This document shows, in pieces, positions 1-64,000 of a stretch of 64,000 bases of DNA. A model generated the notes under the pieces. It had not been told where the DNA came from, searched no databases, and saw nothing but the letters and a program-made list of their open reading frames with translations. Both the position numbers and the translations under genes were made by a program. Each line of letters begins with the position of its first letter. Position 1 is the stretch's first letter. The DNA comes from Flectobacillus major DSM 103 (lineage in GTDB: Bacteria; Bacteroidota; Bacteroidia; Cytophagales; Spirosomataceae), in the NCBI RefSeq assembly GCF_000427405.1, contig NZ_KE386491.1, positions 2,463,001-2,527,000 of the forward strand, written 5' to 3'.

Positions 1-456
1 ACAATCTCTTTCTAATATCAATTATGGAGGTAAAACAGAACTCTAGTAAACATACAATTGCTGATATTGTATGCAAATTATCTTAGTTAAGTTGAATGAA
101 GAACGGAACATAAAACACTTCTTAAAAATGCCACAATAATCATACCAAATAAAATTAACATTTGTTAAATGTACAAAAATCACCTACTAATCATCTATTT
201 ACTACGACTATACCAAAAAATGTTTTTTTTTATTTTAGCAATCCCGTTTAAAATTGGTAAAATATATGAAGAATAACAGAATTGAATTATGAATATTTGA
301 GCAATGCTTGATTTTAGCGAAAAGTGTAATAATTATCAAGGCCTATTGCAACCTACTACAAAGGCTAATCTAATATTATCGTACAAATGTTGTATTGAAA
401 AGGTTGCAATTTACCTAAAGCAAGCAATAAACGAGCATTGTACCCAACACCAACCT
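1..456. other. AT-rich stretch without a convincing gene
   Basis: I see no supported gene in this stretch. A 75-codon plus-strand frame begins near 304 but runs into the 3' end of the lipoprotein gene on the other strand, lacks a signal or recognisable domain and looks like chance. No tRNA-like or strong hairpin structure was seen. Confidence 0.5.
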
Positions 457-1404
457 TTATTTACGCTTATAACATACCAAACACACATGGTAGCTTGGGT
501 GTGCCTGTTCGCTAATGGTATAATACTCTGAGGCATCGGCCGAAAACGTTACGGCTTCACCCTGTGGTTCTTTTTCGTATGGAATTACTTTGGCTGGCCG
601 CTTGAGTGCTTGGGCAATTGTTTCTCCTTTTTGTCTTTTCCAATAAAAAATATTAAGGTAATTTTTTACCAAAATTTCGTCGCCTTGGGCAGAAATATCG
701 CCCGAGGTAATATATAAATCTTGGCGAGTTTCTTTAGAATCGTTGGGTTGTTCTTGTGAAATACTGATATCGCCCAAATACTCAGCTTCCTGTACTTGGG
801 TAGTTGATTGGGGATATTTAAGCCGATATATTTGTTTGATTGCCTCACGATTCGACACCAGATAAATATCTTTGCTAAGTGGGTCTACCATTAGGCACTC
901 GGTATCTTTTATTCCATTGGGAAGCGTAAACACAATTTTATCGTATTTTTGAATAACATTGTGTACAGGCATACTGCTCGTAATGGTGGGTTCTTGAAAA
1001 CGGTATATAGTTTTTTGAGAATGCCATTTAAAATTATCACCAATGTCGCCCAAATAGACTGTTGCCCCTTGTTGATTACCAACAATAGCCATATCTTCCC
1101 AATCTCGATTGTCGGCCTCTTCTAATTCAAATTCGAGATACCCTTTTCCTTTGGCATCCATTACATACAAAATACTCTTGCCCCCACTATCGTTGTGAGT
1201 CCAGAAATAACCTTTATTTTTCTTACTAGATGCAAGCCCCGAAGCCTCGTTTATCGCAAGGTTTTCGATAGGATACCAAATAGCTGTACTCACAAATAAG
1301 CTAGAGTCGCTAATGGCTAATTTAATATCACGGTGTTGCTTTTGTTGGCAAGAACATACAAAGAATAAACTCATAACAAGACAAGTACAAGCAATATATT
1401 TCAT
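457..1404 (-). CDS. Predicted lipoprotein, propeller-like
   Basis: Predicted 315-residue exported lipoprotein of unknown function. I start it at the internal Met at 1404 because a signal peptide with a lipobox ending in SC (about residues 16-19) follows directly; the longer frame to 1440 would place 12 extra residues before it. The body carries motifs HNDSGG, RDWEDMA and YLGDIGDN, a set seen in a poorly described family of Bacteroidota and actinobacterial secreted proteins. Recurrent short strand-like segments suggest a beta-propeller, which is inference. It probably sits on a membrane facing the periplasm or surface. The next gene on this strand ends 71 bases upstream of its start, so the two may be co-transcribed. 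No catalytic role can be assigned. Confidence 0.75.
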   Translation of the reverse strand: MKYIACTCLVMSLFFVCSCQQKQHRDIKLAISDSSLFVSTAIWYPIENLAINEASGLASSKKNKGYFWTHNDSGGKSILYVMDAKGKGYLEFELEEADNRDWEDMAIVGNQQGATVYLGDIGDNFKWHSQKTIYRFQEPTITSSMPVHNVIQKYDKIVFTLPNGIKDTECLMVDPLSKDIYLVSNREAIKQIYRLKYPQSTTQVQEAEYLGDISISQEQPNDSKETRQDLYITSGDISAQGDEILVKNYLNIFYWKRQKGETIAQALKRPAKVIPYEKEPQGEAVTFSADASEYYTISEQAHPSYHVCLVCYKRK

Positions 1405-1475
1405 AGAAAAACTCACAATAATTAAGTAGTGATAATGCAAAAAAACATATAATCCAATTGAGGTTATAAGTTACT

Positions 1476-2156
1476 TTATTTTTCGGTTTTTTTTGCAATA
1501 GGCTTCAAATCTGCTTTGGCGGGGGGATTTTTTGTGGTTGTTGGTTTTACCGCTGTATTGGTTTTGGGAGCGGTTGGTTTAGTCGATAAACTATTGGTTT
1601 TGGTATTGGCAGGAGTATTTTTTGATTTGATGACCTTAGCTGTAACTAGTGCTTTTTCTTCTACTTTTTCTGCTTTTCCTGGGCGAATTTGGTCTTTTTC
1701 GGGTGCTGTTCCTGGTTTTAGTTTTACAAAGGGCTTTGTAGCTTCAGCACTTTGTTTCGCGGGCTTGGCTTCTGTTTTGGGCGAAGCCTCTACCACTTGA
1801 GATGTCAATACTACACCTTTTTGTATTTTTCTGATATACAGAATTTTCTCGTCTTTTAAGGTATTCAAAATCACCTCGGTCGGGATTGTCATATACACCA
1901 ATTTTTCTCGTGCTACGATTTCGTTGGTGTGGAGGTTTACGGCTCGTAATACCACAGAAGCCCAAGGGTCGAGGGTCAACTCGGTGCTTTCTTTGATAGC
2001 TACTTTTACGCCTTTATTGATGGTGTAGAATTCGTATTCAGGAAACTTAAATATTCCTCGAAATACAACTTTGGTTGGCTTTGGTGAGTCTTGCTGCTGG
2101 TTAGCAAAGGCGTTTGTACCCCATAAGAATAGAGTAATGAGATATAGGTTTTTCAT
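1476..2156 (-). CDS. Secreted protein with Lys/Pro/Thr-rich tail
   Basis: Hypothetical 226-residue protein. Residues 1-18 form a signal peptide (MKNLYLITLFLWGTNAFA). Residues about 25-120 are a compact mixed alpha/beta region I do not recognise. From about residue 125 to the end the chain is low-complexity, dominated by Lys, Pro, Thr and Ala in irregular repeats, suggesting a disordered, strongly basic tail that could bind peptidoglycan or an acidic polymer. It is divergent from the GMC oxidoreductase gene, with 265 bases between the starts. A 94-codon frame on the other strand across the tail is a compositional shadow. Function unknown. Confidence 0.7.
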   Translation of the reverse strand: MKNLYLITLFLWGTNAFANQQQDSPKPTKVVFRGIFKFPEYEFYTINKGVKVAIKESTELTLDPWASVVLRAVNLHTNEIVAREKLVYMTIPTEVILNTLKDEKILYIRKIQKGVVLTSQVVEASPKTEAKPAKQSAEATKPFVKLKPGTAPEKDQIRPGKAEKVEEKALVTAKVIKSKNTPANTKTNSLSTKPTAPKTNTAVKPTTTKNPPAKADLKPIAKKTEK

Positions 2157-2421
2157 ACAATAATTGTTTAGCTGTATAGAATCTTATCAGATGATTTATT
2201 ATATACATTAGGCAAAATATTTCAACTAAATTACGATAAAAATGGCCTTTCAGCTAAATTAAAAGCTTTTTTTAGCAATTAAAATATGTTTTATTTTTTA
2301 TACAAAATGGTATTTCGACTAAATAAAAAGAGGTTTGAGAAGTTTTTTTTAGAGAAGCGAAGAATTTTTGTATTTATAGCCTAAATTCACAAACGAAACG
2401 AAAACCCATTGCTAATCTACT

Positions 2422-5400
2422 ATGAATATACCGTCGTTACTGAACCTACGAGGCTACCTAAAAAATGACTCTCTCGACACCACAAAACCCTTACTGAGCT
2501 TATTACTCACCTGTTGTATACAGGCTATCCTGACAGGAGGGTTGCTATACTGGGCCCAAAATGAATCTATTCTTGTATTTGGCAAAGTGTATTTTGCAGG
2601 CAAAACATGGAGTACCTGCTGGTTTATTTTCAAAATAAACATCCTTTTTCTTACTCCTCTCCTTTTTGTCTTTCGTAAATCTAGCTCTATATTCCTGTTT
2701 ATACTGGCTTTTATTCCTTATTTTTTACTGGAACTGGCCCTATTTCAATCGCATCAGGCTCAAAAAAATGTGTGGCTCGATTGGACACTTAACCAGACAG
2801 TATGGCTGGGGGCAATCAATAATCCTTTTTTAAAAATCATTGCTTGGGTATCATTTAGTTCGTTGATATATACCATATTAACATTATTTCTATCAAGATT
2901 CATTGCCAATTTTGTATTACAATACCTTCCTGCTCGTGGGGCTAGCCATGCCCAATACCAAGCCCTATTTGGCCAAGCATGGGCACAAGAAAGTATCCCA
3001 ACACCACAACGAGATATTGGCTTTTGGTTGCTCCGTTTGGCAGGCTTTGGCTATTTGGGTTTTTGGGCTGTTTTGGCCATCGGGCAGCTTGGGGCAAGCC
3101 CATGGCCCGAGTCGCTGCAATACATGATTAATATGAGCAATGCCAATCCTGCTTTGGCACTGAATACCTATATCAAAGAGTGGATTATGATTATGCTTAC
3201 GTTTTTGGGAGCTTATAATCGTAGCCTCCGCTATTATGTATGTGTAGTTTTGGTGGCTGGTCATTTGTTTTCTACCACTTTTACTTTACTGTTTTACCTG
3301 AACCCATCAGATACTATTACCTATCGAGACTATCTGCTCACATCTACTTTTGTGGAAGGCTCGTTAATGTCGATTTTTATCTTTGTACTTTTCAAATACC
3401 GCAGTTATCGGCAGCCATTTATGGCACAAAACGACTTCCCTATCAACTTCTCTATTCCGATGACCCTTACTCAATGGTTATATATTGGCTTGACTGTTGT
3501 GTTTTTTGGAATAGGTTTGGGCATTTTAATTACTCGAATATGGGGAAATCTCACCCAAGGGTTTGGTATTATTTTCTCTGAACCCGACCCTATGGTTGGT
3601 AATACTATCACCCTATATGTTACCTTAGGAACAATTACATTACTGCTTATTAAGCGAGACAAGCTTCGGCAACATTTTACCAATCTATTGGTATTTCCAT
3701 TGCTACTGGGTGCTGTGGTATCGATTATATGGATTATTTTTGCCGATATTAACATCCAAACTCAGCACGGTATTTTCTCGGATATAGACTGGTATTTTGG
3801 CTTGTATGCATTGGTAAGTATGGCTATTGCAGGAATTACTGTGGCTATTCGCCAAATGTATTATCGTATAGACTGTGGCGTAAATACCCTTAGCTCTGCG
3901 GCGGCTGTTAATATTGCGGCACTGGTACAGGCATTAGGGGCAGAAAAAAATATCTTGATTGACGATGCCAAAAATTTAGCAGCAATCCTGTCGTCTGTCG
4001 ACCAATATATTGGAGGTATCAAGGGTAGAAAAAGAGGTTTACTCAACCTTCCTTTTGGTTTGCTAGAGCATATATTCAATACTCTTTTTGGAATGCACCC
4101 TCCATTTTCGTCGATGGAACGCAGCGAACAACGGTATTTTCTGAATCAATATTTGTTTAGAAATGACCTACAACGCCAACAGTCGGCTGTGCCATTATTG
4201 GCGGATTTGGCTTATCAGATTGGCCTTTCGCTGAATGCCCTTACAATGTTTGCGTATTATTCTAACCAAAATATACGACACCATATTGGTTATGTACCTG
4301 TAGATGCCCGTGACCGCCTACAAGGGAATACTGCTTCGGCCAATCCACCCTTCAAACAGGTAGCACAATTGCCCAAAGACGAAAATGACCCACTCAATTT
4401 TGCTGAAGTGCAGCAAGAACAGCTTGTTGCACCAAGAGTAAGTACCCCTACACATGAGGCTAACTTGCCTACCGAAGTCGATTATCTTATTATTGGCTCA
4501 GGAGCAGGCGGTGCTACCGCAGCGTATAGGTTGGTAGACTGTATTCGTCAAAAATATACCGATACGTCGGGGCGTGTCGATGAAACAGCTGTAAAACAAG
4601 AAGCTGCAAAAATATTGGTTATTGAACGAGGAAACCGCCTCCAAGCTTTACAGGATTTTCAGGACAATGAACTTGAAATGATGAAAAAGATATATAAAGA
4701 AGGAGGACTTCAGCAAACCAAAAAGTTTACTATGACCCTTTTACAAGGCGAGTGTGTAGGTGGTACAACTGTAAGCAACAATGCTGTGTGTTTTAGAATG
4801 CCTGATGAGGTTAGTGAGAATTGGCAAAAAAACTTTGGTATTGATACCAAAAAAATCATAGCCGAATACGACCAAATAGAGCAAGAACTTCATATCAAAG
4901 AATTAAGTGAACGAGGTATTAATCAAGCCGTAAAACAGAAATTTGTAGCGGGTATTGCAGGATATAACCTAACAATGGCCTCTAAAGACCAGCTCAAGCC
5001 TGCGGCTGTACTGAAGGTAAACCACCTCCATAATATAGGCGATGGTAATTGGAATTTGGGAAATAAACGACTTCGTAAACGCTCGATGCTCGAAACCTAT
5101 ATTCCTTGGGCTGAATATTGGGGTGTTCAGGTAATTTCAAACTGGACAGCAGCACGTTTTACGCCCGATGCTTCAGCAACCAAAGCCGAGTATGTATTAT
5201 TACGAGCCGACAATGGCGAAATCAGACAAGTAAAGGTCAATAAAGCCCTAATTGTGGCGGGTGGAGTTATAGCAAGTAGCCATTTCCTGATGCGAAGCCA
5301 AGTTAATAATCCTCAAATCGGACAGGAAGTGAGTTGTAATTTTGGTATGCCGCTGGCATTTCAGTTCGACACTACCATCAATGCTTTTGATGGCGAACAA

Positions 5401-6057
5401 ATTACCATGTATACTGAAAGCCTAAATCCTGAGGCTTCGACTATCAAAAGTGGCGTTGTGTTTGAAACCTATTTCAATCCTCCTGCAGCCTTTGCATTGG
5501 CTTGTATGCCTTTCTTTTTTGAAAAAAGAGATGCCTTTATGGATCAATACACCAAGCTCCTCAACTTTGGTAGCCTTATTGGCTCGGAAGCCAAAGGCAG
5601 TATTCAGGCCAAGGCTGATATATTCAATGGACAAGCTTTTAGCTGGGAACTGGGCGAAATAGATGTAGAAAGAATTAAATATGCTATTATTACGCTTATT
5701 AAAATAGGGCAAGCGGCCGGGGCAAAAAAAGTAATTGTACCTACCAAGCCCGGTATTTTGCTCGACCTACAAAATGCAGGCGAAGTAAACGACTTTATTG
5801 AGGCTTTCAAGGATTATCCTCTTCAAATCACAGATTTATTTGTAGGAACAGCCCATCCACAAGGAGGCAATAAAATGGCTGGCGAACGATTTGCTGGACA
5901 TCGAGTTGTCAATCAAGATTTTCAATTAGAAGGTTACAACAACGTATTTGTGGCCGATGCGTCGGTGTTTCCTACAAGTATCAATGTAAACCCACAATTG
6001 ACAATTATGGCTATGAGTTCGCTGGCAGCCAAGAAAATTTATGCCAAATTTGGCTGA
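2422..6057 (+). CDS. Membrane-anchored GMC-family oxidoreductase
   Basis: Flavin-dependent alcohol or sugar oxidoreductase of the glucose-methanol-choline family, but 1,211 residues long against about 500-650 for typical members. Residues about 20-480 contain many hydrophobic stretches, probably 8-12 membrane helices. Residues about 490-640 form a soluble helical segment resembling the small-subunit-like region fused to long-chain alcohol oxidases and gluconate dehydrogenases. The flavoprotein domain starts near residue 686 with the Rossmann motif IIGSGAGGATAA. The C-terminal GMC domain holds TAHPQGG (about residue 1143) and VNPQLTIMAMSS, the expected His/Asn active-site pair. Electrons may pass to the membrane quinone pool through the N-terminal part, which is inference. 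A strong terminator follows at 6071. Substrate unknown; long-chain alcohols or sterol-like molecules are possible. Confidence 0.85.
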   Translation: MNIPSLLNLRGYLKNDSLDTTKPLLSLLLTCCIQAILTGGLLYWAQNESILVFGKVYFAGKTWSTCWFIFKINILFLTPLLFVFRKSSSIFLFILAFIPYFLLELALFQSHQAQKNVWLDWTLNQTVWLGAINNPFLKIIAWVSFSSLIYTILTLFLSRFIANFVLQYLPARGASHAQYQALFGQAWAQESIPTPQRDIGFWLLRLAGFGYLGFWAVLAIGQLGASPWPESLQYMINMSNANPALALNTYIKEWIMIMLTFLGAYNRSLRYYVCVVLVAGHLFSTTFTLLFYLNPSDTITYRDYLLTSTFVEGSLMSIFIFVLFKYRSYRQPFMAQNDFPINFSIPMTLTQWLYIGLTVVFFGIGLGILITRIWGNLTQGFGIIFSEPDPMVGNTITLYVTLGTITLLLIKRDKLRQHFTNLLVFPLLLGAVVSIIWIIFADINIQTQHGIFSDIDWYFGLYALVSMAIAGITVAIRQMYYRIDCGVNTLSSAAAVNIAALVQALGAEKNILIDDAKNLAAILSSVDQYIGGIKGRKRGLLNLPFGLLEHIFNTLFGMHPPFSSMERSEQRYFLNQYLFRNDLQRQQSAVPLLADLAYQIGLSLNALTMFAYYSNQNIRHHIGYVPVDARDRLQGNTASANPPFKQVAQLPKDENDPLNFAEVQQEQLVAPRVSTPTHEANLPTEVDYLIIGSGAGGATAAYRLVDCIRQKYTDTSGRVDETAVKQEAAKILVIERGNRLQALQDFQDNELEMMKKIYKEGGLQQTKKFTMTLLQGECVGGTTVSNNAVCFRMPDEVSENWQKNFGIDTKKIIAEYDQIEQELHIKELSERGINQAVKQKFVAGIAGYNLTMASKDQLKPAAVLKVNHLHNIGDGNWNLGNKRLRKRSMLETYIPWAEYWGVQVISNWTAARFTPDASATKAEYVLLRADNGEIRQVKVNKALIVAGGVIASSHFLMRSQVNNPQIGQEVSCNFGMPLAFQFDTTINAFDGEQITMYTESLNPEASTIKSGVVFETYFNPPAAFALACMPFFFEKRDAFMDQYTKLLNFGSLIGSEAKGSIQAKADIFNGQAFSWELGEIDVERIKYAIITLIKIGQAAGAKKVIVPTKPGILLDLQNAGEVNDFIEAFKDYPLQITDLFVGTAHPQGGNKMAGERFAGHRVVNQDFQLEGYNNVFVADASVFPTSINVNPQLTIMAMSSLAAKKIYAKFG

Positions 6058-6070
6058 TAATCTAGTCTAA

Positions 6071-6109
6071 AAAATAAAAAGCCTCGTAGCTGACTACGAG
6101 GCTTTTTTT
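6071..6109 (+). terminator. Rho-independent terminator after GMC gene
   Basis: A perfect 9-bp stem (6081-6089 with 6094-6102, loop CTGA) is flanked by an A-rich 5' side and a run of seven T from 6103. It lies 24 bases after the stop of the oxidoreductase and could also work in reverse for the convergent gene at 6268. Confidence 0.9.
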
Positions 6110-6267
6110 GTGATATAATAATAAAACGACCATTGGTAGTAAAAAGTTTCAGGAATGAAAAATAGTTAAATTATTTTTCAAATTATTAAAGATAATTTTC
6201 TGAAAGCCCTAAAAACAAAAATCCACCGTAAAACAGTGGCTTTTGGTACAATCATCAGCTATGGTAC

Positions 6268-6624
6268 TTAATTTGGGTTGATTGAATTTCTGAAAATTAA
6301 ATCAAGGTCTAAGCGTTGACAAGCTAAGGTCAACATATTTCTAAATTCTATTATTTCGCTACTGCTCAAGTAAATACCCGCAGCGGCTACTTGTGTTACA
6401 GAACGTGAATCTTCTTTCGAGTGTAATAATTCAACAATATAATAGGACTCGCCTGTTGGAGCATCATTAAGCCTTTTCAAAAAGACCATCAGGTTGGCCC
6501 ATTCAAAAGCTAATAAAATATTTTTATATTGTACCTGAACATCGGTACAGCAAGTACATTGGCTAACAAAACCATTGGTGGTATTGACTAATATTTTATG
6601 TGTTTTTTTGCTTTCAGATTTCAT
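6268..6624 (-). CDS. Small CxxCC-motif protein of unknown function
   Basis: Predicted 118-residue cytoplasmic protein with no signal peptide. Near residue 22 it carries CTCC, preceded by a short NGFVSQ strand and followed by hydrophobic and aromatic residues (VQVQYKNILLAFEW), a pattern I associate with small Bacteroidota proteins annotated as DUF6686-like; that assignment is from memory and uncertain. The clustered cysteines could bind a metal. The C-terminal half is predicted alpha-helical. It converges on the GMC gene and has no operon partner. Base composition matches the surroundings. Confidence 0.6.
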   Translation of the reverse strand: MKSESKKTHKILVNTTNGFVSQCTCCTDVQVQYKNILLAFEWANLMVFLKRLNDAPTGESYYIVELLHSKEDSRSVTQVAAAGIYLSSSEIIEFRNMLTLACQRLDLDLIFRNSINPN

Positions 6625-6775
6625 ATTATCATTAGGTTAAAGAAGTATATAAATACTATTTTGGATATAAACAGGCAGGACATTTTATTGTTTCTTCAAA
6701 ACAACACACACAAAATCCCTCTCCTTTATTTATGCTATTTCCAATTACACTTCGCTGTATTAATTAAGATGATAA

Positions 6776-6853
6776 AGGAACGTTTTCAATAAAATTGAAG
6801 CGTTGCCCCAATACTATACTCTTGGACGCAGTTGGCTTTTGAAAACTACGTTG
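6776..6853 (+). pseudogene. Possible relic of a TonB-dependent receptor C-terminus
   Basis: Reading the frame that begins after the stop at 6773-6775 gives RNVFNKIEALPQYYTLGRS followed by WLLKTTL. The NVFNK segment followed by YYTLGRSxLL resembles the last two strands of TonB-dependent receptors. The frame then runs on, without similarity, to a stop near 6940, and upstream sequence is out of frame or interrupted. I read this as a decayed gene end; chance similarity over 26 residues is possible. Confidence 0.35.
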
Positions 6854-7163
6854 GTCGATATGTTACGATTTGTCAATCCTTTTCCATTTGAACGCTATAT
6901 TATATATGCCACACCCAATTATTATCGTCAATATTTTTGATGACAATACTTCTTTGGATTTCTGAAACAAATATAAGCTATTATTTAGAAACATTCCAAA
7001 TAGTCAAGCAAATTATTTATAATTATTCTAAATAACTATTCAAAACATTACTATTCCATGTAAAACCTATACTAATCAAATACAACAATCATTTGGTAAT
7101 GTATCTCTTTTACAATTAATCTATCCTTAACATTGAGGTAGTATTCACATAAAAGTCCAGCGG

Positions 7164-7171
7164 TACTTTTG
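7164..7171 (+). promoter_or_regulatory. Bacteroidota -7 box (TACTTTTG)
   Basis: This matches the TAnnTTTG consensus for the primary sigma factor of Bacteroidota and lies 23 bases before the start codon at 7195, predicting a very short leader. No well-spaced -33 TTG element was found; the nearest TTG is about 28 bases upstream. Confidence 0.55.
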
Positions 7172-7194
7172 TACAAACCATAAAATTATTGCAA

Positions 7195-8697
7195 ATGAAA
7201 AAAATTATTACTTCTTTGTTGTTAGCAGCAACCCTACTAAGTTGTACCGAAAGTGAATCTGAGTTTTTTGTAAATGAAGACCCTGCCACTTTTGCAGAGG
7301 TTGGTTCAATTGATATTGGTGATGTTGGTGCAGCCGAAATTTCGGCTTATGACCCACAAACCAAAAGGCTTTTTGTGGTTAATAATGGCACGGTCAATAA
7401 AATTGATATATTGGATTTTGCTGACCCTAGCAATATGAAAGTTATTGGCTCGATAAGTATGGCTCCGTATGGAGGGGCGGTCAATAGTGTGAGTGTTTCA
7501 AATGGTAAATTGGCGGCGGCGATCGAGTCGGTAGATAAACAAGCTGCTGGTAAAGTAGCCATTTTTAATACAAGCGATTATAAAGAAATCAAAGTGGTTA
7601 CGGTGGGAGCATTGCCCGATATGATAACTTTCTCGCCAGATGGTAAATTTATTTTAACAGCCAACGAAGGCGAGCCAAACGCTAGCTATACCAACGACCC
7701 CGTTGGTAGTATTTCTATTATATCTGTTGATGAAAACTATGCTGTAAATACTGTAGATTTTTCGGGATTTGCTAGTCAGCAAGAAGCTTTAAAGGCCAAA
7801 GGGTTTAGGGTTTTTGGACTAAATGCCAGCTTTGCCAAAGATATTGAACCTGAATACATTACCGTTTCGGGCGACTCTAAAACGGCTTGGGTAACGCTTC
7901 AAGAAAATAATGGTATTGCCAAAATTAGTCTTACGTCAAAAACCATTACTCAGATTTTTCCCTTGGGTTTCAAAGATTATAATGTAGATGCCAATGGTAT
8001 CGACCCTAGCGACAAAGATAATACGGTAGCTTTTGGAAAATGGAATGTAAAAGGTATTTACCAGCCCGATGCCATTGCTTTGTACGAAACTGATGGCGTG
8101 CCGTATTTATTTACAGCAAATGAAGGTGACGTTCGTGAATATGATGCCTATGTCGAGAACCTTAGAATTGCCAAAGCTAAATTAGATGCTACGGCTTTTC
8201 CAAATGGAACAACCCTAAAAGCTGATGCACAATTAGGCCGTTTAAATATTACCAGTACTTTGGGCGATACCGATGGCGATGGTGATTTTGACCAATTATA
8301 TTCGTTTGGGGCTAGGTCATTTAGTGTTTGGAATGGCAACGATGGCAGTTTGTTGTTCGACAGCAAAAATGAATTGGAAACCAAAACTTTGGCAGCAGGC
8401 CTTTATGACGATACCCGCAGCGATGACAAGGGAGTTGAACCTGAGGGTATTGCTGTAGGGTCGGTAGGTAATAAAAAAGTAGCTTTTGTAGGTATGGAAC
8501 GTGCCGATGCCGTGGCTTTGTATGATATTTCTAACCCGAAAGCTCCTGTATTTTTACAAATATTAAAATGTGGTGATGCTCCAGAAGGCATTTTATTTAT
8601 TGCAGCCAAAGATAGCCCAACCAAGAAAAGTCTTTTGGTGGTTAGTAGCGAAAATGATGGCGTAGTAAAGGTGTATCAACCCAAAACACTTCTATAG
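7195..8697 (+). CDS. Choice-of-anchor I family lipoprotein
   Basis: Predicted 500-residue surface or periplasmic lipoprotein. I use the second Met (7195) because MKKIITSLLLAATLLSC is a standard lipoprotein signal with the lipobox Cys at residue 17. Residues about 30-500 match the choice-of-anchor I domain, a seven-bladed propeller-like module seen in secreted alkaline-phosphatase-associated proteins. Recognisable parts are SVSNGKLAAAIE, TANEGEPN, YLFTANEGDVREYD, and the acidic DTDGDGDFDQLYSFG stretch, which looks like a calcium-binding loop. The GVEPEGIAVG and ALYDISNPKAP segments close the propeller. It is monocistronic, with its own promoter box and an inverted-repeat terminator at 8736. 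Family members are often induced in phosphate or metal stress, but no such signal is seen here. Biochemical role unknown. Confidence 0.8.
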   Translation: MKKIITSLLLAATLLSCTESESEFFVNEDPATFAEVGSIDIGDVGAAEISAYDPQTKRLFVVNNGTVNKIDILDFADPSNMKVIGSISMAPYGGAVNSVSVSNGKLAAAIESVDKQAAGKVAIFNTSDYKEIKVVTVGALPDMITFSPDGKFILTANEGEPNASYTNDPVGSISIISVDENYAVNTVDFSGFASQQEALKAKGFRVFGLNASFAKDIEPEYITVSGDSKTAWVTLQENNGIAKISLTSKTITQIFPLGFKDYNVDANGIDPSDKDNTVAFGKWNVKGIYQPDAIALYETDGVPYLFTANEGDVREYDAYVENLRIAKAKLDATAFPNGTTLKADAQLGRLNITSTLGDTDGDGDFDQLYSFGARSFSVWNGNDGSLLFDSKNELETKTLAAGLYDDTRSDDKGVEPEGIAVGSVGNKKVAFVGMERADAVALYDISNPKAPVFLQILKCGDAPEGILFIAAKDSPTKKSLLVVSSENDGVVKVYQPKTLL

Positions 8698-8735
8698 TTT
8701 TATCTAATACTCAAAGTAGGCACAGCTACAGAATT

Positions 8736-8777
8736 ATTCCTATTAGCTGGCAAATAAATTCGCCAGCTAATAGGAAT
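8736..8777. terminator. CCTATTAGC-family inverted repeat (bidirectional terminator)
   Basis: A perfect 16-bp stem (8736-8751 with 8762-8777) with a 10-base loop lies between convergent genes. Its core TCCTATTAGC is shared with hairpins at 28389 and 41224, also between convergent genes. T-runs are weak, so factor-dependent or structural termination is likely. Confidence 0.7.
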
Positions 8778-8894
8778 ATTATCACCTGATTGAATAATAT
8801 ATACACTTGACAAATATGAATACCATTAAACTTGATAAGCTAAGTTTTACAACTATCCCATAACCTTAGTCCAAAATAAGAAGATTCGACTTCA

Positions 8895-11606
8895 TTAATT
8901 ATTCAAATACATAATTTTCTCATTCCATTCTTGTTTGCCATTGGTCATTTTTAAAAAATAAAGCCCAAAAGGTAAAGCCATTTCTTTAAACTTAATCAGC
9001 TTTTGTTGTACACGATTGCTAGGTACTTGCCAAACTTCATGGTGTACCGACATACCTAACATATTGTGTAATATCATTTCTACTTTTGTACTATTGCCCG
9101 AAGCAAATTCTACGGTAATATCGTTATTACATGGATTTGGATACAGTTTTAGTTGGCCTAGAGTACCTATTTCGTCTTCTGTAGCTGTTACCAAAGCTCC
9201 TTCGTAAGTAAGTTGTATGGCTAGTGCTTTTGAAAAATCAGGCAGTTTTAGTGCTTTCCCTGTTGAAATAGCATTGGTTATGTCAGTTTGTGAAACTTCT
9301 CCTGTAGCCGTATTGACAAACTTAGCTTTATATTTTCCTTCTGGTAAATCAGTCAACAATAAATTGGCATTACTCAAATTATTCCTATTTTGAGTATCAT
9401 AAACTAACACATACGCATTTTTGTCGCTCTTAAATCCAAGTGCATCCAATAAGGTTGAAGTATAGCTTGCCGTCGGATTCCAGTTGGTTAATGTACCCTC
9501 TTTTACAAAATCACGGTCTTTCAGAAAGGCCGCAGGATATTGGAAAAGGTTTGCCCAATCAGCTTGTTTGTAGTTATCCCAAAGCCACATCAAATGCGGT
9601 ACTTGCGACATAATACCTGTCCAGATAATAATACGTTGCATATCGAAAGGAACATCGGCCGTAGTTACGTCTAATCCATATTCGCCATTGATGATTGCAG
9701 TACGGGTTAGTTTTTCTTTAAAGCTTTTGTCTAGGGCATTTTGGGCTGTCAAAAGCTTGGTATTGTACAAGTGATATTGTACTACATCGAGCCCTTGTAG
9801 CTTATCCATGTCTAAGCACTGATTGTCATCAGCACTGGTTGTTACAATATGCTTAAAGGGGTCGATACTTTTTAGGTATTGCCCCATTTCGTCATGCCAT
9901 GCTAGCACACCTGTACGCCAAGCAGCCGACTGGTTGGGGTGCATTCCTGTAAATTGTACCTCATTGAATAATTCCCAAGCAAAAACATTGGGCGAATACC
10001 CCCAACGGGCCACAATATAACGCAATAGTTTTTTGACACCTTTTTTGGCTGTTGCATTATAAAAAAACTCTTCTGCCCTACCTAAAGGCCCACCTAAAGC
10101 AGCATTATAAGGATTATCAGCCCAATTAGAGTTGACATTTTCAGAGAACATCCCATGTTGAAACAATGTTAACTGTAGTTTAAGTTGACGTTTTTCGGCC
10201 AAATTCAAAATAGAATCCTGCATAGCAGCGGCCTGCTGACTGTACATGCCTAGGCCAAGTGTATAGTTATCGTTTTTCCACTCTAGGGCTTGGCGATTAA
10301 AAGGAACTTGCCAATAACGCACCAAATTGGCATTGGCATCGGCCAAGTTATTCATGATAGTACCATAATTGACTTGGCTATCCCATGCTACATTGATACC
10401 CAATGGATAATAAGGTTCGCCTGTTTGGTGTCGATAATATTGCTTGTTTTGTGGGTCTATTCCTACTATTCCCATAAGTGTACTTTGTTGTATATCAACC
10501 TGATATAACGTTGAGATTGATATACCATTTTTATCCGTCAATTTCAACGAAATCAAATGTTTACCTACTTGGGGCGAAGAAAAACGGACTGCCCAATGCT
10601 GCTGAGTAGAGTCTATTTTCCATTGGTTATTTTGAAAAGTAGACTTGATAAAGTAAAAACATGGCACAAGTATTTTGGTATTGTTGGGCAACGTAATTTC
10701 GGCATCAATACTTACCTCTTCTGGATTGTAGGGGTTTTGGTAGGTATCTAACACCACAAAATTACCTTCTATTTTTTGGTTGGTTCTAAAGGCTGTATTC
10801 AACCATTTAGGCTTACTAACTTTCTGATTTTGAGGTAGTACATAAATATCTATTATCTTTTTTGAAAATAACCCCAAAGCATTTGTAACAGTTACCTCTA
10901 CCGAATAAACACCTTCATTTTGAAAAGTATGCGATACCCTTGAACCTGTCGCTTTTGTGCCATCCTTAAAGTCCCATGCAATCGACTGGAGGGTTGAGGT
11001 TATATCGTACGAATCGGAGGCATCGAAGGTAATCGCCTGATTTACATTTACTTTATGGCTTGTTGTAGATACTACTACAATTGGCTCGCCATTGGGCGAT
11101 GCGGTATTGAATAGCCTGAAATTATCTAAATACACTTTAGCCTCAGCTTCGTTGTCGACAGATGCCGCTATTTCGATGCGGTCAAATTGCTGGCCTGAAA
11201 CATTCGACAAATCATACTCGCAAACTGTCCACTTGTCGGCTTCGGGCATAAAACTATATGCTTTCGACCAATTTTCGGTAACTACACTTTCACCATTCCA
11301 TAACTTGACATATACCCTACCTTTGGTAGAGCTTCTTAGATAAAAAGTCATGATATTGTTTTTGCGAATAGCTACTTTTTGAGCAAAAGAAAGGCTTATA
11401 AATTTCCAGTTGCCTGCTTCTTTTAGGTAATAAGCCACCTTGTCACTGGTATTGCCTTGATTGTCGGGATTGCTGGTTATCTGGGCATTTTTTCCATACG
11501 AAAAACTAGGTGTAGTGGTAGCAGTTTCAAAATCTGCAATAACTTGGGCTGTAATATGGTAAAGGCTCATGAAATACATGAGTCCGAGACAAAGCATTTG
11601 TTTCAT
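8895..11606 (-). CDS. GH5 glycosidase, probable beta-mannanase, with PKD and T9SS sorting domain
   Basis: Secreted 903-residue glycoside hydrolase, probably an endo-beta-mannanase. I start it at 11606 because a signal peptide begins there (MKQMLCLGLMYFMSLYHITA); the frame is open to 11657. Order of domains: a jelly-roll carbohydrate-binding-like region (about 25-175), a PKD domain (about 185-260, with WDFKDGT and HTFQNEGVYSVEVTV), a linker, a GH5 TIM barrel (about 395-740), and a type IX secretion sorting domain (about 820-903, LKLYPNP start, GLYFLKM end). The acid/base is Glu549 in WELFNEV and the nucleophile Glu642 in INGEYG. The sorting domain predicts export across the outer membrane and surface attachment, so it should make the first cuts in the polymer. 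It ends the row of mannan genes; GH5 also includes other beta-glycanases, so substrate is inferred from neighbours. Confidence 0.88.
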   Translation of the reverse strand: MKQMLCLGLMYFMSLYHITAQVIADFETATTTPSFSYGKNAQITSNPDNQGNTSDKVAYYLKEAGNWKFISLSFAQKVAIRKNNIMTFYLRSSTKGRVYVKLWNGESVVTENWSKAYSFMPEADKWTVCEYDLSNVSGQQFDRIEIAASVDNEAEAKVYLDNFRLFNTASPNGEPIVVVSTTSHKVNVNQAITFDASDSYDITSTLQSIAWDFKDGTKATGSRVSHTFQNEGVYSVEVTVTNALGLFSKKIIDIYVLPQNQKVSKPKWLNTAFRTNQKIEGNFVVLDTYQNPYNPEEVSIDAEITLPNNTKILVPCFYFIKSTFQNNQWKIDSTQQHWAVRFSSPQVGKHLISLKLTDKNGISISTLYQVDIQQSTLMGIVGIDPQNKQYYRHQTGEPYYPLGINVAWDSQVNYGTIMNNLADANANLVRYWQVPFNRQALEWKNDNYTLGLGMYSQQAAAMQDSILNLAEKRQLKLQLTLFQHGMFSENVNSNWADNPYNAALGGPLGRAEEFFYNATAKKGVKKLLRYIVARWGYSPNVFAWELFNEVQFTGMHPNQSAAWRTGVLAWHDEMGQYLKSIDPFKHIVTTSADDNQCLDMDKLQGLDVVQYHLYNTKLLTAQNALDKSFKEKLTRTAIINGEYGLDVTTADVPFDMQRIIIWTGIMSQVPHLMWLWDNYKQADWANLFQYPAAFLKDRDFVKEGTLTNWNPTASYTSTLLDALGFKSDKNAYVLVYDTQNRNNLSNANLLLTDLPEGKYKAKFVNTATGEVSQTDITNAISTGKALKLPDFSKALAIQLTYEGALVTATEDEIGTLGQLKLYPNPCNNDITVEFASGNSTKVEMILHNMLGMSVHHEVWQVPSNRVQQKLIKFKEMALPFGLYFLKMTNGKQEWNEKIMYLNN

Positions 11607-11814
11607 TATCCAGAAAAGTTTAAACCCTATAAAAGAAGAAGAAAAAAGAAAGCTCATTCATGGTTGGTGTATGAGCCTATGAGTTCTAATGCGGAATCAG
11701 GAATAGTATATTTCTTAGACTTAACACCTGACTATCAGTCAATTACCAAACCACTTATCTTCTTAGCTATTCCCATCAATAGATTTATGATTTTTATTAC
11801 GACTTTTTCAATGA

Positions 11815-11836
11815 GGGTGCAAATTTACTCGCACCC
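11815..11836 (-). promoter_or_regulatory. Possible promoter with hairpin upstream of GH5 gene
   Basis: Read on the minus strand, 11820-11827 gives TAAATTTG, a fit to the TAnnTTTG box. It is embedded in a 6-bp inverted repeat (GGGTGC at 11815-11820 with GCACCC at 11831-11836). The predicted leader to 11606 would be about 200 bases. The 300 bases between this gene and its upstream neighbour hold nothing else I can name. Confidence 0.35.
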
Positions 11837-11914
11837 ACATTGAAGATACCTCTTTTTTAAGCAAGCCAACTAATCGTACTACAAAAGTTAGCTCAACAAC
11901 TTGTTGATTTAATA

Positions 11915-13870
11915 CTATTTAAAAACAGCACCTTCGGTAACCCCTTTCCAGTTGTCGGTACGGAATGGGCAAGCAGGAAAGCCTTCTTTATTGAATAAAT
12001 TAGCATCTTCGGGGGCATCGGCCCAAGCGTAGCGTACCGAGCTTGGTTTTTGTCCTTTTGGATAATAAACAACCACTTTGTTATCTTTGATTTCTGCTTT
12101 GGCATAATAAAAAACTTTATCGTCGCCTGCTATTTCAAACCCTTTCAGATACCCAAATTTATCTTTTATTACTAATCCAGTTCCAACGTTTTCAAATGTT
12201 AAAGTTGCTTTTCCTTTTTCAAAAACAAATGACTGAATCATTGGCCCAGCCGATACCAATTGTTGATGATACGTTTTTTTCAAAGCTTCAGCAGCCAATC
12301 TTTTTCCAACATCTTGCTTATTGGTTGGGTGAATATCTTTGGGATTGCCAATATCGGTTGTAACAGCCATACCTGTTTTGGGCAAGCTCAGGGTCATGGT
12401 TTGGGCTTCGCGCAATTCAGCCCAACCACTACCTTGGTTGCTATTTTGGTACGAACCATAACTAGACAACTGTACAAAATAGAAGTCAAAATCATCATTC
12501 CACTTTTTACGCCAATCTTGAATCATTAGCGGAAACGTTTTGCGATATTGATACGAACGCCCTGCATTGGTTTCGCCCTGATACCACAAAGCCCCTTTCA
12601 GAGCAAACGGAACAAGTGGAGCAATCATGGCATTGTACAAGGTTGTACCAACATTATTGCTTAAATGAGCATACGTATGAGGTTCGGCAAATGAAGGCAT
12701 TAGTTTCCAATCGCTACCACCAAGCTGAACTTTTTGGGTATTCGAGCTTACATACAGGTCGTCGGGCGAACCCGCCATACCCATACCATACCAAGCAGGG
12801 TCGATTGTTTTTTTCATTTTGATAACCAAGCTATTTTGACCAGCCTTCCATGTATTGGCAGGAACAATAATTTTACGAACGCCTTTTAGAATACCCGAAA
12901 AAACCAATTTTCCATTGATATAAACCTCATTTTCAGAAAAACTTTCAGCCAAAGCCAAGGTAGTTATTTCGGCAATCATTTCGCTCGGAATACTTACCGA
13001 CTTGGCAATAAAGCCATTGCCTCGCCAAGCCCAAATACCCTGCCAGTCCCACTGACCTATGGCATTGCCTGTGTGCCATTTAGAAAAATCGTAACCCGCT
13101 GCCGTATATTTTTGCTCATCGGCCAAAGTAACTTGTATTTTAGGGTTTCCCAATAGTTTTTCTTTGATACTTTCGTCGAGTAGAAGGTCGGCTTCGTCCC
13201 ATGATACAGGTATTTTTTTTACATATCCTTTCAATTCATCCGACGACTCCATACCCTCTTTGCTGACCCAGCCTTCTAGTTGAGAACCACCCCAAGACGA
13301 ATGAACCAGGCCAATAGGAATATTTGTTTTTTGAAAAATATCACGAGCAAAAAAGAATCCAACCGCTGTAAAATCGCCTACCGTTTGGGCCGAACATACT
13401 TTCCAATCACCAGATTTTAAATCGGCTTGTGGCTGTAGTGTTACATCATGTTCTACAAAAAAGTGCCTAATCTGGGGGAAATCGGCATTTTTCTTTTCTT
13501 CTTGAAAGTTATTAGCCTGCCTTACTGGCCATTCCATATTTGACTGCCCTGAACAAAGCCAAACATCGCCCAGCAGAATATCTTTGACGGTAGCCTTGCC
13601 CGAAGCCGCCGAAGCCTCTAATTGAAATGGGCCACCTGCTTCCATGGCCAAAAACCTAACAATCCATTTACCCGAAGCATCGGCTTGGGCAGTTTGGGTT
13701 TGTCCAGCCAAGGTAACCGTTATATTTTCGGCAGGCTTTGCCCAACCCCACACAGGAATAGGTTTCTGACGCTGTAATACAACGTGGTCAGAGAAAAGAC
13801 GAGCCAATTTGACTTGGGCAAAAGACGTACTTGTACACAACAACAAAAAGGATAAACAAAGCTGTTTCAT
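11915..13870 (-). CDS. Sialate O-acetylesterase family (SASA) acetylesterase
   Basis: Exported 651-residue SGNH-fold carbohydrate acetylesterase, longer than minimal SASA enzymes because of an inserted GH2-like jelly-roll (about 290-380) that interrupts the catalytic fold. The signal peptide is MKQLCLSFLLLCTSTSFAQ. The catalytic block reads CSGQSNMEW with nucleophile Ser110; a second block has WYQGETNAG, and the catalytic base is probably the His in DIGNPKDIHPTN. Family members remove O-acetyl groups from sialic acid, xylan or mannan. Surrounded by mannan genes, this one most likely deacetylates acetylated glucomannan or galactomannan before cleavage. It lies 51 bases after the epimerase gene, so they are probably co-transcribed. 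The family is certain; the acetylated substrate is inferred. Confidence 0.85.
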   Translation of the reverse strand: MKQLCLSFLLLCTSTSFAQVKLARLFSDHVVLQRQKPIPVWGWAKPAENITVTLAGQTQTAQADASGKWIVRFLAMEAGGPFQLEASAASGKATVKDILLGDVWLCSGQSNMEWPVRQANNFQEEKKNADFPQIRHFFVEHDVTLQPQADLKSGDWKVCSAQTVGDFTAVGFFFARDIFQKTNIPIGLVHSSWGGSQLEGWVSKEGMESSDELKGYVKKIPVSWDEADLLLDESIKEKLLGNPKIQVTLADEQKYTAAGYDFSKWHTGNAIGQWDWQGIWAWRGNGFIAKSVSIPSEMIAEITTLALAESFSENEVYINGKLVFSGILKGVRKIIVPANTWKAGQNSLVIKMKKTIDPAWYGMGMAGSPDDLYVSSNTQKVQLGGSDWKLMPSFAEPHTYAHLSNNVGTTLYNAMIAPLVPFALKGALWYQGETNAGRSYQYRKTFPLMIQDWRKKWNDDFDFYFVQLSSYGSYQNSNQGSGWAELREAQTMTLSLPKTGMAVTTDIGNPKDIHPTNKQDVGKRLAAEALKKTYHQQLVSAGPMIQSFVFEKGKATLTFENVGTGLVIKDKFGYLKGFEIAGDDKVFYYAKAEIKDNKVVVYYPKGQKPSSVRYAWADAPEDANLFNKEGFPACPFRTDNWKGVTEGAVFK

Positions 13871-13921
13871 ATTTAAGATAGATTGTTTTAAGTGAAAGCC
13901 CCAAAAGGCTTTATTGCATTG

Positions 13922-15109
13922 TTAAATTCGGTTTAAAATTTCTATACAAGCACGGGCATTATGGTAAGGACATTTCCAAAAGCCCATTTTATCTTCGCTG
14001 TTCATGGGTGAATAGTCGTCAAAAACGCCCCAAATCCATTCTCCACGTTCTTGGTCGATAAGGTACTTTTGGGTAAACAGCCAAAGTCCTTGAATTTTCT
14101 GGAGAAAATGTTCTTCTTTCGTAATCTGATAAGCATTCAAAAAACCTACCATTCCTTCGGCTTCAACCCACCATTCACGGTGGGTATCATAATGCTGAGT
14201 AGTAGGGTCAAACTCATGAATCATGCTACCGTCGGGCTGAATCCCCTCGGCCGAAGCATTGGCCATTGTTACGGCTATTGCTTTAAACTGAGCTATTAGG
14301 GCTTCATCGTGCAGCACTTCGGCAGCTTCTAACAACAGCCATGCTGCCTCAATATCGTGTCCATAAGAAATTCCAGCCGACTGAGCTTGCCAGTTTTTAT
14401 CAAAAAACAATTTCATGTGCCATGTAGACGAATCTATAATTTTATGGGCAAAAATAGCTAAAAGTTGTTTGATTTGGTGGGCAAGTTGACTATCAGGCCA
14501 AACTCGGTACAAATTGGCATAAGCTTCCAGAATATGCAAATGGGTATTCATGGTTTTGGGGTCGTTGCGGTCTTTTTCGCTAAGGCGAAGGTCGTCGAGC
14601 AACGTCCAGTCTTGGCTAAAAGCCTCCCAATATCCTCCTTGTTGGGTGTCGAAACTATATTTTTCTATCAGTTCAAACAACTCGATTGCCCATGTTAGGG
14701 CTTCTGGGTTTTGAGTAGCACGATAGTATTCCGACAAAGCATAAATCATAAACGCTTGGCCATAGATTTGCTTGCGAGTACTGGTTGGATTGCCCTGATA
14801 GTCGACTGCCCAATAAACGCCTCCATAGATATTATCATCAAAAAACTGGCGGATATATTGATACGAACGATGAGCCATTGCCAAATATTCGGACTGAGGT
14901 GTATGGTTAAAAGCAGCAGAAAATGTCCATAAAATACGGGCGTTTAGCACCCCTCCCTTGTCGGCATAAGGGTGAATAACGCCTGTACTATCCATTTTGC
15001 CAATAAAACCTCCAAAAGGTTTATCGATGGCATTTTCAAGCCAAAAATTGAGGATATTTCGTAATTCTTGTGCTATCTCTTGCGGGTAATTTTCTGATAA
15101 AATACGCAT
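13922..15109 (-). CDS. Mannobiose/cellobiose 2-epimerase (AGE family)
   Basis: Cytoplasmic 395-residue (alpha/alpha)6-barrel epimerase of the N-acylglucosamine 2-epimerase superfamily. Features of the cellobiose/mannobiose 2-epimerase branch: FGGFIGKMDSTG near residue 32, the active-site histidines in NTHLHILEAYANLYR and SYGHDIEAAWLL, and HREWWVEAEGMVGF near residue 310. It has no signal peptide and the usual family length. The known reaction converts the reducing-end mannose of beta-1,4-mannobiose to glucose. Its neighbour encodes the GH130 phosphorylase that consumes the product, the same pairing established in the Bacteroides fragilis mannan pathway, so mannobiose is the likely physiological substrate. 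Two hairpins lie in the 223 bases upstream. Confidence 0.9.
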   Translation of the reverse strand: MRILSENYPQEIAQELRNILNFWLENAIDKPFGGFIGKMDSTGVIHPYADKGGVLNARILWTFSAAFNHTPQSEYLAMAHRSYQYIRQFFDDNIYGGVYWAVDYQGNPTSTRKQIYGQAFMIYALSEYYRATQNPEALTWAIELFELIEKYSFDTQQGGYWEAFSQDWTLLDDLRLSEKDRNDPKTMNTHLHILEAYANLYRVWPDSQLAHQIKQLLAIFAHKIIDSSTWHMKLFFDKNWQAQSAGISYGHDIEAAWLLLEAAEVLHDEALIAQFKAIAVTMANASAEGIQPDGSMIHEFDPTTQHYDTHREWWVEAEGMVGFLNAYQITKEEHFLQKIQGLWLFTQKYLIDQERGEWIWGVFDDYSPMNSEDKMGFWKCPYHNARACIEILNRI

Positions 15110-15125
15110 TATATGTTATGTTAAA

Positions 15126-15195
15126 AGAGTCGAATACAGGCAACGACTCTATTATCTATTTCACCAAAAAAGAGAGAACCGTTAAATTCTCTCTT
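15126..15195 (-). terminator. Two consecutive minus-strand terminator hairpins
   Basis: On the minus strand an 8-bp stem (15187-15194 with 15171-15178) is followed by a run of T (complement of A 15165-15170), a typical intrinsic terminator for the GH130 transcript. A second 7-bp stem (15144-15150 with 15126-15132) followed by TTTT lies 21 bases further on. They split the mannan gene row before the epimerase or act as an attenuator. Confidence 0.75.
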
Positions 15196-15332
15196 CTTAT
15201 TGGGTTAAAAATATAAGTAAGAAAACCAAATGCATTCATACTTGTATCTTTATTTATAGTGGTTGTAATCAGTTTTTATTGATTATCATTGAGCGAATTG
15301 AGGATAAAAAAATCGACGATTCACCCTTGCGA

Positions 15333-16529
15333 TTAAACAGCCTCAGTAGTATTTTTTAAATAAGCCTGATTGGTATCAATAATCTTATTCAAAGTAGCTA
15401 CCGATGCAGCCGAACGTAGGCCATCGGCAGGGGTATTGATAACATAATCCAATAGCCTATCAATCGTAGAAGTAGCTACGTGCATACGTGTATCTGACGA
15501 TGCGTAATAAATAAATACCTTGCCATCTTCGTCGGCAATCCAGCCATTGGCAAACGCCACATTAGACACATCGCCGATACGTTCTTCCCCTTCGGGAGCA
15601 ATAAAATATCCCGCTGGCTTATGGGTTACTTGTGTAAGATTACTGAGGTCGGTCAAGAACATATACAAAACGTATCTTAATCCTGCTGCTGTATTACGCA
15701 CACCATGAGCCAAATGCAACCATCCTTTGGACGTTTTGATAGGGGCAGGGCCTTGGCCATTTTTTACCTCATAAACGGTATGATAGTGTTTTTCATCGAC
15801 AATATATTCTTTTTCAATAACCGCTTTTTCCATTGAATCGGCATAACCAAAGCCAATACCTCCGCCAGTACCAGCTTCAATAAAGCCGTCTTGAGGACGG
15901 GTATAAAAAGCATATTTGCCGTTCACAAATTCGGGGTGTAATACAACGTTACGTTGCTGAGGCGATGGCGTTACCAAATCGGGTAAGCGTTCCCACGTTT
16001 TGAGGTCACGAGTACGAGCCATTCCACACTGAGCTACCGCCGACGACTCATCGCCTTTTTTGGCATTAGGGTCTTTGCGTTCGGTACAAAATAAGCCATA
16101 AATCCAGCCGTCTTCGTGCTGTACTACACGCATATCATACACGTTGCCATCAGGGTTTTCGGTTTCGGGCATAGTAATAGGGTAATCCCAGAAACGGAAA
16201 TTATCAATTCCATTAGGACTTTCTGCTACCGCAAAAAAAGATTTTCGGTCGATTCCTTCCACACGAACTACAAGTAAATATTTTCCATTGAGTTTGATTG
16301 CTCCTGAGTTAAAAGCCGCATTGATACCAAAACGCTCCATCAAATAAGGATTTGTTTCGGGATTTAGGTCGTAACGCCAAAAAATAGGCGTATGCTGTGC
16401 TGTTACAATTGGAAACTTGTAACGGTCATAAATACCATTTCCCAAAGCAACTACTTCATTTTCACGAGTAATTAAATCAAAATGGGTATTTTGTAATTGT
16501 GAGAGTCTTTCTTGAAACAAAAAGTTCAT
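15333..16529 (-). CDS. GH130 4-O-beta-D-mannosyl-D-glucose phosphorylase
   Basis: Cytoplasmic 398-residue five-bladed propeller enzyme of GH130. It phosphorolyses mannosyl-beta-1,4-glucose to mannose 1-phosphate and glucose. The expected GH130 subfamily 1 features are visible: the N-terminal [19 protein letters not shown] segment, [17 protein letters not shown], and NVYDMRV with proton-donor Asp132, close to the position of the catalytic Asp in the characterised B. fragilis enzyme. There is no signal peptide, which suits an intracellular phosphate-dependent step. The gene follows the SSS symporter and precedes the epimerase. A terminator follows its stop, so GH26, symporter and phosphorylase probably form one transcript starting near 20067. 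A mannooligosaccharide phosphorylase is the main alternative, but length and motifs favour the mannosylglucose type. Confidence 0.9.
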
Positions 16530-16816
16530 ACAGGTTAATTTATTTTGTTAGTTTTTACTTTTTAAAACAGCCCAATCTTATCTTACTAAAAGGCTATTCT
16601 CTATTTTAATTAAGGAGTGGAGCGTTTGTTTATTTAGTGAGTTGTGATTTAGTGAGTTATGAATTAACCACCTTCTAAAGGTTAATAACTAATCATTTGC
16701 CCAAAAGTATAACTCAAACAGTTACTAAATAAGAAAATAGCATGACCAGTATGCACAAAAAGAATGAGCCATTAATAGCCAATCATTATCCCAATAAATC
16801 ACAATTCACTAATTTA
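16530..16816. other. Intergenic region with TTAGTGA motifs
   Basis: No gene is seen. The stretch has two plus-strand ATTTAGTGA motifs at about 16634 and 16647 and a related inverted copy (TCACAATTCACTAA) at about 16799. The same motif builds the tandem array at 38121 and occurs in the dispersed repeat at 20329. Confidence 0.45.
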
Positions 16817-18643
16817 TTAATCCTCCAACTTATTCCACCAAGTACGTTTTAGGACAAAAATCACTCCTATCATCACTGCAATATCAATCAAAAGTGGGGT
16901 ATTCATACCAAGTACAAAGTACATAGGCAATAAGGTTAGACATAGCTGAGCCAAAATTCCCAACGCTACATTCAACATATCTAATTTGAAATTTTTGTTC
17001 GCCTCAAAACTAGGGTTCTCAGCTTGGACAGCTTCCAAAACAGGTTGCCAAAAACCCCAAGGACGAACCGTCATGTAGAATTTTCTCAAAACCTTAGCAT
17101 CGGTAGGCGGTGCCGATAACGTACCCAAGATTGAGGCCGTCATCGAAATAGCAAACAATAATGGCCACCAATACAAAGGCAAGCCCGTTGTAAAATAGGG
17201 CATTATCAAGGCCGCTACAATACCCGCAGTCATTCCCCAAAAAAAGCCATTGGCATTGAATCGCCACCAGTACCATTTGAGGCAGTTGGCAGCCACATAT
17301 CCGCCATAAAGCCCTCCTACTATCCACTGAAGAATATCGTTGACACTTGTAGCCATAAAGCCCAACAAAATACCAATTACTACCACCACAAGCCCTACGA
17401 TATAATTCATCTTGATGGTTTTCTTTGTACCAGCATTAGGATTAATATGTTTGAGATAAATATCGTTGACAATATACGCCTGAGCAGCGTTGAGCGTACC
17501 GCTAAAAGTACCCATAAATGCTCCCATTAAACCCGTTATAACAATTCCTAGAATACCCACAGGCATAAAAGCATTGATAGTGCCAGGAAGCAGTAGCTCA
17601 AAATCATAATGCCCCGATGGGTCTTTTACATTCAGTTGATTATAATATAGAAGTGCCAAAACCGTTAGGCCTACTATCATAGAATAGCGAATTGGCAAAA
17701 GAATAATGCTCACAAAACCTGTCATTTTACTTGCTTCCTTCGGACTTCGGGTACTCAGTACTTTTTGCATATCGTAGTTGGGAGCTGGCCCAGCCAACGA
17801 AGCAAAAATGCCTTTGAGTAACATCATTCCAAAAAACAACCCAAATACACTATAACCATCCGACTCAATTTTCTGATTTACTTCTGGCAAAATAGTAGAC
17901 CAATCTAAACCCAAATTCCAGCCAAAAAATGGATTGTCCCAACCCGCAGGAAGATTAAGCGTTTGGCCATCCAAATGCGACATCGCAATAATAGCAATAG
18001 CAATACAAGCTACTGTCATAATGGCATATTTGATTACATCGCCCAACACAATACTGTGCATACCACCCAATACCGAATAAAATGTAGCAATAATAGTAAA
18101 CACTACACCATAAAAATGAGGTATGTACTTGGTAGGTATCTCGAATGGAATATACGGATGCACAACCTCCCAGGGAATAAATATTTCGACAAACTTACCT
18201 AAGCCTACAAACCCATACGCCAAAAAGCCAAAACAACTCAATAATGCAAATGCAATAACAATTATCTGCGAAGCTTGTACACCTTTGCCTTCAGTACCAA
18301 AGCGTGTAATCAGCCATTCGGCACCAGTATTGGCATTGCTTCGGCGAAGCCATTTGCTCAAAAACATCATCATAAACACTTGGTTGAACGAAGGCCACAA
18401 CCAAGGAATCCAAATACTTTTTAGGCCATATACAAAACATAAACTTACCATCCACATCGTACCGCTAATATCAAACATATCGGATGCGTCGCTTAGGCCA
18501 AGCATATACCAAGGCAATGACTTACCCCCCATCAAATAGCTATCTTTATTGGCTTTGGCTTTTTTCCGCATATAAAAGCCAATAAAAATCATTGTGGCTA
18601 GGTATGCTACAAGAATTAAAATGTCTATTAATTGTAATTTCAT
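16817..18643 (-). CDS. Sodium:solute symporter (SSS family), probable manno-oligosaccharide importer
   Basis: Inner-membrane sodium-coupled symporter of 608 residues with about 13-14 hydrophobic helices. I start it at Met 18643 (MKLQLIDILILVAYLATMIF), which puts the first helix at the N-terminus; the frame is open to 18688. SSS hallmarks include GFYMRKKAKANKDSYLMGGK after helix 1, LSDASDMFDISGTMW in the sodium-binding helix 1-2 region, and the polar GPAPNYDMQKVLSTRSPKEA loop. Located between the GH26 mannanase and the GH130 phosphorylase, it most likely brings mannobiose or short mannooligosaccharides from periplasm to cytoplasm, as proposed for the equivalent gene in Bacteroides mannan loci. 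Substrate is inferred from context only. Confidence 0.85.
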   Translation of the reverse strand: MKLQLIDILILVAYLATMIFIGFYMRKKAKANKDSYLMGGKSLPWYMLGLSDASDMFDISGTMWMVSLCFVYGLKSIWIPWLWPSFNQVFMMMFLSKWLRRSNANTGAEWLITRFGTEGKGVQASQIIVIAFALLSCFGFLAYGFVGLGKFVEIFIPWEVVHPYIPFEIPTKYIPHFYGVVFTIIATFYSVLGGMHSIVLGDVIKYAIMTVACIAIAIIAMSHLDGQTLNLPAGWDNPFFGWNLGLDWSTILPEVNQKIESDGYSVFGLFFGMMLLKGIFASLAGPAPNYDMQKVLSTRSPKEASKMTGFVSIILLPIRYSMIVGLTVLALLYYNQLNVKDPSGHYDFELLLPGTINAFMPVGILGIVITGLMGAFMGTFSGTLNAAQAYIVNDIYLKHINPNAGTKKTIKMNYIVGLVVVVIGILLGFMATSVNDILQWIVGGLYGGYVAANCLKWYWWRFNANGFFWGMTAGIVAALIMPYFTTGLPLYWWPLLFAISMTASILGTLSAPPTDAKVLRKFYMTVRPWGFWQPVLEAVQAENPSFEANKNFKLDMLNVALGILAQLCLTLLPMYFVLGMNTPLLIDIAVMIGVIFVLKRTWWNKLED

Positions 18644-18774
18644 TAATTGATAATTTTTAGGGTTGTCAACTACTTGTATCAAATACATTTTACCATGAGC
18701 CTGTCTTGGATTTTGAGCCTATTTGGCCAAAACCATCCCTTTTTTTCTTTACCACGGCTCATCGTTTTGCATTT

Positions 18775-19893
18775 TTACTTATACAGCTTTTTGACATCTT
18801 TAGTAAATAAGGTTTGAGGTAGGCGATAAAACATAACAAAATCTTTGGCACTTTGTTGACCTTGATAAGGAGCATAAAAATGGTCGGGACGGCCATTTCG
18901 CCAAACAAGTATATAACTCAAATCAGTTTTTTGAATAATTGGCCAAACAATACCAGTCCACCAGTCGGCTACGGTGATTTGTTCGAGCCCCATTTCGGTA
19001 ATAGCGGTTAGCTTCTGTTTTTCTGTACCTATGGTTTTGAGGGTTTCGACCATACGAATAGCCTCTTTTTTGAAGGTTTCGTTACTAGCAGGAGCATTTC
19101 GATGATAAAAATCAAAGCCTATCAAATCGACATTGTCATCGCCTGGGAAACGCTCTAAATAATGTTCTTTTGAGGTAAATCGGTCGGTAGAATAGCCATA
19201 CAAAATATTATGAACACCCTTTTTGTTCATCAAATAATCGACGGTAAAGTGCCATATTTTTTGGTATTCGGTAGGTGTACAGTAATTGGCTCCCCACCAA
19301 AACCAAGAGCCTGTATGCTCATGAAATGGGCGAAACAACACAGGAACTAGCTCGCCTTTGCTCCCTTTGAGGTTCGTTACAAAGGTGGCTACTTTATCGA
19401 GCCACAAGGTGTAGGTTTGAAGGGCTTGAGGGTTTTCAAACAAATGTTTTATGGTCGAATCGGCTTTGTCCCACGACGACCTTGTGGGATCAACTGGGTT
19501 ATTCAAATGCCAGCTAATTGTATTGAGGCCTCCTCTTTTATAAGTATCCTCAATATCTTTTTTGATTTTGGAAAACGGCACACCGTCAAGATTGCGAACC
19601 GAATCAAATTCTATACGCCCCAAATCATATCCAATAACTGCAGGGTAATCGCCCACAACTGTTTTGACATCACTACGCCCCTCGTCGCCTATCCACCTTG
19701 TAGCGTCGGCATTAAGGCCATAAGCTAAGGCATCTTGCTGCCCAAACATAACGCCCTTTTGTCTGATTTTCCATAATTTTTGATACAGCTTTTGGGTTTC
19801 GGCTGTTGCTTTTGGGTCAATTGGCTGGCCTTGTCCAAACACCAAAACACTACAGCATACCTGTACGACCCATATAAAAAGAAAGTTTTTCAT
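18775..19893 (-). CDS. GH26 beta-mannanase
   Basis: Exported 372-residue glycoside hydrolase family 26 enzyme that cleaves beta-1,4-mannan, probably releasing mannobiose. A signal peptide (residues 1-20, ending VFGQ) is followed by one catalytic TIM barrel with no accessory domain. The acid/base Glu192 lies in RPFHEHTGSWFWWG and the nucleophile Glu300 in AITEMGLEQ, both diagnostic of GH26. FGQQDALAYG near the N-terminus and IGFDFYHRN are also typical. No lipobox is evident, so the protein is probably periplasmic. It is first in the GH26-symporter-GH130 transcript. Its leader contains a 12-bp hairpin (19920-19967) ending 27 bases before the start. Confidence 0.92.
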   Translation of the reverse strand: MKNFLFIWVVQVCCSVLVFGQGQPIDPKATAETQKLYQKLWKIRQKGVMFGQQDALAYGLNADATRWIGDEGRSDVKTVVGDYPAVIGYDLGRIEFDSVRNLDGVPFSKIKKDIEDTYKRGGLNTISWHLNNPVDPTRSSWDKADSTIKHLFENPQALQTYTLWLDKVATFVTNLKGSKGELVPVLFRPFHEHTGSWFWWGANYCTPTEYQKIWHFTVDYLMNKKGVHNILYGYSTDRFTSKEHYLERFPGDDNVDLIGFDFYHRNAPASNETFKKEAIRMVETLKTIGTEKQKLTAITEMGLEQITVADWWTGIVWPIIQKTDLSYILVWRNGRPDHFYAPYQGQQSAKDFVMFYRLPQTLFTKDVKKLYK

Positions 19894-20073
19894 GATGATA
19901 TATCATTATTGGTAAAAAGAATGTTGGGGCAAGATACGGTATTTCCATTTTTGCTTTGCCCCACATTACCTCATTAACCATTTTTTTAAAGGACAATTTG
20001 CTTTTATTTTATTTCCTAAAAAAGCTTTTTCTACACAGCATTTTTGTATTGAATATGTGGTAATAATGTATCA

Positions 20074-20081
20074 CAAAATTA
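20074..20081 (-). promoter_or_regulatory. -7 box (TAATTTTG) of the GH26-symporter-GH130 transcript
   Basis: On the minus strand this fits TAnnTTTG, with a predicted start near 20067 and a leader of about 174 bases. No -33 element is present at normal spacing; instead a direct-repeat element lies 21 bases upstream, exactly as at the SusC promoter, implying an activator-dependent promoter. Confidence 0.6.
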
Positions 20082-20102
20082 CAAACTTAAATAGCCTATA
20101 TT

Positions 20103-20139
20103 ATAATACTATTTTATCAAATCATAACACTCTATATAC
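20103..20139 (-). promoter_or_regulatory. Candidate AraC-regulator operator, copy 1
   Basis: The block begins with ATAATACTATTTTATC, then five variable bases, then ATAACA and TATATAC-like sequence. The same block lies upstream of susC at 27250-27286. ATAAYA recurs with a 21-base period (20103 and 20124), suiting two tandem half-sites for an AraC dimer. It ends 21 bases from the -7 box in both places. Confidence 0.65.
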
Positions 20140-20328
20140 TAACAGATATAAAACATAGCTATAATATTAGTTATTTAATTAAACTATACAATTAAATAAT
20201 ACAAAAAATAGGTATTTATACGATTTTATTGAAAATTCAGTATAAGTAAAACATAATGATATATTTTTAACATAAAAAAATCACTTTTAAGACGTTTCTG
20301 TATTTTTTATATACCGTTGCTAAATCAA

Positions 20329-20583
20329 AAAACATGAGTTATCCCAAATTTAGTGAATGGTAGTTGAGCGAATGAGTGATTATTTTGAAAATGCTTTGCG
20401 ACTAAAGGTATGTCACTCTGACATTTAACATGTAAAAGGCGTTCGAAAAACTAATTTCGAACGCCTTTTGCATGAATAGCCACCAATTTTCTATCATTTA
20501 AGCAATTGATAAGCCTCTTCAATGTTCACTTGATTACCTCACAACAAACACCAATATGAGGTCTTTTTTAATATTACCTAATA
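20329..20583 (+). repeat. Dispersed repeat, copy 1 (about 255 bp)
   Basis: It starts AACATGAGTTATCCC and ends ATATTACCTAA. It matches 53349-53614 in the same orientation, with highest identity around a central hairpin of 15-bp perfect stem (20434-20448 with 20455-20469, loop AACTAA). No open frame is present. It lies between the SusCD operon end and the GH26 promoter, and the hairpin with its T-run probably terminates transcription. Confidence 0.75.
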
Positions 20584-20669
20584 TGTGGGGAAACTCATGC
20601 TTTCAATTGATTGGCTGTACAAAATAAAACCACTTGTATGACGTAAATTTTGAACAACTCGCTTATTTC

Positions 20670-22382
20670 TTAGTACATTGGGCCATCTGAAATATAAATA
20701 TCATCGATATTTACTTCGTAAGGAGCAGCCGTTGTATTACCTGTCGAGAAGCCGATTTTTAAGTAATCCAATATACCTTTTGTATCCAAAGCTTTTGAAG
20801 TACCACCCCAGTTACCCCAGCCCAATTCTTTGAGACTAAAGTTGAGGCGTTGCCAGCCATTGGTTTTGATAGAGTAATTGGCATCGTCGATTCCAGCCCC
20901 CCACTTGGTATCACCCTGAACTGTTTCGATTTGGAAGAATCCGCTCTTACCATTGGTGTTTACCCAGAAGCTAATGTATGGATTTTTCAATGCTGCTAAG
21001 TTTATTGGCCCTGGAGCTTGGATTTCGCCTGTCCAGTTCCATGAATTAGCATTATCTAATCTAACTGTCAAATATTTATCACCCGAAATAGTAGGGATTC
21101 CACTCAAGTTGATACCCGACCTAGCTGTACCGCTGTAAGGGTTTACGCTATTTTCAAAATCAAAAGCTTTGAACGACGGTTTGATTGGCCCATCAGTAAT
21201 TTGGACTTGGTCGAGGTTAATTTCAAAATAGCCCTTACCATTACCTTGTTTGAAACCAAATGTAATTCCTTCAATAATACCCTGAGGGTTGAAGTTTAAT
21301 TTACCACTTCCCCAGTTTTCCCAGTTGAAGTTTTTCAGGCTAATACTTCTCAACTCCCAACCGTTGGTTTTTTCAAAATTGTAATTATCTGTTTCTACAC
21401 TTGAAGTAGTTGGCGTAAAGTGGCCGCCCGATTTTACACCGCCCATTGTCATTTCTAATTGGAAATACCCCTGCGAGCCATTGGTATTTATCCAGAAAGT
21501 AAGGTGTGGGTCGTGGAATTTCGCCAAGTTGATAGCTGTATTAGAGCTAATCGAACCTACCGATTTGTTCCAGCCATCGGCTTTGTCGGTTTTGATAGTC
21601 AAATAATTCTGTCCTCTCAATTTTGGAAGCTTACTTACATTGATTCCCGAAACAGGTACGACATCGCCATTCACTACAGGGTTTAGGCCATCCTCAAAAT
21701 CCCAAACTACAATAGGTTGTTCGGCTTTGTATGAAGCATTAGGGTTGTAATCTTTGGCAGTAATCGAGCCAGACGTTCCGTTGATAATACGACCATACGC
21801 TTTGGTTACTTTAATCACAACGGCATCGGCAATAGTTACCCCTTGAGTATTTACAATAGCCTGTTTTTCGGTAAGGCTAGTAGGGTCGAGCTTAACTTTG
21901 GTAGTCCCAATGGTTACTTCCTGAATTAAGTCCATGTTGTTGCCACCCAATAAAAACACTTGTCCTCTTTCTATTTCGGTTGGATATGCGAGTACCTCTA
22001 TATCTGGGAAAATCGGTTCGATAGTTGCTTCCGATACCGATGTTTGTTTGTATGAGTTGGTTACAGTAAAAGGCCCTTTCGAGAAAACTCTTGGCAATTG
22101 TACGGTAATTGAAGTCGCTGTTTTTTCGATAATTTTACCCTCCGCTCCTTCTGCTCCTACTTTTACGCTGGTAACTTTGTCGAAATTAGTACCGTTTAAT
22201 GTAACAGTTGAACCAATTAAGGCACTTTTAGTAGAAACAGTTGCGACAGTTGGCACAGGAAAATTGATGTCGTAATCTTCGCCAAATATTTTTTCTTTCT
22301 GACAAGCCCATAAAGTGGAAAATCCGACTAAGGCCAATAGCAAAGAAAATAATCTTGATTTTTGTAAGAATATCTTTGTCAT
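20670..22382 (-). CDS. Surface glycan-binding lipoprotein with IPT/TIG domains
   Basis: Predicted 570-residue outer-membrane lipoprotein that binds polysaccharide next to the SusCD transporter. The signal peptide has a lipobox ending WAC near residue 27. Residues about 45-205 form two IPT/TIG immunoglobulin-like units (ALIGSTVTLNGTNFDKVTSVKVG marks the first). The rest consists of two homologous jelly-roll-like modules (about 225-390 and 400-570), each with a WINTNG or WVNTNG strand, GYFQLE or GFFQIE, a NWGSGKL or NWGGTSK loop and a final NLDQVQITDGP or NIDDIYISDGP. This internal duplication suggests two glycan-binding sites. It lies 69 bases after susD, in the usual third position of a polysaccharide utilisation operon. 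The start is either 22382 or 22394. Confidence 0.85.
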   Translation of the reverse strand: MTKIFLQKSRLFSLLLALVGFSTLWACQKEKIFGEDYDINFPVPTVATVSTKSALIGSTVTLNGTNFDKVTSVKVGAEGAEGKIIEKTATSITVQLPRVFSKGPFTVTNSYKQTSVSEATIEPIFPDIEVLAYPTEIERGQVFLLGGNNMDLIQEVTIGTTKVKLDPTSLTEKQAIVNTQGVTIADAVVIKVTKAYGRIINGTSGSITAKDYNPNASYKAEQPIVVWDFEDGLNPVVNGDVVPVSGINVSKLPKLRGQNYLTIKTDKADGWNKSVGSISSNTAINLAKFHDPHLTFWINTNGSQGYFQLEMTMGGVKSGGHFTPTTSSVETDNYNFEKTNGWELRSISLKNFNWENWGSGKLNFNPQGIIEGITFGFKQGNGKGYFEINLDQVQITDGPIKPSFKAFDFENSVNPYSGTARSGINLSGIPTISGDKYLTVRLDNANSWNWTGEIQAPGPINLAALKNPYISFWVNTNGKSGFFQIETVQGDTKWGAGIDDANYSIKTNGWQRLNFSLKELGWGNWGGTSKALDTKGILDYLKIGFSTGNTTAAPYEVNIDDIYISDGPMY

Positions 22383-22451
22383 GATGGTTTGCATTTTAGG
22401 GTTTTCTCCTTGCAGTTTTTGGGTAAAACCACAAGGAGAAAGTAAATTTGA

Positions 22452-24056
22452 TTAATAACCAGGGTTTTGGGCAAGCCCCCAGCTTTGTTGTTCGTTCAAT
22501 GGAATTGGCAAAACAGGCACAGGGTTTACAACACCATCTTTAATAGTGTGTTTTTCGCAAGCCACACGACGAGTTGCTGTCAATGCGCTTAAATAACGTC
22601 CTGTTCTTACCAAATCCCAGAAACGAAGAGCTTCCATGCCAAATTCGACACGTCGCTCATGCCAGATAGCCTCTAACAAGGCTTTGCCTGTAACAGAAGT
22701 ACCAACCAATGGCAAAGTTCCAGAAGAAACCACTAGGGCATCGTAAGTCATAGAACCTTCTTTTGAGCCTTTTGGAGCGGTAGCATTTTTGGCACGTGTA
22801 CGAATCTGATTAACCAAATCACGAGCTTCTTGTTCTTTTCCTGTATTGGCGGCGGCCTCAGCTTTTAAAAGAATCACATCGGCATAGCGTATTTTACGGA
22901 TATTTTGGCCAGCCTCTTTTCCTTCGGAAGGCTTCACAATAGCAGCCTTGCGATTGAGGTAGTTAGTCATATTGCCAGAAGGATAAAGAATATCCTCCAC
23001 CTTAGTACCTAACACAACATCGCCTTTTGTATAAACGGTTACGGCTTTTCTTGGGTCGCCGTTTTCAAATTCAGCTACCAACGACGTAGTAGGGTTGTTG
23101 AAGCCCCATCCCCATGTACTACGGTTATTTTGGAAGATATTACTTGATGTACCTATTTTGATAGCTCCCCATGAATTAGTTGATTCAGCTTCTTGAATTT
23201 CAAAAATAGATTCTACATTATTTTCGCCTTCATCTTCCTGAATTTCGGCATAGTTAGCTGTCAAACTGTATTGTCCAGAAGCAATAATAGTACTGGTTAC
23301 ATCATATACATCTTGCCAAGTATGCTTTGCGGTGTTGTCTGTACCAATCTCGTATGCAATTAAGCGAGCCAAATAAGCGTTAGCCGCACCCTTGGTAGCA
23401 CGTCCTAAATCGGCTGGACTATATTCGCTTTTTTCGGGCAACAAAGTAGCAGCTTTTTTGAGGTCGTCTTCAATAAACTTGAATGTTTCGCCCAAAGTAG
23501 CACGTTTAGTTGTTGTATATTCAGATGGCTTTACGGGTTCGGTAAACAAAGGCACACCACCATATACACGAGCCAAGTAAAAGTAAAAATAAGCACGTAA
23601 GAAAGTAGCTTCACCTGTAAGTCGGTCTTTTAGCGAGGCCGAAATATTGGCTTTTTCAAGGTTTTTCAATACGTTGTTGGCTCTATATATACCAGCAAAG
23701 GCATTTGACCAAAGTCCTTTGGCTATATCATTGGCCGAGTTGGCAGTCCAGTCTTTGAGTTCTTGTAAAGCTTGAAAGTCGTTGGTAGTACTCCCTTTTT
23801 CGGCATCGTCCGACATCACATCGCCGTACATCCACTCAAGGTTAGCCCCTACGCCATTATTGTTATATCCTGGGCCTTCTTCCCATCCTGTTACATCGTA
23901 AATGGCATTTACGGCTAAAACGGCATTGTTGGGGTCGTTAAAATACGTTTCTTCGGTTTCTTTCCCTAGCGGTTCTTTATCTAAAAAGTCAGAACAACTT
24001 TGCCCAATAAGCCCTAAAGCTATTAATAGACAAACTTTTATATATCTTTTTCTCAT
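22452..24056 (-). CDS. SusD/RagB family outer-membrane glycan-binding lipoprotein
   Basis: SusD homologue of 534 residues, acting as the hinged lid of the SusC channel. The signal peptide ends with lipobox GQSC (Cys about residue 21), followed by SDFLDKEPLG, the classic SusD N-terminal signature. Tetratricopeptide-like helices follow, with LTGEATFLRAYFYFYLARVYGGVPL and a C-terminal RRVEFGMEALRFWDLVRTGRY, both diagnostic. Length is typical. It lies 64 bases after susC and before the glycan-binding protein gene, so the three are one operon. Manno-oligosaccharide specificity is inferred from the locus. Confidence 0.93.
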   Translation of the reverse strand: MRKRYIKVCLLIALGLIGQSCSDFLDKEPLGKETEETYFNDPNNAVLAVNAIYDVTGWEEGPGYNNNGVGANLEWMYGDVMSDDAEKGSTTNDFQALQELKDWTANSANDIAKGLWSNAFAGIYRANNVLKNLEKANISASLKDRLTGEATFLRAYFYFYLARVYGGVPLFTEPVKPSEYTTTKRATLGETFKFIEDDLKKAATLLPEKSEYSPADLGRATKGAANAYLARLIAYEIGTDNTAKHTWQDVYDVTSTIIASGQYSLTANYAEIQEDEGENNVESIFEIQEAESTNSWGAIKIGTSSNIFQNNRSTWGWGFNNPTTSLVAEFENGDPRKAVTVYTKGDVVLGTKVEDILYPSGNMTNYLNRKAAIVKPSEGKEAGQNIRKIRYADVILLKAEAAANTGKEQEARDLVNQIRTRAKNATAPKGSKEGSMTYDALVVSSGTLPLVGTSVTGKALLEAIWHERRVEFGMEALRFWDLVRTGRYLSALTATRRVACEKHTIKDGVVNPVPVLPIPLNEQQSWGLAQNPGY

Positions 24057-24120
24057 TTTTACAAATAGTTATAATCTTACAAAGAATTGATTTTTGGCTG
24101 CTGCTAAGTAGTTAGCTCAA

Positions 24121-27100
24121 TTAAAAACCAAGATTTAAACCCACACGGAATGTACGAGCAGGTGGATATGTACCTACATCAACACCGTATCCTAGTGGAC
24201 TTCCATAGTATGAACCAACCTCTGGGTCATAACCTTTGTATTTGGTGAAGGTAAATAGGTTATCGGCCGACACATATACACGTGTAGTACGTACCCCAAT
24301 TTTAGAAAGAAGAGCATTGGGCAATGTATAGCCTATTGTTACGTTTTTGAAACGGAAATAAGAACCATCCTCTACGTATCGGTCGCTAAAGCGGTAGTTG
24401 TTGTTAGGGTCAGCTTCTGTTACTCTTGGCTCGTTGGTATTGGTATTAGTTGGTGTCCAACGGTTCAAGCGTTCAGCAATCATATTTGCGCCTAAGTTTC
24501 CTTTTTGGTTAGTAAATGTCAAAGCATTTACTACTTCTGCACCTTGTACACCTTGGAAGAAAAGTTTTAGGTCGAAGCCTTTATAAGAAAAATTAGTAGT
24601 AATACCATACGAGAAATCAGGTGTTCCCGAACCTAAATAGGTACGGTCTTTGCCATCAATAGCGCCGTCGTTGTTCAAATCCACAAATTTCACATCGCCT
24701 ACACGAGCTTCTGGCTGAATTGGCTCACCTTTGCTGTTGACATAAGCTTTTAATTCTTCTTCAGTATGGAAAATTCCGTCGGTTTTAAGGCCATAAAAAG
24801 TAGCAATAGCTTGTCCTACCTCAGTAATAGTCGTATTACCTACTTTAGAAACGTTTCCAGATTCAATTGGAGCACCGCCACCCAACGACGTTACCTTGTT
24901 GTTAATTTTAGTAAAGTTACCTGTTACTTCATATCTAAAATCACCCACTTGATTACGGTAAGTAAGTGCCAATTCAATCCCTTTATTTTCTACGCTACCT
25001 GCATTTACATTAGCTGCCCCAATACCTGCATAAATAGGAATAGGTACTGCTACAATCATGTCGGATGTAGTTTTGATAAAATAATCGGCCGTCAAAGAAA
25101 GTTTGTTTTCTAAGAACGAAGCATCTACCCCAATATTTGAGCTTGTGGTAGTTTCCCATTTCAATTCGGGGTTGCTAGATACCTCTGGTGCAAAACCTGC
25201 AACAGTTTGTCCATTGAAGGTATAAAGGTTATTGCCCTGCATTGTAGTTACATAGCCATAATTACTTGCACTGTTTTGGTTACCTACTTGTCCCCATCCT
25301 GCACGTACTTTTAGGTTATTTACGGCAGTTATGTCTTTCATAAAATCTTCTTCTGTTACGTTCCAGCCAAAAGCAAACGACGGAAATGTACCCCAGCGAT
25401 TAGCCCCCAAGAATCGAGAAGAACCATCACGACGAATTGTGGCTGTTAATAAATAGCGGCTTTTGTAGTTGTAGTTGGCTCTACCAAAAAACGACAAAAT
25501 TGATTCGTCCGATTGGTTACTTTTTACAGTGTATTCGCTAGCATTTTTGGCAGCCGACAAATAAAACTGCGAGGCATCGTTAGGTACGTCGTATGCCGTA
25601 ACCTCCATATCTTTGTATTGATTTTGTTGAGCTTCAGTACCCAACATTACCCCAAATGAATGGTCTTTGATAGTTTTGTTGTAAGTAGCATAGTTAGACA
25701 ACACCCACTGAGCCGACTCGCCACGGCGTTCCCACAACGAGCTTCTATCGCGTGCTTCGTCGGTTGCAATAAAAAACTTAGGCGAATAGCTTTTGTTATG
25801 TGTATTGTTATAATTGATACCCAATTGGCTACGGAAAGTAAAGTCTTTCAAGAATTTAGCTTCTGCATAAATATTACCATTGATTAGGCTACCGTACCCT
25901 TTGTTGTTTTTTAATTCATCCACCGATCGGGCAGGGTTGTTGGTAGCAGACATATCGGCACGTCCCCAGTTGTTGGTATTTTTGTCCCAAGCAGGTGTAA
26001 TAGGGTCTGCGGCTAACGCTGTTGTCAATACGCCAGAGTATAAATCGCTGTTATAATAGGTTTTATCAAATCTTGAGAAAGCAATAGATACTCCTGAAGT
26101 CAACCATTTGGCCAATTGCAAATCGTTATTAAAACGTAAGAAGTATTTTTTCATACCTGAGTTTTTAATCAAACCATCTTGCGAGAAAATCGTTCCTGTT
26201 AGGCTATAACGGCTTTTTTCTGTACCACCCAAAACATTTAAGCTATAATTGCTAATCAAAGCTTGCGAGCTCATCACTTCACTTTGCCAGTCGGTACCCC
26301 TAAAACCACCCTCTTTGGCGTAAGTTAAACGGTTCAATATATTGTTGTCGGCAGGAAGAGTAGTACCATCATTGGCAAAAGCTTCCAAACGCAATGTAGC
26401 ATATTCAGAGGCATTCAACATCTTGATTTTACGAGCGGCATCTTGTACACCCGAATAAGCATCGAAGGTAAACTGAGCTTTTTCAGATTTTTTACCTCTT
26501 TTGGTTGTAATCAGCACTACGCCATTGGCTCCACGCGAACCATAAATAGCTGTAGCCGAAGCATCTTTCAATACCTCCATTGTTTCGATATCGCCAGGAG
26601 CTAAAAATGAAATATCACCTGTTTGAAAACCATCTACTACATATAATGGGTCAGAGTTGTTGATAGTACCTACCCCACGAATACGAATACGAGCTCCAGC
26701 ACCAGGCTCACCCGACTCAGAAGAAACATCTACCCCAGCAACACGTCCTTGCAAAGCTTGTACTACATTGGGCGTAGCCACTTGAACCAACTGCTCAGAC
26801 TTTACGGTAGCTACCGAACCCGTTAAATCGCTTTTCTTTTGAGTACCATAACCCACCACTACCACTTCGTCGAGTGATTTGGTGTCGCTTGCCAAAGCTA
26901 CATCTATGGTAGAACGCCCACCAATAGCTATTTCTTTTGACTGAAAGCCCACCGAAGAGAATACTAATGTTTTGGCGGTTTCAGCAACTTTGATGGTAAA
27001 CTGTCCTTGAACATTGGTAGCTGTTCCTACTTGTGTTTCCTTTACCCTAACTGTTACTCCTGGTAGAGCCTCACCGTTACCATCTGTCACTTTTCCTGTG

Positions 27101-27177
27101 ACGGTCTTTTGCCCCTGAGCCAAAGTAGTAATAATACTACTCAAAAACAGAAAACAAAAGAATAGTAGTTTTTTCAT
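24121..27177 (-). CDS. SusC/RagA family TonB-linked outer-membrane transporter
   Basis: TonB-dependent outer-membrane importer, 1,018 residues, expected to move mannooligosaccharides into the periplasm. I use the start at 27177 (MKKLLFFCFLFLSSIITTLAQ signal peptide); another Met lies two codons upstream. A carboxypeptidase-like regulatory domain (about 24-105, VTGKVTDGNGEALPGVTVRV) precedes the TonB-box-like SLDEVVVVGYGTQKKSDLTGS, the plug domain (about 120-230, with IRIRGVGTINNSDPLYVVDG) and the 22-stranded barrel ending in GLNLGF. It is shorter than many SusC proteins of 1,050-1,100 residues but complete. First gene of the operon, divergent from the AraC regulator. Confidence 0.95.
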   Translation of the reverse strand: MKKLLFFCFLFLSSIITTLAQGQKTVTGKVTDGNGEALPGVTVRVKETQVGTATNVQGQFTIKVAETAKTLVFSSVGFQSKEIAIGGRSTIDVALASDTKSLDEVVVVGYGTQKKSDLTGSVATVKSEQLVQVATPNVVQALQGRVAGVDVSSESGEPGAGARIRIRGVGTINNSDPLYVVDGFQTGDISFLAPGDIETMEVLKDASATAIYGSRGANGVVLITTKRGKKSEKAQFTFDAYSGVQDAARKIKMLNASEYATLRLEAFANDGTTLPADNNILNRLTYAKEGGFRGTDWQSEVMSSQALISNYSLNVLGGTEKSRYSLTGTIFSQDGLIKNSGMKKYFLRFNNDLQLAKWLTSGVSIAFSRFDKTYYNSDLYSGVLTTALAADPITPAWDKNTNNWGRADMSATNNPARSVDELKNNKGYGSLINGNIYAEAKFLKDFTFRSQLGINYNNTHNKSYSPKFFIATDEARDRSSLWERRGESAQWVLSNYATYNKTIKDHSFGVMLGTEAQQNQYKDMEVTAYDVPNDASQFYLSAAKNASEYTVKSNQSDESILSFFGRANYNYKSRYLLTATIRRDGSSRFLGANRWGTFPSFAFGWNVTEEDFMKDITAVNNLKVRAGWGQVGNQNSASNYGYVTTMQGNNLYTFNGQTVAGFAPEVSSNPELKWETTTSSNIGVDASFLENKLSLTADYFIKTTSDMIVAVPIPIYAGIGAANVNAGSVENKGIELALTYRNQVGDFRYEVTGNFTKINNKVTSLGGGAPIESGNVSKVGNTTITEVGQAIATFYGLKTDGIFHTEEELKAYVNSKGEPIQPEARVGDVKFVDLNNDGAIDGKDRTYLGSGTPDFSYGITTNFSYKGFDLKLFFQGVQGAEVVNALTFTNQKGNLGANMIAERLNRWTPTNTNTNEPRVTEADPNNNYRFSDRYVEDGSYFRFKNVTIGYTLPNALLSKIGVRTTRVYVSADNLFTFTKYKGYDPEVGSYYGSPLGYGVDVGTYPPARTFRVGLNLGF

Positions 27178-27220
27178 GTTCATGATTATCTGTGTATAAT
27201 TTATTGATATTTTAACAAGA

Positions 27221-27228
27221 CAAAATTA
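27221..27228 (-). promoter_or_regulatory. -7 box (TAATTTTG) of the susCD operon
   Basis: The minus-strand sequence fits TAnnTTTG; the predicted start near 27214 gives a leader of about 37 bases. There is no -33 element at normal spacing; the direct-repeat element at 27250-27286 takes its place. Confidence 0.6.
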
Positions 27229-27249
27229 TACACTTAACAGGGTACTCAC

Positions 27250-27286
27250 ATAATACTATTTTATCTTTTTATAACATTTATTATAC
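27250..27286 (-). promoter_or_regulatory. Candidate AraC-regulator operator, copy 2
   Basis: Shares a 16-base identical block (ATAATACTATTTTATC) and a following ATAACA with 20103-20139, at the same 21-base distance from the -7 box. It lies in the 298 bases between the divergent susC and AraC genes, so it may also control the regulator. The rest of this region is AT-rich with no other clear structure. Confidence 0.65.
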
Positions 27287-27475
27287 AAATTATCACTCCA
27301 GAATATGCTTTTTCTAATATAAACTTAAAAATTTTGGTCATTACAAAAAGATAAATCCAAAATATTATGTATTTTTGACAAATAATCACTAATACAAATC
27401 ATATTATTATTAATATTTTTTTATCCTCTTTACAATACAAGTATTATCCAAAAAGTAACTATCTTAACATATATT

Positions 27476-28348
27476 ATGACAAAAATTATACGTGAAATAA
27501 CACCACTAACACAAAGTGACTGCTTCACATTCTTTTCTAGGGTAAAAAAAGAATTTAATTTCCCTTTACATACCCACGAAGAATTTGAACTAAACTTTAT
27601 CATGAATGCCAAAAATGCAAAACGTATTGTAGGCGACCATACCGATGTTATCGAAGATTTAGAGCTGGTATTGGTGGGTAGCAACTTACCTCATGCTTGG
27701 TTTACGCATCAGTGTCAGAGCGAGGAGATCAAGGAGGTTACCATTCAGTTTCACCGTGATTTATTTGATGATAAATTCCTAAAACGCAATCAATTAAGCT
27801 TTATTCGGGCTTTGTTAGAGCGTTCGGCAAAGGGTATTTTGTTTTCGCCCGAAACGGCTCTGGCTCTTAAACCAAGGTTTCTAAACTTGCACCAAAAAAG
27901 CGGCTTTGATTCGGTTTTGGAATTGATGTCTATTTTGCACGATTTGTCGATTTCTAGAAATATGCGAACCTTGTCAAACACTTCTTTTTCTAACGAATCG
28001 CTTTCATACAATAGCAGAAGAATTGAAAAGGCTTTTGAATACATGCAGGCTAATTATGATAAAAATATTACCCTAGAAGAAATGTCGAAGCTAGTAGGTA
28101 TGACCGAGGTATCTTTTAGTAGGTTTATAAAAAAACGTACTGGCAAAACCTTTATCGACAGCCTAAACGAAATAAGAATAGGACACGCTTCTCGCCTTTT
28201 GATAGATACTACTCATACGATTGCTGAAATATCCTATCAAACGGGTTTTAATAATTTGTCATATTTTAATCGAATTTTCAAAGCCCGTAATGGCTGTACT
28301 CCAAAAGAATTTAGAGAGGATTTTTCTGGTACTCGAACTTTTATTTAG
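27476..28348 (+). CDS. AraC family transcriptional regulator of the mannan locus
   Basis: Cytoplasmic 290-residue regulator. Residues about 10-130 form a cupin-like sensor region (NFPLHTHEEFELNFI is typical of the sugar-sensing AraC branch). Residues about 185-285 form the double helix-turn-helix: LEEMSKLVGMTEVSFSRFIKKRTG for the first helix pair and TIAEISYQTGFNNLSYFNRIFKARNG for the second, closing with the conserved PKEFRE. It is divergent from susC, which suggests it activates that operon. The shared direct repeats near both mannan promoters are good candidate binding sites. Soluble AraC-type rather than a hybrid two-component regulator, because no membrane segment or kinase domain is present. 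Confidence 0.88.
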   Translation: MTKIIREITPLTQSDCFTFFSRVKKEFNFPLHTHEEFELNFIMNAKNAKRIVGDHTDVIEDLELVLVGSNLPHAWFTHQCQSEEIKEVTIQFHRDLFDDKFLKRNQLSFIRALLERSAKGILFSPETALALKPRFLNLHQKSGFDSVLELMSILHDLSISRNMRTLSNTSFSNESLSYNSRRIEKAFEYMQANYDKNITLEEMSKLVGMTEVSFSRFIKKRTGKTFIDSLNEIRIGHASRLLIDTTHTIAEISYQTGFNNLSYFNRIFKARNGCTPKEFREDFSGTRTFI

Positions 28349-28388
28349 GCTACTTTTACCTAGCATACTTCAGTTTATTTGCTTAGTG

Positions 28389-28429
28389 ATATTGTCCTAT
28401 TAGCAAGCAAATTGCTAATAGGACAATAT
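28389..28429. terminator. CCTATTAGC-family inverted repeat (bidirectional terminator)
   Basis: A perfect 17-bp stem (28389-28405 with 28413-28429) with a 7-base loop lies between the convergent AraC and aminotransferase genes. It shares the TCCTATTAGC core with hairpins at 8736 and 41224. Confidence 0.75.
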
Positions 28430-28435
28430 ATTATT

Positions 28436-29638
28436 TTAAAGAGCGTCGATACTTTCCAATAGTATTTGACAAGCTTTTCTAATTTCTTCGTCGGAAATAA
28501 TCAACGGTGGAGCTATTCGCATAGAATTATCACAAAACAAGAACCAGTCGGTAATAACGCCTTTTTCAATTGCACGGTCGATGACTGGTTTGAGTACGTC
28601 AAAATTTTCAAACTCTACGGCCATCATCAATCCTTGGTTACGAACTTCCCTGATAATTGGATGCACCAATAACGATTTAATCAAATCGGCTTTGGGAGTT
28701 ACGTATTCATATAGCTTTTCTGACTGAATAACCTGCAAAGTAGCCAATGAAGCTGCCGCCGACACTGGATGCCCTCCGAAGGTAGTAATATGTCCTAAAA
28801 TCGGATTATTTTTAAACACTCCCATTACCTCATGGTTGGCAATGAACGCTCCAATAGGCATACCGCCTCCCATTCCTTTGGCTGTAGTAAGAATATCTGG
28901 ATAAGCACCAAATTGTTCAAATGCCCAAAAAGTACCTGTTCTTCCAAATCCCGACTGAATCTCGTCGAATACCAGCAACGTACCTGTTTCGTCACATCTG
29001 GCCCTTAGTGCTTTAAAATATGCTTTATCGGGTACACGCACTCCTGCCTCGCCTGCAATAACCTCGATAATAACCGCAGCCGTTTGAGTAGTAATATGAG
29101 TAATATCATCAAAATTACCATGCCTGATATTACGCATCATGGGCAACAATGGCCTAAAATTGCGCTTAAAGTTTTCGCTCCCCGACAATGACAATGCACC
29201 TTGTGTAGCTCCATGATAAGCATTGTAGCACGAAATAATTTCGGGTTTGTTGGTATATCGCTTGGCCAATTTCATTGCACCTTCAATAGCTTCAGTTCCC
29301 GAATTCGTAAAATAAACATTATCTAAAGGGGCTCGTTCGCCTGCCGATGCTTTTAGGGTTTCGGCCAAAGCTGCCGCCAATTGTACTTGGGGCGTTTGCA
29401 CGTATTCGCCATAAACCATCAGGTGTAGGTACTTGTCAACTTGGTTTTTGATAGCTTCAACTACCTTTGGATGCCTATGCCCAACATTAGAAACGCCAAT
29501 TCCCGAAATCAAATCCATATAAGGCTTGCCATTTTTTCCGTACAAATACAGTCCTTCGGCACGCTCTATTTCCAACGCCAAGGGAAAATCAGACGTTTGG
29601 GCAACATTCTTTAAGAATAACTCTCTCTGCGTAATCAA
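28436..29638 (-). CDS. Class III PLP-dependent aminotransferase
   Basis: Cytoplasmic 400-residue pyridoxal-phosphate aminotransferase of the acetylornithine/4-aminobutyrate type. Visible features: YMDLISGIGVSNVGHRHP near the N-terminus, FTNSGTEAIEGAMKLAKRYT for cofactor phosphate binding, VFDEIQSGFGRTG with the cofactor-binding Asp, and Schiff-base Lys254 in TTAKGMGGGMP. The omega-amino acceptor substrate cannot be read from sequence. It is last in a co-oriented row of ligase-type genes, but 322 bases and a possible promoter box at 29671 separate it from the previous gene, so it may be independently expressed. It could supply an amino group for the product of that cluster or act in ordinary ornithine, lysine or beta-alanine metabolism. 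Confidence 0.85.
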   Translation of the reverse strand: MITQRELFLKNVAQTSDFPLALEIERAEGLYLYGKNGKPYMDLISGIGVSNVGHRHPKVVEAIKNQVDKYLHLMVYGEYVQTPQVQLAAALAETLKASAGERAPLDNVYFTNSGTEAIEGAMKLAKRYTNKPEIISCYNAYHGATQGALSLSGSENFKRNFRPLLPMMRNIRHGNFDDITHITTQTAAVIIEVIAGEAGVRVPDKAYFKALRARCDETGTLLVFDEIQSGFGRTGTFWAFEQFGAYPDILTTAKGMGGGMPIGAFIANHEVMGVFKNNPILGHITTFGGHPVSAAASLATLQVIQSEKLYEYVTPKADLIKSLLVHPIIREVRNQGLMMAVEFENFDVLKPVIDRAIEKGVITDWFLFCDNSMRIAPPLIISDEEIRKACQILLESIDAL

Positions 29639-29654
29639 AATCTTCTTTTATTTT

Positions 29655-29885
29655 ATGATGAATTTTGCTACAAAAATACAACATTTTAAACGAAAGGCAT
29701 TGCTCTGGCTTATGTATCCTACAAGTGAATATGTTTACGATATAATTGACAAAACTACGCATACAAGATTAACAATCGGCAGAATATTACATTTTATTGA
29801 CAAAAAAGCGTTACCCAATATTCGTTCGGAATTCTACAAAGAATATAAAAATCACTTTGTGAAAGTCCTTAAAAACATTGTGTAA
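29655..29885 (+). CDS. Uncertain small ORF, 76 residues
   Basis: A 76-codon frame with two adjacent ATG starts and a plausible composition (residues 18-76 are rich in Tyr, Lys, Ile and Asp, with no low complexity). It has no signal peptide, membrane helix or recognised domain. It fills the gap between two minus-strand genes, and a minus-strand promoter box at 29671 overlaps its start, which argues against it. It could be a real small gene or chance. Confidence 0.3.
   Translation: MMNFATKIQHFKRKALLWLMYPTSEYVYDIIDKTTHTRLTIGRILHFIDKKALPNIRSEFYKEYKNHFVKVLKNIV
29671..29678 (-). promoter_or_regulatory. -7 box (TATTTTTG) before the aminotransferase gene
   Basis: The minus-strand match to TAnnTTTG lies 33 bases upstream of the start codon at 29638. 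No clear -33 element was found. It suggests the aminotransferase can be transcribed apart from the ligase genes. Confidence 0.4.
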
Positions 29886-29960
29886 CGCTGTTAGGCTAAA
29901 ATACTCATCAATAGGCTGTTATACAAAAACCCTTTGATCCATACACGTAGTATTATTTGC

Positions 29961-31157
29961 TTATTTTTCCATAAAACAAACCGTTCCTCCTACCCAATCA
30001 AAATCTTTGTTGTATCGTACTCCAATCATTTCGCCACGCGACAACCGAGCCAGATTAGTCATTAATAGCGGCTTCGGTTCGTTTTTATGCCAAACATACA
30101 ACAATCGAATTTCGCATTTTACCTTACTTCCATCAGTAGTTTCTATGACAGGCACATAATTCACTTTTCGTTGTAAAATATATTCTTCTGGTTTGTCGAT
30201 AGCTTCTAAATCGGCCTTTGTTACATTGATAATTACGCCACTTCCTGCAAATGAAAACAAGGGTTTTAGTACATAATTATGCAAATCTGCGGGAAAATCA
30301 CCTGCAAAATCGCTCAAATAACGACTCTCGGGAATATAAGGACTCTTGAGCAGTGGCAAGATATACTTACTAATTCTAAAAAACCAATTAGGATGCCCTA
30401 CCCATTCTACATCCACATCGTCGGTAAAAGTAAACTCTGTAGTAAGGTCTGGAAAACTGGCTAAGTCATCAAATATCAATCTATTATAAATCCTTTTGAT
30501 AATTATTTTCTCGCCTGCTTCCTCATAAAAAAGAGTTCGTCCTTCTTTTTTGATACGAGTTAGGCATACGGCTTTTACACCCAACAATTTTTCTGTTACA
30601 GCAAAATCTATTCGTGTTTTCTGAATTTCTGGGTAAATTTCTAGTAAAATCACATTTTTAGGGTCTTCTTGGCCAATAATCAATGCTTTGAGCTGAGCAA
30701 GATAATCTGCTCGGCTAAGGTTATTGAACAAAAAATCAAAATGCTCGGGTATAGGAAAATGTTGTTGAAATTGCTGAGAAAGATAATATTGAAATCCAAA
30801 AAGAGAAGGAAAGCCCTGTAATTCAATCAATTGAGGCTCTAGCTCGCCTTGGTCATTTTGGCAAACAGCAAAATCTATCGCCAAAAATGAAGTATGGTCG
30901 TTTTCGTTTGGAACATTCTGATAAACAGGAATTGCTTTTTCGGTAAGTTGTCTAAACTGCTCGTTGGTGAGTACCTCCACAATACTTTCGCAAGCATTGA
31001 GGAGTTTATTCCGAAAAGCTTGAGGTACAAAAACGGGTGTTTCGGCCACTCTAAAATCCAAAGAATCGGGATACTCTGCTTGAATAGATGCTAAAAACGC
31101 TTGGTATTTAGGGGCTGTAAAAAAGCTATTATATTGTAGTCTTGCTTCGGAGTGCAT
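29961..31157 (-). CDS. ATP-grasp-like protein of the amidoligase cluster
   Basis: Cytoplasmic 398-residue protein that I cannot name precisely. It looks like a divergent ATP-grasp enzyme: FLAIDFAVCQNDQGELEPQLIELQGFPS in the N-terminal third, IIIKRIYNRLIFDD in the middle, and a C-terminal nucleotide-binding-like region with VLKPLFSFAGSGVIINV (lysine plus glycine-rich loop) and YILQRKVNYVP, where ATP-grasp enzymes place the adenine-contacting residues, then CEIRLLYVW. Proteins of this kind are usually annotated as hypothetical or as glutathionylspermidine-synthase-like. It follows the glutamine amidotransferase gene by 66 bases, with a strong hairpin between them. The likely role is ATP-dependent amide bond formation on an unknown carboxylate. 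Confidence 0.65.
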   Translation of the reverse strand: MHSEARLQYNSFFTAPKYQAFLASIQAEYPDSLDFRVAETPVFVPQAFRNKLLNACESIVEVLTNEQFRQLTEKAIPVYQNVPNENDHTSFLAIDFAVCQNDQGELEPQLIELQGFPSLFGFQYYLSQQFQQHFPIPEHFDFLFNNLSRADYLAQLKALIIGQEDPKNVILLEIYPEIQKTRIDFAVTEKLLGVKAVCLTRIKKEGRTLFYEEAGEKIIIKRIYNRLIFDDLASFPDLTTEFTFTDDVDVEWVGHPNWFFRISKYILPLLKSPYIPESRYLSDFAGDFPADLHNYVLKPLFSFAGSGVIINVTKADLEAIDKPEEYILQRKVNYVPVIETTDGSKVKCEIRLLYVWHKNEPKPLLMTNLARLSRGEMIGVRYNKDFDWVGGTVCFMEK

Positions 31158-31171
31158 AATTCAAATCAAAT

Positions 31172-31219
31172 CGGATGGCCCTATCCGAATCTAAAGTGAG
31201 AAACGGACAGGGCCATCCG
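31172..31219 (-). repeat. Intercistronic GC-rich inverted repeat
   Basis: Two 16-base arms (31172-31187 and 31204-31219) pair with one mismatch around a 16-base loop. The left arm can also fold on itself. It fills most of the gap between the amidotransferase and ATP-grasp-like genes. The T-run that follows on the minus strand is weak, so partial termination or mRNA protection is more likely than full termination. Confidence 0.7.
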
Positions 31220-31223
31220 TTGA

Positions 31224-32078
31224 TTATTGAATCGTTGTATTTTGTAAAATAGCATTAGCTGCATTTTTCAAAAATCGGGGAATAATTACCGATTCGGTCA
31301 GCATAATTTTATCGGGGTCGGCCAGATGCTCAACCATACTATTATATTTTGCCAACCCATGCGATTTTACGACTGCATGACGCTTTTCGTCTGTTTGCAA
31401 ATAACGCAACATACCTTCACCGTCGGCCTCGGGATGAAACTGTGTCCCAAACACTTCATCAGAAAAGCGAATCGCCATGATAGCTCGCTCTAAGTTAACG
31501 TGTGGGCGTTCTTTTTCTAATCGCAAAATACTAATTCCCAACGACTTAATCCTCTTTAAGTTGGGACGTACCAACTGATAATCCCTAGAGTCGACAACAT
31601 AAAATGGCTCGGGCAAGCCTTCAAAATAAGGTTCTGAACCCGAAGCCTCAATCCGATGTACAGGAAATACGCCAAAAGAAGTACTTCTACGTTTAGAAAC
31701 TGTTCCTATGCCCAAATAACGCGACACCAATTGGAAAGAATGACATATCAAAAACATGTATTTTCGACTAGCTTGTCCTTTCAGGACTACATCGGAAATA
31801 TTATGAGCAAACACAGCGTCGATAAAATCGAAATAGGGCTTTTCCCAAGGTTCGTCGGAAGGCAACGGACTACCCGGCCCACCTGTAGAAATATAAATAT
31901 CGTAGGTTAAATCAGGAACAGTATTTTCGGCTCTTACATTAAAAATTTGATAATCTATTGCAATATGCTCGTGTTCTTCAAAGCTTTTCAGTAAATTCAA
32001 AATACAACGCATTCCTTCATTTGGAACGTTGTTATACATATCTAAAATCGCAATACGAAGTGGTCTTTCTTTCATCAC
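31224..32078 (-). CDS. Class I glutamine amidotransferase-like protein
   Basis: Cytoplasmic 284-residue protein with a full class I amidotransferase triad: nucleophile Cys112 in LICHSFQL, and His215 and Glu217 in TQFHPEADG. The oxyanion strand STGGPGSPLP is also present. Such domains hydrolyse glutamine and hand ammonia to a partner synthetase, or act as gamma-glutamyl hydrolases. There is no fused synthetase, so a neighbouring ligase (GCS2 or ATP-grasp) is the probable acceptor. The Cys is followed by His rather than the usual Gly of GMP-synthase-type nucleophile elbows, suggesting a divergent subgroup. The last 60 residues extend beyond the domain. A promoter box at 32152 may drive it. Confidence 0.8.
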   Translation of the reverse strand: MMKERPLRIAILDMYNNVPNEGMRCILNLLKSFEEHEHIAIDYQIFNVRAENTVPDLTYDIYISTGGPGSPLPSDEPWEKPYFDFIDAVFAHNISDVVLKGQASRKYMFLICHSFQLVSRYLGIGTVSKRRSTSFGVFPVHRIEASGSEPYFEGLPEPFYVVDSRDYQLVRPNLKRIKSLGISILRLEKERPHVNLERAIMAIRFSDEVFGTQFHPEADGEGMLRYLQTDEKRHAVVKSHGLAKYNSMVEHLADPDKIMLTESVIIPRFLKNAANAILQNTTIQ

Positions 32079-32151
32079 TCATACAAAATTTAACAGACAA
32101 TAACCTTGATAATCTTTTTATTGCCAAACACTTAACAAATCGTTTAAGGTA

Positions 32152-32159
32152 CAAAATTA
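32152..32159 (-). promoter_or_regulatory. -7 box (TAATTTTG) before the amidotransferase gene
   Basis: The minus-strand match to TAnnTTTG predicts a start near 32145 and a 67-base leader. A TTTG lies upstream but at 14-base spacing, shorter than usual. It suggests an internal promoter in the ligase cluster. Confidence 0.4.
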
Positions 32160-32262
32160 GGCATTTTGATTATCAAAACTTTGTTAAATTTTAACAATTC
32201 CATAATTTGAGGAATCATCCTGATAAACGAGCGACAAAATCATATTGTATCTTATTTCTTTC

Positions 32263-33363
32263 CTAAAATATGCCCTGCTTGGTTTCTTCTACGATATAAT
32301 CTACGACTTTTTTCAAATCTTGTGTTTGCTCGAACACCGCCAATTGTCGGTCGGCACCAGTACCATGATCTAGGATTTGTTTGATATACTCTACTTCCTG
32401 TCGACTTCCTAGGTCGTCGAGAACGTCATCTACAAAGTCTAACAGTTCATCGCACAAATTTCGATAAGGCACTTCTTCTTGCTTACCAAAGTCGATAAGC
32501 TTGCCCTGAATACCATAACGAGCCGCACGCCATTTGTTTTCGTTGATAAGTACACGGCGGTAGCTTCTAAAATTGAGGTTTTGTTTGAGCAATTTATATA
32601 TTTTGGCAACCAAAGCCTGCATCAATGCCGCCAGGCAAATCGTTTCATCGGCACGCATTGGTATATCACAAATTCTAAATTCGATGGTATCGAAATAGGG
32701 GTGCAAGCGAATATCCCACCAGATTTTTTTACCGTCGTCGATACAGTTGGTTTTTACTAACAAATTCACATAATCGTCGTATTCGCTTGCCGAACTAAAA
32801 AATTCGGGAATACCTGTACGAGGAAACTTATCAAAAACCTTTGAGCGATACGACTTAAAGCCTGTGTTACGCCCACACCAAAATGGTGAATTGGTAGATA
32901 AGGCGTAAATATGGGGTAAAAAATATCGCACAGCATTCAAGATTTGTAACCCCTGATTACGGTTTTCGATACCTACGTGTACGTGCAAACCAAAAATAAG
33001 ATTTCCTCTGGCAACATCACGCATTTCGTCGATGAGGGCATCGTATCGTGGGTTGTCGGTAATGAGTTGGTCTTGCCAATCGGCAAAAGGATGCGTACCC
33101 GCAGCGGCTACTTGTAGATTTTGGGCATCGGCAAGTTCAATAATATGTTTTCTTAAAAAGATGACCTCTTCTCTTGCTTGCTGGATATTGTAACAAATAT
33201 TCGTACCAACCTCCACTACAGCTTGGTGCATTTCGGCCTTTACTCTTTCTTGCAACGATATTTTACCGCCTTCCACAATTTTACTCATGTGCGAACGCAA
33301 ATCTCTAGTAACAGGGTCGATTGTCTGAAATTCTTCTTCAATTCCTAGTGTAAATAAAGGCAT
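32263..33363 (-). CDS. GCS2-family carboxylate-amine ligase (YbdK-like)
   Basis: Cytoplasmic 366-residue ligase of the glutamate-cysteine ligase type 2 superfamily, which activates a carboxylate with ATP and joins it to an amine. Typical features: LGIEEEFQTIDP at the N-terminus with metal-binding glutamates, EMHQAVVEVGTN, AAAGTHPFADWQ, and the FGLHVHVGI strand with two histidines, then IEFRICDIPM. Length is normal for YbdK. YbdK proteins have weak glutamate-cysteine ligase activity in vitro, but their natural substrates are largely unknown. Placement among two ATP-grasp-type genes, an amidotransferase and an esterase argues for a specialised biosynthetic role rather than glutathione synthesis. 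Confidence 0.88.
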   Translation of the reverse strand: MPLFTLGIEEEFQTIDPVTRDLRSHMSKIVEGGKISLQERVKAEMHQAVVEVGTNICYNIQQAREEVIFLRKHIIELADAQNLQVAAAGTHPFADWQDQLITDNPRYDALIDEMRDVARGNLIFGLHVHVGIENRNQGLQILNAVRYFLPHIYALSTNSPFWCGRNTGFKSYRSKVFDKFPRTGIPEFFSSASEYDDYVNLLVKTNCIDDGKKIWWDIRLHPYFDTIEFRICDIPMRADETICLAALMQALVAKIYKLLKQNLNFRSYRRVLINENKWRAARYGIQGKLIDFGKQEEVPYRNLCDELLDFVDDVLDDLGSRQEVEYIKQILDHGTGADRQLAVFEQTQDLKKVVDYIVEETKQGIF

Positions 33364-33596
33364 ATTGGTTTAATGATTAAAGGCTTGGACTACTGTTTAG
33401 CTATACGAAAGATTGGAGATATTCCGAAGTCTGCAATAACATTCAACCTTTCGTACAGGATTATTAGTGAATGGGTAATTGTAAGATGAATTACCTTTGC
33501 ATTTGTGTAATTTCAATACTTTTACATATCAATAAAAACCTGATAATCAATACATTCATTACAAAACTACTCACCCACAAATGATGATATACAGGA

Positions 33597-34583
33597 TTAT
33601 TTTTTCCCAAATGTTGCAATAGAACTTCTATCGGCACCTACTACCGACGACTGCACAAATGTACCCCAAGTAAGGTTGTCCTTGCCAGGTTTATGCTTTT
33701 TGGCACGATCTATTGCAAACTTGGCTGCGGTTTCAACCACCCAATCGAAATTTTCTTGTCCAACCGAATTAACATCGGCATCAGGAGCAGGGTTACAAAA
33801 ATCAATTGCATAAGGGACACCGTCACGTACAGCAAACTCTACAGTATTGAAGTCGTATCCTAAAGCTTTGTTCAGCAACAAAACATATTCTTTTACGGTA
33901 GCAAGCAGCTTTTTAGCGGCTGGCCCAGTAGGTAATTGAGCATCATATCGCAAATGATGTGGGTTACGAGGCTCGTAAGGCATTATTCTCACGTCTTTTC
34001 CACCAATACAGTAGCATCTAAAATAATCAGTAAAAAGAATTTCCTCCTGAAGAAGCATTACTAATTGACCAGTTTCGTCGTAGGCATTAAATAATTCATC
34101 AGGATTTCTTACTTTATAGACATTTTTCCAACCTCCACCCGAGTGTGGTTTCATATAGGCAGGAAATCCTATATAGTCAAAAACATCGCCCCAAGGCATC
34201 GGGAACTTGAGATTTCGGAACGACGTATCGGAAGTGTCGTCTGGACGTACTTTTGATGGCAAAATAACCGTTTTGGGGACTGGTACACCCACATTTACAG
34301 CAAGGGCATTGTTAAAAAACTTTTCATCGGCACTCCACCAAAAAGGGTTATTGATAACAGCTGTACCTACCATTGCCGTATTTTTGAGCATAGCTCTATA
34401 AAAAGGAACATCCTGCGAAATACGGTCAATCAACACATCATACCCCGACGACTCCCCTTGTACCACTTTATCAATAATTGCTCTTTCAGCAATGATTCCT
34501 TTTGGAGCAATCTGGTTCACTCTTTCTACAAATGCCTCTGGAAAAGTGCTTTCCATTCCATGAAGGATACCAATTTTTTTCAT
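33597..34583 (-). CDS. RimK-like ATP-grasp carboxylate-amine ligase
   Basis: Cytoplasmic 328-residue ATP-grasp enzyme. The N-terminal preATP-grasp part (MKKIGILHGMESTFPEAFV) precedes the central domain with FPAYMKPHSGGGWKNVYKV (ATP-binding Lys and glycine-rich loop), LLQEEILFTDYFRCYCIGG (hinge and conserved Arg) and the C-terminal metal-binding NTVEFAVRDGVPYAIDFCNPAPD, where Glu and Asn ligate magnesium. This is the fold of RimK and D-Ala-D-Ala-type ligases, forming an acyl phosphate and then an amide. The substrate is unknown. It is second in the row, between the esterase and GCS2 genes, separated by 215 and 233 bases that hold no recognised gene. Confidence 0.85.
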   Translation of the reverse strand: MKKIGILHGMESTFPEAFVERVNQIAPKGIIAERAIIDKVVQGESSGYDVLIDRISQDVPFYRAMLKNTAMVGTAVINNPFWWSADEKFFNNALAVNVGVPVPKTVILPSKVRPDDTSDTSFRNLKFPMPWGDVFDYIGFPAYMKPHSGGGWKNVYKVRNPDELFNAYDETGQLVMLLQEEILFTDYFRCYCIGGKDVRIMPYEPRNPHHLRYDAQLPTGPAAKKLLATVKEYVLLLNKALGYDFNTVEFAVRDGVPYAIDFCNPAPDADVNSVGQENFDWVVETAAKFAIDRAKKHKPGKDNLTWGTFVQSSVVGADRSSIATFGKK

Positions 34584-34798
34584 AGTAACTCTATTAAATT
34601 AAGATTTATACCACCTACTTACAATGAGAAGCGTACGAAAGTTGAGATATTACATCAGGTTAGGGATTTTTTATTTCAGAATAACATTGAAATCGTTTTA
34701 TTTTCCCAAAATCAAATATCCGATAGCTGAAACGTTCCAACTCTTACTTACACTACCAACTTCTCATAATTATTGTGTGATAATGGATTGGTTAATAA

Positions 34799-35503
34799 CT
34801 ATATTCTACTTAAATATTCAGGAAACATTTCTCGCCAAATCGGCCAATCGTGTGTACCATGCCAGCGAATATCGAGCCAATGGCTAATACCTTTGCTAGC
34901 CAAAATTCCCGAAAGGCGTTCGTTTGAGGGTTTACAGAAATCGGCATTACAAGTACCCAATACAATATTCATTTGCCAAAGATTAGGATTATTAAGATTG
35001 GGCAAATAGTCGGGTGGGTTGTTGTAAAAAACGTTATCGTTGTAAAAGCCATCCATAAATGAGCGTATATCAAAAGCAGCTCCCATTGTAAACAAATGAG
35101 ATACTTTTTCGGGATGGCGAAAGGCAAAATTAGCCGCATGAAAACCACCAAAACTACAGCCTGCTACTGCCACTTTGGCTACGCCACATTCTCGTTGAAT
35201 AGCAGGAATAAGCTCATCGTTGAGGTAGTTATCGTAGTATATATGGTTTTGGATGCGTTCGGATGGATGTAGATGCTTGCCGTACCATGAATAGCGATCG
35301 ATACTATCGGGGCAGTAAATTTTAACTTTTCCCCCATCTATCAAGCTTTTGGCAGAATCTATCAGCTTAAAATCTTTGGCTTCATAATAACGCCCCATAG
35401 TGGTAGGAAACACAATTACGGGATATCCCCAATGGCCATAAATCAGCATCTCATTATCGGCCCCCAAGTGGTGAGAATAGTACTTGATATAACGTTCTTG
35501 CAT
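34799..35503 (-). CDS. Alpha/beta-hydrolase, esterase family
   Basis: Cytoplasmic 234-residue esterase-D-like alpha/beta hydrolase with no signal peptide. The nucleophile elbow is GCSFGG with Ser117, and the catalytic His is His218 in HGTHDWPIW. An early QERYIKYYSHHLGADNEMLIYGHWGYPVIVFPT segment is characteristic of a group of Bacteroidota and proteobacterial proteins of about 230 residues found next to ATP-grasp ligases. It may cleave or transfer an acyl or peptide bond in the cluster product, for example release or deprotection; that is inference. It is the first gene of the six-gene row. No exact promoter box was found in the 261 bases upstream. Confidence 0.8.
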   Translation of the reverse strand: MQERYIKYYSHHLGADNEMLIYGHWGYPVIVFPTTMGRYYEAKDFKLIDSAKSLIDGGKVKIYCPDSIDRYSWYGKHLHPSERIQNHIYYDNYLNDELIPAIQRECGVAKVAVAGCSFGGFHAANFAFRHPEKVSHLFTMGAAFDIRSFMDGFYNDNVFYNNPPDYLPNLNNPNLWQMNIVLGTCNADFCKPSNERLSGILASKGISHWLDIRWHGTHDWPIWREMFPEYLSRI

Positions 35504-35764
35504 AAGGTTAATGGATTTTGTGAAAACTAATAAAAAACGCAGACAAGTATCTGTCTAAAATCGGAGGCATTCAGTTGTATTTCGGAGCAGTTATATAGGG
35601 TTTATAATGAATTGATGAAAAAACGTCTACTTATTTTTCTTTAAAAATAGGCATTGTTTTTTGTTTTCAAAATAATTACGGCGATAAAGTTTCGCTATTG
35701 CTCAAAATACAAAAATGAATATCCTCAAAACTGCTCTTAACTTTTACGGGCTGACGGGCTTTAA

Positions 35765-37069
35765 CTATTGCTCAAACTCGATAATATGTTCAGACGCATA
35801 TTCATCGTCGCCTGGTTTAATTCTTTTAACAAAAAATCTGGCTTTTTTCCCTAGCCTCAAACACGTGTTTTTTGCCCGAATATCTTCAGGTGTATTTAAG
35901 GGCTGCAACGACGGATACCATAAAATATACCCAGGTTTTTCAAATACCAGTTGAGGGCTGCTCCACTCCTGTGTATTGAGGGCTTGGCTCAAATCTTTAT
36001 TTTTATTGAATGATATATATACTTTGCTTCCCTGCCACGATTTCCCTTCCGACTTAGCCATCATCATAACCCAACAATTCAAATAGGTATTCCAACTTAC
36101 AGAAGGCCCCCAATGATACCCTGCTGTTGGTGATGAAGCCGCACCGCCTTTTTGTGAGATGGGTATTTGCAAAGACTGAATGGGTTTTCCTATGCCATTG
36201 TAAGGTATTGTAAAACCCGTGCCATCCCAGCGTTTGGCCTTACCAACAGGATTGTCGAGGTCTTGTAGGGCTATTCGTGCTACGCTAATACACTGGCCAG
36301 CCCACTCGGTTTGGGTATTATAGGTTTTTTCGTTGTAATCGGCAGGATACCCATATTCTCCATAAAACAAATAAAGGTAATCGCCACTAGCTACTGCCGA
36401 AGGGTCGCCAACACCTCCTGCAAAAGTGTTGGAAGTATTGTGGGGTTTCAAAATCATACGGGCGTTGAGGTCTTCAATAAAAATCCCTTTGTTTGCCCAA
36501 CTTCTTCCTCCATCTATCGACTTCATGATACCAATTCTACAAACAGCGGCTGGGCTAGTTTCACCCGTTAGTCCTTGTGGCCACTTTTCATTTTTATATC
36601 CTTCACCTGTCGACGGGTTATAAGGTAATGTAGCAGGGTAATTTTCGTTATGATATACTGCAAAAAGAGTTTTGCCAGATGAGTCTTGGGGGCTTTGAAA
36701 TACCGTTTCAAACCACACTGCTCCATGCAAACCTACCTGCCCTACGGGTACATTGGGAGGCATAAGAGGGTCATGAAAATCTTGGGCTGTACTTTTAAAA
36801 ACCTCTTCAGCATTTTTGCCACTAGCAAACTTTAAATTTTTTGAATATCCCCAAAGTGGGTCTTCGCCGTACTTCCCCGGAAAAATCCTAAAGGTATCGC
36901 CAATCCAGACCTCCGCCATATTGCAGTCAACAAAAGAATTAAACTTGATTTTTTCGGCCTTGAGCAGCTTAAAATGCGGTATCCGTTCGGTCTGCTGACA
37001 TCCTATCAAGTAAAATACGGTACTCAAAAAAAATACAATAAGTACTAAACTTTGTCTGTTGGTATGCAT
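35765..37069 (-). CDS. Lipoprotein with DUF4185-like propeller
   Basis: Predicted 434-residue lipoprotein. The signal peptide ends in lipobox LIGC (Cys about residue 24). The body looks like a five-bladed propeller of the DUF4185/GH43-like type: MAEVWIGDTFRIFPG, the Asp-box-like SIDGGRSWANKG, VGDPSAVASGDYLYLFYGEYG, YHWGPSVSWNTYLNCWVMM and GYILWYPSLQPL. Proteins with this arrangement bind or cleave glycans, but the catalytic residues cannot be pointed out with confidence. It is monocistronic and divergent from the esterase at 37258, sharing a 188-base promoter region. It may belong to carbohydrate scavenging without being part of the mannan locus. Confidence 0.7.
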   Translation of the reverse strand: MHTNRQSLVLIVFFLSTVFYLIGCQQTERIPHFKLLKAEKIKFNSFVDCNMAEVWIGDTFRIFPGKYGEDPLWGYSKNLKFASGKNAEEVFKSTAQDFHDPLMPPNVPVGQVGLHGAVWFETVFQSPQDSSGKTLFAVYHNENYPATLPYNPSTGEGYKNEKWPQGLTGETSPAAVCRIGIMKSIDGGRSWANKGIFIEDLNARMILKPHNTSNTFAGGVGDPSAVASGDYLYLFYGEYGYPADYNEKTYNTQTEWAGQCISVARIALQDLDNPVGKAKRWDGTGFTIPYNGIGKPIQSLQIPISQKGGAASSPTAGYHWGPSVSWNTYLNCWVMMMAKSEGKSWQGSKVYISFNKNKDLSQALNTQEWSSPQLVFEKPGYILWYPSLQPLNTPEDIRAKNTCLRLGKKARFFVKRIKPGDDEYASEHIIEFEQ

Positions 37070-37257
37070 AATTTGTTGATGTTAGTTCTTTCTATTTACT
37101 TTACAGAATCAGTATTTGAGCCTATTTTTAAAGAAAAATTTACATTAAATATAGTAATATTTAAAAACAAATCTCTAATTTCTCAAATTTCTCTTGTGTT
37201 ATTAGCAAAAAATATTGCGTTTAAGCATTATTCTGAAAAGTGTAAAACTCCATTTTT

Positions 37258-38124
37258 ATGAAATTTTATTTTCAATTCATCTTAATTTTATTTTCTTTTA
37301 CAACTAGCTTCTCACAACAAAAAAAGAAAAACGTGCAAATAACCACATTTAAAGAAGACAGTATTTACTCTCATTATCTCCAACGACAAGTACAGCTTAG
37401 TCTCATTATACCTAATAAAGTCGGGCATTCAATGGAACTATTGTTGTGCAATGATGGGCAAGATTTTCCTGCATTACACCTTCAGCCTACGATTGATTCA
37501 CTGTTGGCTCATCATCATACAAAAGCTTTTTTGACAGTGGGTATTCACGCCAACGATAACCGTATTAACGAATATGGTACAGCAGCACAAGCCGACTACA
37601 AAAATCGAGGAAATAGAGCAGGCTTGCATGCCTTATTTGTTATCAATGAATTAATTCCCTATTTAGAACACCACTATGCTATTCAACGCAGCTCGGAGGC
37701 TAGGGTTTTTGCGGGGTTTTCGTTAGGTGGCCTTTCAGCATTCGATATTGTGTGGCATAATGCACAGGTTTTTGCCAAAACAGGGGTTTTTTCGGGGGCT
37801 TTGTGGTGGCGACAAAAAGCTGAGGAAGATGGATATACCGACGAACATGACCGTATTATTCATAAATTAGTAAAGGCGGGCTTGTACAAGCATGGACTTA
37901 AATTCTGGTTTCAGGCTGGTACAAACGATGAAAAAGACGATAGAAATAACAATGGTGTTATTGATGCTATTGACGATACCCTCGACCTAATAGCGGCTTT
38001 AAAAGCAAAGGGATACCACCACAATGACGTTCATTATCATGAAGTGGCTGGCGGCGAGCATAATCCTCACACATGGGGAAAGGCGATGCCTCATTTCCTG
38101 AAATGGGCTTTTGGCAGTGAGTGA
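37258..38124 (+). CDS. Secreted esterase family alpha/beta hydrolase (PF00756-like)
   Basis: Exported 288-residue serine esterase of the enterochelin esterase/esterase D type. A signal peptide covers residues 1-19 (ending SFSQ). The nucleophile is Ser155 in AGFSLGGLSAFD, an acidic residue lies in QAGTNDEKDDRNNNGVID (which also resembles a calcium loop), and the base is the His in VAGGEHNPHTW near the end. Close relatives release feruloyl or acetyl groups from plant polysaccharides or hydrolyse siderophores. Its stop codon is formed inside the first unit of an 8-bp tandem repeat, so the array begins exactly at the gene's end and cannot alter the protein. Confidence 0.82.
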   Translation: MKFYFQFILILFSFTTSFSQQKKKNVQITTFKEDSIYSHYLQRQVQLSLIIPNKVGHSMELLLCNDGQDFPALHLQPTIDSLLAHHHTKAFLTVGIHANDNRINEYGTAAQADYKNRGNRAGLHALFVINELIPYLEHHYAIQRSSEARVFAGFSLGGLSAFDIVWHNAQVFAKTGVFSGALWWRQKAEEDGYTDEHDRIIHKLVKAGLYKHGLKFWFQAGTNDEKDDRNNNGVIDAIDDTLDLIAALKAKGYHHNDVHYHEVAGGEHNPHTWGKAMPHFLKWAFGSE

Positions 38125-38312
38125 TTTAGTGATTTAGTGATTTAGTGATTTAGTGATTTAGTGATTTAGTGATTTAGTGATTTAGTGATTTAGTGATTGA
38201 GTGATTGAGTGATTTAGTGATTTAGTGATTTAGTGATTTAGTGATTTAGTGATTTAGTGATTTAGTGATTTAGTGATTTAGTGATTTAGTGATTTAGTGA
38301 TTTAGTGATTTA
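38121..38312 (+). repeat. Tandem repeat, 24 copies of GTGATTTA
   Basis: Twenty-four head-to-tail 8-bp units, with partial GTGA units on each side. Only units 10 and 11 (38193-38208) differ (GTGATTGA). The array begins at the stop codon of the esterase and ends about 230 bases before the DUF5686 gene. Every unit carries stop codons in some frames. About 45 bases beyond it, 38370-38391 contains the reverse complement of the motif (ATCACTCAATCACAATCACT). Confidence 0.97.
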
Positions 38313-38545
38313 GTGAAACGGCAGCTCAATATTTTGAGTTCCCCAAATAGCTTCTTTTTTTCAAAATAATCACTCAATCACAATCACTAACTGAAGAAGG
38401 CTATCTCTACGAAGATTTTTGTCAAATACGTTTTTTTCTTCATTTTAACATTTTTTCACATAATAAATTATCGTGAAACAACCTTTTTATCCTTTCTTGC
38501 ATCTACAAATCACAAAACCTCCCACATTTAAAGCTCACTCAACCT

Positions 38546-41176
38546 ATGATTTTATTCCGTTACTATTTTACTTTATCATGCTTTCTGCTTATTTCATTAA
38601 CTACCTTGGCCGATTCGGGTGTAAAAGGCTCTATTAAAAATAGCAAAGGTGAAGCTCTTTCCTTTGCTTCTATCTTGGTAAAAGGGGCATCTAAAGGAAC
38701 TATGGCCAACGAAGATGGTCAATATGAACTTTCGCTTCCTTCAGGCAATTACACACTTGTATTTCAGTACCTAAGCCATAAAACCTTAGAAAAAAACATA
38801 GAAGTAAAGGACGATTATCTGACCATAAATGTCAGCTTGGAAGAACAGTCGATTAGCCTAAATGAAATCAAATTTTCGGCACAAAAAGAAGACCCCGCCT
38901 ACACCATTATGCGAAAGGCTATTTCAATGTCCAGATTCCATATTCTCGAAATTAGCAGTTATTCGGCACGTACTTACGTAAAAGGTACTGGTAAAATCAA
39001 GGATGTAACAGGCATAGTAAAGCTGTTGGCTGGCAAAAAAATTGAAAAAGAAACTGGTCTTAAAATCGGACAAACCTATATTCTGGAATCTATCAATGAT
39101 ATTGCGTTTGCTCAGCCCAATGTTATCAAAGAAAAAATTATTTCAAACCGAAGCAATTTTCCTCCTCAACTTCAATCTAACAGTGGCAACCTCATTACTT
39201 TTGCCCGCACCAATTTTTACGCTCCTAAAATTGGCCCTATGATTTCGCCACTGTCGCCTTCGGCTTTGGCGTATTATCGCTTTAGCTACGAAGGAATGTT
39301 TGAAGACCGTGGTGTACAGGTCAATAAAATTCGGATTACGCCTAAATCGTCGGGAGAAGATGTTTTTTCGGGAACAATCAATATTATTGAAGACTCATGG
39401 GCTATTCATAGCCTCGACCTCCGCTACAAGGATGAAAATGGCGATTACACCCTCAAACAACTTTTTTCGCCCTTCAAAGATGTTTGGATGCCTGTATATT
39501 TTGATGCTGGGTTTTCGGTATCAGTTTTGGGCATAGAAGCCGAAGGCCGCTACGTAACCAATGTCCGAAACTATGCTGTAAATGTAAACCCAAAATACCA
39601 CCAACAACCTGTGGTAATTGATGAAAAAATTGATAAAGCCGAAGCAAAAGAGTTGAAAAAACAAGGAGTCGATAAAAGTTTGGCTCTAAAACAGCAACAA
39701 CTGACTCGCAAACAGCTCAAAAAGGTATTAAAAGATTTTGAGAAAGAAGATAAAAAAGAAAGAAAAGCCCAAAATGAAGACATAACCATTGTTCGTGATT
39801 ATAGCTTAGAGGTTGATTCTCTTTCCAAAAAACGAAGCAATGATTTTTGGAATACCGAACGCCAAGTTCCTCTTACCGATTTTGAGGTAAAAGGTTATCA
39901 GCAAGCCGATAGCCTCAATAAAGTGAATGAAGATAAAAACAAAAAGGACTCTATCCGAAATTTACCTAAGTTTAAGTTGTCGCATATTCTTACAGGCAAA
40001 TATTATAATTATGGTAAACGAGATATTTTGTTTGGTTATCAGCGTACACTCAGTTATAACTCGCCATTGACCAACAATATTCCTCCTTTTGGAAGCTTTG
40101 CCAATGCTGTTGAGGGCTATTATTTAGATGCCAATATCCGCTATACCCAACGCAATAAGTTACTTAGTCGCATGGAAATTGGAGCAGATGCCCGTTATTC
40201 GTTGGGTCGTCAACGCCTCAATGGCACAGTTGAATGGAATTATATCAAAAACTATACGCAGTATCGTTTCAAATCAGGACGATTTGTGTACCAATTCAAC
40301 GAGCAACAGCCTATTACTCCTTTTGGAAATTTATTATATACCTTGCTTTGGGAACAAAATTTTATGAAGGTTTATGAAAAAACGTTTGTCAATGCTGAAT
40401 TCAGGCATCAACTTTCGGCCAAACTGACGGCTCTTACTGATATAGAATGGTCGGAAAGAAGTCCACTTGAGAATCTTTCCAACTTCAAATCGTGGATAGA
40501 TGTAAAAGACCGTGTTTTTGAAAGCAATACTCCAGCAATTGCAGAAGCCAATAATGCTAATTTTCAACAACATAATAGTGTTATCTGGAATGTAGGCTTA
40601 ACGATTAGGCCATTTGCCAAAACCTCTAAATTTAATGGACGAGAGTACATTTCTAATTATAGAAATCCTATTTTTAGAATCAAAAATAGAATGGGGCTTT
40701 CGGAAAGCAATAAATTTCATCGCCTCGAAGCAGAATATGAACAGGTATTTGATTTGAAAAAAATAGGCGACTTGCATTTGTTTCTTTCTGGAGGTGGATT
40801 TATCGACAAACCAACCTATATTACCGATTACAAGCATTTTAATGGCAATCAGATTTTCTTTAGACGTGACGAGCTTTTCAATTCTTTCCGTAACCTTAGC
40901 TATTATCAATTTAGTACTACAGGAAATTATTTTCAAGCACACGCCCAACAAGACTTTAGAACGTTGTTGTTAAGCAAAATCAATGTATTAGGATTATATG
41001 GTATCAAAGAATCTGTTTTTGCTAACTATTTGCACGTGGCTAATCAAAAGCTCAATTATGTAGAAGTAGGTTATGGTATTTCGGGAATCGGCAAATTCTT
41101 GGGCTTGGAAGTTGTAAGCAACTTTATGAATGGCAAATACGACGCAACGGTTTTGCGTGTGAAGTTTAATAGATAA
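38546..41176 (+). CDS. DUF5686 outer-membrane protein with carboxypeptidase-like domain, paralogue 1
   Basis: Predicted outer-membrane protein of 876 residues. Signal peptide to about residue 22, then a carboxypeptidase-D regulatory-like domain (about 26-108, VKGSIKNSKGEALSFASILVKG), then the DUF5686 region starting DPAYTIMRKAISMS and finishing in a long series of alternating beta strands up to the terminal aromatic-basic VLRVKFNR, as in barrel proteins. Residues about 365-440 are an insertion rich in Lys, Glu and Gln (coiled-coil-like) that the paralogue at 55790 lacks. The family is universal in Bacteroidota but of unknown function; transport or assembly in the outer membrane is plausible. 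Monocistronic; terminator at 41224. Confidence 0.85.
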   Translation: MILFRYYFTLSCFLLISLTTLADSGVKGSIKNSKGEALSFASILVKGASKGTMANEDGQYELSLPSGNYTLVFQYLSHKTLEKNIEVKDDYLTINVSLEEQSISLNEIKFSAQKEDPAYTIMRKAISMSRFHILEISSYSARTYVKGTGKIKDVTGIVKLLAGKKIEKETGLKIGQTYILESINDIAFAQPNVIKEKIISNRSNFPPQLQSNSGNLITFARTNFYAPKIGPMISPLSPSALAYYRFSYEGMFEDRGVQVNKIRITPKSSGEDVFSGTINIIEDSWAIHSLDLRYKDENGDYTLKQLFSPFKDVWMPVYFDAGFSVSVLGIEAEGRYVTNVRNYAVNVNPKYHQQPVVIDEKIDKAEAKELKKQGVDKSLALKQQQLTRKQLKKVLKDFEKEDKKERKAQNEDITIVRDYSLEVDSLSKKRSNDFWNTERQVPLTDFEVKGYQQADSLNKVNEDKNKKDSIRNLPKFKLSHILTGKYYNYGKRDILFGYQRTLSYNSPLTNNIPPFGSFANAVEGYYLDANIRYTQRNKLLSRMEIGADARYSLGRQRLNGTVEWNYIKNYTQYRFKSGRFVYQFNEQQPITPFGNLLYTLLWEQNFMKVYEKTFVNAEFRHQLSAKLTALTDIEWSERSPLENLSNFKSWIDVKDRVFESNTPAIAEANNANFQQHNSVIWNVGLTIRPFAKTSKFNGREYISNYRNPIFRIKNRMGLSESNKFHRLEAEYEQVFDLKKIGDLHLFLSGGGFIDKPTYITDYKHFNGNQIFFRRDELFNSFRNLSYYQFSTTGNYFQAHAQQDFRTLLLSKINVLGLYGIKESVFANYLHVANQKLNYVEVGYGISGIGKFLGLEVVSNFMNGKYDATVLRVKFNR

Positions 41177-41223
41177 TGTGATTAAGAGCTTAAATTGATT
41201 TTACCGATGCTCTAAATCAGGTT

Positions 41224-41265
41224 TTTCCTATTAGCTAGCAAACAAAGTCGCTAGCTAATAGGAAA
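41224..41265. terminator. CCTATTAGC-family inverted repeat (bidirectional terminator)
   Basis: A perfect 16-bp stem (41224-41239 with 41250-41265) with a 10-base loop lies between convergent DUF5686 and PIG-L genes. Apart from one base in the arm it is nearly the same as the hairpin at 8736. Confidence 0.75.
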
Positions 41266-41324
41266 GATGTTCAATACAAACCCTTTAATTCTACAAATAC
41301 ACATTCGGAACTCAATGCTTTTCC

Positions 41325-43835
41325 TTATTTGCCTACCGAAATCAAATTGGCAAATAACCTAAATGCTCCAGAAACCCCCGCAGGTAATTGACGAAAGAAG
41401 GCATATCCTGTAAATACATAATGTCCTTTGCCATATTTGGTATACAACAATCCACCATCTAAAGGCTTTTCGTTGGGGTCATTTGAAGAAATCACAGTTT
41501 CATATTTAGCATCCCATTCATTCGAGAAATATAGCCCCCTTTCCTGAATCCACCCTTCAAAATCCTTTGAAGTAATTTTGTTAGGTGTATTTAATAAAGG
41601 ATGGTTGGGCTTCAAAAATCGTACTTCGGCTTCTTCTACGGTAACTCGTTCGCGTGATAATTTGAATTCGTAAGGGCCCATTCCTCCATCTATTTTCTGA
41701 AGATTATTATTTACCTGATATTGCACTACAACGTTTCCTCCGTTTTGAACATACTCCATCAGCTTTTTCTGATACAACTTCAAATGAGCTTCTGTATTGT
41801 AGGCTCGTACCCCTATTACAATGGCATCGTACTTACTCAAATCATCGTCTAGCTCTTTGTCGCCAAGCATAGTTACTTTATAGCCAATTTGACGCAATGC
41901 GGCAGGAACTTCATCGCCTGCCCCCAAAATATATCCAATTTGTGTTCCCTTTTTCTTAATATCTAATTTCACAAGCTTGGCTTCGGCCGTTGGGAATAGG
42001 GTTTGAGGCGGAATATGGTCGTATGCTACTGTTAGCATACCTTTGTCCGATACGCCATTGCTTGTTTGAACAACCGCTTTCATTGTTCCTTCCAAAGCCC
42101 CAATGTTGGTAATATCGGTTGGAAATACCTTGAAAGTAACTTTTTGTTCTTGGTATTTATTAGAAAACTGAAAAATCGTAGTGGTGGGGTCTACTCGCCA
42201 GCCTTTGGGTACTTCAAGGGCAATACTTCCTTTGGCATCGGCTTTATTGGCTTTTAGTGTAACCTCTACCGTTTTGGGCTGATTATCAGCAAATACATAT
42301 ACTTTATCGGCAATATTAGCTGCTACTTCAGGGCGAATCTCGAATGTACGATACAACTCGCCACGAACTTCGTCGGTATATTTATAAATGATAGGACTCG
42401 CCCATGTGATTTTTTGTCCTGCAATATTAAAGGTAAATTGAGCTTGCAAATCGGCAGGCTTTTCGGGTAATCCAATCAACTGTTGGTCATTGACAGTATA
42501 CATCCCTTTACCCATTTTTTTCTCGGCTAACCAATAAGGCTGAGTGAGTGGCTGATTCTGAGGAATAATAACAGAAAAATTAATTCGATTGAGTTCATTA
42601 TTTCCCAGATTTTGATTCAGTGTGGTATCTTTCCCCAAACCTACCATTTTGATTTTCTCCAATACAATTGCCTGATTACTGCGTTTAATAAAAGTAGCGG
42701 CGATATTGACGTTTTCCCCTCCTACGGCAGCATATTCATTAGGATTAGCTTCAAAATAAAGCCCCGTACAGGCTACAATTAAGTTTTCAAGTTCTTTCTT
42801 TTTCTGTGCTTTCCAATACTCATCGTCTAGGGTTTCTAGTTTTTGATAAGCCTTTACCAAAATAGGCACAATTGTTTCGGGTGTTTCGGGCTTAAATTGC
42901 TGAATAGCCTCGTTGATAATAGCCTGAATAGCCTCGCCCCCTTTTACCCTACTCCAAGAAATATCTACACCATCGAAAGCATCCTGTATCGCTTTTTCAC
43001 CAAATTTATGCACCAAGTACTCAGGGCGAGCTCCACGCCCACGAGGTACACCAAAACCCTGCGACTTGTGTTGAGAACGGCTTTCGGCAGCAATTTCATT
43101 ATAGGATTTTCCCAACAATGGGTTATATACGCCAATATCTACTTGAATAAAGTCTTTTTCAGCAGGCTTCTGCGTTTGCGATACCGTACCAAAATTAAAG
43201 GTATTCCACACTACCCTTTTGGCCTGCCAAGGTTTTACAAACTTCAATTGTTCAGGAAACTGTGAAGGGTCGGCAGCAGCGTGAAAAGCCTCTTCAGCTA
43301 GTACCGCCGAAGCCGAGTGATTACCATGCCCTGCACGAGCATCTGGCGGAAAACGACAAATAATAATATCAGGGCGTAAATTTCTGATTCGCCAAACTAC
43401 ATCCGACAAAACGGCTTGTTTGCCCCAAACCTCTAGTGTTTCTTCTGTATTTTTAGAAAACCCAAAATCATTTGCACGAGTAAAATACTGTTCGGGGCCG
43501 TCTATAGCACGAGCAGCAAGTAGCTCTTGTGACCGAATCAACCCCATCAATTCGGCCTGTTCCGAGCCTATAAGGTTTTGCCCTCCATCGCCACGGGTAA
43601 TAGACAAATACGAAGTACGTACTTTACGCTCTTTGGCCAGCCACGATAGCATAATGGTGTTTTCGTCGTCGGGGTGAGCTGCTATATACAAGGCCGAGCC
43701 TAGTACATTGAGTTTTTTTAAGTTGAGCAAAATGTCGCCAGTAGGCATTGGCTTGACAGGCTGAGCCTTTGCCGATACAATACCCAAGGCACAAATACCA
43801 ACCCATACCAATAGTGTTCTTGTAAGTTGTAACAT
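41325..43835 (-). CDS. Large PIG-L family deacetylase
   Basis: Exported 836-residue protein with an N-terminal zinc-dependent PIG-L/LmbE deacetylase domain (about 45-290). The metal site is AHPDDE (residues 53-58) plus HGNHSAS near residue 168. A signal peptide ends at AKAQ. Residues about 300-590 include all-beta, probably immunoglobulin-like, segments. The C-terminal 220 residues contain KYDAIVIGVRAYNTEAHL and YVQNGGNVVVQYQVN, typical of a ThuA/amidotransferase-like flavodoxin-type fold without a visible catalytic Cys. Family members deacetylate N-acetyl sugars, as in bacillithiol or GPI biosynthesis, but secreted multi-domain versions like this are uncharacterised and may act on peptidoglycan or glycans. 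Monocistronic. A possible minus-strand -7 box lies at 43963-43970. Confidence 0.82.
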   Translation of the reverse strand: MLQLTRTLLVWVGICALGIVSAKAQPVKPMPTGDILLNLKKLNVLGSALYIAAHPDDENTIMLSWLAKERKVRTSYLSITRGDGGQNLIGSEQAELMGLIRSQELLAARAIDGPEQYFTRANDFGFSKNTEETLEVWGKQAVLSDVVWRIRNLRPDIIICRFPPDARAGHGNHSASAVLAEEAFHAAADPSQFPEQLKFVKPWQAKRVVWNTFNFGTVSQTQKPAEKDFIQVDIGVYNPLLGKSYNEIAAESRSQHKSQGFGVPRGRGARPEYLVHKFGEKAIQDAFDGVDISWSRVKGGEAIQAIINEAIQQFKPETPETIVPILVKAYQKLETLDDEYWKAQKKKELENLIVACTGLYFEANPNEYAAVGGENVNIAATFIKRSNQAIVLEKIKMVGLGKDTTLNQNLGNNELNRINFSVIIPQNQPLTQPYWLAEKKMGKGMYTVNDQQLIGLPEKPADLQAQFTFNIAGQKITWASPIIYKYTDEVRGELYRTFEIRPEVAANIADKVYVFADNQPKTVEVTLKANKADAKGSIALEVPKGWRVDPTTTIFQFSNKYQEQKVTFKVFPTDITNIGALEGTMKAVVQTSNGVSDKGMLTVAYDHIPPQTLFPTAEAKLVKLDIKKKGTQIGYILGAGDEVPAALRQIGYKVTMLGDKELDDDLSKYDAIVIGVRAYNTEAHLKLYQKKLMEYVQNGGNVVVQYQVNNNLQKIDGGMGPYEFKLSRERVTVEEAEVRFLKPNHPLLNTPNKITSKDFEGWIQERGLYFSNEWDAKYETVISSNDPNEKPLDGGLLYTKYGKGHYVFTGYAFFRQLPAGVSGAFRLFANLISVGK

Positions 43836-44230
43836 ATAATGAATTGAGAATATTTAATCAATTAGTTAAAATACGTGTAAAATGCTTGTGTAAAAACCAA
43901 TTGAATTTGTGTTTTAATAGGAAAAATAAGCGGTTTTTTTGAGCTATATCCCAATATTAGCCCAAAAGTAATCAACAACCGATAAACCCTTGTTATTAAA
44001 AGGTAAATAACGATATATCAGCTATTGTTATACAATACCCATTGTAGGTTTGGGAGAAGAGATAAAAATCAATTTTGTCCAATAAAATATTGGAATAATT
44101 TTTTTATACCAACACAAAAAGTATATTTGTACAAATGGTATTTTTTTAATTTTAGCTTTAACTAAAACGAGAATCCATTTTGTAATAATCAATATCTCAA
44201 CTATTTATCCAACCAAACTATTTAACCCAC
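43836..44230. other. Divergent promoter region of PIG-L and hppA genes
   Basis: No gene is present. The region holds a possible minus-strand -7 box (43963-43970, TACTTTTG) for the PIG-L gene and a plus-strand box at 44122-44129 for hppA. Nothing else stands out. Confidence 0.5.
44122..44129 (+). promoter_or_regulatory. -7 box (TATATTTG) of hppA
   Basis: This fits TAnnTTTG and predicts a start near 44136 with a leader of about 95 bases. The nearest TTG upstream is 28 bases away, longer than the usual spacing. Confidence 0.5.
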
Positions 44231-46462
44231 ATGAATGATATTATCTATTTAGTACCCGCTTTTGGTGTTATTGGATTACTTTACACATTTTGGCGTTTCA
44301 ACTGGGTATCTAGTCAGCCCGCAGGCGATGCCAATATGCAAAAACTCTCAGGTTATATTGCTGACGGAGCAATTGCATTTTTGAAAGCTGAGTGGAAAAT
44401 TCTCGCCTATTTTGCTATTCCTACGGCAGTCTTATTGTTTTGGTTAGGCTCTGATGAAGGCACAGTCGAGCGTCCTATTCACTCCTCTCCAGTTATTGCA
44501 TTAGCTTTTCTGATTGGGGCTATTTTTTCGGCAACGGCTGGTTATGTAGGTATGAAAATAGCTACCAAAGCCAACGTTCGTACAGCACAGGCAGCTCGGA
44601 CATCGTTAGCCAAAGCCCTGGAGGTATCATTTACTGGTGGCTCGGTAATGGGCATGGGGGTAGCAGGCTTGGCAGTATTGGGGTTGGGTGGTCTTTTTAT
44701 TATTTTTTATCACCTTTTTGCTGAAGGACAAGGGCTTACTTCAGTAGAGATGAAAAAAGCTATCGAAGTATTAGCAGGTTTTTCATTAGGAGCTGAGTCT
44801 ATTGCCTTATTTGCTCGTGTTGGAGGTGGTATTTATACCAAAGCCGCTGATGTTGGTGCTGATTTGGTTGGAAAAGTAGAAGCGGGTATTCCTGAAGATG
44901 ATGTCAGAAACCCCGCCACTATTGCCGATAACGTAGGCGATAACGTGGGCGATGTAGCGGGTATGGGAGCCGATTTGTTTGGCTCGTATGTGGCTACGAT
45001 TCTGGCAACAATGGTACTGGGACAAGAAATAGATGTGATTGATAATTTTGGAGGGTTTTCGCCAGTGTTGCTTCCTATGCTGATTGCAGGTGTTGGCTTA
45101 TTGGCTTCGTTGGTTTCGACCTTTTTTGTACGCATCAAAAGCGAAGAGGCTTCAGTACAAAATGCCCTGAATCTTGGTAACTGGATGTCTATCATTATTA
45201 CCTTTATTACTTCATATTTTTTGGTAAAACATATTCTTCCCGAAACCCTAAATTTACGAGGATTTGAATTTTCGTCGAATGGTGTTTTCTATGCTATTAT
45301 AGTAGGCTTGGTAGTAGGGGCACTTATGTCGGCTATTACCGAATATTATACCGCAATGGGTAAGCGTCCTGTTCTTTCTATTATCGAAAAGTCAGGCACT
45401 GGGCATGCTACCAATATTATCGGGGGGTTAGCCGTAGGCATGGAGTCGACGGTATTGCCTATTTTGGTTCTAGCAGCAGGGATTATTTTGTCATACAAAT
45501 TTGCGGGACTTTACGGTGTGTCTATTGCAGCGGCGGGTATGATGGCCACAACGGCTATGCAATTAGCCATTGATGCCTTTGGCCCTATTGCTGATAACGC
45601 TGGCGGTATTGCCGAAATGTCGCAACTTCCTCCTGAAGTTCGTGGCCGCACCGACAATTTGGATGCCGTTGGAAATACCACTGCCGCTACTGGAAAAGGA
45701 TTTGCTATTGCTTCGGCGGCACTTACTTCGCTGGCATTGTTTGCAGCATTTGTGGGTATTGCAGGTATCAAGGCCATAGATATTTATAAAGCCGATGTAC
45801 TGGCAGGCTTGTTTGTAGGCGGTATGATTCCTTTTATTTTCAGTGCTTTGTGTATTTCGGCAGTAGGAAAAGCTGCTATGGAGATGGTCAATGAGGTACG
45901 TCGTCAATTCCGTGAAATTCCAGGAATTATGGAATATAAAGCCGAACCTGAATATGAAAAATGTGTGGCTATCTCGACAGAGGCTTCTATTCGTCAAATG
46001 ATTTTGCCGGGGGCTATTGCTTTGATTTCGCCCGTGGTGGTTGGCTTTACTTTTGGGCCAGAAGTGCTTGGTGGTATGCTGGCTGGCGTAACAGTTTCGG
46101 GTGTTTTAATGGGCATGTTCCAGTCAAATGCTGGTGGTGCTTGGGATAATGCCAAAAAGTCCTTTGAAAAAGGAGTGGTTATTAATGGAGAAACATTTTA
46201 TAAAAAATCAGAACCTCATAAGGCTTCGGTTACAGGCGATACGGTAGGTGACCCATTCAAAGATACCTCTGGCCCTTCTATGAATATTCTTATCAAACTA
46301 ATGTCGATTGTTTCGTTGGTTATTGCTCCGTATATCGCTGTTACATCGGACGTTACAGTCAAAGAGCCTATTCCTACTGTGGAGACACTCACCCCTCAAT
46401 TAGCAACAGAAATGCCTGTTTCAGATTCTGTAAAGAATCTTGAAGGAAAAGTAAAAAAATAA
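44231..46462 (+). CDS. hppA: K+-dependent membrane-bound pyrophosphatase
   Basis: Inner-membrane ion-pumping pyrophosphatase, 743 residues, about 16 membrane helices, coupling hydrolysis of pyrophosphate to Na+ and/or H+ export. The substrate site is plain: [20 protein letters not shown] (about 198-217), then [28 protein letters not shown], and a C-terminal GGAWDNAKK with [13 protein letters not shown]. At the ion-selectivity position the motif reads [11 protein letters not shown] with Ala485; K+-independent proton pumps have Lys here, so this is predicted to be K+-dependent, the class that includes Na+ pumps and Na+,H+ pumps. Which ion is moved cannot be settled by eye. The last 40 residues form an extra tail past the usual end. 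Strong hairpin after the stop. Confidence 0.95.
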
Positions 46463-46479
46463 TGTTTGATTAAAATTTT

Positions 46480-46517
46480 ACATTCCTTAGCAAACTTATT
46501 TGTTTGCTAAGGAATGT
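46480..46517 (+). terminator. Terminator hairpin after hppA
   Basis: A perfect 16-bp stem (46480-46495 with 46502-46517) with a 6-base loop starts 18 bases after the stop. Its arm (CCTTAGCAAAC) is a variant of the CCTATTAGC family seen elsewhere in the window. Confidence 0.75.
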
Positions 46518-46701
46518 GTATAGACTGGCAAATAAATTTTGTTACTCCTTAAAATTAGGCACTATCAACAATGTCTGCCCAAAATTCTCTCTAATTATAA
46601 GTTTACTCTGAGGCTATCATTTTTTTAAGATAAAAATTAAACTAAGTATTTTGCCTCATACTTTGAGGTATTTACTCCATGTACAAAGGATAATAAACTG
46701 A

Positions 46702-47481
46702 TTATTTGGCCTGAACAAATTTTTTCAACTTGCACTTTTTGAGTCCTTGAATTTGCTCAACAACAATCGAAGCTGTTAGTTGTGAGCCTTTGTAGTTGGG
46801 ATGTGTGTGGTCGGTTGGGAAAAACTTTTTCACTTCATCTTGTCCTAATGCTTCATATTTCTGCGATATTACTTCGTTTAAGTCGATAAAATACGCTCCT
46901 GTCTCTTCTGCAATTTGCTTAGCCCATAAGGCATAGCTTTGAGTGGCTCGTTCTACTTTTCCTTCTTTCCAAACATTGCGAGGTACAAGCGAGCAGATGA
47001 TTGGCGTAGCTCCCTTTTCCTGAGCTTCTTTTACGTACTTTCGCATATACCAGCCATAAGAATGTACTATTTCGTGTTTTTTGGTTAGCATATTATCAAT
47101 TTCCTGTATGTCGTCGCCAATACCTTTGATTGAGCCTCTGGCACGTGAGGTATCGTTGATAGCTCCACCATCGTTGTGGCCAAATTGCATAATTACATAA
47201 TCGCCTTTTTTGAGTTTTGCCATAATCTTGTCCCAACGCCCTTCAGTAAGAAAGGTACGGCTGCTACGACCACCAATAGCATGGTTTTCGACACTGATTT
47301 GGGTGGTATCAAAATGCTGATCCATAAAACTTCCCCAACCCCAAAGACCATCGCTGCCTTTGCCCGAACCGTTACGTACAGTAGAATCACCAATGATAAA
47401 AATAGTAGGTTTGTCTTTTTTAAAGAGCGTAAACGAGAAGGCCATTAAGGCCATAAAGAATAATAAATAGGTCTTTTTCAT
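46702..47481 (-). CDS. Rhamnogalacturonan acetylesterase (CE12), short form
   Basis: Exported 259-residue SGNH esterase that removes acetyl groups from the rhamnogalacturonan I backbone of pectin. Starting at Met 47481 gives a signal-peptide-like MKKTYLLFFMALMAFSFTL. Block I is IIGDSTVRNGSG with Ser33, block III is FGHNDGG, and block V is FPTDHTHPNYKG with the Asp and His of the triad, all fitting CE12. It is the last gene of a four-gene pectin operon, 160 bases after the GH105 gene upstream. Length is typical for single-domain CE12. Confidence 0.88.
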   Translation of the reverse strand: MKKTYLLFFMALMAFSFTLFKKDKPTIFIIGDSTVRNGSGKGSDGLWGWGSFMDQHFDTTQISVENHAIGGRSSRTFLTEGRWDKIMAKLKKGDYVIMQFGHNDGGAINDTSRARGSIKGIGDDIQEIDNMLTKKHEIVHSYGWYMRKYVKEAQEKGATPIICSLVPRNVWKEGKVERATQSYALWAKQIAEETGAYFIDLNEVISQKYEALGQDEVKKFFPTDHTHPNYKGSQLTASIVVEQIQGLKKCKLKKFVQAK

Positions 47482-47641
47482 AAAGTATTGTATCATTTTG
47501 GTATGAGCAAAAAGGAAGTTCCTTACCGATTATGTGTAAGGAACTTGACCCAAATCTCCCCTAATCAACTGTTTAATTCAAACTATTATTGCAAAATGTT
47601 GCTTGTATAAAGAGGCAACAATGGTATGTTCGTAGTCAATT

Positions 47642-48760
47642 TTACTTTTTTATTCGGGTTAATTCTGCCCCTGCCAGTAAGAAACAACCCAAGCCATAAT
47701 CTTCAAAATCAGGAATTTTGTCGATAGCCAATGGTTGGCCATCTTTGGGTTCTTTACCTGTACCTTGTACCCAGCCCAAAAAGCCTGTTGGTTGTACTGA
47801 CTCTTTTACCATGGCATCCCAAGCTTTTTGGATAATGGGTTTATACGTTTTTGCATCCAAATACCCGTGGTTTATCCCCCAAGCCATTCCATAGGTAAAT
47901 AAAGCCGTACCTGTCATTTCTTTCCCCCCAAAATTATTAGGGTCGTGGAGGCTTACATTCCAAAATCCGTCGGTTCTTTGTAAAGGAACAAGTGCTTTGG
48001 TCATGGTTTTAAACATTTGTTCGTATTCGCTGCGATGAGGAGCATTCTGGGGCATAATTTCTAAAACTCGTACCAAAGCCGCCACAATCCAACCGTTTCC
48101 TCTCGACCAATAACAATCTTGTCCATTGGGTTCTTTATAAGGAGGCACAAAATCTTTATCTCGCCACCAAAGGCCGTCTTCAGGATTAAATAGCCCTCCT
48201 CCTTCAATCGTTTTGGTATGGTTGTACATTTGATACATTTTCTCATAATAGCGGTCGTCTTTGTACAAAACACCTAATTTGGCAAACACAGGCATTGCCA
48301 TCTGCAAGGCATCTATCCATGTCCAGTACGAGCAATTGGGGTTTAGTACCAGGCTGTCCATAGAAGCCTTAATATCATGAATACGCTCTTCATTACGGTC
48401 GATCAGATACAAATCAATGTACGTTTGTCCACAACATTGGTCGTCGGCATTATGCGTTTTAATACCCGACCGAAGTCCCCATTTGTGGTTTTCGCCCCAC
48501 GAAACAGCATAATCATAATAGCGTTTTTGAGGGTCTACTTTATACAATTCCATTAGTCCTTCATAATATACGGCACGAGTCCAGATATTACTAGGGCGAG
48601 TTTTGTTGGTAACAATGGGTTTGCCTGTATCAGGCCATTTTTGCATAAAATAATCATTGGCAACTTGCATCACCTTGATAATTTCCTTTTTGGAAGGCTT
48701 TTTTTGAGCCCACGAAGGCATACTCAATGCCATACAAATCAATAATGCTACTTTTTTCAT
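47642..48760 (-). CDS. GH105 unsaturated rhamnogalacturonyl hydrolase
   Basis: Exported 372-residue (alpha/alpha)6-barrel enzyme that removes the unsaturated galacturonyl residue from lyase products of rhamnogalacturonan. Signal peptide MKKVALLICMALSMPSWAQ. GH105/GH88 motifs include RAVYYEGLMELYK, HNADDQCCGQTYIDLY, and WTWIDALQMAMPV near residue 148, which holds the candidate catalytic Asp, then YWSRGNGWIVAALVRVLE. Length is normal for YteR-type enzymes. It sits between the two CE12 genes; deacetylation by these should expose its substrate. No polysaccharide lyase is encoded in the window, so the unsaturated substrate must come from elsewhere. Confidence 0.88.
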   Translation of the reverse strand: MKKVALLICMALSMPSWAQKKPSKKEIIKVMQVANDYFMQKWPDTGKPIVTNKTRPSNIWTRAVYYEGLMELYKVDPQKRYYDYAVSWGENHKWGLRSGIKTHNADDQCCGQTYIDLYLIDRNEERIHDIKASMDSLVLNPNCSYWTWIDALQMAMPVFAKLGVLYKDDRYYEKMYQMYNHTKTIEGGGLFNPEDGLWWRDKDFVPPYKEPNGQDCYWSRGNGWIVAALVRVLEIMPQNAPHRSEYEQMFKTMTKALVPLQRTDGFWNVSLHDPNNFGGKEMTGTALFTYGMAWGINHGYLDAKTYKPIIQKAWDAMVKESVQPTGFLGWVQGTGKEPKDGQPLAIDKIPDFEDYGLGCFLLAGAELTRIKK

Positions 48761-48860
48761 TTGCTATATGGTTGTGAATACTAGCTAAAATTTGCTCCAA
48801 TAACAGAACAAATGCTTGGAGGATATAGAATTGGTGTCCAGTAATAGAAACTTTTACTGA

Positions 48861-50198
48861 CTAATTACCATCGGGTTTGATTACATTTACTAAAGGGCTA
48901 TTAGGAAAATCCCATTGCTCAACTGCATCTGGAAAAGCAGGGTCAAATACAGGTAAATCCTTTCGGAGATACATCGCCAAAGGTAATTTAGTAGCTTTGA
49001 TACCTTCTACTATACATTTGGCCAATTGGTACGCTCCGTAATTACTAAAGTGGGTATCATCATGAATCGCCTTGGTTTGTTCGGGAAATGTATTGGCTTC
49101 GTAATGAACAAACGCTTTCATGGATTTTTCTGGCCCCATTGCTTCAAACAAGGTTTTGCTCAATTTATTCAAATCTATCAAAGCAACATTTTCTTCTTTT
49201 GCTACTTTTATCATAGCTTCAGGAAAATCGCCTAAGGTATTAACCAAATGTCCTTCCTTGTCAAAATTGCGGCGGTACATCGAAGTTACCAATACAGGAA
49301 TTGCTCCTTTGCCCCTTACTTGGCTAATATACTCTTTTAGATAAGTCTGATATGTTGAATGGGCATCAACCCCACTGCCAGCCTTTTGGTCATTATGGGC
49401 AAATTCAATAAAAAGATAGTCGCCTTTTTTTATTTGACTCATTACTTTGTCAAGGCGTTTTTCAAGGATAAAACTGCGAATGGTTTCTCCCGATTCGGCA
49501 TAATTAGCGACTACAACCTTTTGATTATTAAAAAAACTAGGAATCATCTGCCCCCAAGCAGCATACGGCTCAATCGCTTGGTCAACAACCGTAGAGTTTC
49601 CTGCCAAAAATACCGTTGTCACTTTTCGACTTACAGGCTTAATTGTTAAACCACAAACTTTGGGGGCTTTGTCGCCAAACTCAAAAGTAAGTTGATTGTC
49701 CCAATGCAAATAGTTGAGCTCTCTAGGTTTAAGTTTAACACTTTCGTTAGCATTGATTTGAGCATTACGAATATGTACAAGAAAGCTTTTTGTAAGCACT
49801 TCGCCTTGCTTTGTTATCGTTTTTTCGAGCATCAAACGCCTATTTTCAACCTTAATAGTGGTTTGGCTTGTACCTTGGGTATCACCTAGCCATACTTTTA
49901 CCTCATAAATACCTTCGGGTAAATCGACCGTAAAGAAAAAAGGCTTATTGCTTGTGATGTAATCGGCAGCAAGCTTATTTTTTCCGCCTCTATCAGTAGC
50001 ACTCACTTCCGACTCTACCATGAAGCCATACCCACGCTCTTGGGTAAATGTGGTACTAGGAAGTACTGGTATAAAACCTTTGGCACTTCTACCAATACCA
50101 AAATCAAACTTTCGTGTGGTATTTTGAGCCAAGCCGCAGGTCGAAAACCCTACCAAACAAAGCCATAAGGATGTGTTTAAGCATAAATTAAATCGCAT
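48861..50198 (-). CDS. Rhamnogalacturonan acetylesterase (CE12), two-domain form
   Basis: Exported 445-residue esterase. Residues about 25-175 form an N-terminal galactose-binding-like (malectin/CBM35-type) domain starting RKFDFGIGRSAKGF, with LPEGIYEVKVWLGD. The SGNH domain follows. Block I is FLAGNSTVVDQ with Ser202, where Asn replaces the Asp of the usual GDS motif, as seen in this branch of CE12. Block III is EFAHNDQKAG and block V is HDDTHFSNYGAYQLA. The start codon lies one base past the stop of the upstream GH105 gene, so translational coupling is likely. It probably acts on acetylated rhamnogalacturonan; the N-terminal domain would help it bind polymer. Confidence 0.88.
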   Translation of the reverse strand: MRFNLCLNTSLWLCLVGFSTCGLAQNTTRKFDFGIGRSAKGFIPVLPSTTFTQERGYGFMVESEVSATDRGGKNKLAADYITSNKPFFFTVDLPEGIYEVKVWLGDTQGTSQTTIKVENRRLMLEKTITKQGEVLTKSFLVHIRNAQINANESVKLKPRELNYLHWDNQLTFEFGDKAPKVCGLTIKPVSRKVTTVFLAGNSTVVDQAIEPYAAWGQMIPSFFNNQKVVVANYAESGETIRSFILEKRLDKVMSQIKKGDYLFIEFAHNDQKAGSGVDAHSTYQTYLKEYISQVRGKGAIPVLVTSMYRRNFDKEGHLVNTLGDFPEAMIKVAKEENVALIDLNKLSKTLFEAMGPEKSMKAFVHYEANTFPEQTKAIHDDTHFSNYGAYQLAKCIVEGIKATKLPLAMYLRKDLPVFDPAFPDAVEQWDFPNSPLVNVIKPDGN

Positions 50199-50199
50199 A

Positions 50200-51579
50200 T
50201 TATTTTTTCTTAATCAGTAATTGTACAGAGCTATCGTTAATTTCAAACTGGTGTGTTTTGAGCAACGTAAGTATTTCGGCACCTGCATAAATCACTGGCC
50301 CATAGCCATGAGCTGCAAAAGGGCTGATTGGGCGGTGGTGATAAAACGCAGGGTCAAAGCCCATGCCTGTACCTACACATGTTCCTTCTACATGGCCTTT
50401 TTCATTTACTTTGGTACTTACAGCGTTCCATGCTAGCAATGTGGCAGGTGCATACGCCAATGCGTCAATCCAGCCTTTGTTGATAGCCTTGGCAAAGCAA
50501 TAGGCATAAATAGCAGTGGCCGAAGTTTCTAAATAAGAATCGTTTTGGTCGAGTAGCTGATGCCAAAAGCCAGCACCCGATTGGTATTTGGCCAAGCCTT
50601 TTACATGTGCTTTCAATAATGCCAGTATTTCGGCTCTGCCTGGGTGGCTCTCTGGCAATACCTCTAATAACTCTACTTTGGTTAGAATAGCCCAGCCGTT
50701 GGCTCTTGCCCAATGAAACTGAGGGTGTTCGGTCATGCCTTCTACCCAGCCGTGCATATATACACCCTTGTCGGTATTAAACATTCTTTTTGAAAACTGC
50801 TTTACTTGTTTGACAGCTTCGTCGTAGTATTTTTTATCGCCTGTAAGTTTACCCATTTGAGCTAGTGCAGGAATACCCATAAACATGTCGTCGAGCCATA
50901 ACGTATTAGCTTGTGGACGATTACGAGCCAATGTACCGTCCGACAAACGATGCTCTTTTTTCATGATATATTCAATATGGCTATCTATTAGCGGACGAAA
51001 ATTCGTTGTACTTCCTGCTATCGTAGCCTTAATCATGGCAGCACTCATAGCTCCGCAGTCGTCCAATGCGTGCGGAGTTAATAAGCCACGCAAAGGGCCT
51101 TTTGTACCCCAGTCGGCATGGGCCTCGGTGGTTTTCTTGAAATATGGCACAGCATCAGCAATAAATTTTAGGCGTTTTTCAGAGTATTCTTTATAACGAT
51201 TGTCGCCAGTAGCCTGAGCTGCCAACAACATTGCGGCGTAGGTAACGCCCCATTCGTAGCTTACCAAGCGAAAATCGCCTTTTTGTAAGGTTGTATTTTC
51301 ATCTATTTTACTCAAATCGGTAATCACTTCATTGGTTTTGACATTAACAAAGTTGGTGGGTGTTACGGTGTCCAAATAACCATGTATTCTTTGCAAAGTA
51401 CTTACTACATCTTCTTGTTTGACAATACCATAAGGAACAGGATAATCGGGCTGAATTAAATGCAAAGGCGTATTGGAATCGTTGGACTTGGTTACATTTT
51501 TTTGAGCAAAAGCCCCTGTTGTGACCGATGACAATACTAATGAAGCAAAGAGTACTTTAGTGAAATGGTTATTTTTCAT
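50200..51579 (-). CDS. GH105-family glycoside hydrolase
   Basis: Exported 459-residue hydrolase, first gene of the pectin operon. I start it at Met 51579 (MKNNHFTKVLFASLVLSSVTTGAFAQ signal peptide), although the frame is open to 51636. The (alpha/alpha)6 barrel shows YEWGVTYAAMLLAAQATGD, HALDDCGAMSAAMI, LWLDDMFMGIPALAQ with the candidate catalytic Asp, HWARANGWAILTKVELLE and a C-terminal VYAGAEILTL-like strand. It is longer than its neighbour at 47642 by a larger N-terminal part. Substrate is probably unsaturated rhamnogalacturonan oligosaccharides, differing from the paralogue in chain length or decoration; that is inference. Confidence 0.85.
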   Translation of the reverse strand: MKNNHFTKVLFASLVLSSVTTGAFAQKNVTKSNDSNTPLHLIQPDYPVPYGIVKQEDVVSTLQRIHGYLDTVTPTNFVNVKTNEVITDLSKIDENTTLQKGDFRLVSYEWGVTYAAMLLAAQATGDNRYKEYSEKRLKFIADAVPYFKKTTEAHADWGTKGPLRGLLTPHALDDCGAMSAAMIKATIAGSTTNFRPLIDSHIEYIMKKEHRLSDGTLARNRPQANTLWLDDMFMGIPALAQMGKLTGDKKYYDEAVKQVKQFSKRMFNTDKGVYMHGWVEGMTEHPQFHWARANGWAILTKVELLEVLPESHPGRAEILALLKAHVKGLAKYQSGAGFWHQLLDQNDSYLETSATAIYAYCFAKAINKGWIDALAYAPATLLAWNAVSTKVNEKGHVEGTCVGTGMGFDPAFYHHRPISPFAAHGYGPVIYAGAEILTLLKTHQFEINDSSVQLLIKKK

Positions 51580-51679
51580 GTGTTTGCTAAAGGTTTTTGG
51601 ATACCAAAATGTTGAATATTTCCTGCTTAAAAGCACAGGACAAAGGCTTTCTACCCTTCTTTGTTTTGTACAACTTCCT

Positions 51680-51687
51680 CAAAGATA
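51680..51687 (-). promoter_or_regulatory. -7 box (TATCTTTG) of the pectin operon
   Basis: The minus-strand match to TAnnTTTG predicts a start near 51673 and a leader of about 94 bases to 51579. No -33 element at normal spacing was found. Confidence 0.45.
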
Positions 51688-52269
51688 AATTTCATTTACA
51701 AACTATCCATCCTGTAGCATCCAGTTGTAGCAAGTAATGGTTGTATATTCCCATAAATTTGAAGATACTATCATGGTTTATATCTTAGAATTATTCAATT
51801 TTCTTGCTCCTTATTTGTGTGTAAATAGTAGTAAAAAATACGAAGTTATAAGGTAGACTATAGGGAAAATGCCCTTAAAAATGGCTTATCTGGGTGGATT
51901 GGCAACGTTCCCGATAACGATTGCATAAAAATTTATACTGTATTTATTGAATAAGACTCTGGGATAGCTTAACCTTGATTAAAGAATAGCAATACCTTTT
52001 ATTTATAAATTATTATTATATATAAAAATATTACCATTCTATCCAATCTGTAGATTTCTTTCTAATATACCTTAAAAACAAGATTTGAAGATGTATGAGT
52101 AAGCCCAAAAGCATCATAAATTAAGTACAGAGTACGCAAGGTGTCTTCTAAAAAATTGGGCCTTTATACCCAAACCAAATACATGATGACATTGGGCTAT
52201 AACCCGCAATTGAAACAAAATAGTGATTCTTAAAGGCTTTATTTCAAAAATCTCATTCAGCACCTTACT

Positions 52270-52286
52270 TGATGAAAATTACATCA
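52270..52286. promoter_or_regulatory. Possible operator before GntR gene
   Basis: An inverted repeat TGATG-N7-CATCA lies 20 bases before the GntR start codon. Position and symmetry would suit autoregulation, but it is short and no second copy was found at the pectin promoter. Confidence 0.25.
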
Positions 52287-52305
52287 GCTTAAACTTAAAA
52301 GAAAG

Positions 52306-53346
52306 ATGATTGCGAAAAAACAGAAAATATGGGATGTAATTAGGGTAGATGATATTTCGGCTACTCCTAAGTATTTGCAAATTGTTCATTCTACCATCAA
52401 GGGCATCGAATTGGGGCATATTATGGTAAATGACAGGCTGCCTTCTATCAACGAAGTTAGCTTCGAGCTAGACGTATCGCGTGATACTGTCGAAAAATCG
52501 TATCGTCAACTCAAGCACATGGGTATTCTGGAGTCGGTACCAAGCAAAGGGTATTACATAAAAAATACAGATTTTGAAAAGCCTGTAAAGGTGCTTTTGC
52601 TTTTCAATAAACTCTCGGCTCACAAAAAAATTATTTTTGATGCCTTTGTCAAAGAATTAGGCCAGCAAGTGGCCATTGATTTTTATGTGTACAACAACGA
52701 CTTTTCGTTGTTTAAGAAAGTACTTACGGCCAAAAAAGATGAAGATTATTCTCATTTTGTCATTATTCCTTATTTCTTAGACGATAATGGCAAAGTAGAA
52801 GAGGTTGTAAATATGATTCCTAAAGAGAAACTAATTATTCTTGATAAAATGGTGTCGGGCGTACATGGCGAGTATGGAGCTGTTTTTGAAAATTTTGAAC
52901 AAGATATTTATATGGCCTTGTGCCAGGTGGTTGATCGCCTTCGTAATTATTCAAAACTCAAATTGATGTTTCCTCGCAATAGTTGCTATCCACAAGAAAT
53001 CAGAACAGGTTTTCTGAATTTTTGTCAAGATTATGCTTTTGAAGCATCGGTTGTCGATAATATCAAATATGAGGACGTACAAGAAGGCGAAGTTTATATT
53101 AATCTGATGGAGGATGATTTGGTTATTCTTATCAAAAAAATCTTGAATAATAATCTCAAAATTGGCCAACAGGTAGGTATTATCTCGTATAATGAAACCC
53201 CTCTTAAAGAAATTATTTTGGATGGTATCACTACGATTTCTACTAATTTTAAGGAAATGGGCAAAACAGCAGCCCGACTTATCTTAGAAAAAGACAAAAG
53301 CCATATTGCTAATCAGTTTGAAGTAAATTTGAGAAAGTCATTATAA
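52306..53346 (+). CDS. GntR family regulator with LacI-type sensor domain
   Basis: Cytoplasmic 346-residue regulator. Residues about 20-88 form a GntR winged helix: LPSINEVSFELDVSRDTVEKSYRQLKHMGILESVPSKGYYI is near the family consensus. Residues about 95-340 are a periplasmic-binding-protein-like sensor of the LacI type rather than the usual FadR or HutC domain, with VKVLLLFNKLSAHKKIIFDAF at the start and QVGIISYNETPLKEIILDGITTISTNFKEMGKTAARLIL at the end. This GntR-LacI arrangement is common in Bacteroidota sugar operons. It is divergent from the pectin operon and very probably controls it in response to rhamnogalacturonan-derived sugars. Confidence 0.87.
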   Translation: MIAKKQKIWDVIRVDDISATPKYLQIVHSTIKGIELGHIMVNDRLPSINEVSFELDVSRDTVEKSYRQLKHMGILESVPSKGYYIKNTDFEKPVKVLLLFNKLSAHKKIIFDAFVKELGQQVAIDFYVYNNDFSLFKKVLTAKKDEDYSHFVIIPYFLDDNGKVEEVVNMIPKEKLIILDKMVSGVHGEYGAVFENFEQDIYMALCQVVDRLRNYSKLKLMFPRNSCYPQEIRTGFLNFCQDYAFEASVVDNIKYEDVQEGEVYINLMEDDLVILIKKILNNNLKIGQQVGIISYNETPLKEIILDGITTISTNFKEMGKTAARLILEKDKSHIANQFEVNLRKSL

Positions 53347-53348
53347 CT

Positions 53349-53614
53349 CAAACATGAGTCATCCCGAATTTAGTGGTGAGTAATTATTTTTGAATATGAT
53401 TTTTACTAATAGAGAAGCACTGCTTTGCGGCTTGTATGATACTGACATTTAATATGCAAAAGGCGTTCGAAAAACTAATTTCGAACGCCTTTTGTATAAA
53501 TAGCCCCTAATCTTCTATCATTTGAGCAAATTATAAGCCTCATCAAAGCTCACTTGACAACCTTATAAATCATAATAAACACTAATAGATGCTCTCTTTA
53601 TAATATTACCTAAA
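53349..53614 (+). repeat. Dispersed repeat, copy 2 (about 265 bp)
   Basis: Matches 20329-20583 in the same orientation, with the central hairpin nearly identical (stem 53458-53472 with 53479-53493, loop AACTAA). It begins three bases after the GntR stop and ends 14 bases before the convergent IPC-synthase gene, so here the hairpin serves as a bidirectional terminator. Confidence 0.75.
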
Positions 53615-53627
53615 ATCATGTTTTAAG

Positions 53628-54569
53628 TTACACCAACATTAATACATATTTTTTGACGTAACGTTCAAAGAGAAAAATACCTACAATAGCACAAGTAATA
53701 CCAGCGAGTACGTCAATTACATAATGATGACCTGTATACACAGCCGAACTCCAGATACCAATACAGAAAATCACGAAGAAAATCAAAAACCAACCTACTC
53801 TTTTCTGGATAGCATAAAATAATACAATCAATGGAAAGGCTGAGTGCATAGAAGGCATTGCAGCAAATACATTGGCATTTTTTTCGTACATTCCATGAAA
53901 TAAATTGACATTGAGCAATTCATCAAAATATTTTAAACCCGCTACATTTCCAGGAATAGAGAAATCAGGTTCAAATCCATACTGAGCTACATACCAAGGC
54001 GGAGCCGCTGGGTAAGTATAATAAATAATAAAACCTATCAGATTGACAAATACAAAACAGTAGGAAAAACGATAGTACATAGCACGGTCTTTCACAAAAA
54101 GATACACCCCAAAGGCCAATGGAACAGGTACCCAGTTGATATAGAATATTCCTGCCACAATGTCCCAAAAGGGTTTATGAACTTTGGCAAAATATTCGTT
54201 GAGGGTTAGCAATTGTCCTTCAAAATGGATACCAAATAGGCTTTTATCTAAATCATAGGGCTCTCGGATATGAATAGGATTCACCTCATAATTGGGTAAT
54301 ACCCGCAGGGAGTCGTAAATAATCCAATAAATCGCAAAGATGACAAAAGCTTTTACAAAATCGCGTGTAGTCCGATTCCCAAAATAAGAACCCACTAAAA
54401 GAGCATACATAGTAAAGTGCTCTGAACGCCAACCTACTACTTTGATATACCAAGCAAAATATACAATACTAAAAATGATAGTTCCAATAATATTCTGAGC
54501 CGAAAAACGTACAAAGCTCCACTCCTCGACAGCCCAAACACTATTACGGTTTGATTTTTTCATAAACAT
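53628..54569 (-). CDS. PAP2-family inositol phosphorylceramide synthase-like protein
   Basis: Polytopic inner-membrane protein of 313 residues with about 8 helices. PAP2 catalytic motifs are AMPSMHSAFP (about residue 238) and YTGHHYVID (about 278), carrying the phosphatase-type histidines and Asp. The arrangement, with YPAAPPWY before the first motif, resembles AUR1-type inositol phosphorylceramide synthases, which move phosphoinositol from phosphatidylinositol to ceramide. The operon also encodes inositol-phosphate synthase and a CDP-alcohol phosphatidyltransferase, as in the Bacteroides inositol-lipid cluster, which supports this role over a general lipid phosphatase. It overlaps the DUF4833 gene by 26 bases and is last in the operon. 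Confidence 0.82.
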   Translation of the reverse strand: MFMKKSNRNSVWAVEEWSFVRFSAQNIIGTIIFSIVYFAWYIKVVGWRSEHFTMYALLVGSYFGNRTTRDFVKAFVIFAIYWIIYDSLRVLPNYEVNPIHIREPYDLDKSLFGIHFEGQLLTLNEYFAKVHKPFWDIVAGIFYINWVPVPLAFGVYLFVKDRAMYYRFSYCFVFVNLIGFIIYYTYPAAPPWYVAQYGFEPDFSIPGNVAGLKYFDELLNVNLFHGMYEKNANVFAAMPSMHSAFPLIVLFYAIQKRVGWFLIFFVIFCIGIWSSAVYTGHHYVIDVLAGITCAIVGIFLFERYVKKYVLMLV

Positions 54570-55071
54570 TTTCTCCAGTGATTAAATCTTTGCCAAAAAC
54601 TTCTACATACTGTACTTTAGGGCGTAAATTACTGCCTTCAATTTGTACATATACGTGGTCCAATTTTGCCAATTGGTTGTTGATAGTAAGTGAAGCGTAA
54701 GGCTTTCTGTTTTTATCAAGACCTAATTTTATCTTTCTTTTTTTGTAGGAAACCACAGCCGCTTCATAGACATTACTAGCTTCAGAAACAGTCTTTACGT
54801 CTATTCCATAAGCCAGTACTTTCTGAATCCATGAAAGCTCTTTGCGTTTGCCATCTTCCTGATACCTCAGCCAATACACATCTACGGGGTTTTCGGCATC
54901 GAATGAACCGTTGGGTAGCAAATTAGCGTCGTATACAATGGTATTGATATTAGAACTACGTTGTATATAAAACAAGCGTTCTTTTGAATCAGGCACTTTG
55001 GGGTAGTGTGCAGGCGAAAAAGAAAAGCAGACTATTAAAACACCCAACATGCCCCACCAACTATTTTTCAT
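54544..55071 (-). CDS. DUF4833 domain protein of the inositol-lipid operon
   Basis: Predicted 175-residue exported protein. A signal peptide covers residues about 1-21 (ending SPAH), and the remainder is a single DUF4833-type domain, with RLFYIQRSSNINTIVYDANL, NPVDVYWLRYQEDGKRKEL, and a C-terminal VQIEGSNLRPKVQYVEVFGKDL. Function unknown. It overlaps both its upstream neighbour (11 bases) and its downstream neighbour (26 bases), so translation is coupled. Tight linkage with phosphoinositol-lipid enzymes suggests a role at the periplasmic face in making, moving or modifying inositol lipids. Confidence 0.75.
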   Translation of the reverse strand: MKNSWWGMLGVLIVCFSFSPAHYPKVPDSKERLFYIQRSSNINTIVYDANLLPNGSFDAENPVDVYWLRYQEDGKRKELSWIQKVLAYGIDVKTVSEASNVYEAAVVSYKKRKIKLGLDKNRKPYASLTINNQLAKLDHVYVQIEGSNLRPKVQYVEVFGKDLITGENVYEKIKP

Positions 55072-55765
55072 TTTTATTCAATTCTTTTTGAGTGTGTTCG
55101 ATGCGTTGCACGGCCGTATAGTTTGACAATATGGCCACAATAGTAAGCGGAATAGTAAAAATTGAGATAGTCTCGAACCAAGGTACTCTGGTAGCAGGCC
55201 CTTCTATCCTAAAATCGTTGCCAATAATAGGAGCTAAAATACCACACAACAAAGCCGACCCACCAATGATCACAATTCTTTCGGGACGTTGCATCCAGCC
55301 TATATCGCATTTGATATTAAGCCCTTCGGCACGAGCACGGGTATAGCTTACCATCGACGAACCAATCAAAGCTAAGAAGGCAAAGAATGAACTAAAAAGG
55401 TAATGATGAGCCACAAGATAATAGCAAATACCCAAAAACATAAACATTTCGCTGTAGCGGTCGAGTACCGAGTCGTAAAATGCTCCAAATTTGGAGGAAG
55501 TATTACTTACACGAGCCAAGCGACCATCTATCATGTCGAAAACTCCTGCAAATAAAATCATAGCCCCACCCCACCCAATAATACTCATATCGCCACGCTT
55601 AGAGGCTTCGGCACCATACACAAAGATACCCGCTGCTACCAAATTGAGAATCAAACCCATGGTAGTTACCATATTGGGCGTTATTTTTAAAGCAATTAAT
55701 AGATTAATAAATGGGTTGATGATTTTATAAATCACCTGTTGTCCCGCTGATTTTAGTGCATACAT
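55061..55765 (-). CDS. CDP-alcohol phosphatidyltransferase, probable phosphatidylinositol-phosphate synthase
   Basis: Polytopic membrane enzyme of 234 residues, about 6 helices. The family motif DG-x2-AR-x8-G-x3-D-x3-D is complete in DMIDGRLARVSNTSSKFG followed by AFYDSVLD (about residues 77-103). Such enzymes replace CMP in CDP-diacylglycerol with an alcohol. Alternatives are glycerol phosphate or choline, but co-transcription with inositol-3-phosphate synthase and a PgpA-like phosphatase indicates inositol phosphate. It lies 24 bases downstream of the DUF5686 gene and overlaps the DUF4833 gene. Confidence 0.85.
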   Translation of the reverse strand: MYALKSAGQQVIYKIINPFINLLIALKITPNMVTTMGLILNLVAAGIFVYGAEASKRGDMSIIGWGGAMILFAGVFDMIDGRLARVSNTSSKFGAFYDSVLDRYSEMFMFLGICYYLVAHHYLFSSFFAFLALIGSSMVSYTRARAEGLNIKCDIGWMQRPERIVIIGGSALLCGILAPIIGNDFRIEGPATRVPWFETISIFTIPLTIVAILSNYTAVQRIEHTQKELNKNEK

Positions 55766-55789
55766 AAGTAGCCGAGGGTTAAAAATTCA

Positions 55790-58384
55790 CTAAAAATCAA
55801 ACTTAAATCTACCACGAATACCATATTCAGATACTTGTGGATTGTCAAGATAAGTAAGTCTTTTTACTAAATCAACTCTAAAAAACTTCAAAATATTACC
55901 TATACCAACACTTGCTTCAAGGTATGGGCCATTTGATAACGCATAGGTCAATGGCTTGCCGTCTATACCTGTTGCAAAACGATATAGGTCATCGTTATAA
56001 GCTGGATTATTTTTATCGCTCAAACTACCATATAAGGCTTTCAAGGTGATAATTTCTCTTAGTTTGAGTTTTTTCAACAAAGGTACTTTATTAAAAATAA
56101 ATCCATTAAAATAGTGGTCCACAAAAATACCTGCGTACTGGTCGCTCACAAATTCTAAAAAGTTCATCAAGTTGTATGATTCTAACTGGTACGAGTACGA
56201 CTGGTTAGCTCGGTGAATCATCAACAACGGATAAGGTACTGTTCCGTATACTTTGCCCGCTTCGGCAGTTACATCGGTAAAACCAATAGGCGATACAAAA
56301 AAACGTTTGTTGGCTCGTAAGGTCAAATTATGATAGTTATAATCTCCCTTCAGAAAATTGGCAATACCCAATGAGTATCGTACCTGAAAAATCGGATACT
56401 TGTTGATAATAGGAATCCGATAGTTTTTGCCTTGATAAAATTGTTCGTTTGGTGCAAACCGTAGGTTTACCGACAATTCAGAACTGGTAAGGTCTTTGTC
56501 TTGAATATATTTACCTTCCACTTCCGACGAGCGTTCAAATTTCAGTGCTCCTGCCGCTTCTTGCGTTAAATGCTTGAAGCCCAACTCATAGCTGATACCC
56601 GAACGAGATTCTTTACGATAATCAATTCTAGCAATTTTGTTGTAGGTCATTTTGTCGTTGACACCACGCTTGAATGATAGCAAAAAGTTGTCTTCCTGAA
56701 TAAATTGTAACTCTTGCCCCGGAATCCTCACTTCATCCTGATACGAGAACCTTAAATAGTGGTTAGGAAATTGATAAATAGAGTTTTTGCCTAAGTTATA
56801 GGTAAAACCTGCATAGCCTTTCCAACGCTCGTCTTTAAAGCCATACGCCAAATAGCTTTCTAAGTACAACCGTGGATTTAGCTTGGCCATTGTACGGCCA
56901 CCCAAACGTAGACGAAAACCTTCTACAGGGTTAAAGCTATAAAACGTATTGACAGGCCCAACTTCAAATTTGCCAAAATCATGATACCCAAACAACACCA
57001 AACCTGCAATAGTCATGAATCGCTTGAATGCTGGCACTTTTTGAATGCTATCGGCCATCATATAGATATTGCTTTCAACCTTGCTGAGCTGCTCGTGTCG
57101 GGCTTTTTGCCAAAATGTATCATCTCGCTCTAGTGCCATATCCATCAAAACATTTTTTTGAATAGGCTTGAATATCGAATTATTGATGGGCGTATTTAAT
57201 ACATAATTTTGGTACGATACCGACCTTTTCCCTATAATACCTCTTGTGTTTTCGCTTTTGAGCAAATTAAACTCTACTACAATTTCATCTTTAGATAACA
57301 TCAGAAACTTCTGAGATGTAGGCTTAAACTCTTGCTCAATCTGCATATCTAGCACAAAGTTCAAATTGATGCTTTTGGGAACACCCATTTTTACTTTACG
57401 CACAGAATACGACGAATCGAGTGCTATATACATACTTCCGACAAATGCAAAATCGGCTTGATTGCGTGGCGAAAAGCCCAAGTTGACGCACTTTACATCC
57501 TGAAATTGCAAGGTATCGATAATAACAAATCGGTAAAATGTTGGGGAAAGTGTAGATATTGGACTGATAAACTGCTGAGTAAGTAAGCTGATGTTGTTGT
57601 CGTAAATATTAACATCTTCATACATTCTGTTGAGGTATGCTCCCATACCATCATTATCCAAAAACTGTTCAAGACCCACTTTTTTCTCCCCTTTAATATA
57701 GGATTTCTCTTCACGAGGATTTTTCCTAAAATAAACATCTGCAACAGTTTCCTTTAAATACAACGGAAGAGAAACTTTTCCTGTAATTTGGGCAGTGTCG
57801 AGGTTATCAAAAATGAACTGAAAGTTTTTAAAGATTTTTTTATTCTTGTAGGCTTCGTCTACATTGCTCAGGTCGAGTTGTAGCTTTTCGTATTTTTCGT
57901 ATTGGTAATACGACAGCCCATCTTTTTTGTTTTCGTCTTTATGCTCAATTACCTTTCTAATCAAAGTAACCGCAGGATTGTCTTTGTTGCGGTATTTATC
58001 TTTTTTACCCTTTACTGTTACTTCCGCAAGGTTTTGGGTGGTCGATACCAGTTTTATATTGATAGTTTGGGTAGCATCCTTTTTATAAGAACGGGTTTCG
58101 GTACGATAGCCCACCGACGAAAACTGAATTTTGCCATTGCCAAAATCCTTTACCGTCAACACAAAATTACCATTAATATCGGCCTGTACCCCTTGGGTAG
58201 TTCCCCCAACAGTAACATTGACAAACGGAATAGGGTCATTAGTTTTATTTTCAACAACACGTCCTTTAACGATTGTTTGTGCCTGAGCTACATTAAGACC
58301 AAAAATGACTATAAGTCCTAATTGGAATACTCTATTTTTAATATTCTTAATTTCCTGACTGAAATTATAAAGATAAGTTCTCAT
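55790..58384 (-). CDS. DUF5686 outer-membrane protein with carboxypeptidase-like domain, paralogue 2
   Basis: Predicted 864-residue outer-membrane protein. I start at 58384 (MRTYLYNF, signal peptide ending AQAQ), which overlaps the GtrA gene by 20 bases; the frame is open to 58405. A carboxypeptidase-regulatory-like domain (about 38-120, IVKGRVVENKTNDPIPFVNV) is followed by the DUF5686 region from NPAVTLIRKVIEHK and a long barrel-like series of strands ending GIRGRFKFDF. It shares architecture with the paralogue at 38546 but lacks its charged insertion. Its location in the middle of an inositol-lipid operon is notable and hints at a lipid-transport or outer-membrane assembly role. Confidence 0.85.
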   Translation of the reverse strand: MRTYLYNFSQEIKNIKNRVFQLGLIVIFGLNVAQAQTIVKGRVVENKTNDPIPFVNVTVGGTTQGVQADINGNFVLTVKDFGNGKIQFSSVGYRTETRSYKKDATQTINIKLVSTTQNLAEVTVKGKKDKYRNKDNPAVTLIRKVIEHKDENKKDGLSYYQYEKYEKLQLDLSNVDEAYKNKKIFKNFQFIFDNLDTAQITGKVSLPLYLKETVADVYFRKNPREEKSYIKGEKKVGLEQFLDNDGMGAYLNRMYEDVNIYDNNISLLTQQFISPISTLSPTFYRFVIIDTLQFQDVKCVNLGFSPRNQADFAFVGSMYIALDSSYSVRKVKMGVPKSINLNFVLDMQIEQEFKPTSQKFLMLSKDEIVVEFNLLKSENTRGIIGKRSVSYQNYVLNTPINNSIFKPIQKNVLMDMALERDDTFWQKARHEQLSKVESNIYMMADSIQKVPAFKRFMTIAGLVLFGYHDFGKFEVGPVNTFYSFNPVEGFRLRLGGRTMAKLNPRLYLESYLAYGFKDERWKGYAGFTYNLGKNSIYQFPNHYLRFSYQDEVRIPGQELQFIQEDNFLLSFKRGVNDKMTYNKIARIDYRKESRSGISYELGFKHLTQEAAGALKFERSSEVEGKYIQDKDLTSSELSVNLRFAPNEQFYQGKNYRIPIINKYPIFQVRYSLGIANFLKGDYNYHNLTLRANKRFFVSPIGFTDVTAEAGKVYGTVPYPLLMIHRANQSYSYQLESYNLMNFLEFVSDQYAGIFVDHYFNGFIFNKVPLLKKLKLREIITLKALYGSLSDKNNPAYNDDLYRFATGIDGKPLTYALSNGPYLEASVGIGNILKFFRVDLVKRLTYLDNPQVSEYGIRGRFKFDF

Positions 58385-58778
58385 GATTTTTTTCCTTAAA
58401 CACAAACCACTGATTCAATCCGTAGCTGTACACGACAAAAACGAATATCCCAATAATAACCCTAATGAGTAAATAATTCCATGACACCCAATTGGTCAAT
58501 AATGTTACGCCTGCAACATTCATAAATGAATTTCCGATAGCAACCATCGTGTATTTAATAGCTTGCGAAGTCATTTGGTTAGAAGACTGAGCCTTAAACA
58601 CCCATGCCCGACTGATAAAAAAGCCCACAACCGCCCCCAAGGCATTTCCAATGAAAGTTGCCCATGCAAATTGTACATCAAGACCCTGAACTAATGAATA
58701 GGCCGCTCCAAAATCCACGCCTGTTGCAATACCCGATGCCGACATGAATCTTACAAAAACCATTAAATACTTTGTCAT
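58365..58778 (-). CDS. GtrA family membrane protein
   Basis: Small inner-membrane protein of 137 residues with four hydrophobic helices. The pattern SASGIATGVDFGAAYSLV, GNALGAVVGFFISRAWVF and a C-terminal VFVVYSYGLNQWFVF is typical of GtrA. Members are thought to flip or help flip polyprenyl-linked sugars during glycosylation of surface polymers. In this operon it could assist movement of a phosphoinositol or glycosylated lipid. Four bases separate it from the upstream phosphatase gene, and it overlaps the DUF5686 gene downstream. Confidence 0.85.
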   Translation of the reverse strand: MTKYLMVFVRFMSASGIATGVDFGAAYSLVQGLDVQFAWATFIGNALGAVVGFFISRAWVFKAQSSNQMTSQAIKYTMVAIGNSFMNVAGVTLLTNWVSWNYLLIRVIIGIFVFVVYSYGLNQWFVFKEKNHENLSL

Positions 58779-58782
58779 TTCG

Positions 58783-59253
58783 CTATATGATTAAAAGAAT
58801 TACTTGTAAGGTGAGATTTGCCCATACTCCTGCCGCAACGTCATCGAGCATTACCCCCCATCCATTTTCGTAATTTTCAAACTTTCGGATGTTGAAAGGC
58901 TTAAAAATATCGTAAATTCTAAAAAACAAGAGTCCTAAAAGGAGGTTTTGCCATGAAAATGGAATAAAACAAAGTGTGAGCCATTGCCCTACCACTTCAT
59001 CTATAACAATCTTGGAGGAATCTTCTCCCCAAATTTTTTCTGTAATCATGGAAGACCACCGACCCAGAAACATAAAAACAGCCGTAAGAAGCAACAAGCA
59101 ACCCTGATACCATATTGATGAATACCCAAGGTAGGTATCCAAAACGAGAACGACAAAACATGCAAGAATAGCACCAAATGTGCCTGAACCTTTGGGTATA
59201 TACCCCAAACCAAGAGCAGAAGCTACAGCAATATGAAACTTTGTGTATTTCAT
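58783..59253 (-). CDS. Phosphatidylglycerophosphatase A-like lipid phosphatase
   Basis: Membrane protein of 156 residues in the PgpA family. Family signatures: GLGYIPKGSGTFGAILA near the N-terminus, VIDEVVGQWLTL (about residue 82) and FRIYDIFKPFNIRKFENYENGWGVMLDDVAAGV at the C-terminal part. PgpA removes the phosphate of phosphatidylglycerophosphate, but in this operon it probably dephosphorylates phosphatidylinositol phosphate to phosphatidylinositol, as assigned to the equivalent gene in Bacteroides inositol-lipid clusters. It could serve both. It is the second gene of the operon, 99 bases after the synthase. Confidence 0.87.
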   Translation of the reverse strand: MKYTKFHIAVASALGLGYIPKGSGTFGAILACFVVLVLDTYLGYSSIWYQGCLLLLTAVFMFLGRWSSMITEKIWGEDSSKIVIDEVVGQWLTLCFIPFSWQNLLLGLLFFRIYDIFKPFNIRKFENYENGWGVMLDDVAAGVWANLTLQVILLII

Positions 59254-59352
59254 GGAAAAGAGAAAGCGTTGATTCGTAACACTGGCAATGTTGTAGGTAT
59301 TGCCAATGTTACTGTATCATTGAATCAACCTTGTATGTATTTGGTAGAATAA

Positions 59353-60690
59353 TTATAATTCAACGTCTTCTTCAACATTTTCATAATAATCCATTCCAAG
59401 ATTGGTAATAAGCTCTTCACCCATCAAATAACGTAATGTATTTTCAAGCTTCTCCAATTGTTTGAACAAATCGTGGATTGGTTCTAATTCTGGTAAAGTT
59501 TGAGGAGCTTTCCAGTAGAATGAAAGCCATTCTTGGATACCAGAAAGGTTTGCACGCTTGGCAAGGTCTAAGAACAATGCTAAATCAAGTACAATTGGAG
59601 CTGCCAAGATTGAGTCACGGCACAAGAAATTGATTTTGATTTGCATTTGGTAGCCCATCCATCCAAAAATATCGATGTTGTCCCATCCTTCTTTGTTGTC
59701 GCCAAGTGGTGGGTAGTATTCAATTCTTACTTTGTGGTGAATATCGCCCCATAGTTCAGGGTTTTGTTCGCCATCCAAAATACCTTCCAGTACGCTTCCT
59801 TTTGAAACCTCTTTGGTTTTGAAGTTTTCTGGAGCATCTAACACCAAGCCATCTCGGTTGCCAAGAATATTGGTAGAGAACCACCCTCTTACGCCCAATG
59901 CTCTGGCTCTAAGACCAGGTGCAACAATCGTTTTCATTAAAGTTTGACCTGTTTTGAAGTCTTTACCTGCAATTGGCGTGTGAGTCAAAGCAGCTAATTC
60001 TTCCAAAGCTGGAATATCCAAGCAAAGGTTTGGAGCACCCATTGCAAATGGCACACCCGATTTGAGGGCAGCATAAGCATACATCATTGAAGGGGCAATA
60101 TCAGCATCGTTGTTGGCTAAGCCTTCTTCAAATTTTGCTAATGACGAGTGTACTTCTTTTGCTTCATGATAAATTTCGGTAGAACCACACCAAACCATCA
60201 CCAAACGCTCACAATCATTAGCTATTTTGAAGTTTTCAATATCTGCCAATAGCTCATCTATCAAAGCTAATTTGCTTGTTTGTGGCTTCACATTCTGGCC
60301 ATCAAGGTTTTTTACATAACGCTTGTCAAATACCGCTTTCATCGGCACAATAGTCTGCAACTCGTCACGTACTTGCTCTACCATGTGGCGTTCCAATACT
60401 CCCGCTTTTACGGCAGCTTCATACATATTGTCGCCAAACACATCCCAGCCTCCAAATACGATATTTTCAAGAGGAGCTAACGGTACAAAATCCTTAATTT
60501 TTGGATTACGATTTTCTGTACGTTTTCCCAAACGAATATTTGCCGTTTGTGTCAATGAGCCTGTTGGGTGAGCTATACCCTTACGAGCAGCAATAACGCC
60601 TGCTACTAAAGTGGTTGCTACAGCACCCATACCTGGCAATAAAATACCTAATTTGCCCGTGGCAGCCGAAACTGTATGATTGATATTCAT
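59353..60690 (-). CDS. Inositol-3-phosphate synthase
   Basis: Cytoplasmic 445-residue NAD-dependent myo-inositol-1(3)-phosphate synthase, converting glucose 6-phosphate to inositol 3-phosphate. N-terminal dinucleotide-binding segment GILLPGMGAVATTLVAG, then FGGWDVFGDNMYEAAVKAGV, ERLVMVWCGSTE, PFAMGAPNLCLDIPALEELA, IAGKDFKTGQTLMKT and RGWFSTNILGNRDG, which are the core signature blocks of eukaryotic-type and Bacteroidota synthases. Length fits the shorter bacterial form. It is the first gene of the operon that continues with lipid enzymes, which shows the inositol is meant for membrane lipids. No exact TAnnTTTG promoter box was found in the 420 bases upstream. Confidence 0.93.
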   Translation of the reverse strand: MNINHTVSAATGKLGILLPGMGAVATTLVAGVIAARKGIAHPTGSLTQTANIRLGKRTENRNPKIKDFVPLAPLENIVFGGWDVFGDNMYEAAVKAGVLERHMVEQVRDELQTIVPMKAVFDKRYVKNLDGQNVKPQTSKLALIDELLADIENFKIANDCERLVMVWCGSTEIYHEAKEVHSSLAKFEEGLANNDADIAPSMMYAYAALKSGVPFAMGAPNLCLDIPALEELAALTHTPIAGKDFKTGQTLMKTIVAPGLRARALGVRGWFSTNILGNRDGLVLDAPENFKTKEVSKGSVLEGILDGEQNPELWGDIHHKVRIEYYPPLGDNKEGWDNIDIFGWMGYQMQIKINFLCRDSILAAPIVLDLALFLDLAKRANLSGIQEWLSFYWKAPQTLPELEPIHDLFKQLEKLENTLRYLMGEELITNLGMDYYENVEEDVEL

Positions 60691-61111
60691 AATCTATTTG
60701 TATAAAATATGGTGAAATATTCTTTGATAAGCTGATGCAACGTTTTTCATAAAATGCTTGTCTTACTATATACCTCCACTAATTCACATTTCTGCTTATA
60801 TTTTGCCATTCTTGTATATGTCTTTCATAGTTTAATCGACAAAAAAACCTGTTATATCGACATACTCTCAAAACTTATCGACCAAAATCGTATTTTAGTC
60901 TATTTTTATATACAATTAGAAACTTGCTACATTTTTTTTAAAATTATTAACAAGTTGATTTAAACTGCAATAACAGAAGTTAGGAAAAAAAAATTAGTGA
61001 AGCCGGTATTTTACTAATAAACACAATTGTAGTAAAAAAGTTTCAATCTTGATTATTTAGCATTAAAATCTATTTTACACACAATTACAACTCAAAAAAT
61101 TACAAAGCAAA
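60691..61111. other. AT-rich intergenic region before the inositol-lipid operon
   Basis: No convincing gene is present. A 69-codon plus-strand frame at 60754-60963 is compositionally odd (rich in Tyr, Leu, Ile, Cys) and unsupported. The region must contain the operon promoter, but I could not locate a consensus box. Confidence 0.45.
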
Positions 61112-61723
61112 CTAACCGTTCTTTTGTCCAAAACCTTCAATAAAGGTTTCAATCATAAAATCGGTATAAGTACTAAAATCTTTAGGTAATTCTAATATCT
61201 CTAAATTAGGCAATTCAAAGCCTCGGAATGTAGCTACGATAATTTTGGCAAGAATATCGTAATGTTCGTCGGAAAGAACTCTAAACTCACCAGACTTTAC
61301 GCCGAATGCCAAAAACTCACGTACAAGGTTTATTTCTACATTGCTATGCTTCTTTTTTAGCTGAAAAATCGTGCACGCATTGTCCATGATGTCTTCTTTG
61401 AGTACTTGGCTCAAGTTACACATCATGGCTAATTTTTCAAAACGAGTTGTACAATACACTTTTAGTTTTTCACGAGCTGTTGGGGCATTTTCGGCTGCTA
61501 TCTCAATAGAACGAAAGAGTTCTTTCATTTCATGCTCTACTACAGCTTCAAATATTTCCTGTTTGCTTGGAAAATAATAGTACAATGTACTTTTGCCTTT
61601 TCCTACATATTTGGCAATATCTTCCATAGTGGTTTTCTTCAAACCATATCGCTTGAATAATTCTTTAGCAGCTGTTATAACTTCTTGGATTATTAGCTCG
61701 TCTTTTTGAAGTAATTCACTCAT
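61112..61723 (-). CDS. TetR family transcriptional regulator
   Basis: Cytoplasmic 203-residue repressor-type regulator. I start it at Met 61723 (MSELLQKDEL), which suits the usual TetR layout; the frame is open to 61783. Residues about 10-57 are the DNA-binding domain with KELFKRYGLKKTTMEDIAKYVGKGKSTLYYYFPSKQEIFEAV, near the family consensus. The C-terminal domain is helical and ligand-specific, without a recognisable subgroup. Its two cysteines lie at positions I cannot link to a sensor role. It sits downstream of an ABC ATPase gene on the same strand, but with a terminator hairpin (61895-61951) between them, so it may be separately transcribed and could regulate that transporter or the nearby inositol-lipid operon. 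Confidence 0.88.
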   Translation of the reverse strand: MSELLQKDELIIQEVITAAKELFKRYGLKKTTMEDIAKYVGKGKSTLYYYFPSKQEIFEAVVEHEMKELFRSIEIAAENAPTAREKLKVYCTTRFEKLAMMCNLSQVLKEDIMDNACTIFQLKKKHSNVEINLVREFLAFGVKSGEFRVLSDEHYDILAKIIVATFRGFELPNLEILELPKDFSTYTDFMIETFIEGFGQKNG

Positions 61724-61894
61724 GACTTTTCGACCAAATTTGTATTTGAGTCCAAAACTAGCATGGGAATTTATAAAAATCAAATTTTACGTGAATTTTA
61801 TTTAATTGTTAAGCACCTAAAAAACTGGGGGGCTTGATTAAAGGCGTTTTCTATCCTTTGAGTTGGCTAGCAAACTAAGAAAGCCATAACTTCA

Positions 61895-61951
61895 AAAGCG
61901 AATGTCTGGGTCTACTCCTTATTAAAAGTCATTGACCCAGATATTCGCTTT
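61895..61951 (-). terminator. Terminator hairpin after the ABC transporter genes
   Basis: An 18-bp stem with one mismatch (61895-61912 with 61934-61951) and a 21-base loop lies 13 bases after the ATPase stop on the minus strand, followed there by TTTTGAAG. Confidence 0.75.
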
Positions 61952-61964
61952 ATTACTTATATTT

Positions 61965-62726
61965 TTACTTTATTTGAAAATGCTGGACAAAGTCTTTGAT
62001 AGGTTGTATAGCAGCTTGTACAAAATCGGCAATATAAGTATTGTGAGTTTGTTTGAAAATATTATCAGGTGAATCTATCATTAACAAATTTCCTTTTTGC
62101 ATCACGGCTATTCTGTCGGCTACTAGCAAAGCTTCAATCATATCGTGGGTTACAAATACACAAGCTATTTCTTCGTGCCTGATGATTGTCACTAATTTTT
62201 CACGAAGACGCTGTTTGTTGACCGAGTCGAGGTTACTGAAGGGTTCGTCCAAAAGCAAAGCAAGGGGTTCTTCGGCAATAGCTCTAGCAATAGCAGTACG
62301 TTGCTTTTCGCCACCCGATACCTCTTTGGGCTTTTTGTCTTTGATATGCGTAATACCACATAGATCAAGCAGTTCGGCCACTCGTTGAGTACGGTATTCA
62401 CGAGTATATTCGGTCAACGAGAGGTCTATATTTTCCCAAATTTTGTGTTCGGGTTTTAATTTATAATCTTGTGGTACTAATTTGATATTGGGTAATTCAC
62501 GAATCAAACGGTTGAAGAAAAGGTCTATTTCTTCATTTTCCAACCACAATTGTCCTTTTTCGGGTTTAATATTGCCCGACATCATATTGAGTAAAGTAGT
62601 TTTTCCTGAACCGCTTTCTCCTACTATTGCCAATATTTCGCCTTGGGCAACTGTCAACGAAATATCATTTACTACCGTTTTTCCTTCATAAACCTTGGTT
62701 AGGTTTGCCACCTTCAATAATCCCAT
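61965..62726 (-). CDS. ABC transporter ATP-binding protein
   Basis: Cytoplasmic 253-residue ATPase subunit. Walker A is GESGSGKTTLLNM (about residue 36), Q-loop KLVPQDYKLKP, signature VSGGEKQRTAIARAI, Walker B LALLLDEPFSNLDS and H-loop VTHDMIEALL, all intact. The C-terminal 25 residues (YIADFVQAAIQPIKDFVQHFQ) extend beyond the domain. It follows the gene for a membrane protein, 82 bases upstream, which is the likely permease. MalK/PotA-like spacing suggests an importer-type or ABC-2 exporter ATPase; sequence does not say which. Substrate unknown. Confidence 0.9.
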   Translation of the reverse strand: MGLLKVANLTKVYEGKTVVNDISLTVAQGEILAIVGESGSGKTTLLNMMSGNIKPEKGQLWLENEEIDLFFNRLIRELPNIKLVPQDYKLKPEHKIWENIDLSLTEYTREYRTQRVAELLDLCGITHIKDKKPKEVSGGEKQRTAIARAIAEEPLALLLDEPFSNLDSVNKQRLREKLVTIIRHEEIACVFVTHDMIEALLVADRIAVMQKGNLLMIDSPDNIFKQTHNTYIADFVQAAIQPIKDFVQHFQIK

Positions 62727-62808
62727 CGTATCCTTTTAAATAATCGGTGAATATTTCACTGATTGGCTTTCTTGTGTAAATTGATTAATTGTTTGACAAA
62801 GGTATGGC

Positions 62809-64000
62809 TCAAATCTTGATTCTGTCCCAAGAAATATATTTATATTGATTAAATAAAATAATGGATATAATATAAAAACCTGACCCCACTACTAATGTAC
62901 CCGAAAGTGTCTGAGCAATAAAGTAATGCACATACCCCATGACAGGTAATACAAACACAATAACAGCAATACGTACCCAGTTAGCTCCTTTTTTGCTGGC
63001 GCTGTCGTTTTCGATAGAAAAAGGCAGTTTAAACCTTTCCTGAAAAACGCCTGCCGATAAATACAACAACGTAACCGAAATATTCAGAAAAATATCGTCA
63101 AATACACGTACTCCTTCCCGATAGTAAAGTGCCGCACCAACCAACAAATAAAGCGGTAAGATATATTTCAATATCACTGATTTATAAGCTCCTATCAAAA
63201 TCTCGCCAGGGTTGGCAATCGGGGCAACACGATAAATCCAAGCCGCCTTCCAGTCGTCCGAAACAAAAATTTGCTGTGTTATTACATACAACGTAAATGT
63301 GGCATAATACAAAACCAATAAACGGCTGACACCAATTGTATTGGCATCGCTGTAATATTTGTACATAAAATACACCAGCATACCAAAAGTTGGATAAGTC
63401 CGCAATTTGAACCTGCGGTCTCGGGAAATAATTTTCCAGACTAGCTCAAACGACGAGCGTTCTAAGAGCGATTTGGTAAAAACATTTTTGAAATACGTAA
63501 AAATTCCTATTCGTTGCCCCAAGGTTTCGTTGGCATTTGCTATAATTGACTCCGAAAAGCTGATAGCAGATAAGCCTTTGGCAAAAAACGGAGCAAGAAA
63601 ACGATTGAGAAAATACAAAGACAAAAATGGAATAAAAACAACCATACTCCAAAATATAGGATAGGGCATTCGGAAGGTATGGAACACAAACGATTCGATA
63701 CCAATAGCAAACCATGCAGGTGGCACAAAGTAATGCCAAGTACTAATATCGACAGGGCTTTGTAGGTCGTCAAGGTCGCCTTTGTTGATACGAGCAATAA
63801 ACTGATAGCCAATAGAAAGGCCTATCGTAAAAAAAATCTGAAGATAAATAATAATATCTTTGAGTTTTTCGGGATGAGTTAAACGAGTAAGAGCCAAGTA
63901 CAAAATACTTGATAAAAAAACCGTTAGCAAGCACAAGAGCAATACAAACACAAAGAATAACACCCCCACAGCCAAGCCCAGTTTTATTGAAATAAATACA
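62809..64000 (-). CDS. Polytopic membrane protein, probable ABC permease, 5' end cut
   Basis: Partial gene: the reading frame is open through the window end at 64000, and the apparent start at 63975 is only a TTG codon, so the true start lies outside. At least 397 residues are visible, with 8 or more hydrophobic helices separated by basic loops (for example FELVWKIISRDRRFKLRTYPTFGML and SDDWKAAWIYRVAPIANPGEIL). The SDDWKAAWIYRVAP segment and the genomic position before an ABC ATPase resemble uncharacterised ABC-2-like exporter membrane subunits. No periplasmic binding protein is seen. Function cannot be assigned further. Confidence 0.7.
   Translation of the reverse strand, partial: VFISIKLGLAVGVLFFVFVLLLCLLTVFLSSILYLALTRLTHPEKLKDIIIYLQIFFTIGLSIGYQFIARINKGDLDDLQSPVDISTWHYFVPPAWFAIGIESFVFHTFRMPYPIFWSMVVFIPFLSLYFLNRFLAPFFAKGLSAISFSESIIANANETLGQRIGIFTYFKNVFTKSLLERSSFELVWKIISRDRRFKLRTYPTFGMLVYFMYKYYSDANTIGVSRLLVLYYATFTLYVITQQIFVSDDWKAAWIYRVAPIANPGEILIGAYKSVILKYILPLYLLVGAALYYREGVRVFDDIFLNISVTLLYLSAGVFQERFKLPFSIENDSASKKGANWVRIAVIVFVLPVMGYVHYFIAQTLSGTLVVGSGFYIISIILFNQYKYISWDRIKI

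Follow-up and report, generated by a model that had tools for sequence, protein, structure and literature searches.

A conserved set of free-standing ligases in Flectobacillus major and other Bacteroidota: a tentative carrier-free pathway for a small amide-linked metabolite

The window analysed here is the whole stretch of 64,000 nucleotides from Flectobacillus major DSM 103 (contig NZ_KE386491.1, positions 2,463,001 to 2,527,000). An ORF check of the window gave six intact ORFs on the minus strand at 28436-35503, in agreement with the preliminary description, where six genes were reported to share one orientation. The features of the locus are as follows.

34799..35503, minus strand: est, 234 aa, alpha/beta hydrolase (Pfam Esterase/Abhydrolase)
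33597..34583, minus strand: AG1, 328 aa, predicted ATP-grasp ligase of the Ddl/LysX/RimK-like fold
32263..33363, minus strand: GCS2, 366 aa, predicted YbdK-family carboxylate-amine ligase, GhExE signature intact
31224..32078, minus strand: GAT, 284 aa, GTG start, predicted class I GATase-fold thiol enzyme, gamma-glutamyl-peptidase-like
31173..31217, minus strand: strong hairpin between GAT and AG2 (dG −31.4 kcal/mol in a segment of 45 nt)
29961..31157, minus strand: AG2, 398 aa, divergent ATP-grasp, probably circularly permuted
28436..29638, minus strand: AT3, 400 aa, TTG start, class III aminotransferase, a lineage-specific last gene of the unit
28389..28429, plus strand: terminator-like hairpin (stem of 18 bp), located between AT3 and a convergent AraC gene
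37258..38124, plus strand: EST2, another esterase of PF00756, similar to enterochelin esterase, transcribed divergently

The hairpin between GAT and AG2 is a possible terminator or processing site. A gene of 434 aa (35765-37069) sits between the unit and EST2, and a relative of the same genus does not have it. The Rfam search of the window at gathering scores gave no RNA match, and a scan between the genes for the Bacteroidota promoter, with a pattern taken from general knowledge, gave −7-like elements only and no full match.

The conservation of the locus was determined in 80 named loci, which were collected with AG1. AG1 itself was found in 79 of these loci and each other core family in 60–72. 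The next families, counted over ORFs of at least 80 aa, are EST2 in 53 loci, which is the commonest family after the five core families, and then one gene in 21 loci. This distribution indicates that the neighbourhood is not due to chance. The order est-AG1-GCS2-GAT-AG2 is unchanged in 55 of the 80 loci, so the comparison of gene order in other Bacteroidota genomes, which had been proposed earlier, showed the full order to be kept in these loci. AT3 directly follows AG2 in just 15 of the 80 loci, and it is a lineage-specific addition outside the core. Of the six-gene membership assumed previously, the five core genes were retained, whereas AT3 was not retained as a core gene, and EST2, located outside 28436-35503, had been overlooked. 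In Mucilaginibacter loci, AG2 is followed downstream by a large glycosyltransferase, which was considered as a counterpart of the large neighbours of L160-L163; there was no match between them.

The packing of the genes in the relatives was calculated with gene starts extrapolated from tblastn. All four core gaps are at most 120 bp in 22 of the 80 loci, in six of which GAT and AG2 overlap by 4–8 bp, and at most 45 bp in 15 of the 80. At one locus (L098), the six genes including AT3 are separated by gaps of 6, 1, 33, 4 and 3 bp. In the 15 most tightly packed loci, no precursor or carrier gene fits between the core genes, and a precursor peptide gene of a graspetide or other RiPP is not possible inside the unit. 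The earlier statement that neither a carrier protein nor a precursor peptide accompanies the genes holds for the inside of the unit in these loci.

The co-occurrence of the genes is given below as raw genome counts, in which kinship is ignored and losses are not placed on a tree. Of the 101 family genomes, 13 lack every one of AG1, GCS2, GAT and AG2, and all four are present in 87 of the remaining 88, the sole exception (G067) being a genome that is 71% complete. The est gene was matched in 88 of the 88 AG1-positive family genomes, and in one genome (G053) it was retained with the rest of the set gone. EST2 was found in 85 of the 88 AG1-positive genomes and in none of the 13 AG1-negative ones, which indicates that it follows the pattern of the core genes; EST2 belongs to the unit. 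In split cases such as G031 and G055, the genes lie on different contigs and the set is still complete. In the phylum sample of 296 Bacteroidota genomes, AG1 was matched in 108, four of these matches being distant. In this sample, 89 genomes have both AG1 and AG2 and 22 have one without the other, and the corresponding numbers for AG2 and GCS2 are 87 and 11; three genomes (G244, G254 and G319) have AG2 and GCS2 with no AG1 match. Among the distant loci, AG1 has no adjoining partner ligase in 18 of 37. For the most part, a genome has the cluster genes as a set or lacks them as a set. The nspC gene was considered as a link to polyamines; it was found in 100 of the 101 family genomes, and as 12 of the 13 genomes that lack the pathway carry it too, it is non-discriminating.

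The gaps between the six genes in the F. major window are wide (66–322 bp), and together with the strong hairpin between GAT and AG2 they would fit unrelated housekeeping genes that are adjacent by accident. Such an explanation is contradicted by the conserved order in 55 of 80 loci, by the joint presence and absence in the samples of 101 and 296 genomes, and by the retention of the genes together even when they are physically split, and it has almost no probability left. Neither a lack of conservation nor a set of independent housekeeping genes, the two outcomes named in the preliminary description as speaking against a cluster, was found.

The assignments of the individual enzymes differ in their firmness. 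The est protein passes two Pfam cut-offs, with 31.6 bits for PF00756 (cut-off 22) and 32.1 bits for PF00561 (cut-off 25.8). EST2 resembles enterochelin esterase, scoring below the cut-off of that family. A siderophore role, considered from this likeness, was lowered because no family beyond the core and EST2 occurs in more than 21 of the 80 loci, where families are partly annotated. AT3 is above the cut-off of PF00202 (339 vs 30.5 bits) and misses that of the ArgD/acetylornithine transaminase family TIGR00707 (353.7 vs 410 bits). GCS2 exceeds all its cut-offs (PF04107, 213.6 vs 21 bits; NCBIfam PRK13515, 562 vs 371 bits; TIGR02050, 308 vs 176 bits), and G7, E9 and E11 of its GhExE Mg/ATP signature, as defined in PMC2588565, do not vary among the 17 aligned members. 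Judged by the family scores and the signature, GCS2 is a YbdK-family carboxylate-amine ligase, and the earlier designation as a GCS2 ligase is confirmed. In the phylum sample, GCS2 is missing in 5 of 92 AG2-positive genomes, four of the five being of one family, which indicates that the pathway need not begin with a gamma-glutamyl step in every genome.

Neither AG1 nor AG2 matched a Pfam family at E ≤ 0.01. The AlphaFold model of AG1 (pLDDT 81.8) gave 571 PDB matches at E ≤ 0.001, and the best 50 of these 571 are Ddl, LysX/ArgX, RimK and other ATP-grasp ligases. The predicted fold of AG1 is that of a Ddl/LysX/RimK-like ATP-grasp enzyme. For the earlier term of a RimK-like ATP-grasp, the fold is upheld by the model, whereas membership in the RimK alpha-L-glutamate ligase family TIGR00768 is not (27.4 vs 143.4 bits, below the cut-off).

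AG2 is weakly similar to YgiC, with an hhalign E of 3.5e-5 and a probability of 72% over 85 columns; the comparison values are 0.3 for AG1 with YgiC and 0.27 for AG2 with AG1, and the A1 profile gave 0.086 with YgiC. AG2 misses the cut-off of PF03738 GSP_synth (13.6 vs 29.3 bits), to which 6 of 22 AG2 members match at E ≤ 1, the best at 0.006, and its E to the E. coli glutathionylspermidine synthetase (Gss) is 0.39. The match to CP-ATP-grasp f5 is also weak (E of 0.015 and 0.009). These weak similarities suggest that AG2 is probably a divergent, circularly permuted ATP-grasp enzyme. YgiC carries the annotation of a peptide-spermidine ligase, and a passage of PMC12568646 cites it as such.

GAT passes PF00117 (29.6 vs 22.8 bits), and Cys112, His215, Glu217 and the GGPG loop are unchanged in all 37 aligned sequences, as expected from the class I amidotransferase with intact Cys/His/Glu described before. 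If GAT were a glutaminase that passes ammonia to one of the ligases, the product would carry a primary amide. In the list of predicted-fold matches, rank 1 is the uncharacterised SMU.1228c. Ranks 2–4, 6–8 and 10 are Arabidopsis gamma-glutamyl peptidase 1 (best chain 9k7i, rank 2, E 8e-13; TM 0.63–0.68 and identity 15–16% over its chains), which outranks DnfC and TM1158, titled glutamine amidotransferases, at ranks 5 and 9; further down come glutaminase domains, those of GMP synthase and aminodeoxychorismate synthase. Given the Pfam match, the complete triad and the two titled amidotransferases among the fold matches, GAT may have glutaminase activity. However, its nucleophile motif is C-H-S-F-Q and not the C-x-G-x-Q of glutaminases.

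The distribution of GAT also bears on this question. AG1, AG2 and GCS2 are present without this GAT in 34 of the 296 phylum genomes, and among the GAT-bearing genomes of this sample, AG2 is missing in 15 and GCS2 in 13. No steady pairing of GAT with an ammonia-using synthetase was found in the 296 genomes with AG1, AG2 and GCS2 as candidate partners. GAT is still beside AG1 in loci where another ATP-grasp takes the place of AG2, and still beside AG1 and AG2 in loci without GCS2, which indicates that it has no fixed synthetase partner. In two loci (L138 and L163), an M29-type metallopeptidase occupies the position of GAT, and the search of both genomes for GAT gave no match. The supply of ammonia from glutamine, as put forward in the preliminary description, is not supported in view of the genomes with three ligases and no GAT, of gamma-glutamyl peptidase 1 among the nearest folds and of the replacement by a peptidase, and a role of GAT as a glutaminase that passes ammonia to a ligase is unlikely.

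The reading that we favour, with a probability of roughly 45%, is a carrier-free dedicated pathway for a small multi-amide, peptide-like metabolite, with GAT as an enzyme of the gamma-glutamyl-peptidase type and with two esterases. The pathway is probably of the gamma-glutamyl type. The earlier view that free-standing ligases produce an amide or peptide-like metabolite is still the best inference from the conserved neighbourhood, the joint loss and the absence of room for a carrier gene inside the unit in the 15 tightly packed loci. The whole synthesis would take place inside the cell. GCS2 would phosphorylate a carboxylate, most likely the gamma-carboxyl group of glutamate, and then couple an amine, and AG1 would attach a second unit via an acyl phosphate. 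AG2, which is weakly YgiC-like, would attach one more amine or amino acid, perhaps to the carboxyl terminus. As a thiol hydrolase, GAT would trim, unmask or recycle a gamma-glutamyl intermediate rather than feed ammonia to a synthetase. The serine hydrolases est and EST2 would cleave an ester or amide of the product or of a conjugate, and AT3 would make or consume an amine unit in one lineage. Release of the product by an esterase, as suggested in the preliminary description, is a conjecture, and two esterases rather than one accompany the ligases.

The same enzymes could in principle act in catabolism. A class III aminotransferase, a GATase-fold hydrolase and a gamma-glutamyl ligase resemble in kind PuuE, PuuD and PuuA of the Puu pathway; GCS2 would gamma-glutamylate an amine, oxidation or transamination by AT3 would follow, and GAT would remove the glutamyl group. 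Such a route is very improbable, as it lacks a constant oxidase or dehydrogenase among the partly annotated families of the 80 loci, AT3 is confined to a minority of them, many ligase-bearing genomes have no GAT, and two additional ATP-grasp ligases are left without a role. The match of the AG1 model to RimK and to the LysW-using LysX/ArgX would also suit the modification or tagging of a protein by AG1, in which GAT and the esterases would take the added groups off again. This alternative has a small probability; the core genes of the 15 tightly packed loci leave no room between them for a small carrier or target gene, and no further family of at least 80 aa occurs in more than 21 of the 80.

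The favoured pathway for a small metabolite can be compared with known systems. The route from glutathione to glutathionylspermidine (gamma-glutamylcysteine ligase, GSH synthetase and GspS; YgiC/YjfC) is likewise carrier-free, with a GCS-type and two ATP-grasp ligases, and shares the weak YgiC likeness of AG2 by profile. It differs in that AG2 falls below the GSP_synth cut-off with a poor E to Gss, and in that the F. major cluster adds a GATase-fold hydrolase and two esterases. A speculative and rather improbable identity of the product is a gamma-glutamyl-peptide-polyamine or similar capped peptide, a counterpart of glutathionylspermidine made by distantly related ligases; its pathway would be present in about one third of the phylum, largely kept or lost as a unit, and would include a dedicated gamma-glutamyl peptidase and two esterases that turn the product over. 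A role as a low-molecular-weight thiol was lowered, given that bacillithiol-type thiols have been found or predicted in Bacteroidetes; gshA-B genes have been reported elsewhere (PMC6282198).

In a system described in 2008 (PMC2588565), a GCS2-sized ligase family lies beside a GATase-like thiol peptidase or a gamma-glutamyl cyclotransferase, and glutathione-related peptides were predicted as products. The link between a GCS2-sized ligase and a GATase-fold peptidase is common to both; however, the ligase there is of another family, from proteobacteria and firmicutes, and AG1, AG2 and the esterases are unmentioned in the excerpt of that paper. PumK and PumM of pseudouridimycin are free-standing carboxylate-amine ligases that act in consecutive steps on a small molecule (PMC6586884). 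The likeness is one of kind, and their cluster differs as a nucleoside-based antibiotic cluster of Streptomyces.

Among the titles and abstract openings of the literature matches listed, no paper describing the est-AG1-GCS2-GAT-AG2 cluster was found. The amidoligase survey of Iyer et al. (Mol. BioSyst., 2009) reportedly covers mixed ATP-grasp/GCS2/GAT neighbourhoods, possibly including a cluster of the F. major type. That three free-standing ligases stay together though scattered points to a single small molecule that is conserved, and not to a secondary metabolite of individual strains, and the joint presence and absence of the genes makes the pathway question open to experimental test. The lineage variants, in which GCS2 is missing, a metallopeptidase stands in for GAT or another ATP-grasp stands in for AG2, provide natural experiments that bear on the step order.

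The genes of this set form, with a probability of about 0.85, one dedicated pathway, and the main new evidence consists of their concerted inheritance, a second esterase (EST2) and the lineage variants of the set. All six genes of the amidoligase cluster proposed in the preliminary description were present as described, in the minus-strand order of est (esterase), AG1 (ATP-grasp ligase), GCS2 (YbdK/GCS2 ligase), GAT (class I glutamine amidotransferase fold), AG2 (probable second ATP-grasp ligase) and AT3 (class III aminotransferase); the first five are referred to as the core. In the family scans, est is a hydrolase matching PF00756/PF00561, GCS2 belongs firmly to PF04107 and also exceeds the NCBIfam cut-off of PRK13515, GAT scores above the PF00117 cut-off, and AT3 falls in PF00202, with ArgD-type enzymes nearest, yet under their listed cut-offs. 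The Pfam scan gave no family at E ≤ 0.01 for AG1 or AG2, and the predicted structure of AG1 (pLDDT 81.8) matched D-Ala-D-Ala ligase, LysX/ArgX and RimK in the fold search. The gaps between the genes are 66–322 bp, and the GAT-AG2 gap holds a hairpin of −31.4 kcal/mol.

Each protein was searched in the same 101 family genomes, where AG1 and AG2 were each found in 88 and GAT and GCS2 each in 87; the same 13 genomes lack all four. The sole discordant genome (G067) is a 71%-complete assembly, in which AG1 and AG2 are partial. EST2 was found in 85 genomes, every one AG1-positive, and est matched in 91, which are all the AG1-positive genomes together with G053, G005 and G010; the matches in the last two are distant paralogues (35–37%). 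The set is kept even when its genes are separated: in G031, contig 64 carries est, AG1 and GCS2, contig 4 carries GAT and AG2, and contig 32 carries EST2; in G055, contig 13 holds est, AG1 and EST2, whereas GCS2-GAT-AG2 is found on contig 1. A second GCS2 paralogue (37–41% identity) occurs elsewhere in five family genomes (G044, G048, G068, G078, G097).

Among 296 phylum genomes, AG1 was found in 108, AG2 in 92, GAT in 70 and GCS2 in 93, the last count leaving out ten matches of ≤42% identity. AG1 and AG2 occur together in 89, AG1 only in 19, AG2 only in 3 and neither in 185; AG2 and GCS2 occur together in 87, AG2 only in 5, GCS2 only in 6 and neither in 198. G143 retains all three ligases although hundreds of kilobases lie between them on a single contig. 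The Fisher p-values are tiny but blind to shared ancestry. In three genera with both states among the listed genomes (g1, g38, g46), presence and absence are mostly concerted, and three exceptions in the phylum (G244, G254, G319) have AG2 and GCS2 with no AG1 match.

Conservation of the neighbourhood, the check proposed in the preliminary description, was examined in 80 named loci collected with AG1 as the query (the best 80 of at least 590). The five core genes are consecutive on one strand, with each gap <1,500 bp, in 55 of the 80, and the neighbouring pairs est-AG1, AG1-GCS2, GCS2-GAT, GAT-AG2 and AG2-AT3 occur in 72, 73, 64, 59 and 15 loci, respectively; these counts are lower bounds, as contig ends cut some loci. 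In 22 loci none of the four core gaps exceeds 120 bp, and in 15 of these none exceeds 45 bp; the six genes including AT3 in Lacihabitans (L098) are separated by 6, 1, 33, 4 and 3 bp. The earlier remark that no carrier protein or precursor peptide was seen is borne out between the core genes, where none fits in loci so tightly packed.

EST2 is a seventh gene of the set. In 53 of the 80 loci a member of its family is found upstream of the unit and on the other strand, usually ≤200 bp from est where est was also called; none was seen at the Algoriphagus loci, for example. Its PF00756 assignment was made on the window copy and on locus L093. In the window, another gene stands between the two esterases:

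35765–37069, minus strand: gene of a 434-aa protein with an N-terminus that looks lipoprotein-like by eye, between est and EST2
37258–38124, plus strand: EST2

Neither Pfam nor NCBIfam gave a match to the 434-aa protein at E ≤ 0.01. G001, a relative from the same genus, has EST2-est-AG1-GCS2-GAT-AG2-AT3 without this gene, and because it is absent at that place in the same-genus locus L173, it may be a recent insertion. Another genome of the genus (G053) has no matches to AG1, GCS2, GAT, AG2 or EST2 and retains est (79% identity) in another setting (L172, 8441–9154), so est may also serve a separate function. In 7 of the 80 loci (L056, L061, L062, L070, L074, L090, L094), six of which are titled Cyclobacteriaceae, the unit gains a further hydrolase: an alpha/beta hydrolase, with an S33 match as scanned in L056, stands between est and AG1.

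Of 40 distant loci fetched, AG1 was called in 37, and the following arrangements were found.

Arrangements at distant loci
AG1-GCS2-GAT-AG2: L160, L166, L167
AG1-GCS2-AG2, no adjoining GAT: L130, L131, L161, L162 (GAT elsewhere in the genomes of L161 and L162)
AG1-GCS2 only: L144
AG1-GCS2-[M29-type peptidase]-AG2: L138 (peptidase by clustering), L163 (by Pfam match); no GAT match in either genome
AG1-GAT-AG2: L164, L165, L168; no GCS2 match in these genomes
AG1-[CP-ATP-grasp family f5]-GAT: L132 (CP_ATPgrasp_2 by scan), L133, L152, L153, L159
AG1-f5: L156

AG1 has no adjoining partner ligase in 18 of the 37 loci, with AG2 and GCS2 mostly elsewhere in the same genomes. Fifteen of the 19 genomes with AG1 and without AG2 carry GAT, and the AG1 matches in the other four are distant (32–44% identity). 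Ligases and hydrolases thus appear to be swapped within their kind, as expected of a modular amide pathway. A further ATP-grasp family (ATP-grasp_4, as scanned in L132) lies beside the cluster at L132 13136–14314, L166 1341–2555 and L168 11345–12553.

The catalytic triad of GAT, previously noted as intact, is kept in 37 of 37 aligned sequences. The fold closest to its model (pLDDT 91.9) is the uncharacterised SMU.1228c, followed by Arabidopsis gamma-glutamyl peptidase 1. DnfC and TM1158, titled glutamine amidotransferases, are at ranks 5 and 9; MetA and glutaminase domains come after these, and MetA acyltransferase was also matched by the sequence profile. The proposed supply of glutamine-derived ammonia through GAT was not supported: its absence from 34 of the 296 genomes, all with the three ligases, and the peptidase in its place favour a hydrolase acting on an amide intermediate over a dedicated source of ammonia, though GAT may still have glutaminase activity.

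ATP-grasp ligases act via acyl phosphates. In GCS2-type enzymes, too, a carboxylate is first phosphorylated, in most cases the gamma-carboxyl of glutamate, and then joined to an amine (PMC2588565). Judging from enzyme chemistry and the gene set, assembly would be carrier-free: GCS2 would form a gamma-glutamyl (or similar) amide, AG1 would extend it, AG2 would cap or extend it further, GAT would trim or recycle, and est and EST2 would cleave an ester or amide. This scheme, with its inferred substrates and steps, is tentative, at slightly under even odds. As four genomes from a single family do without GCS2, the first step can run differently or be skipped. A glutathionylspermidine-like product, as a specific reading, is improbable.

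AG2 matches YgiC, annotated as a peptide-spermidine ligase (activity cited in PMC12568646), weakly by sequence (E 0.0032) and by profile at hhalign E 3.5e-5 (probability 72%, 85 columns), compared with 0.3 for AG1-YgiC and 0.27 for AG2-AG1 as controls. However, hmmsearch with the AG2 profile A1 reached YgiC at E 0.086 only, and hhalign of AG2 with E. coli glutathionylspermidine synthetase yielded E 0.39, both of which count against the likeness. At E ≤ 1, 6 of 22 AG2 members match GSP_synth, 5 CP_ATPgrasp_1 and 4 CP_ATPgrasp_2, and the window AG2 is under the GSP_synth cut-off (13.6 vs 29.3 bits).

As a kind, gene neighbourhoods with free-standing amide ligases are already known, and a report of 2008 (PMC2588565) pointed out a GCS2-sized ligase adjoining a GATase-like peptidase. 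Among the papers listed in the literature searches, none described the cluster by its title and the opening of its abstract; the work most likely to include it is a 2009 survey.

Near the cluster, an AraC-family regulator (27476–28348, plus strand), which has no match beside the cluster in L173, is convergent with AT3, with an 18-bp-stem hairpin in between. Two adjoining genes at 22452–27183 (minus strand) resemble, by eye, a SusD/SusC (RagB/TonB receptor) pair.
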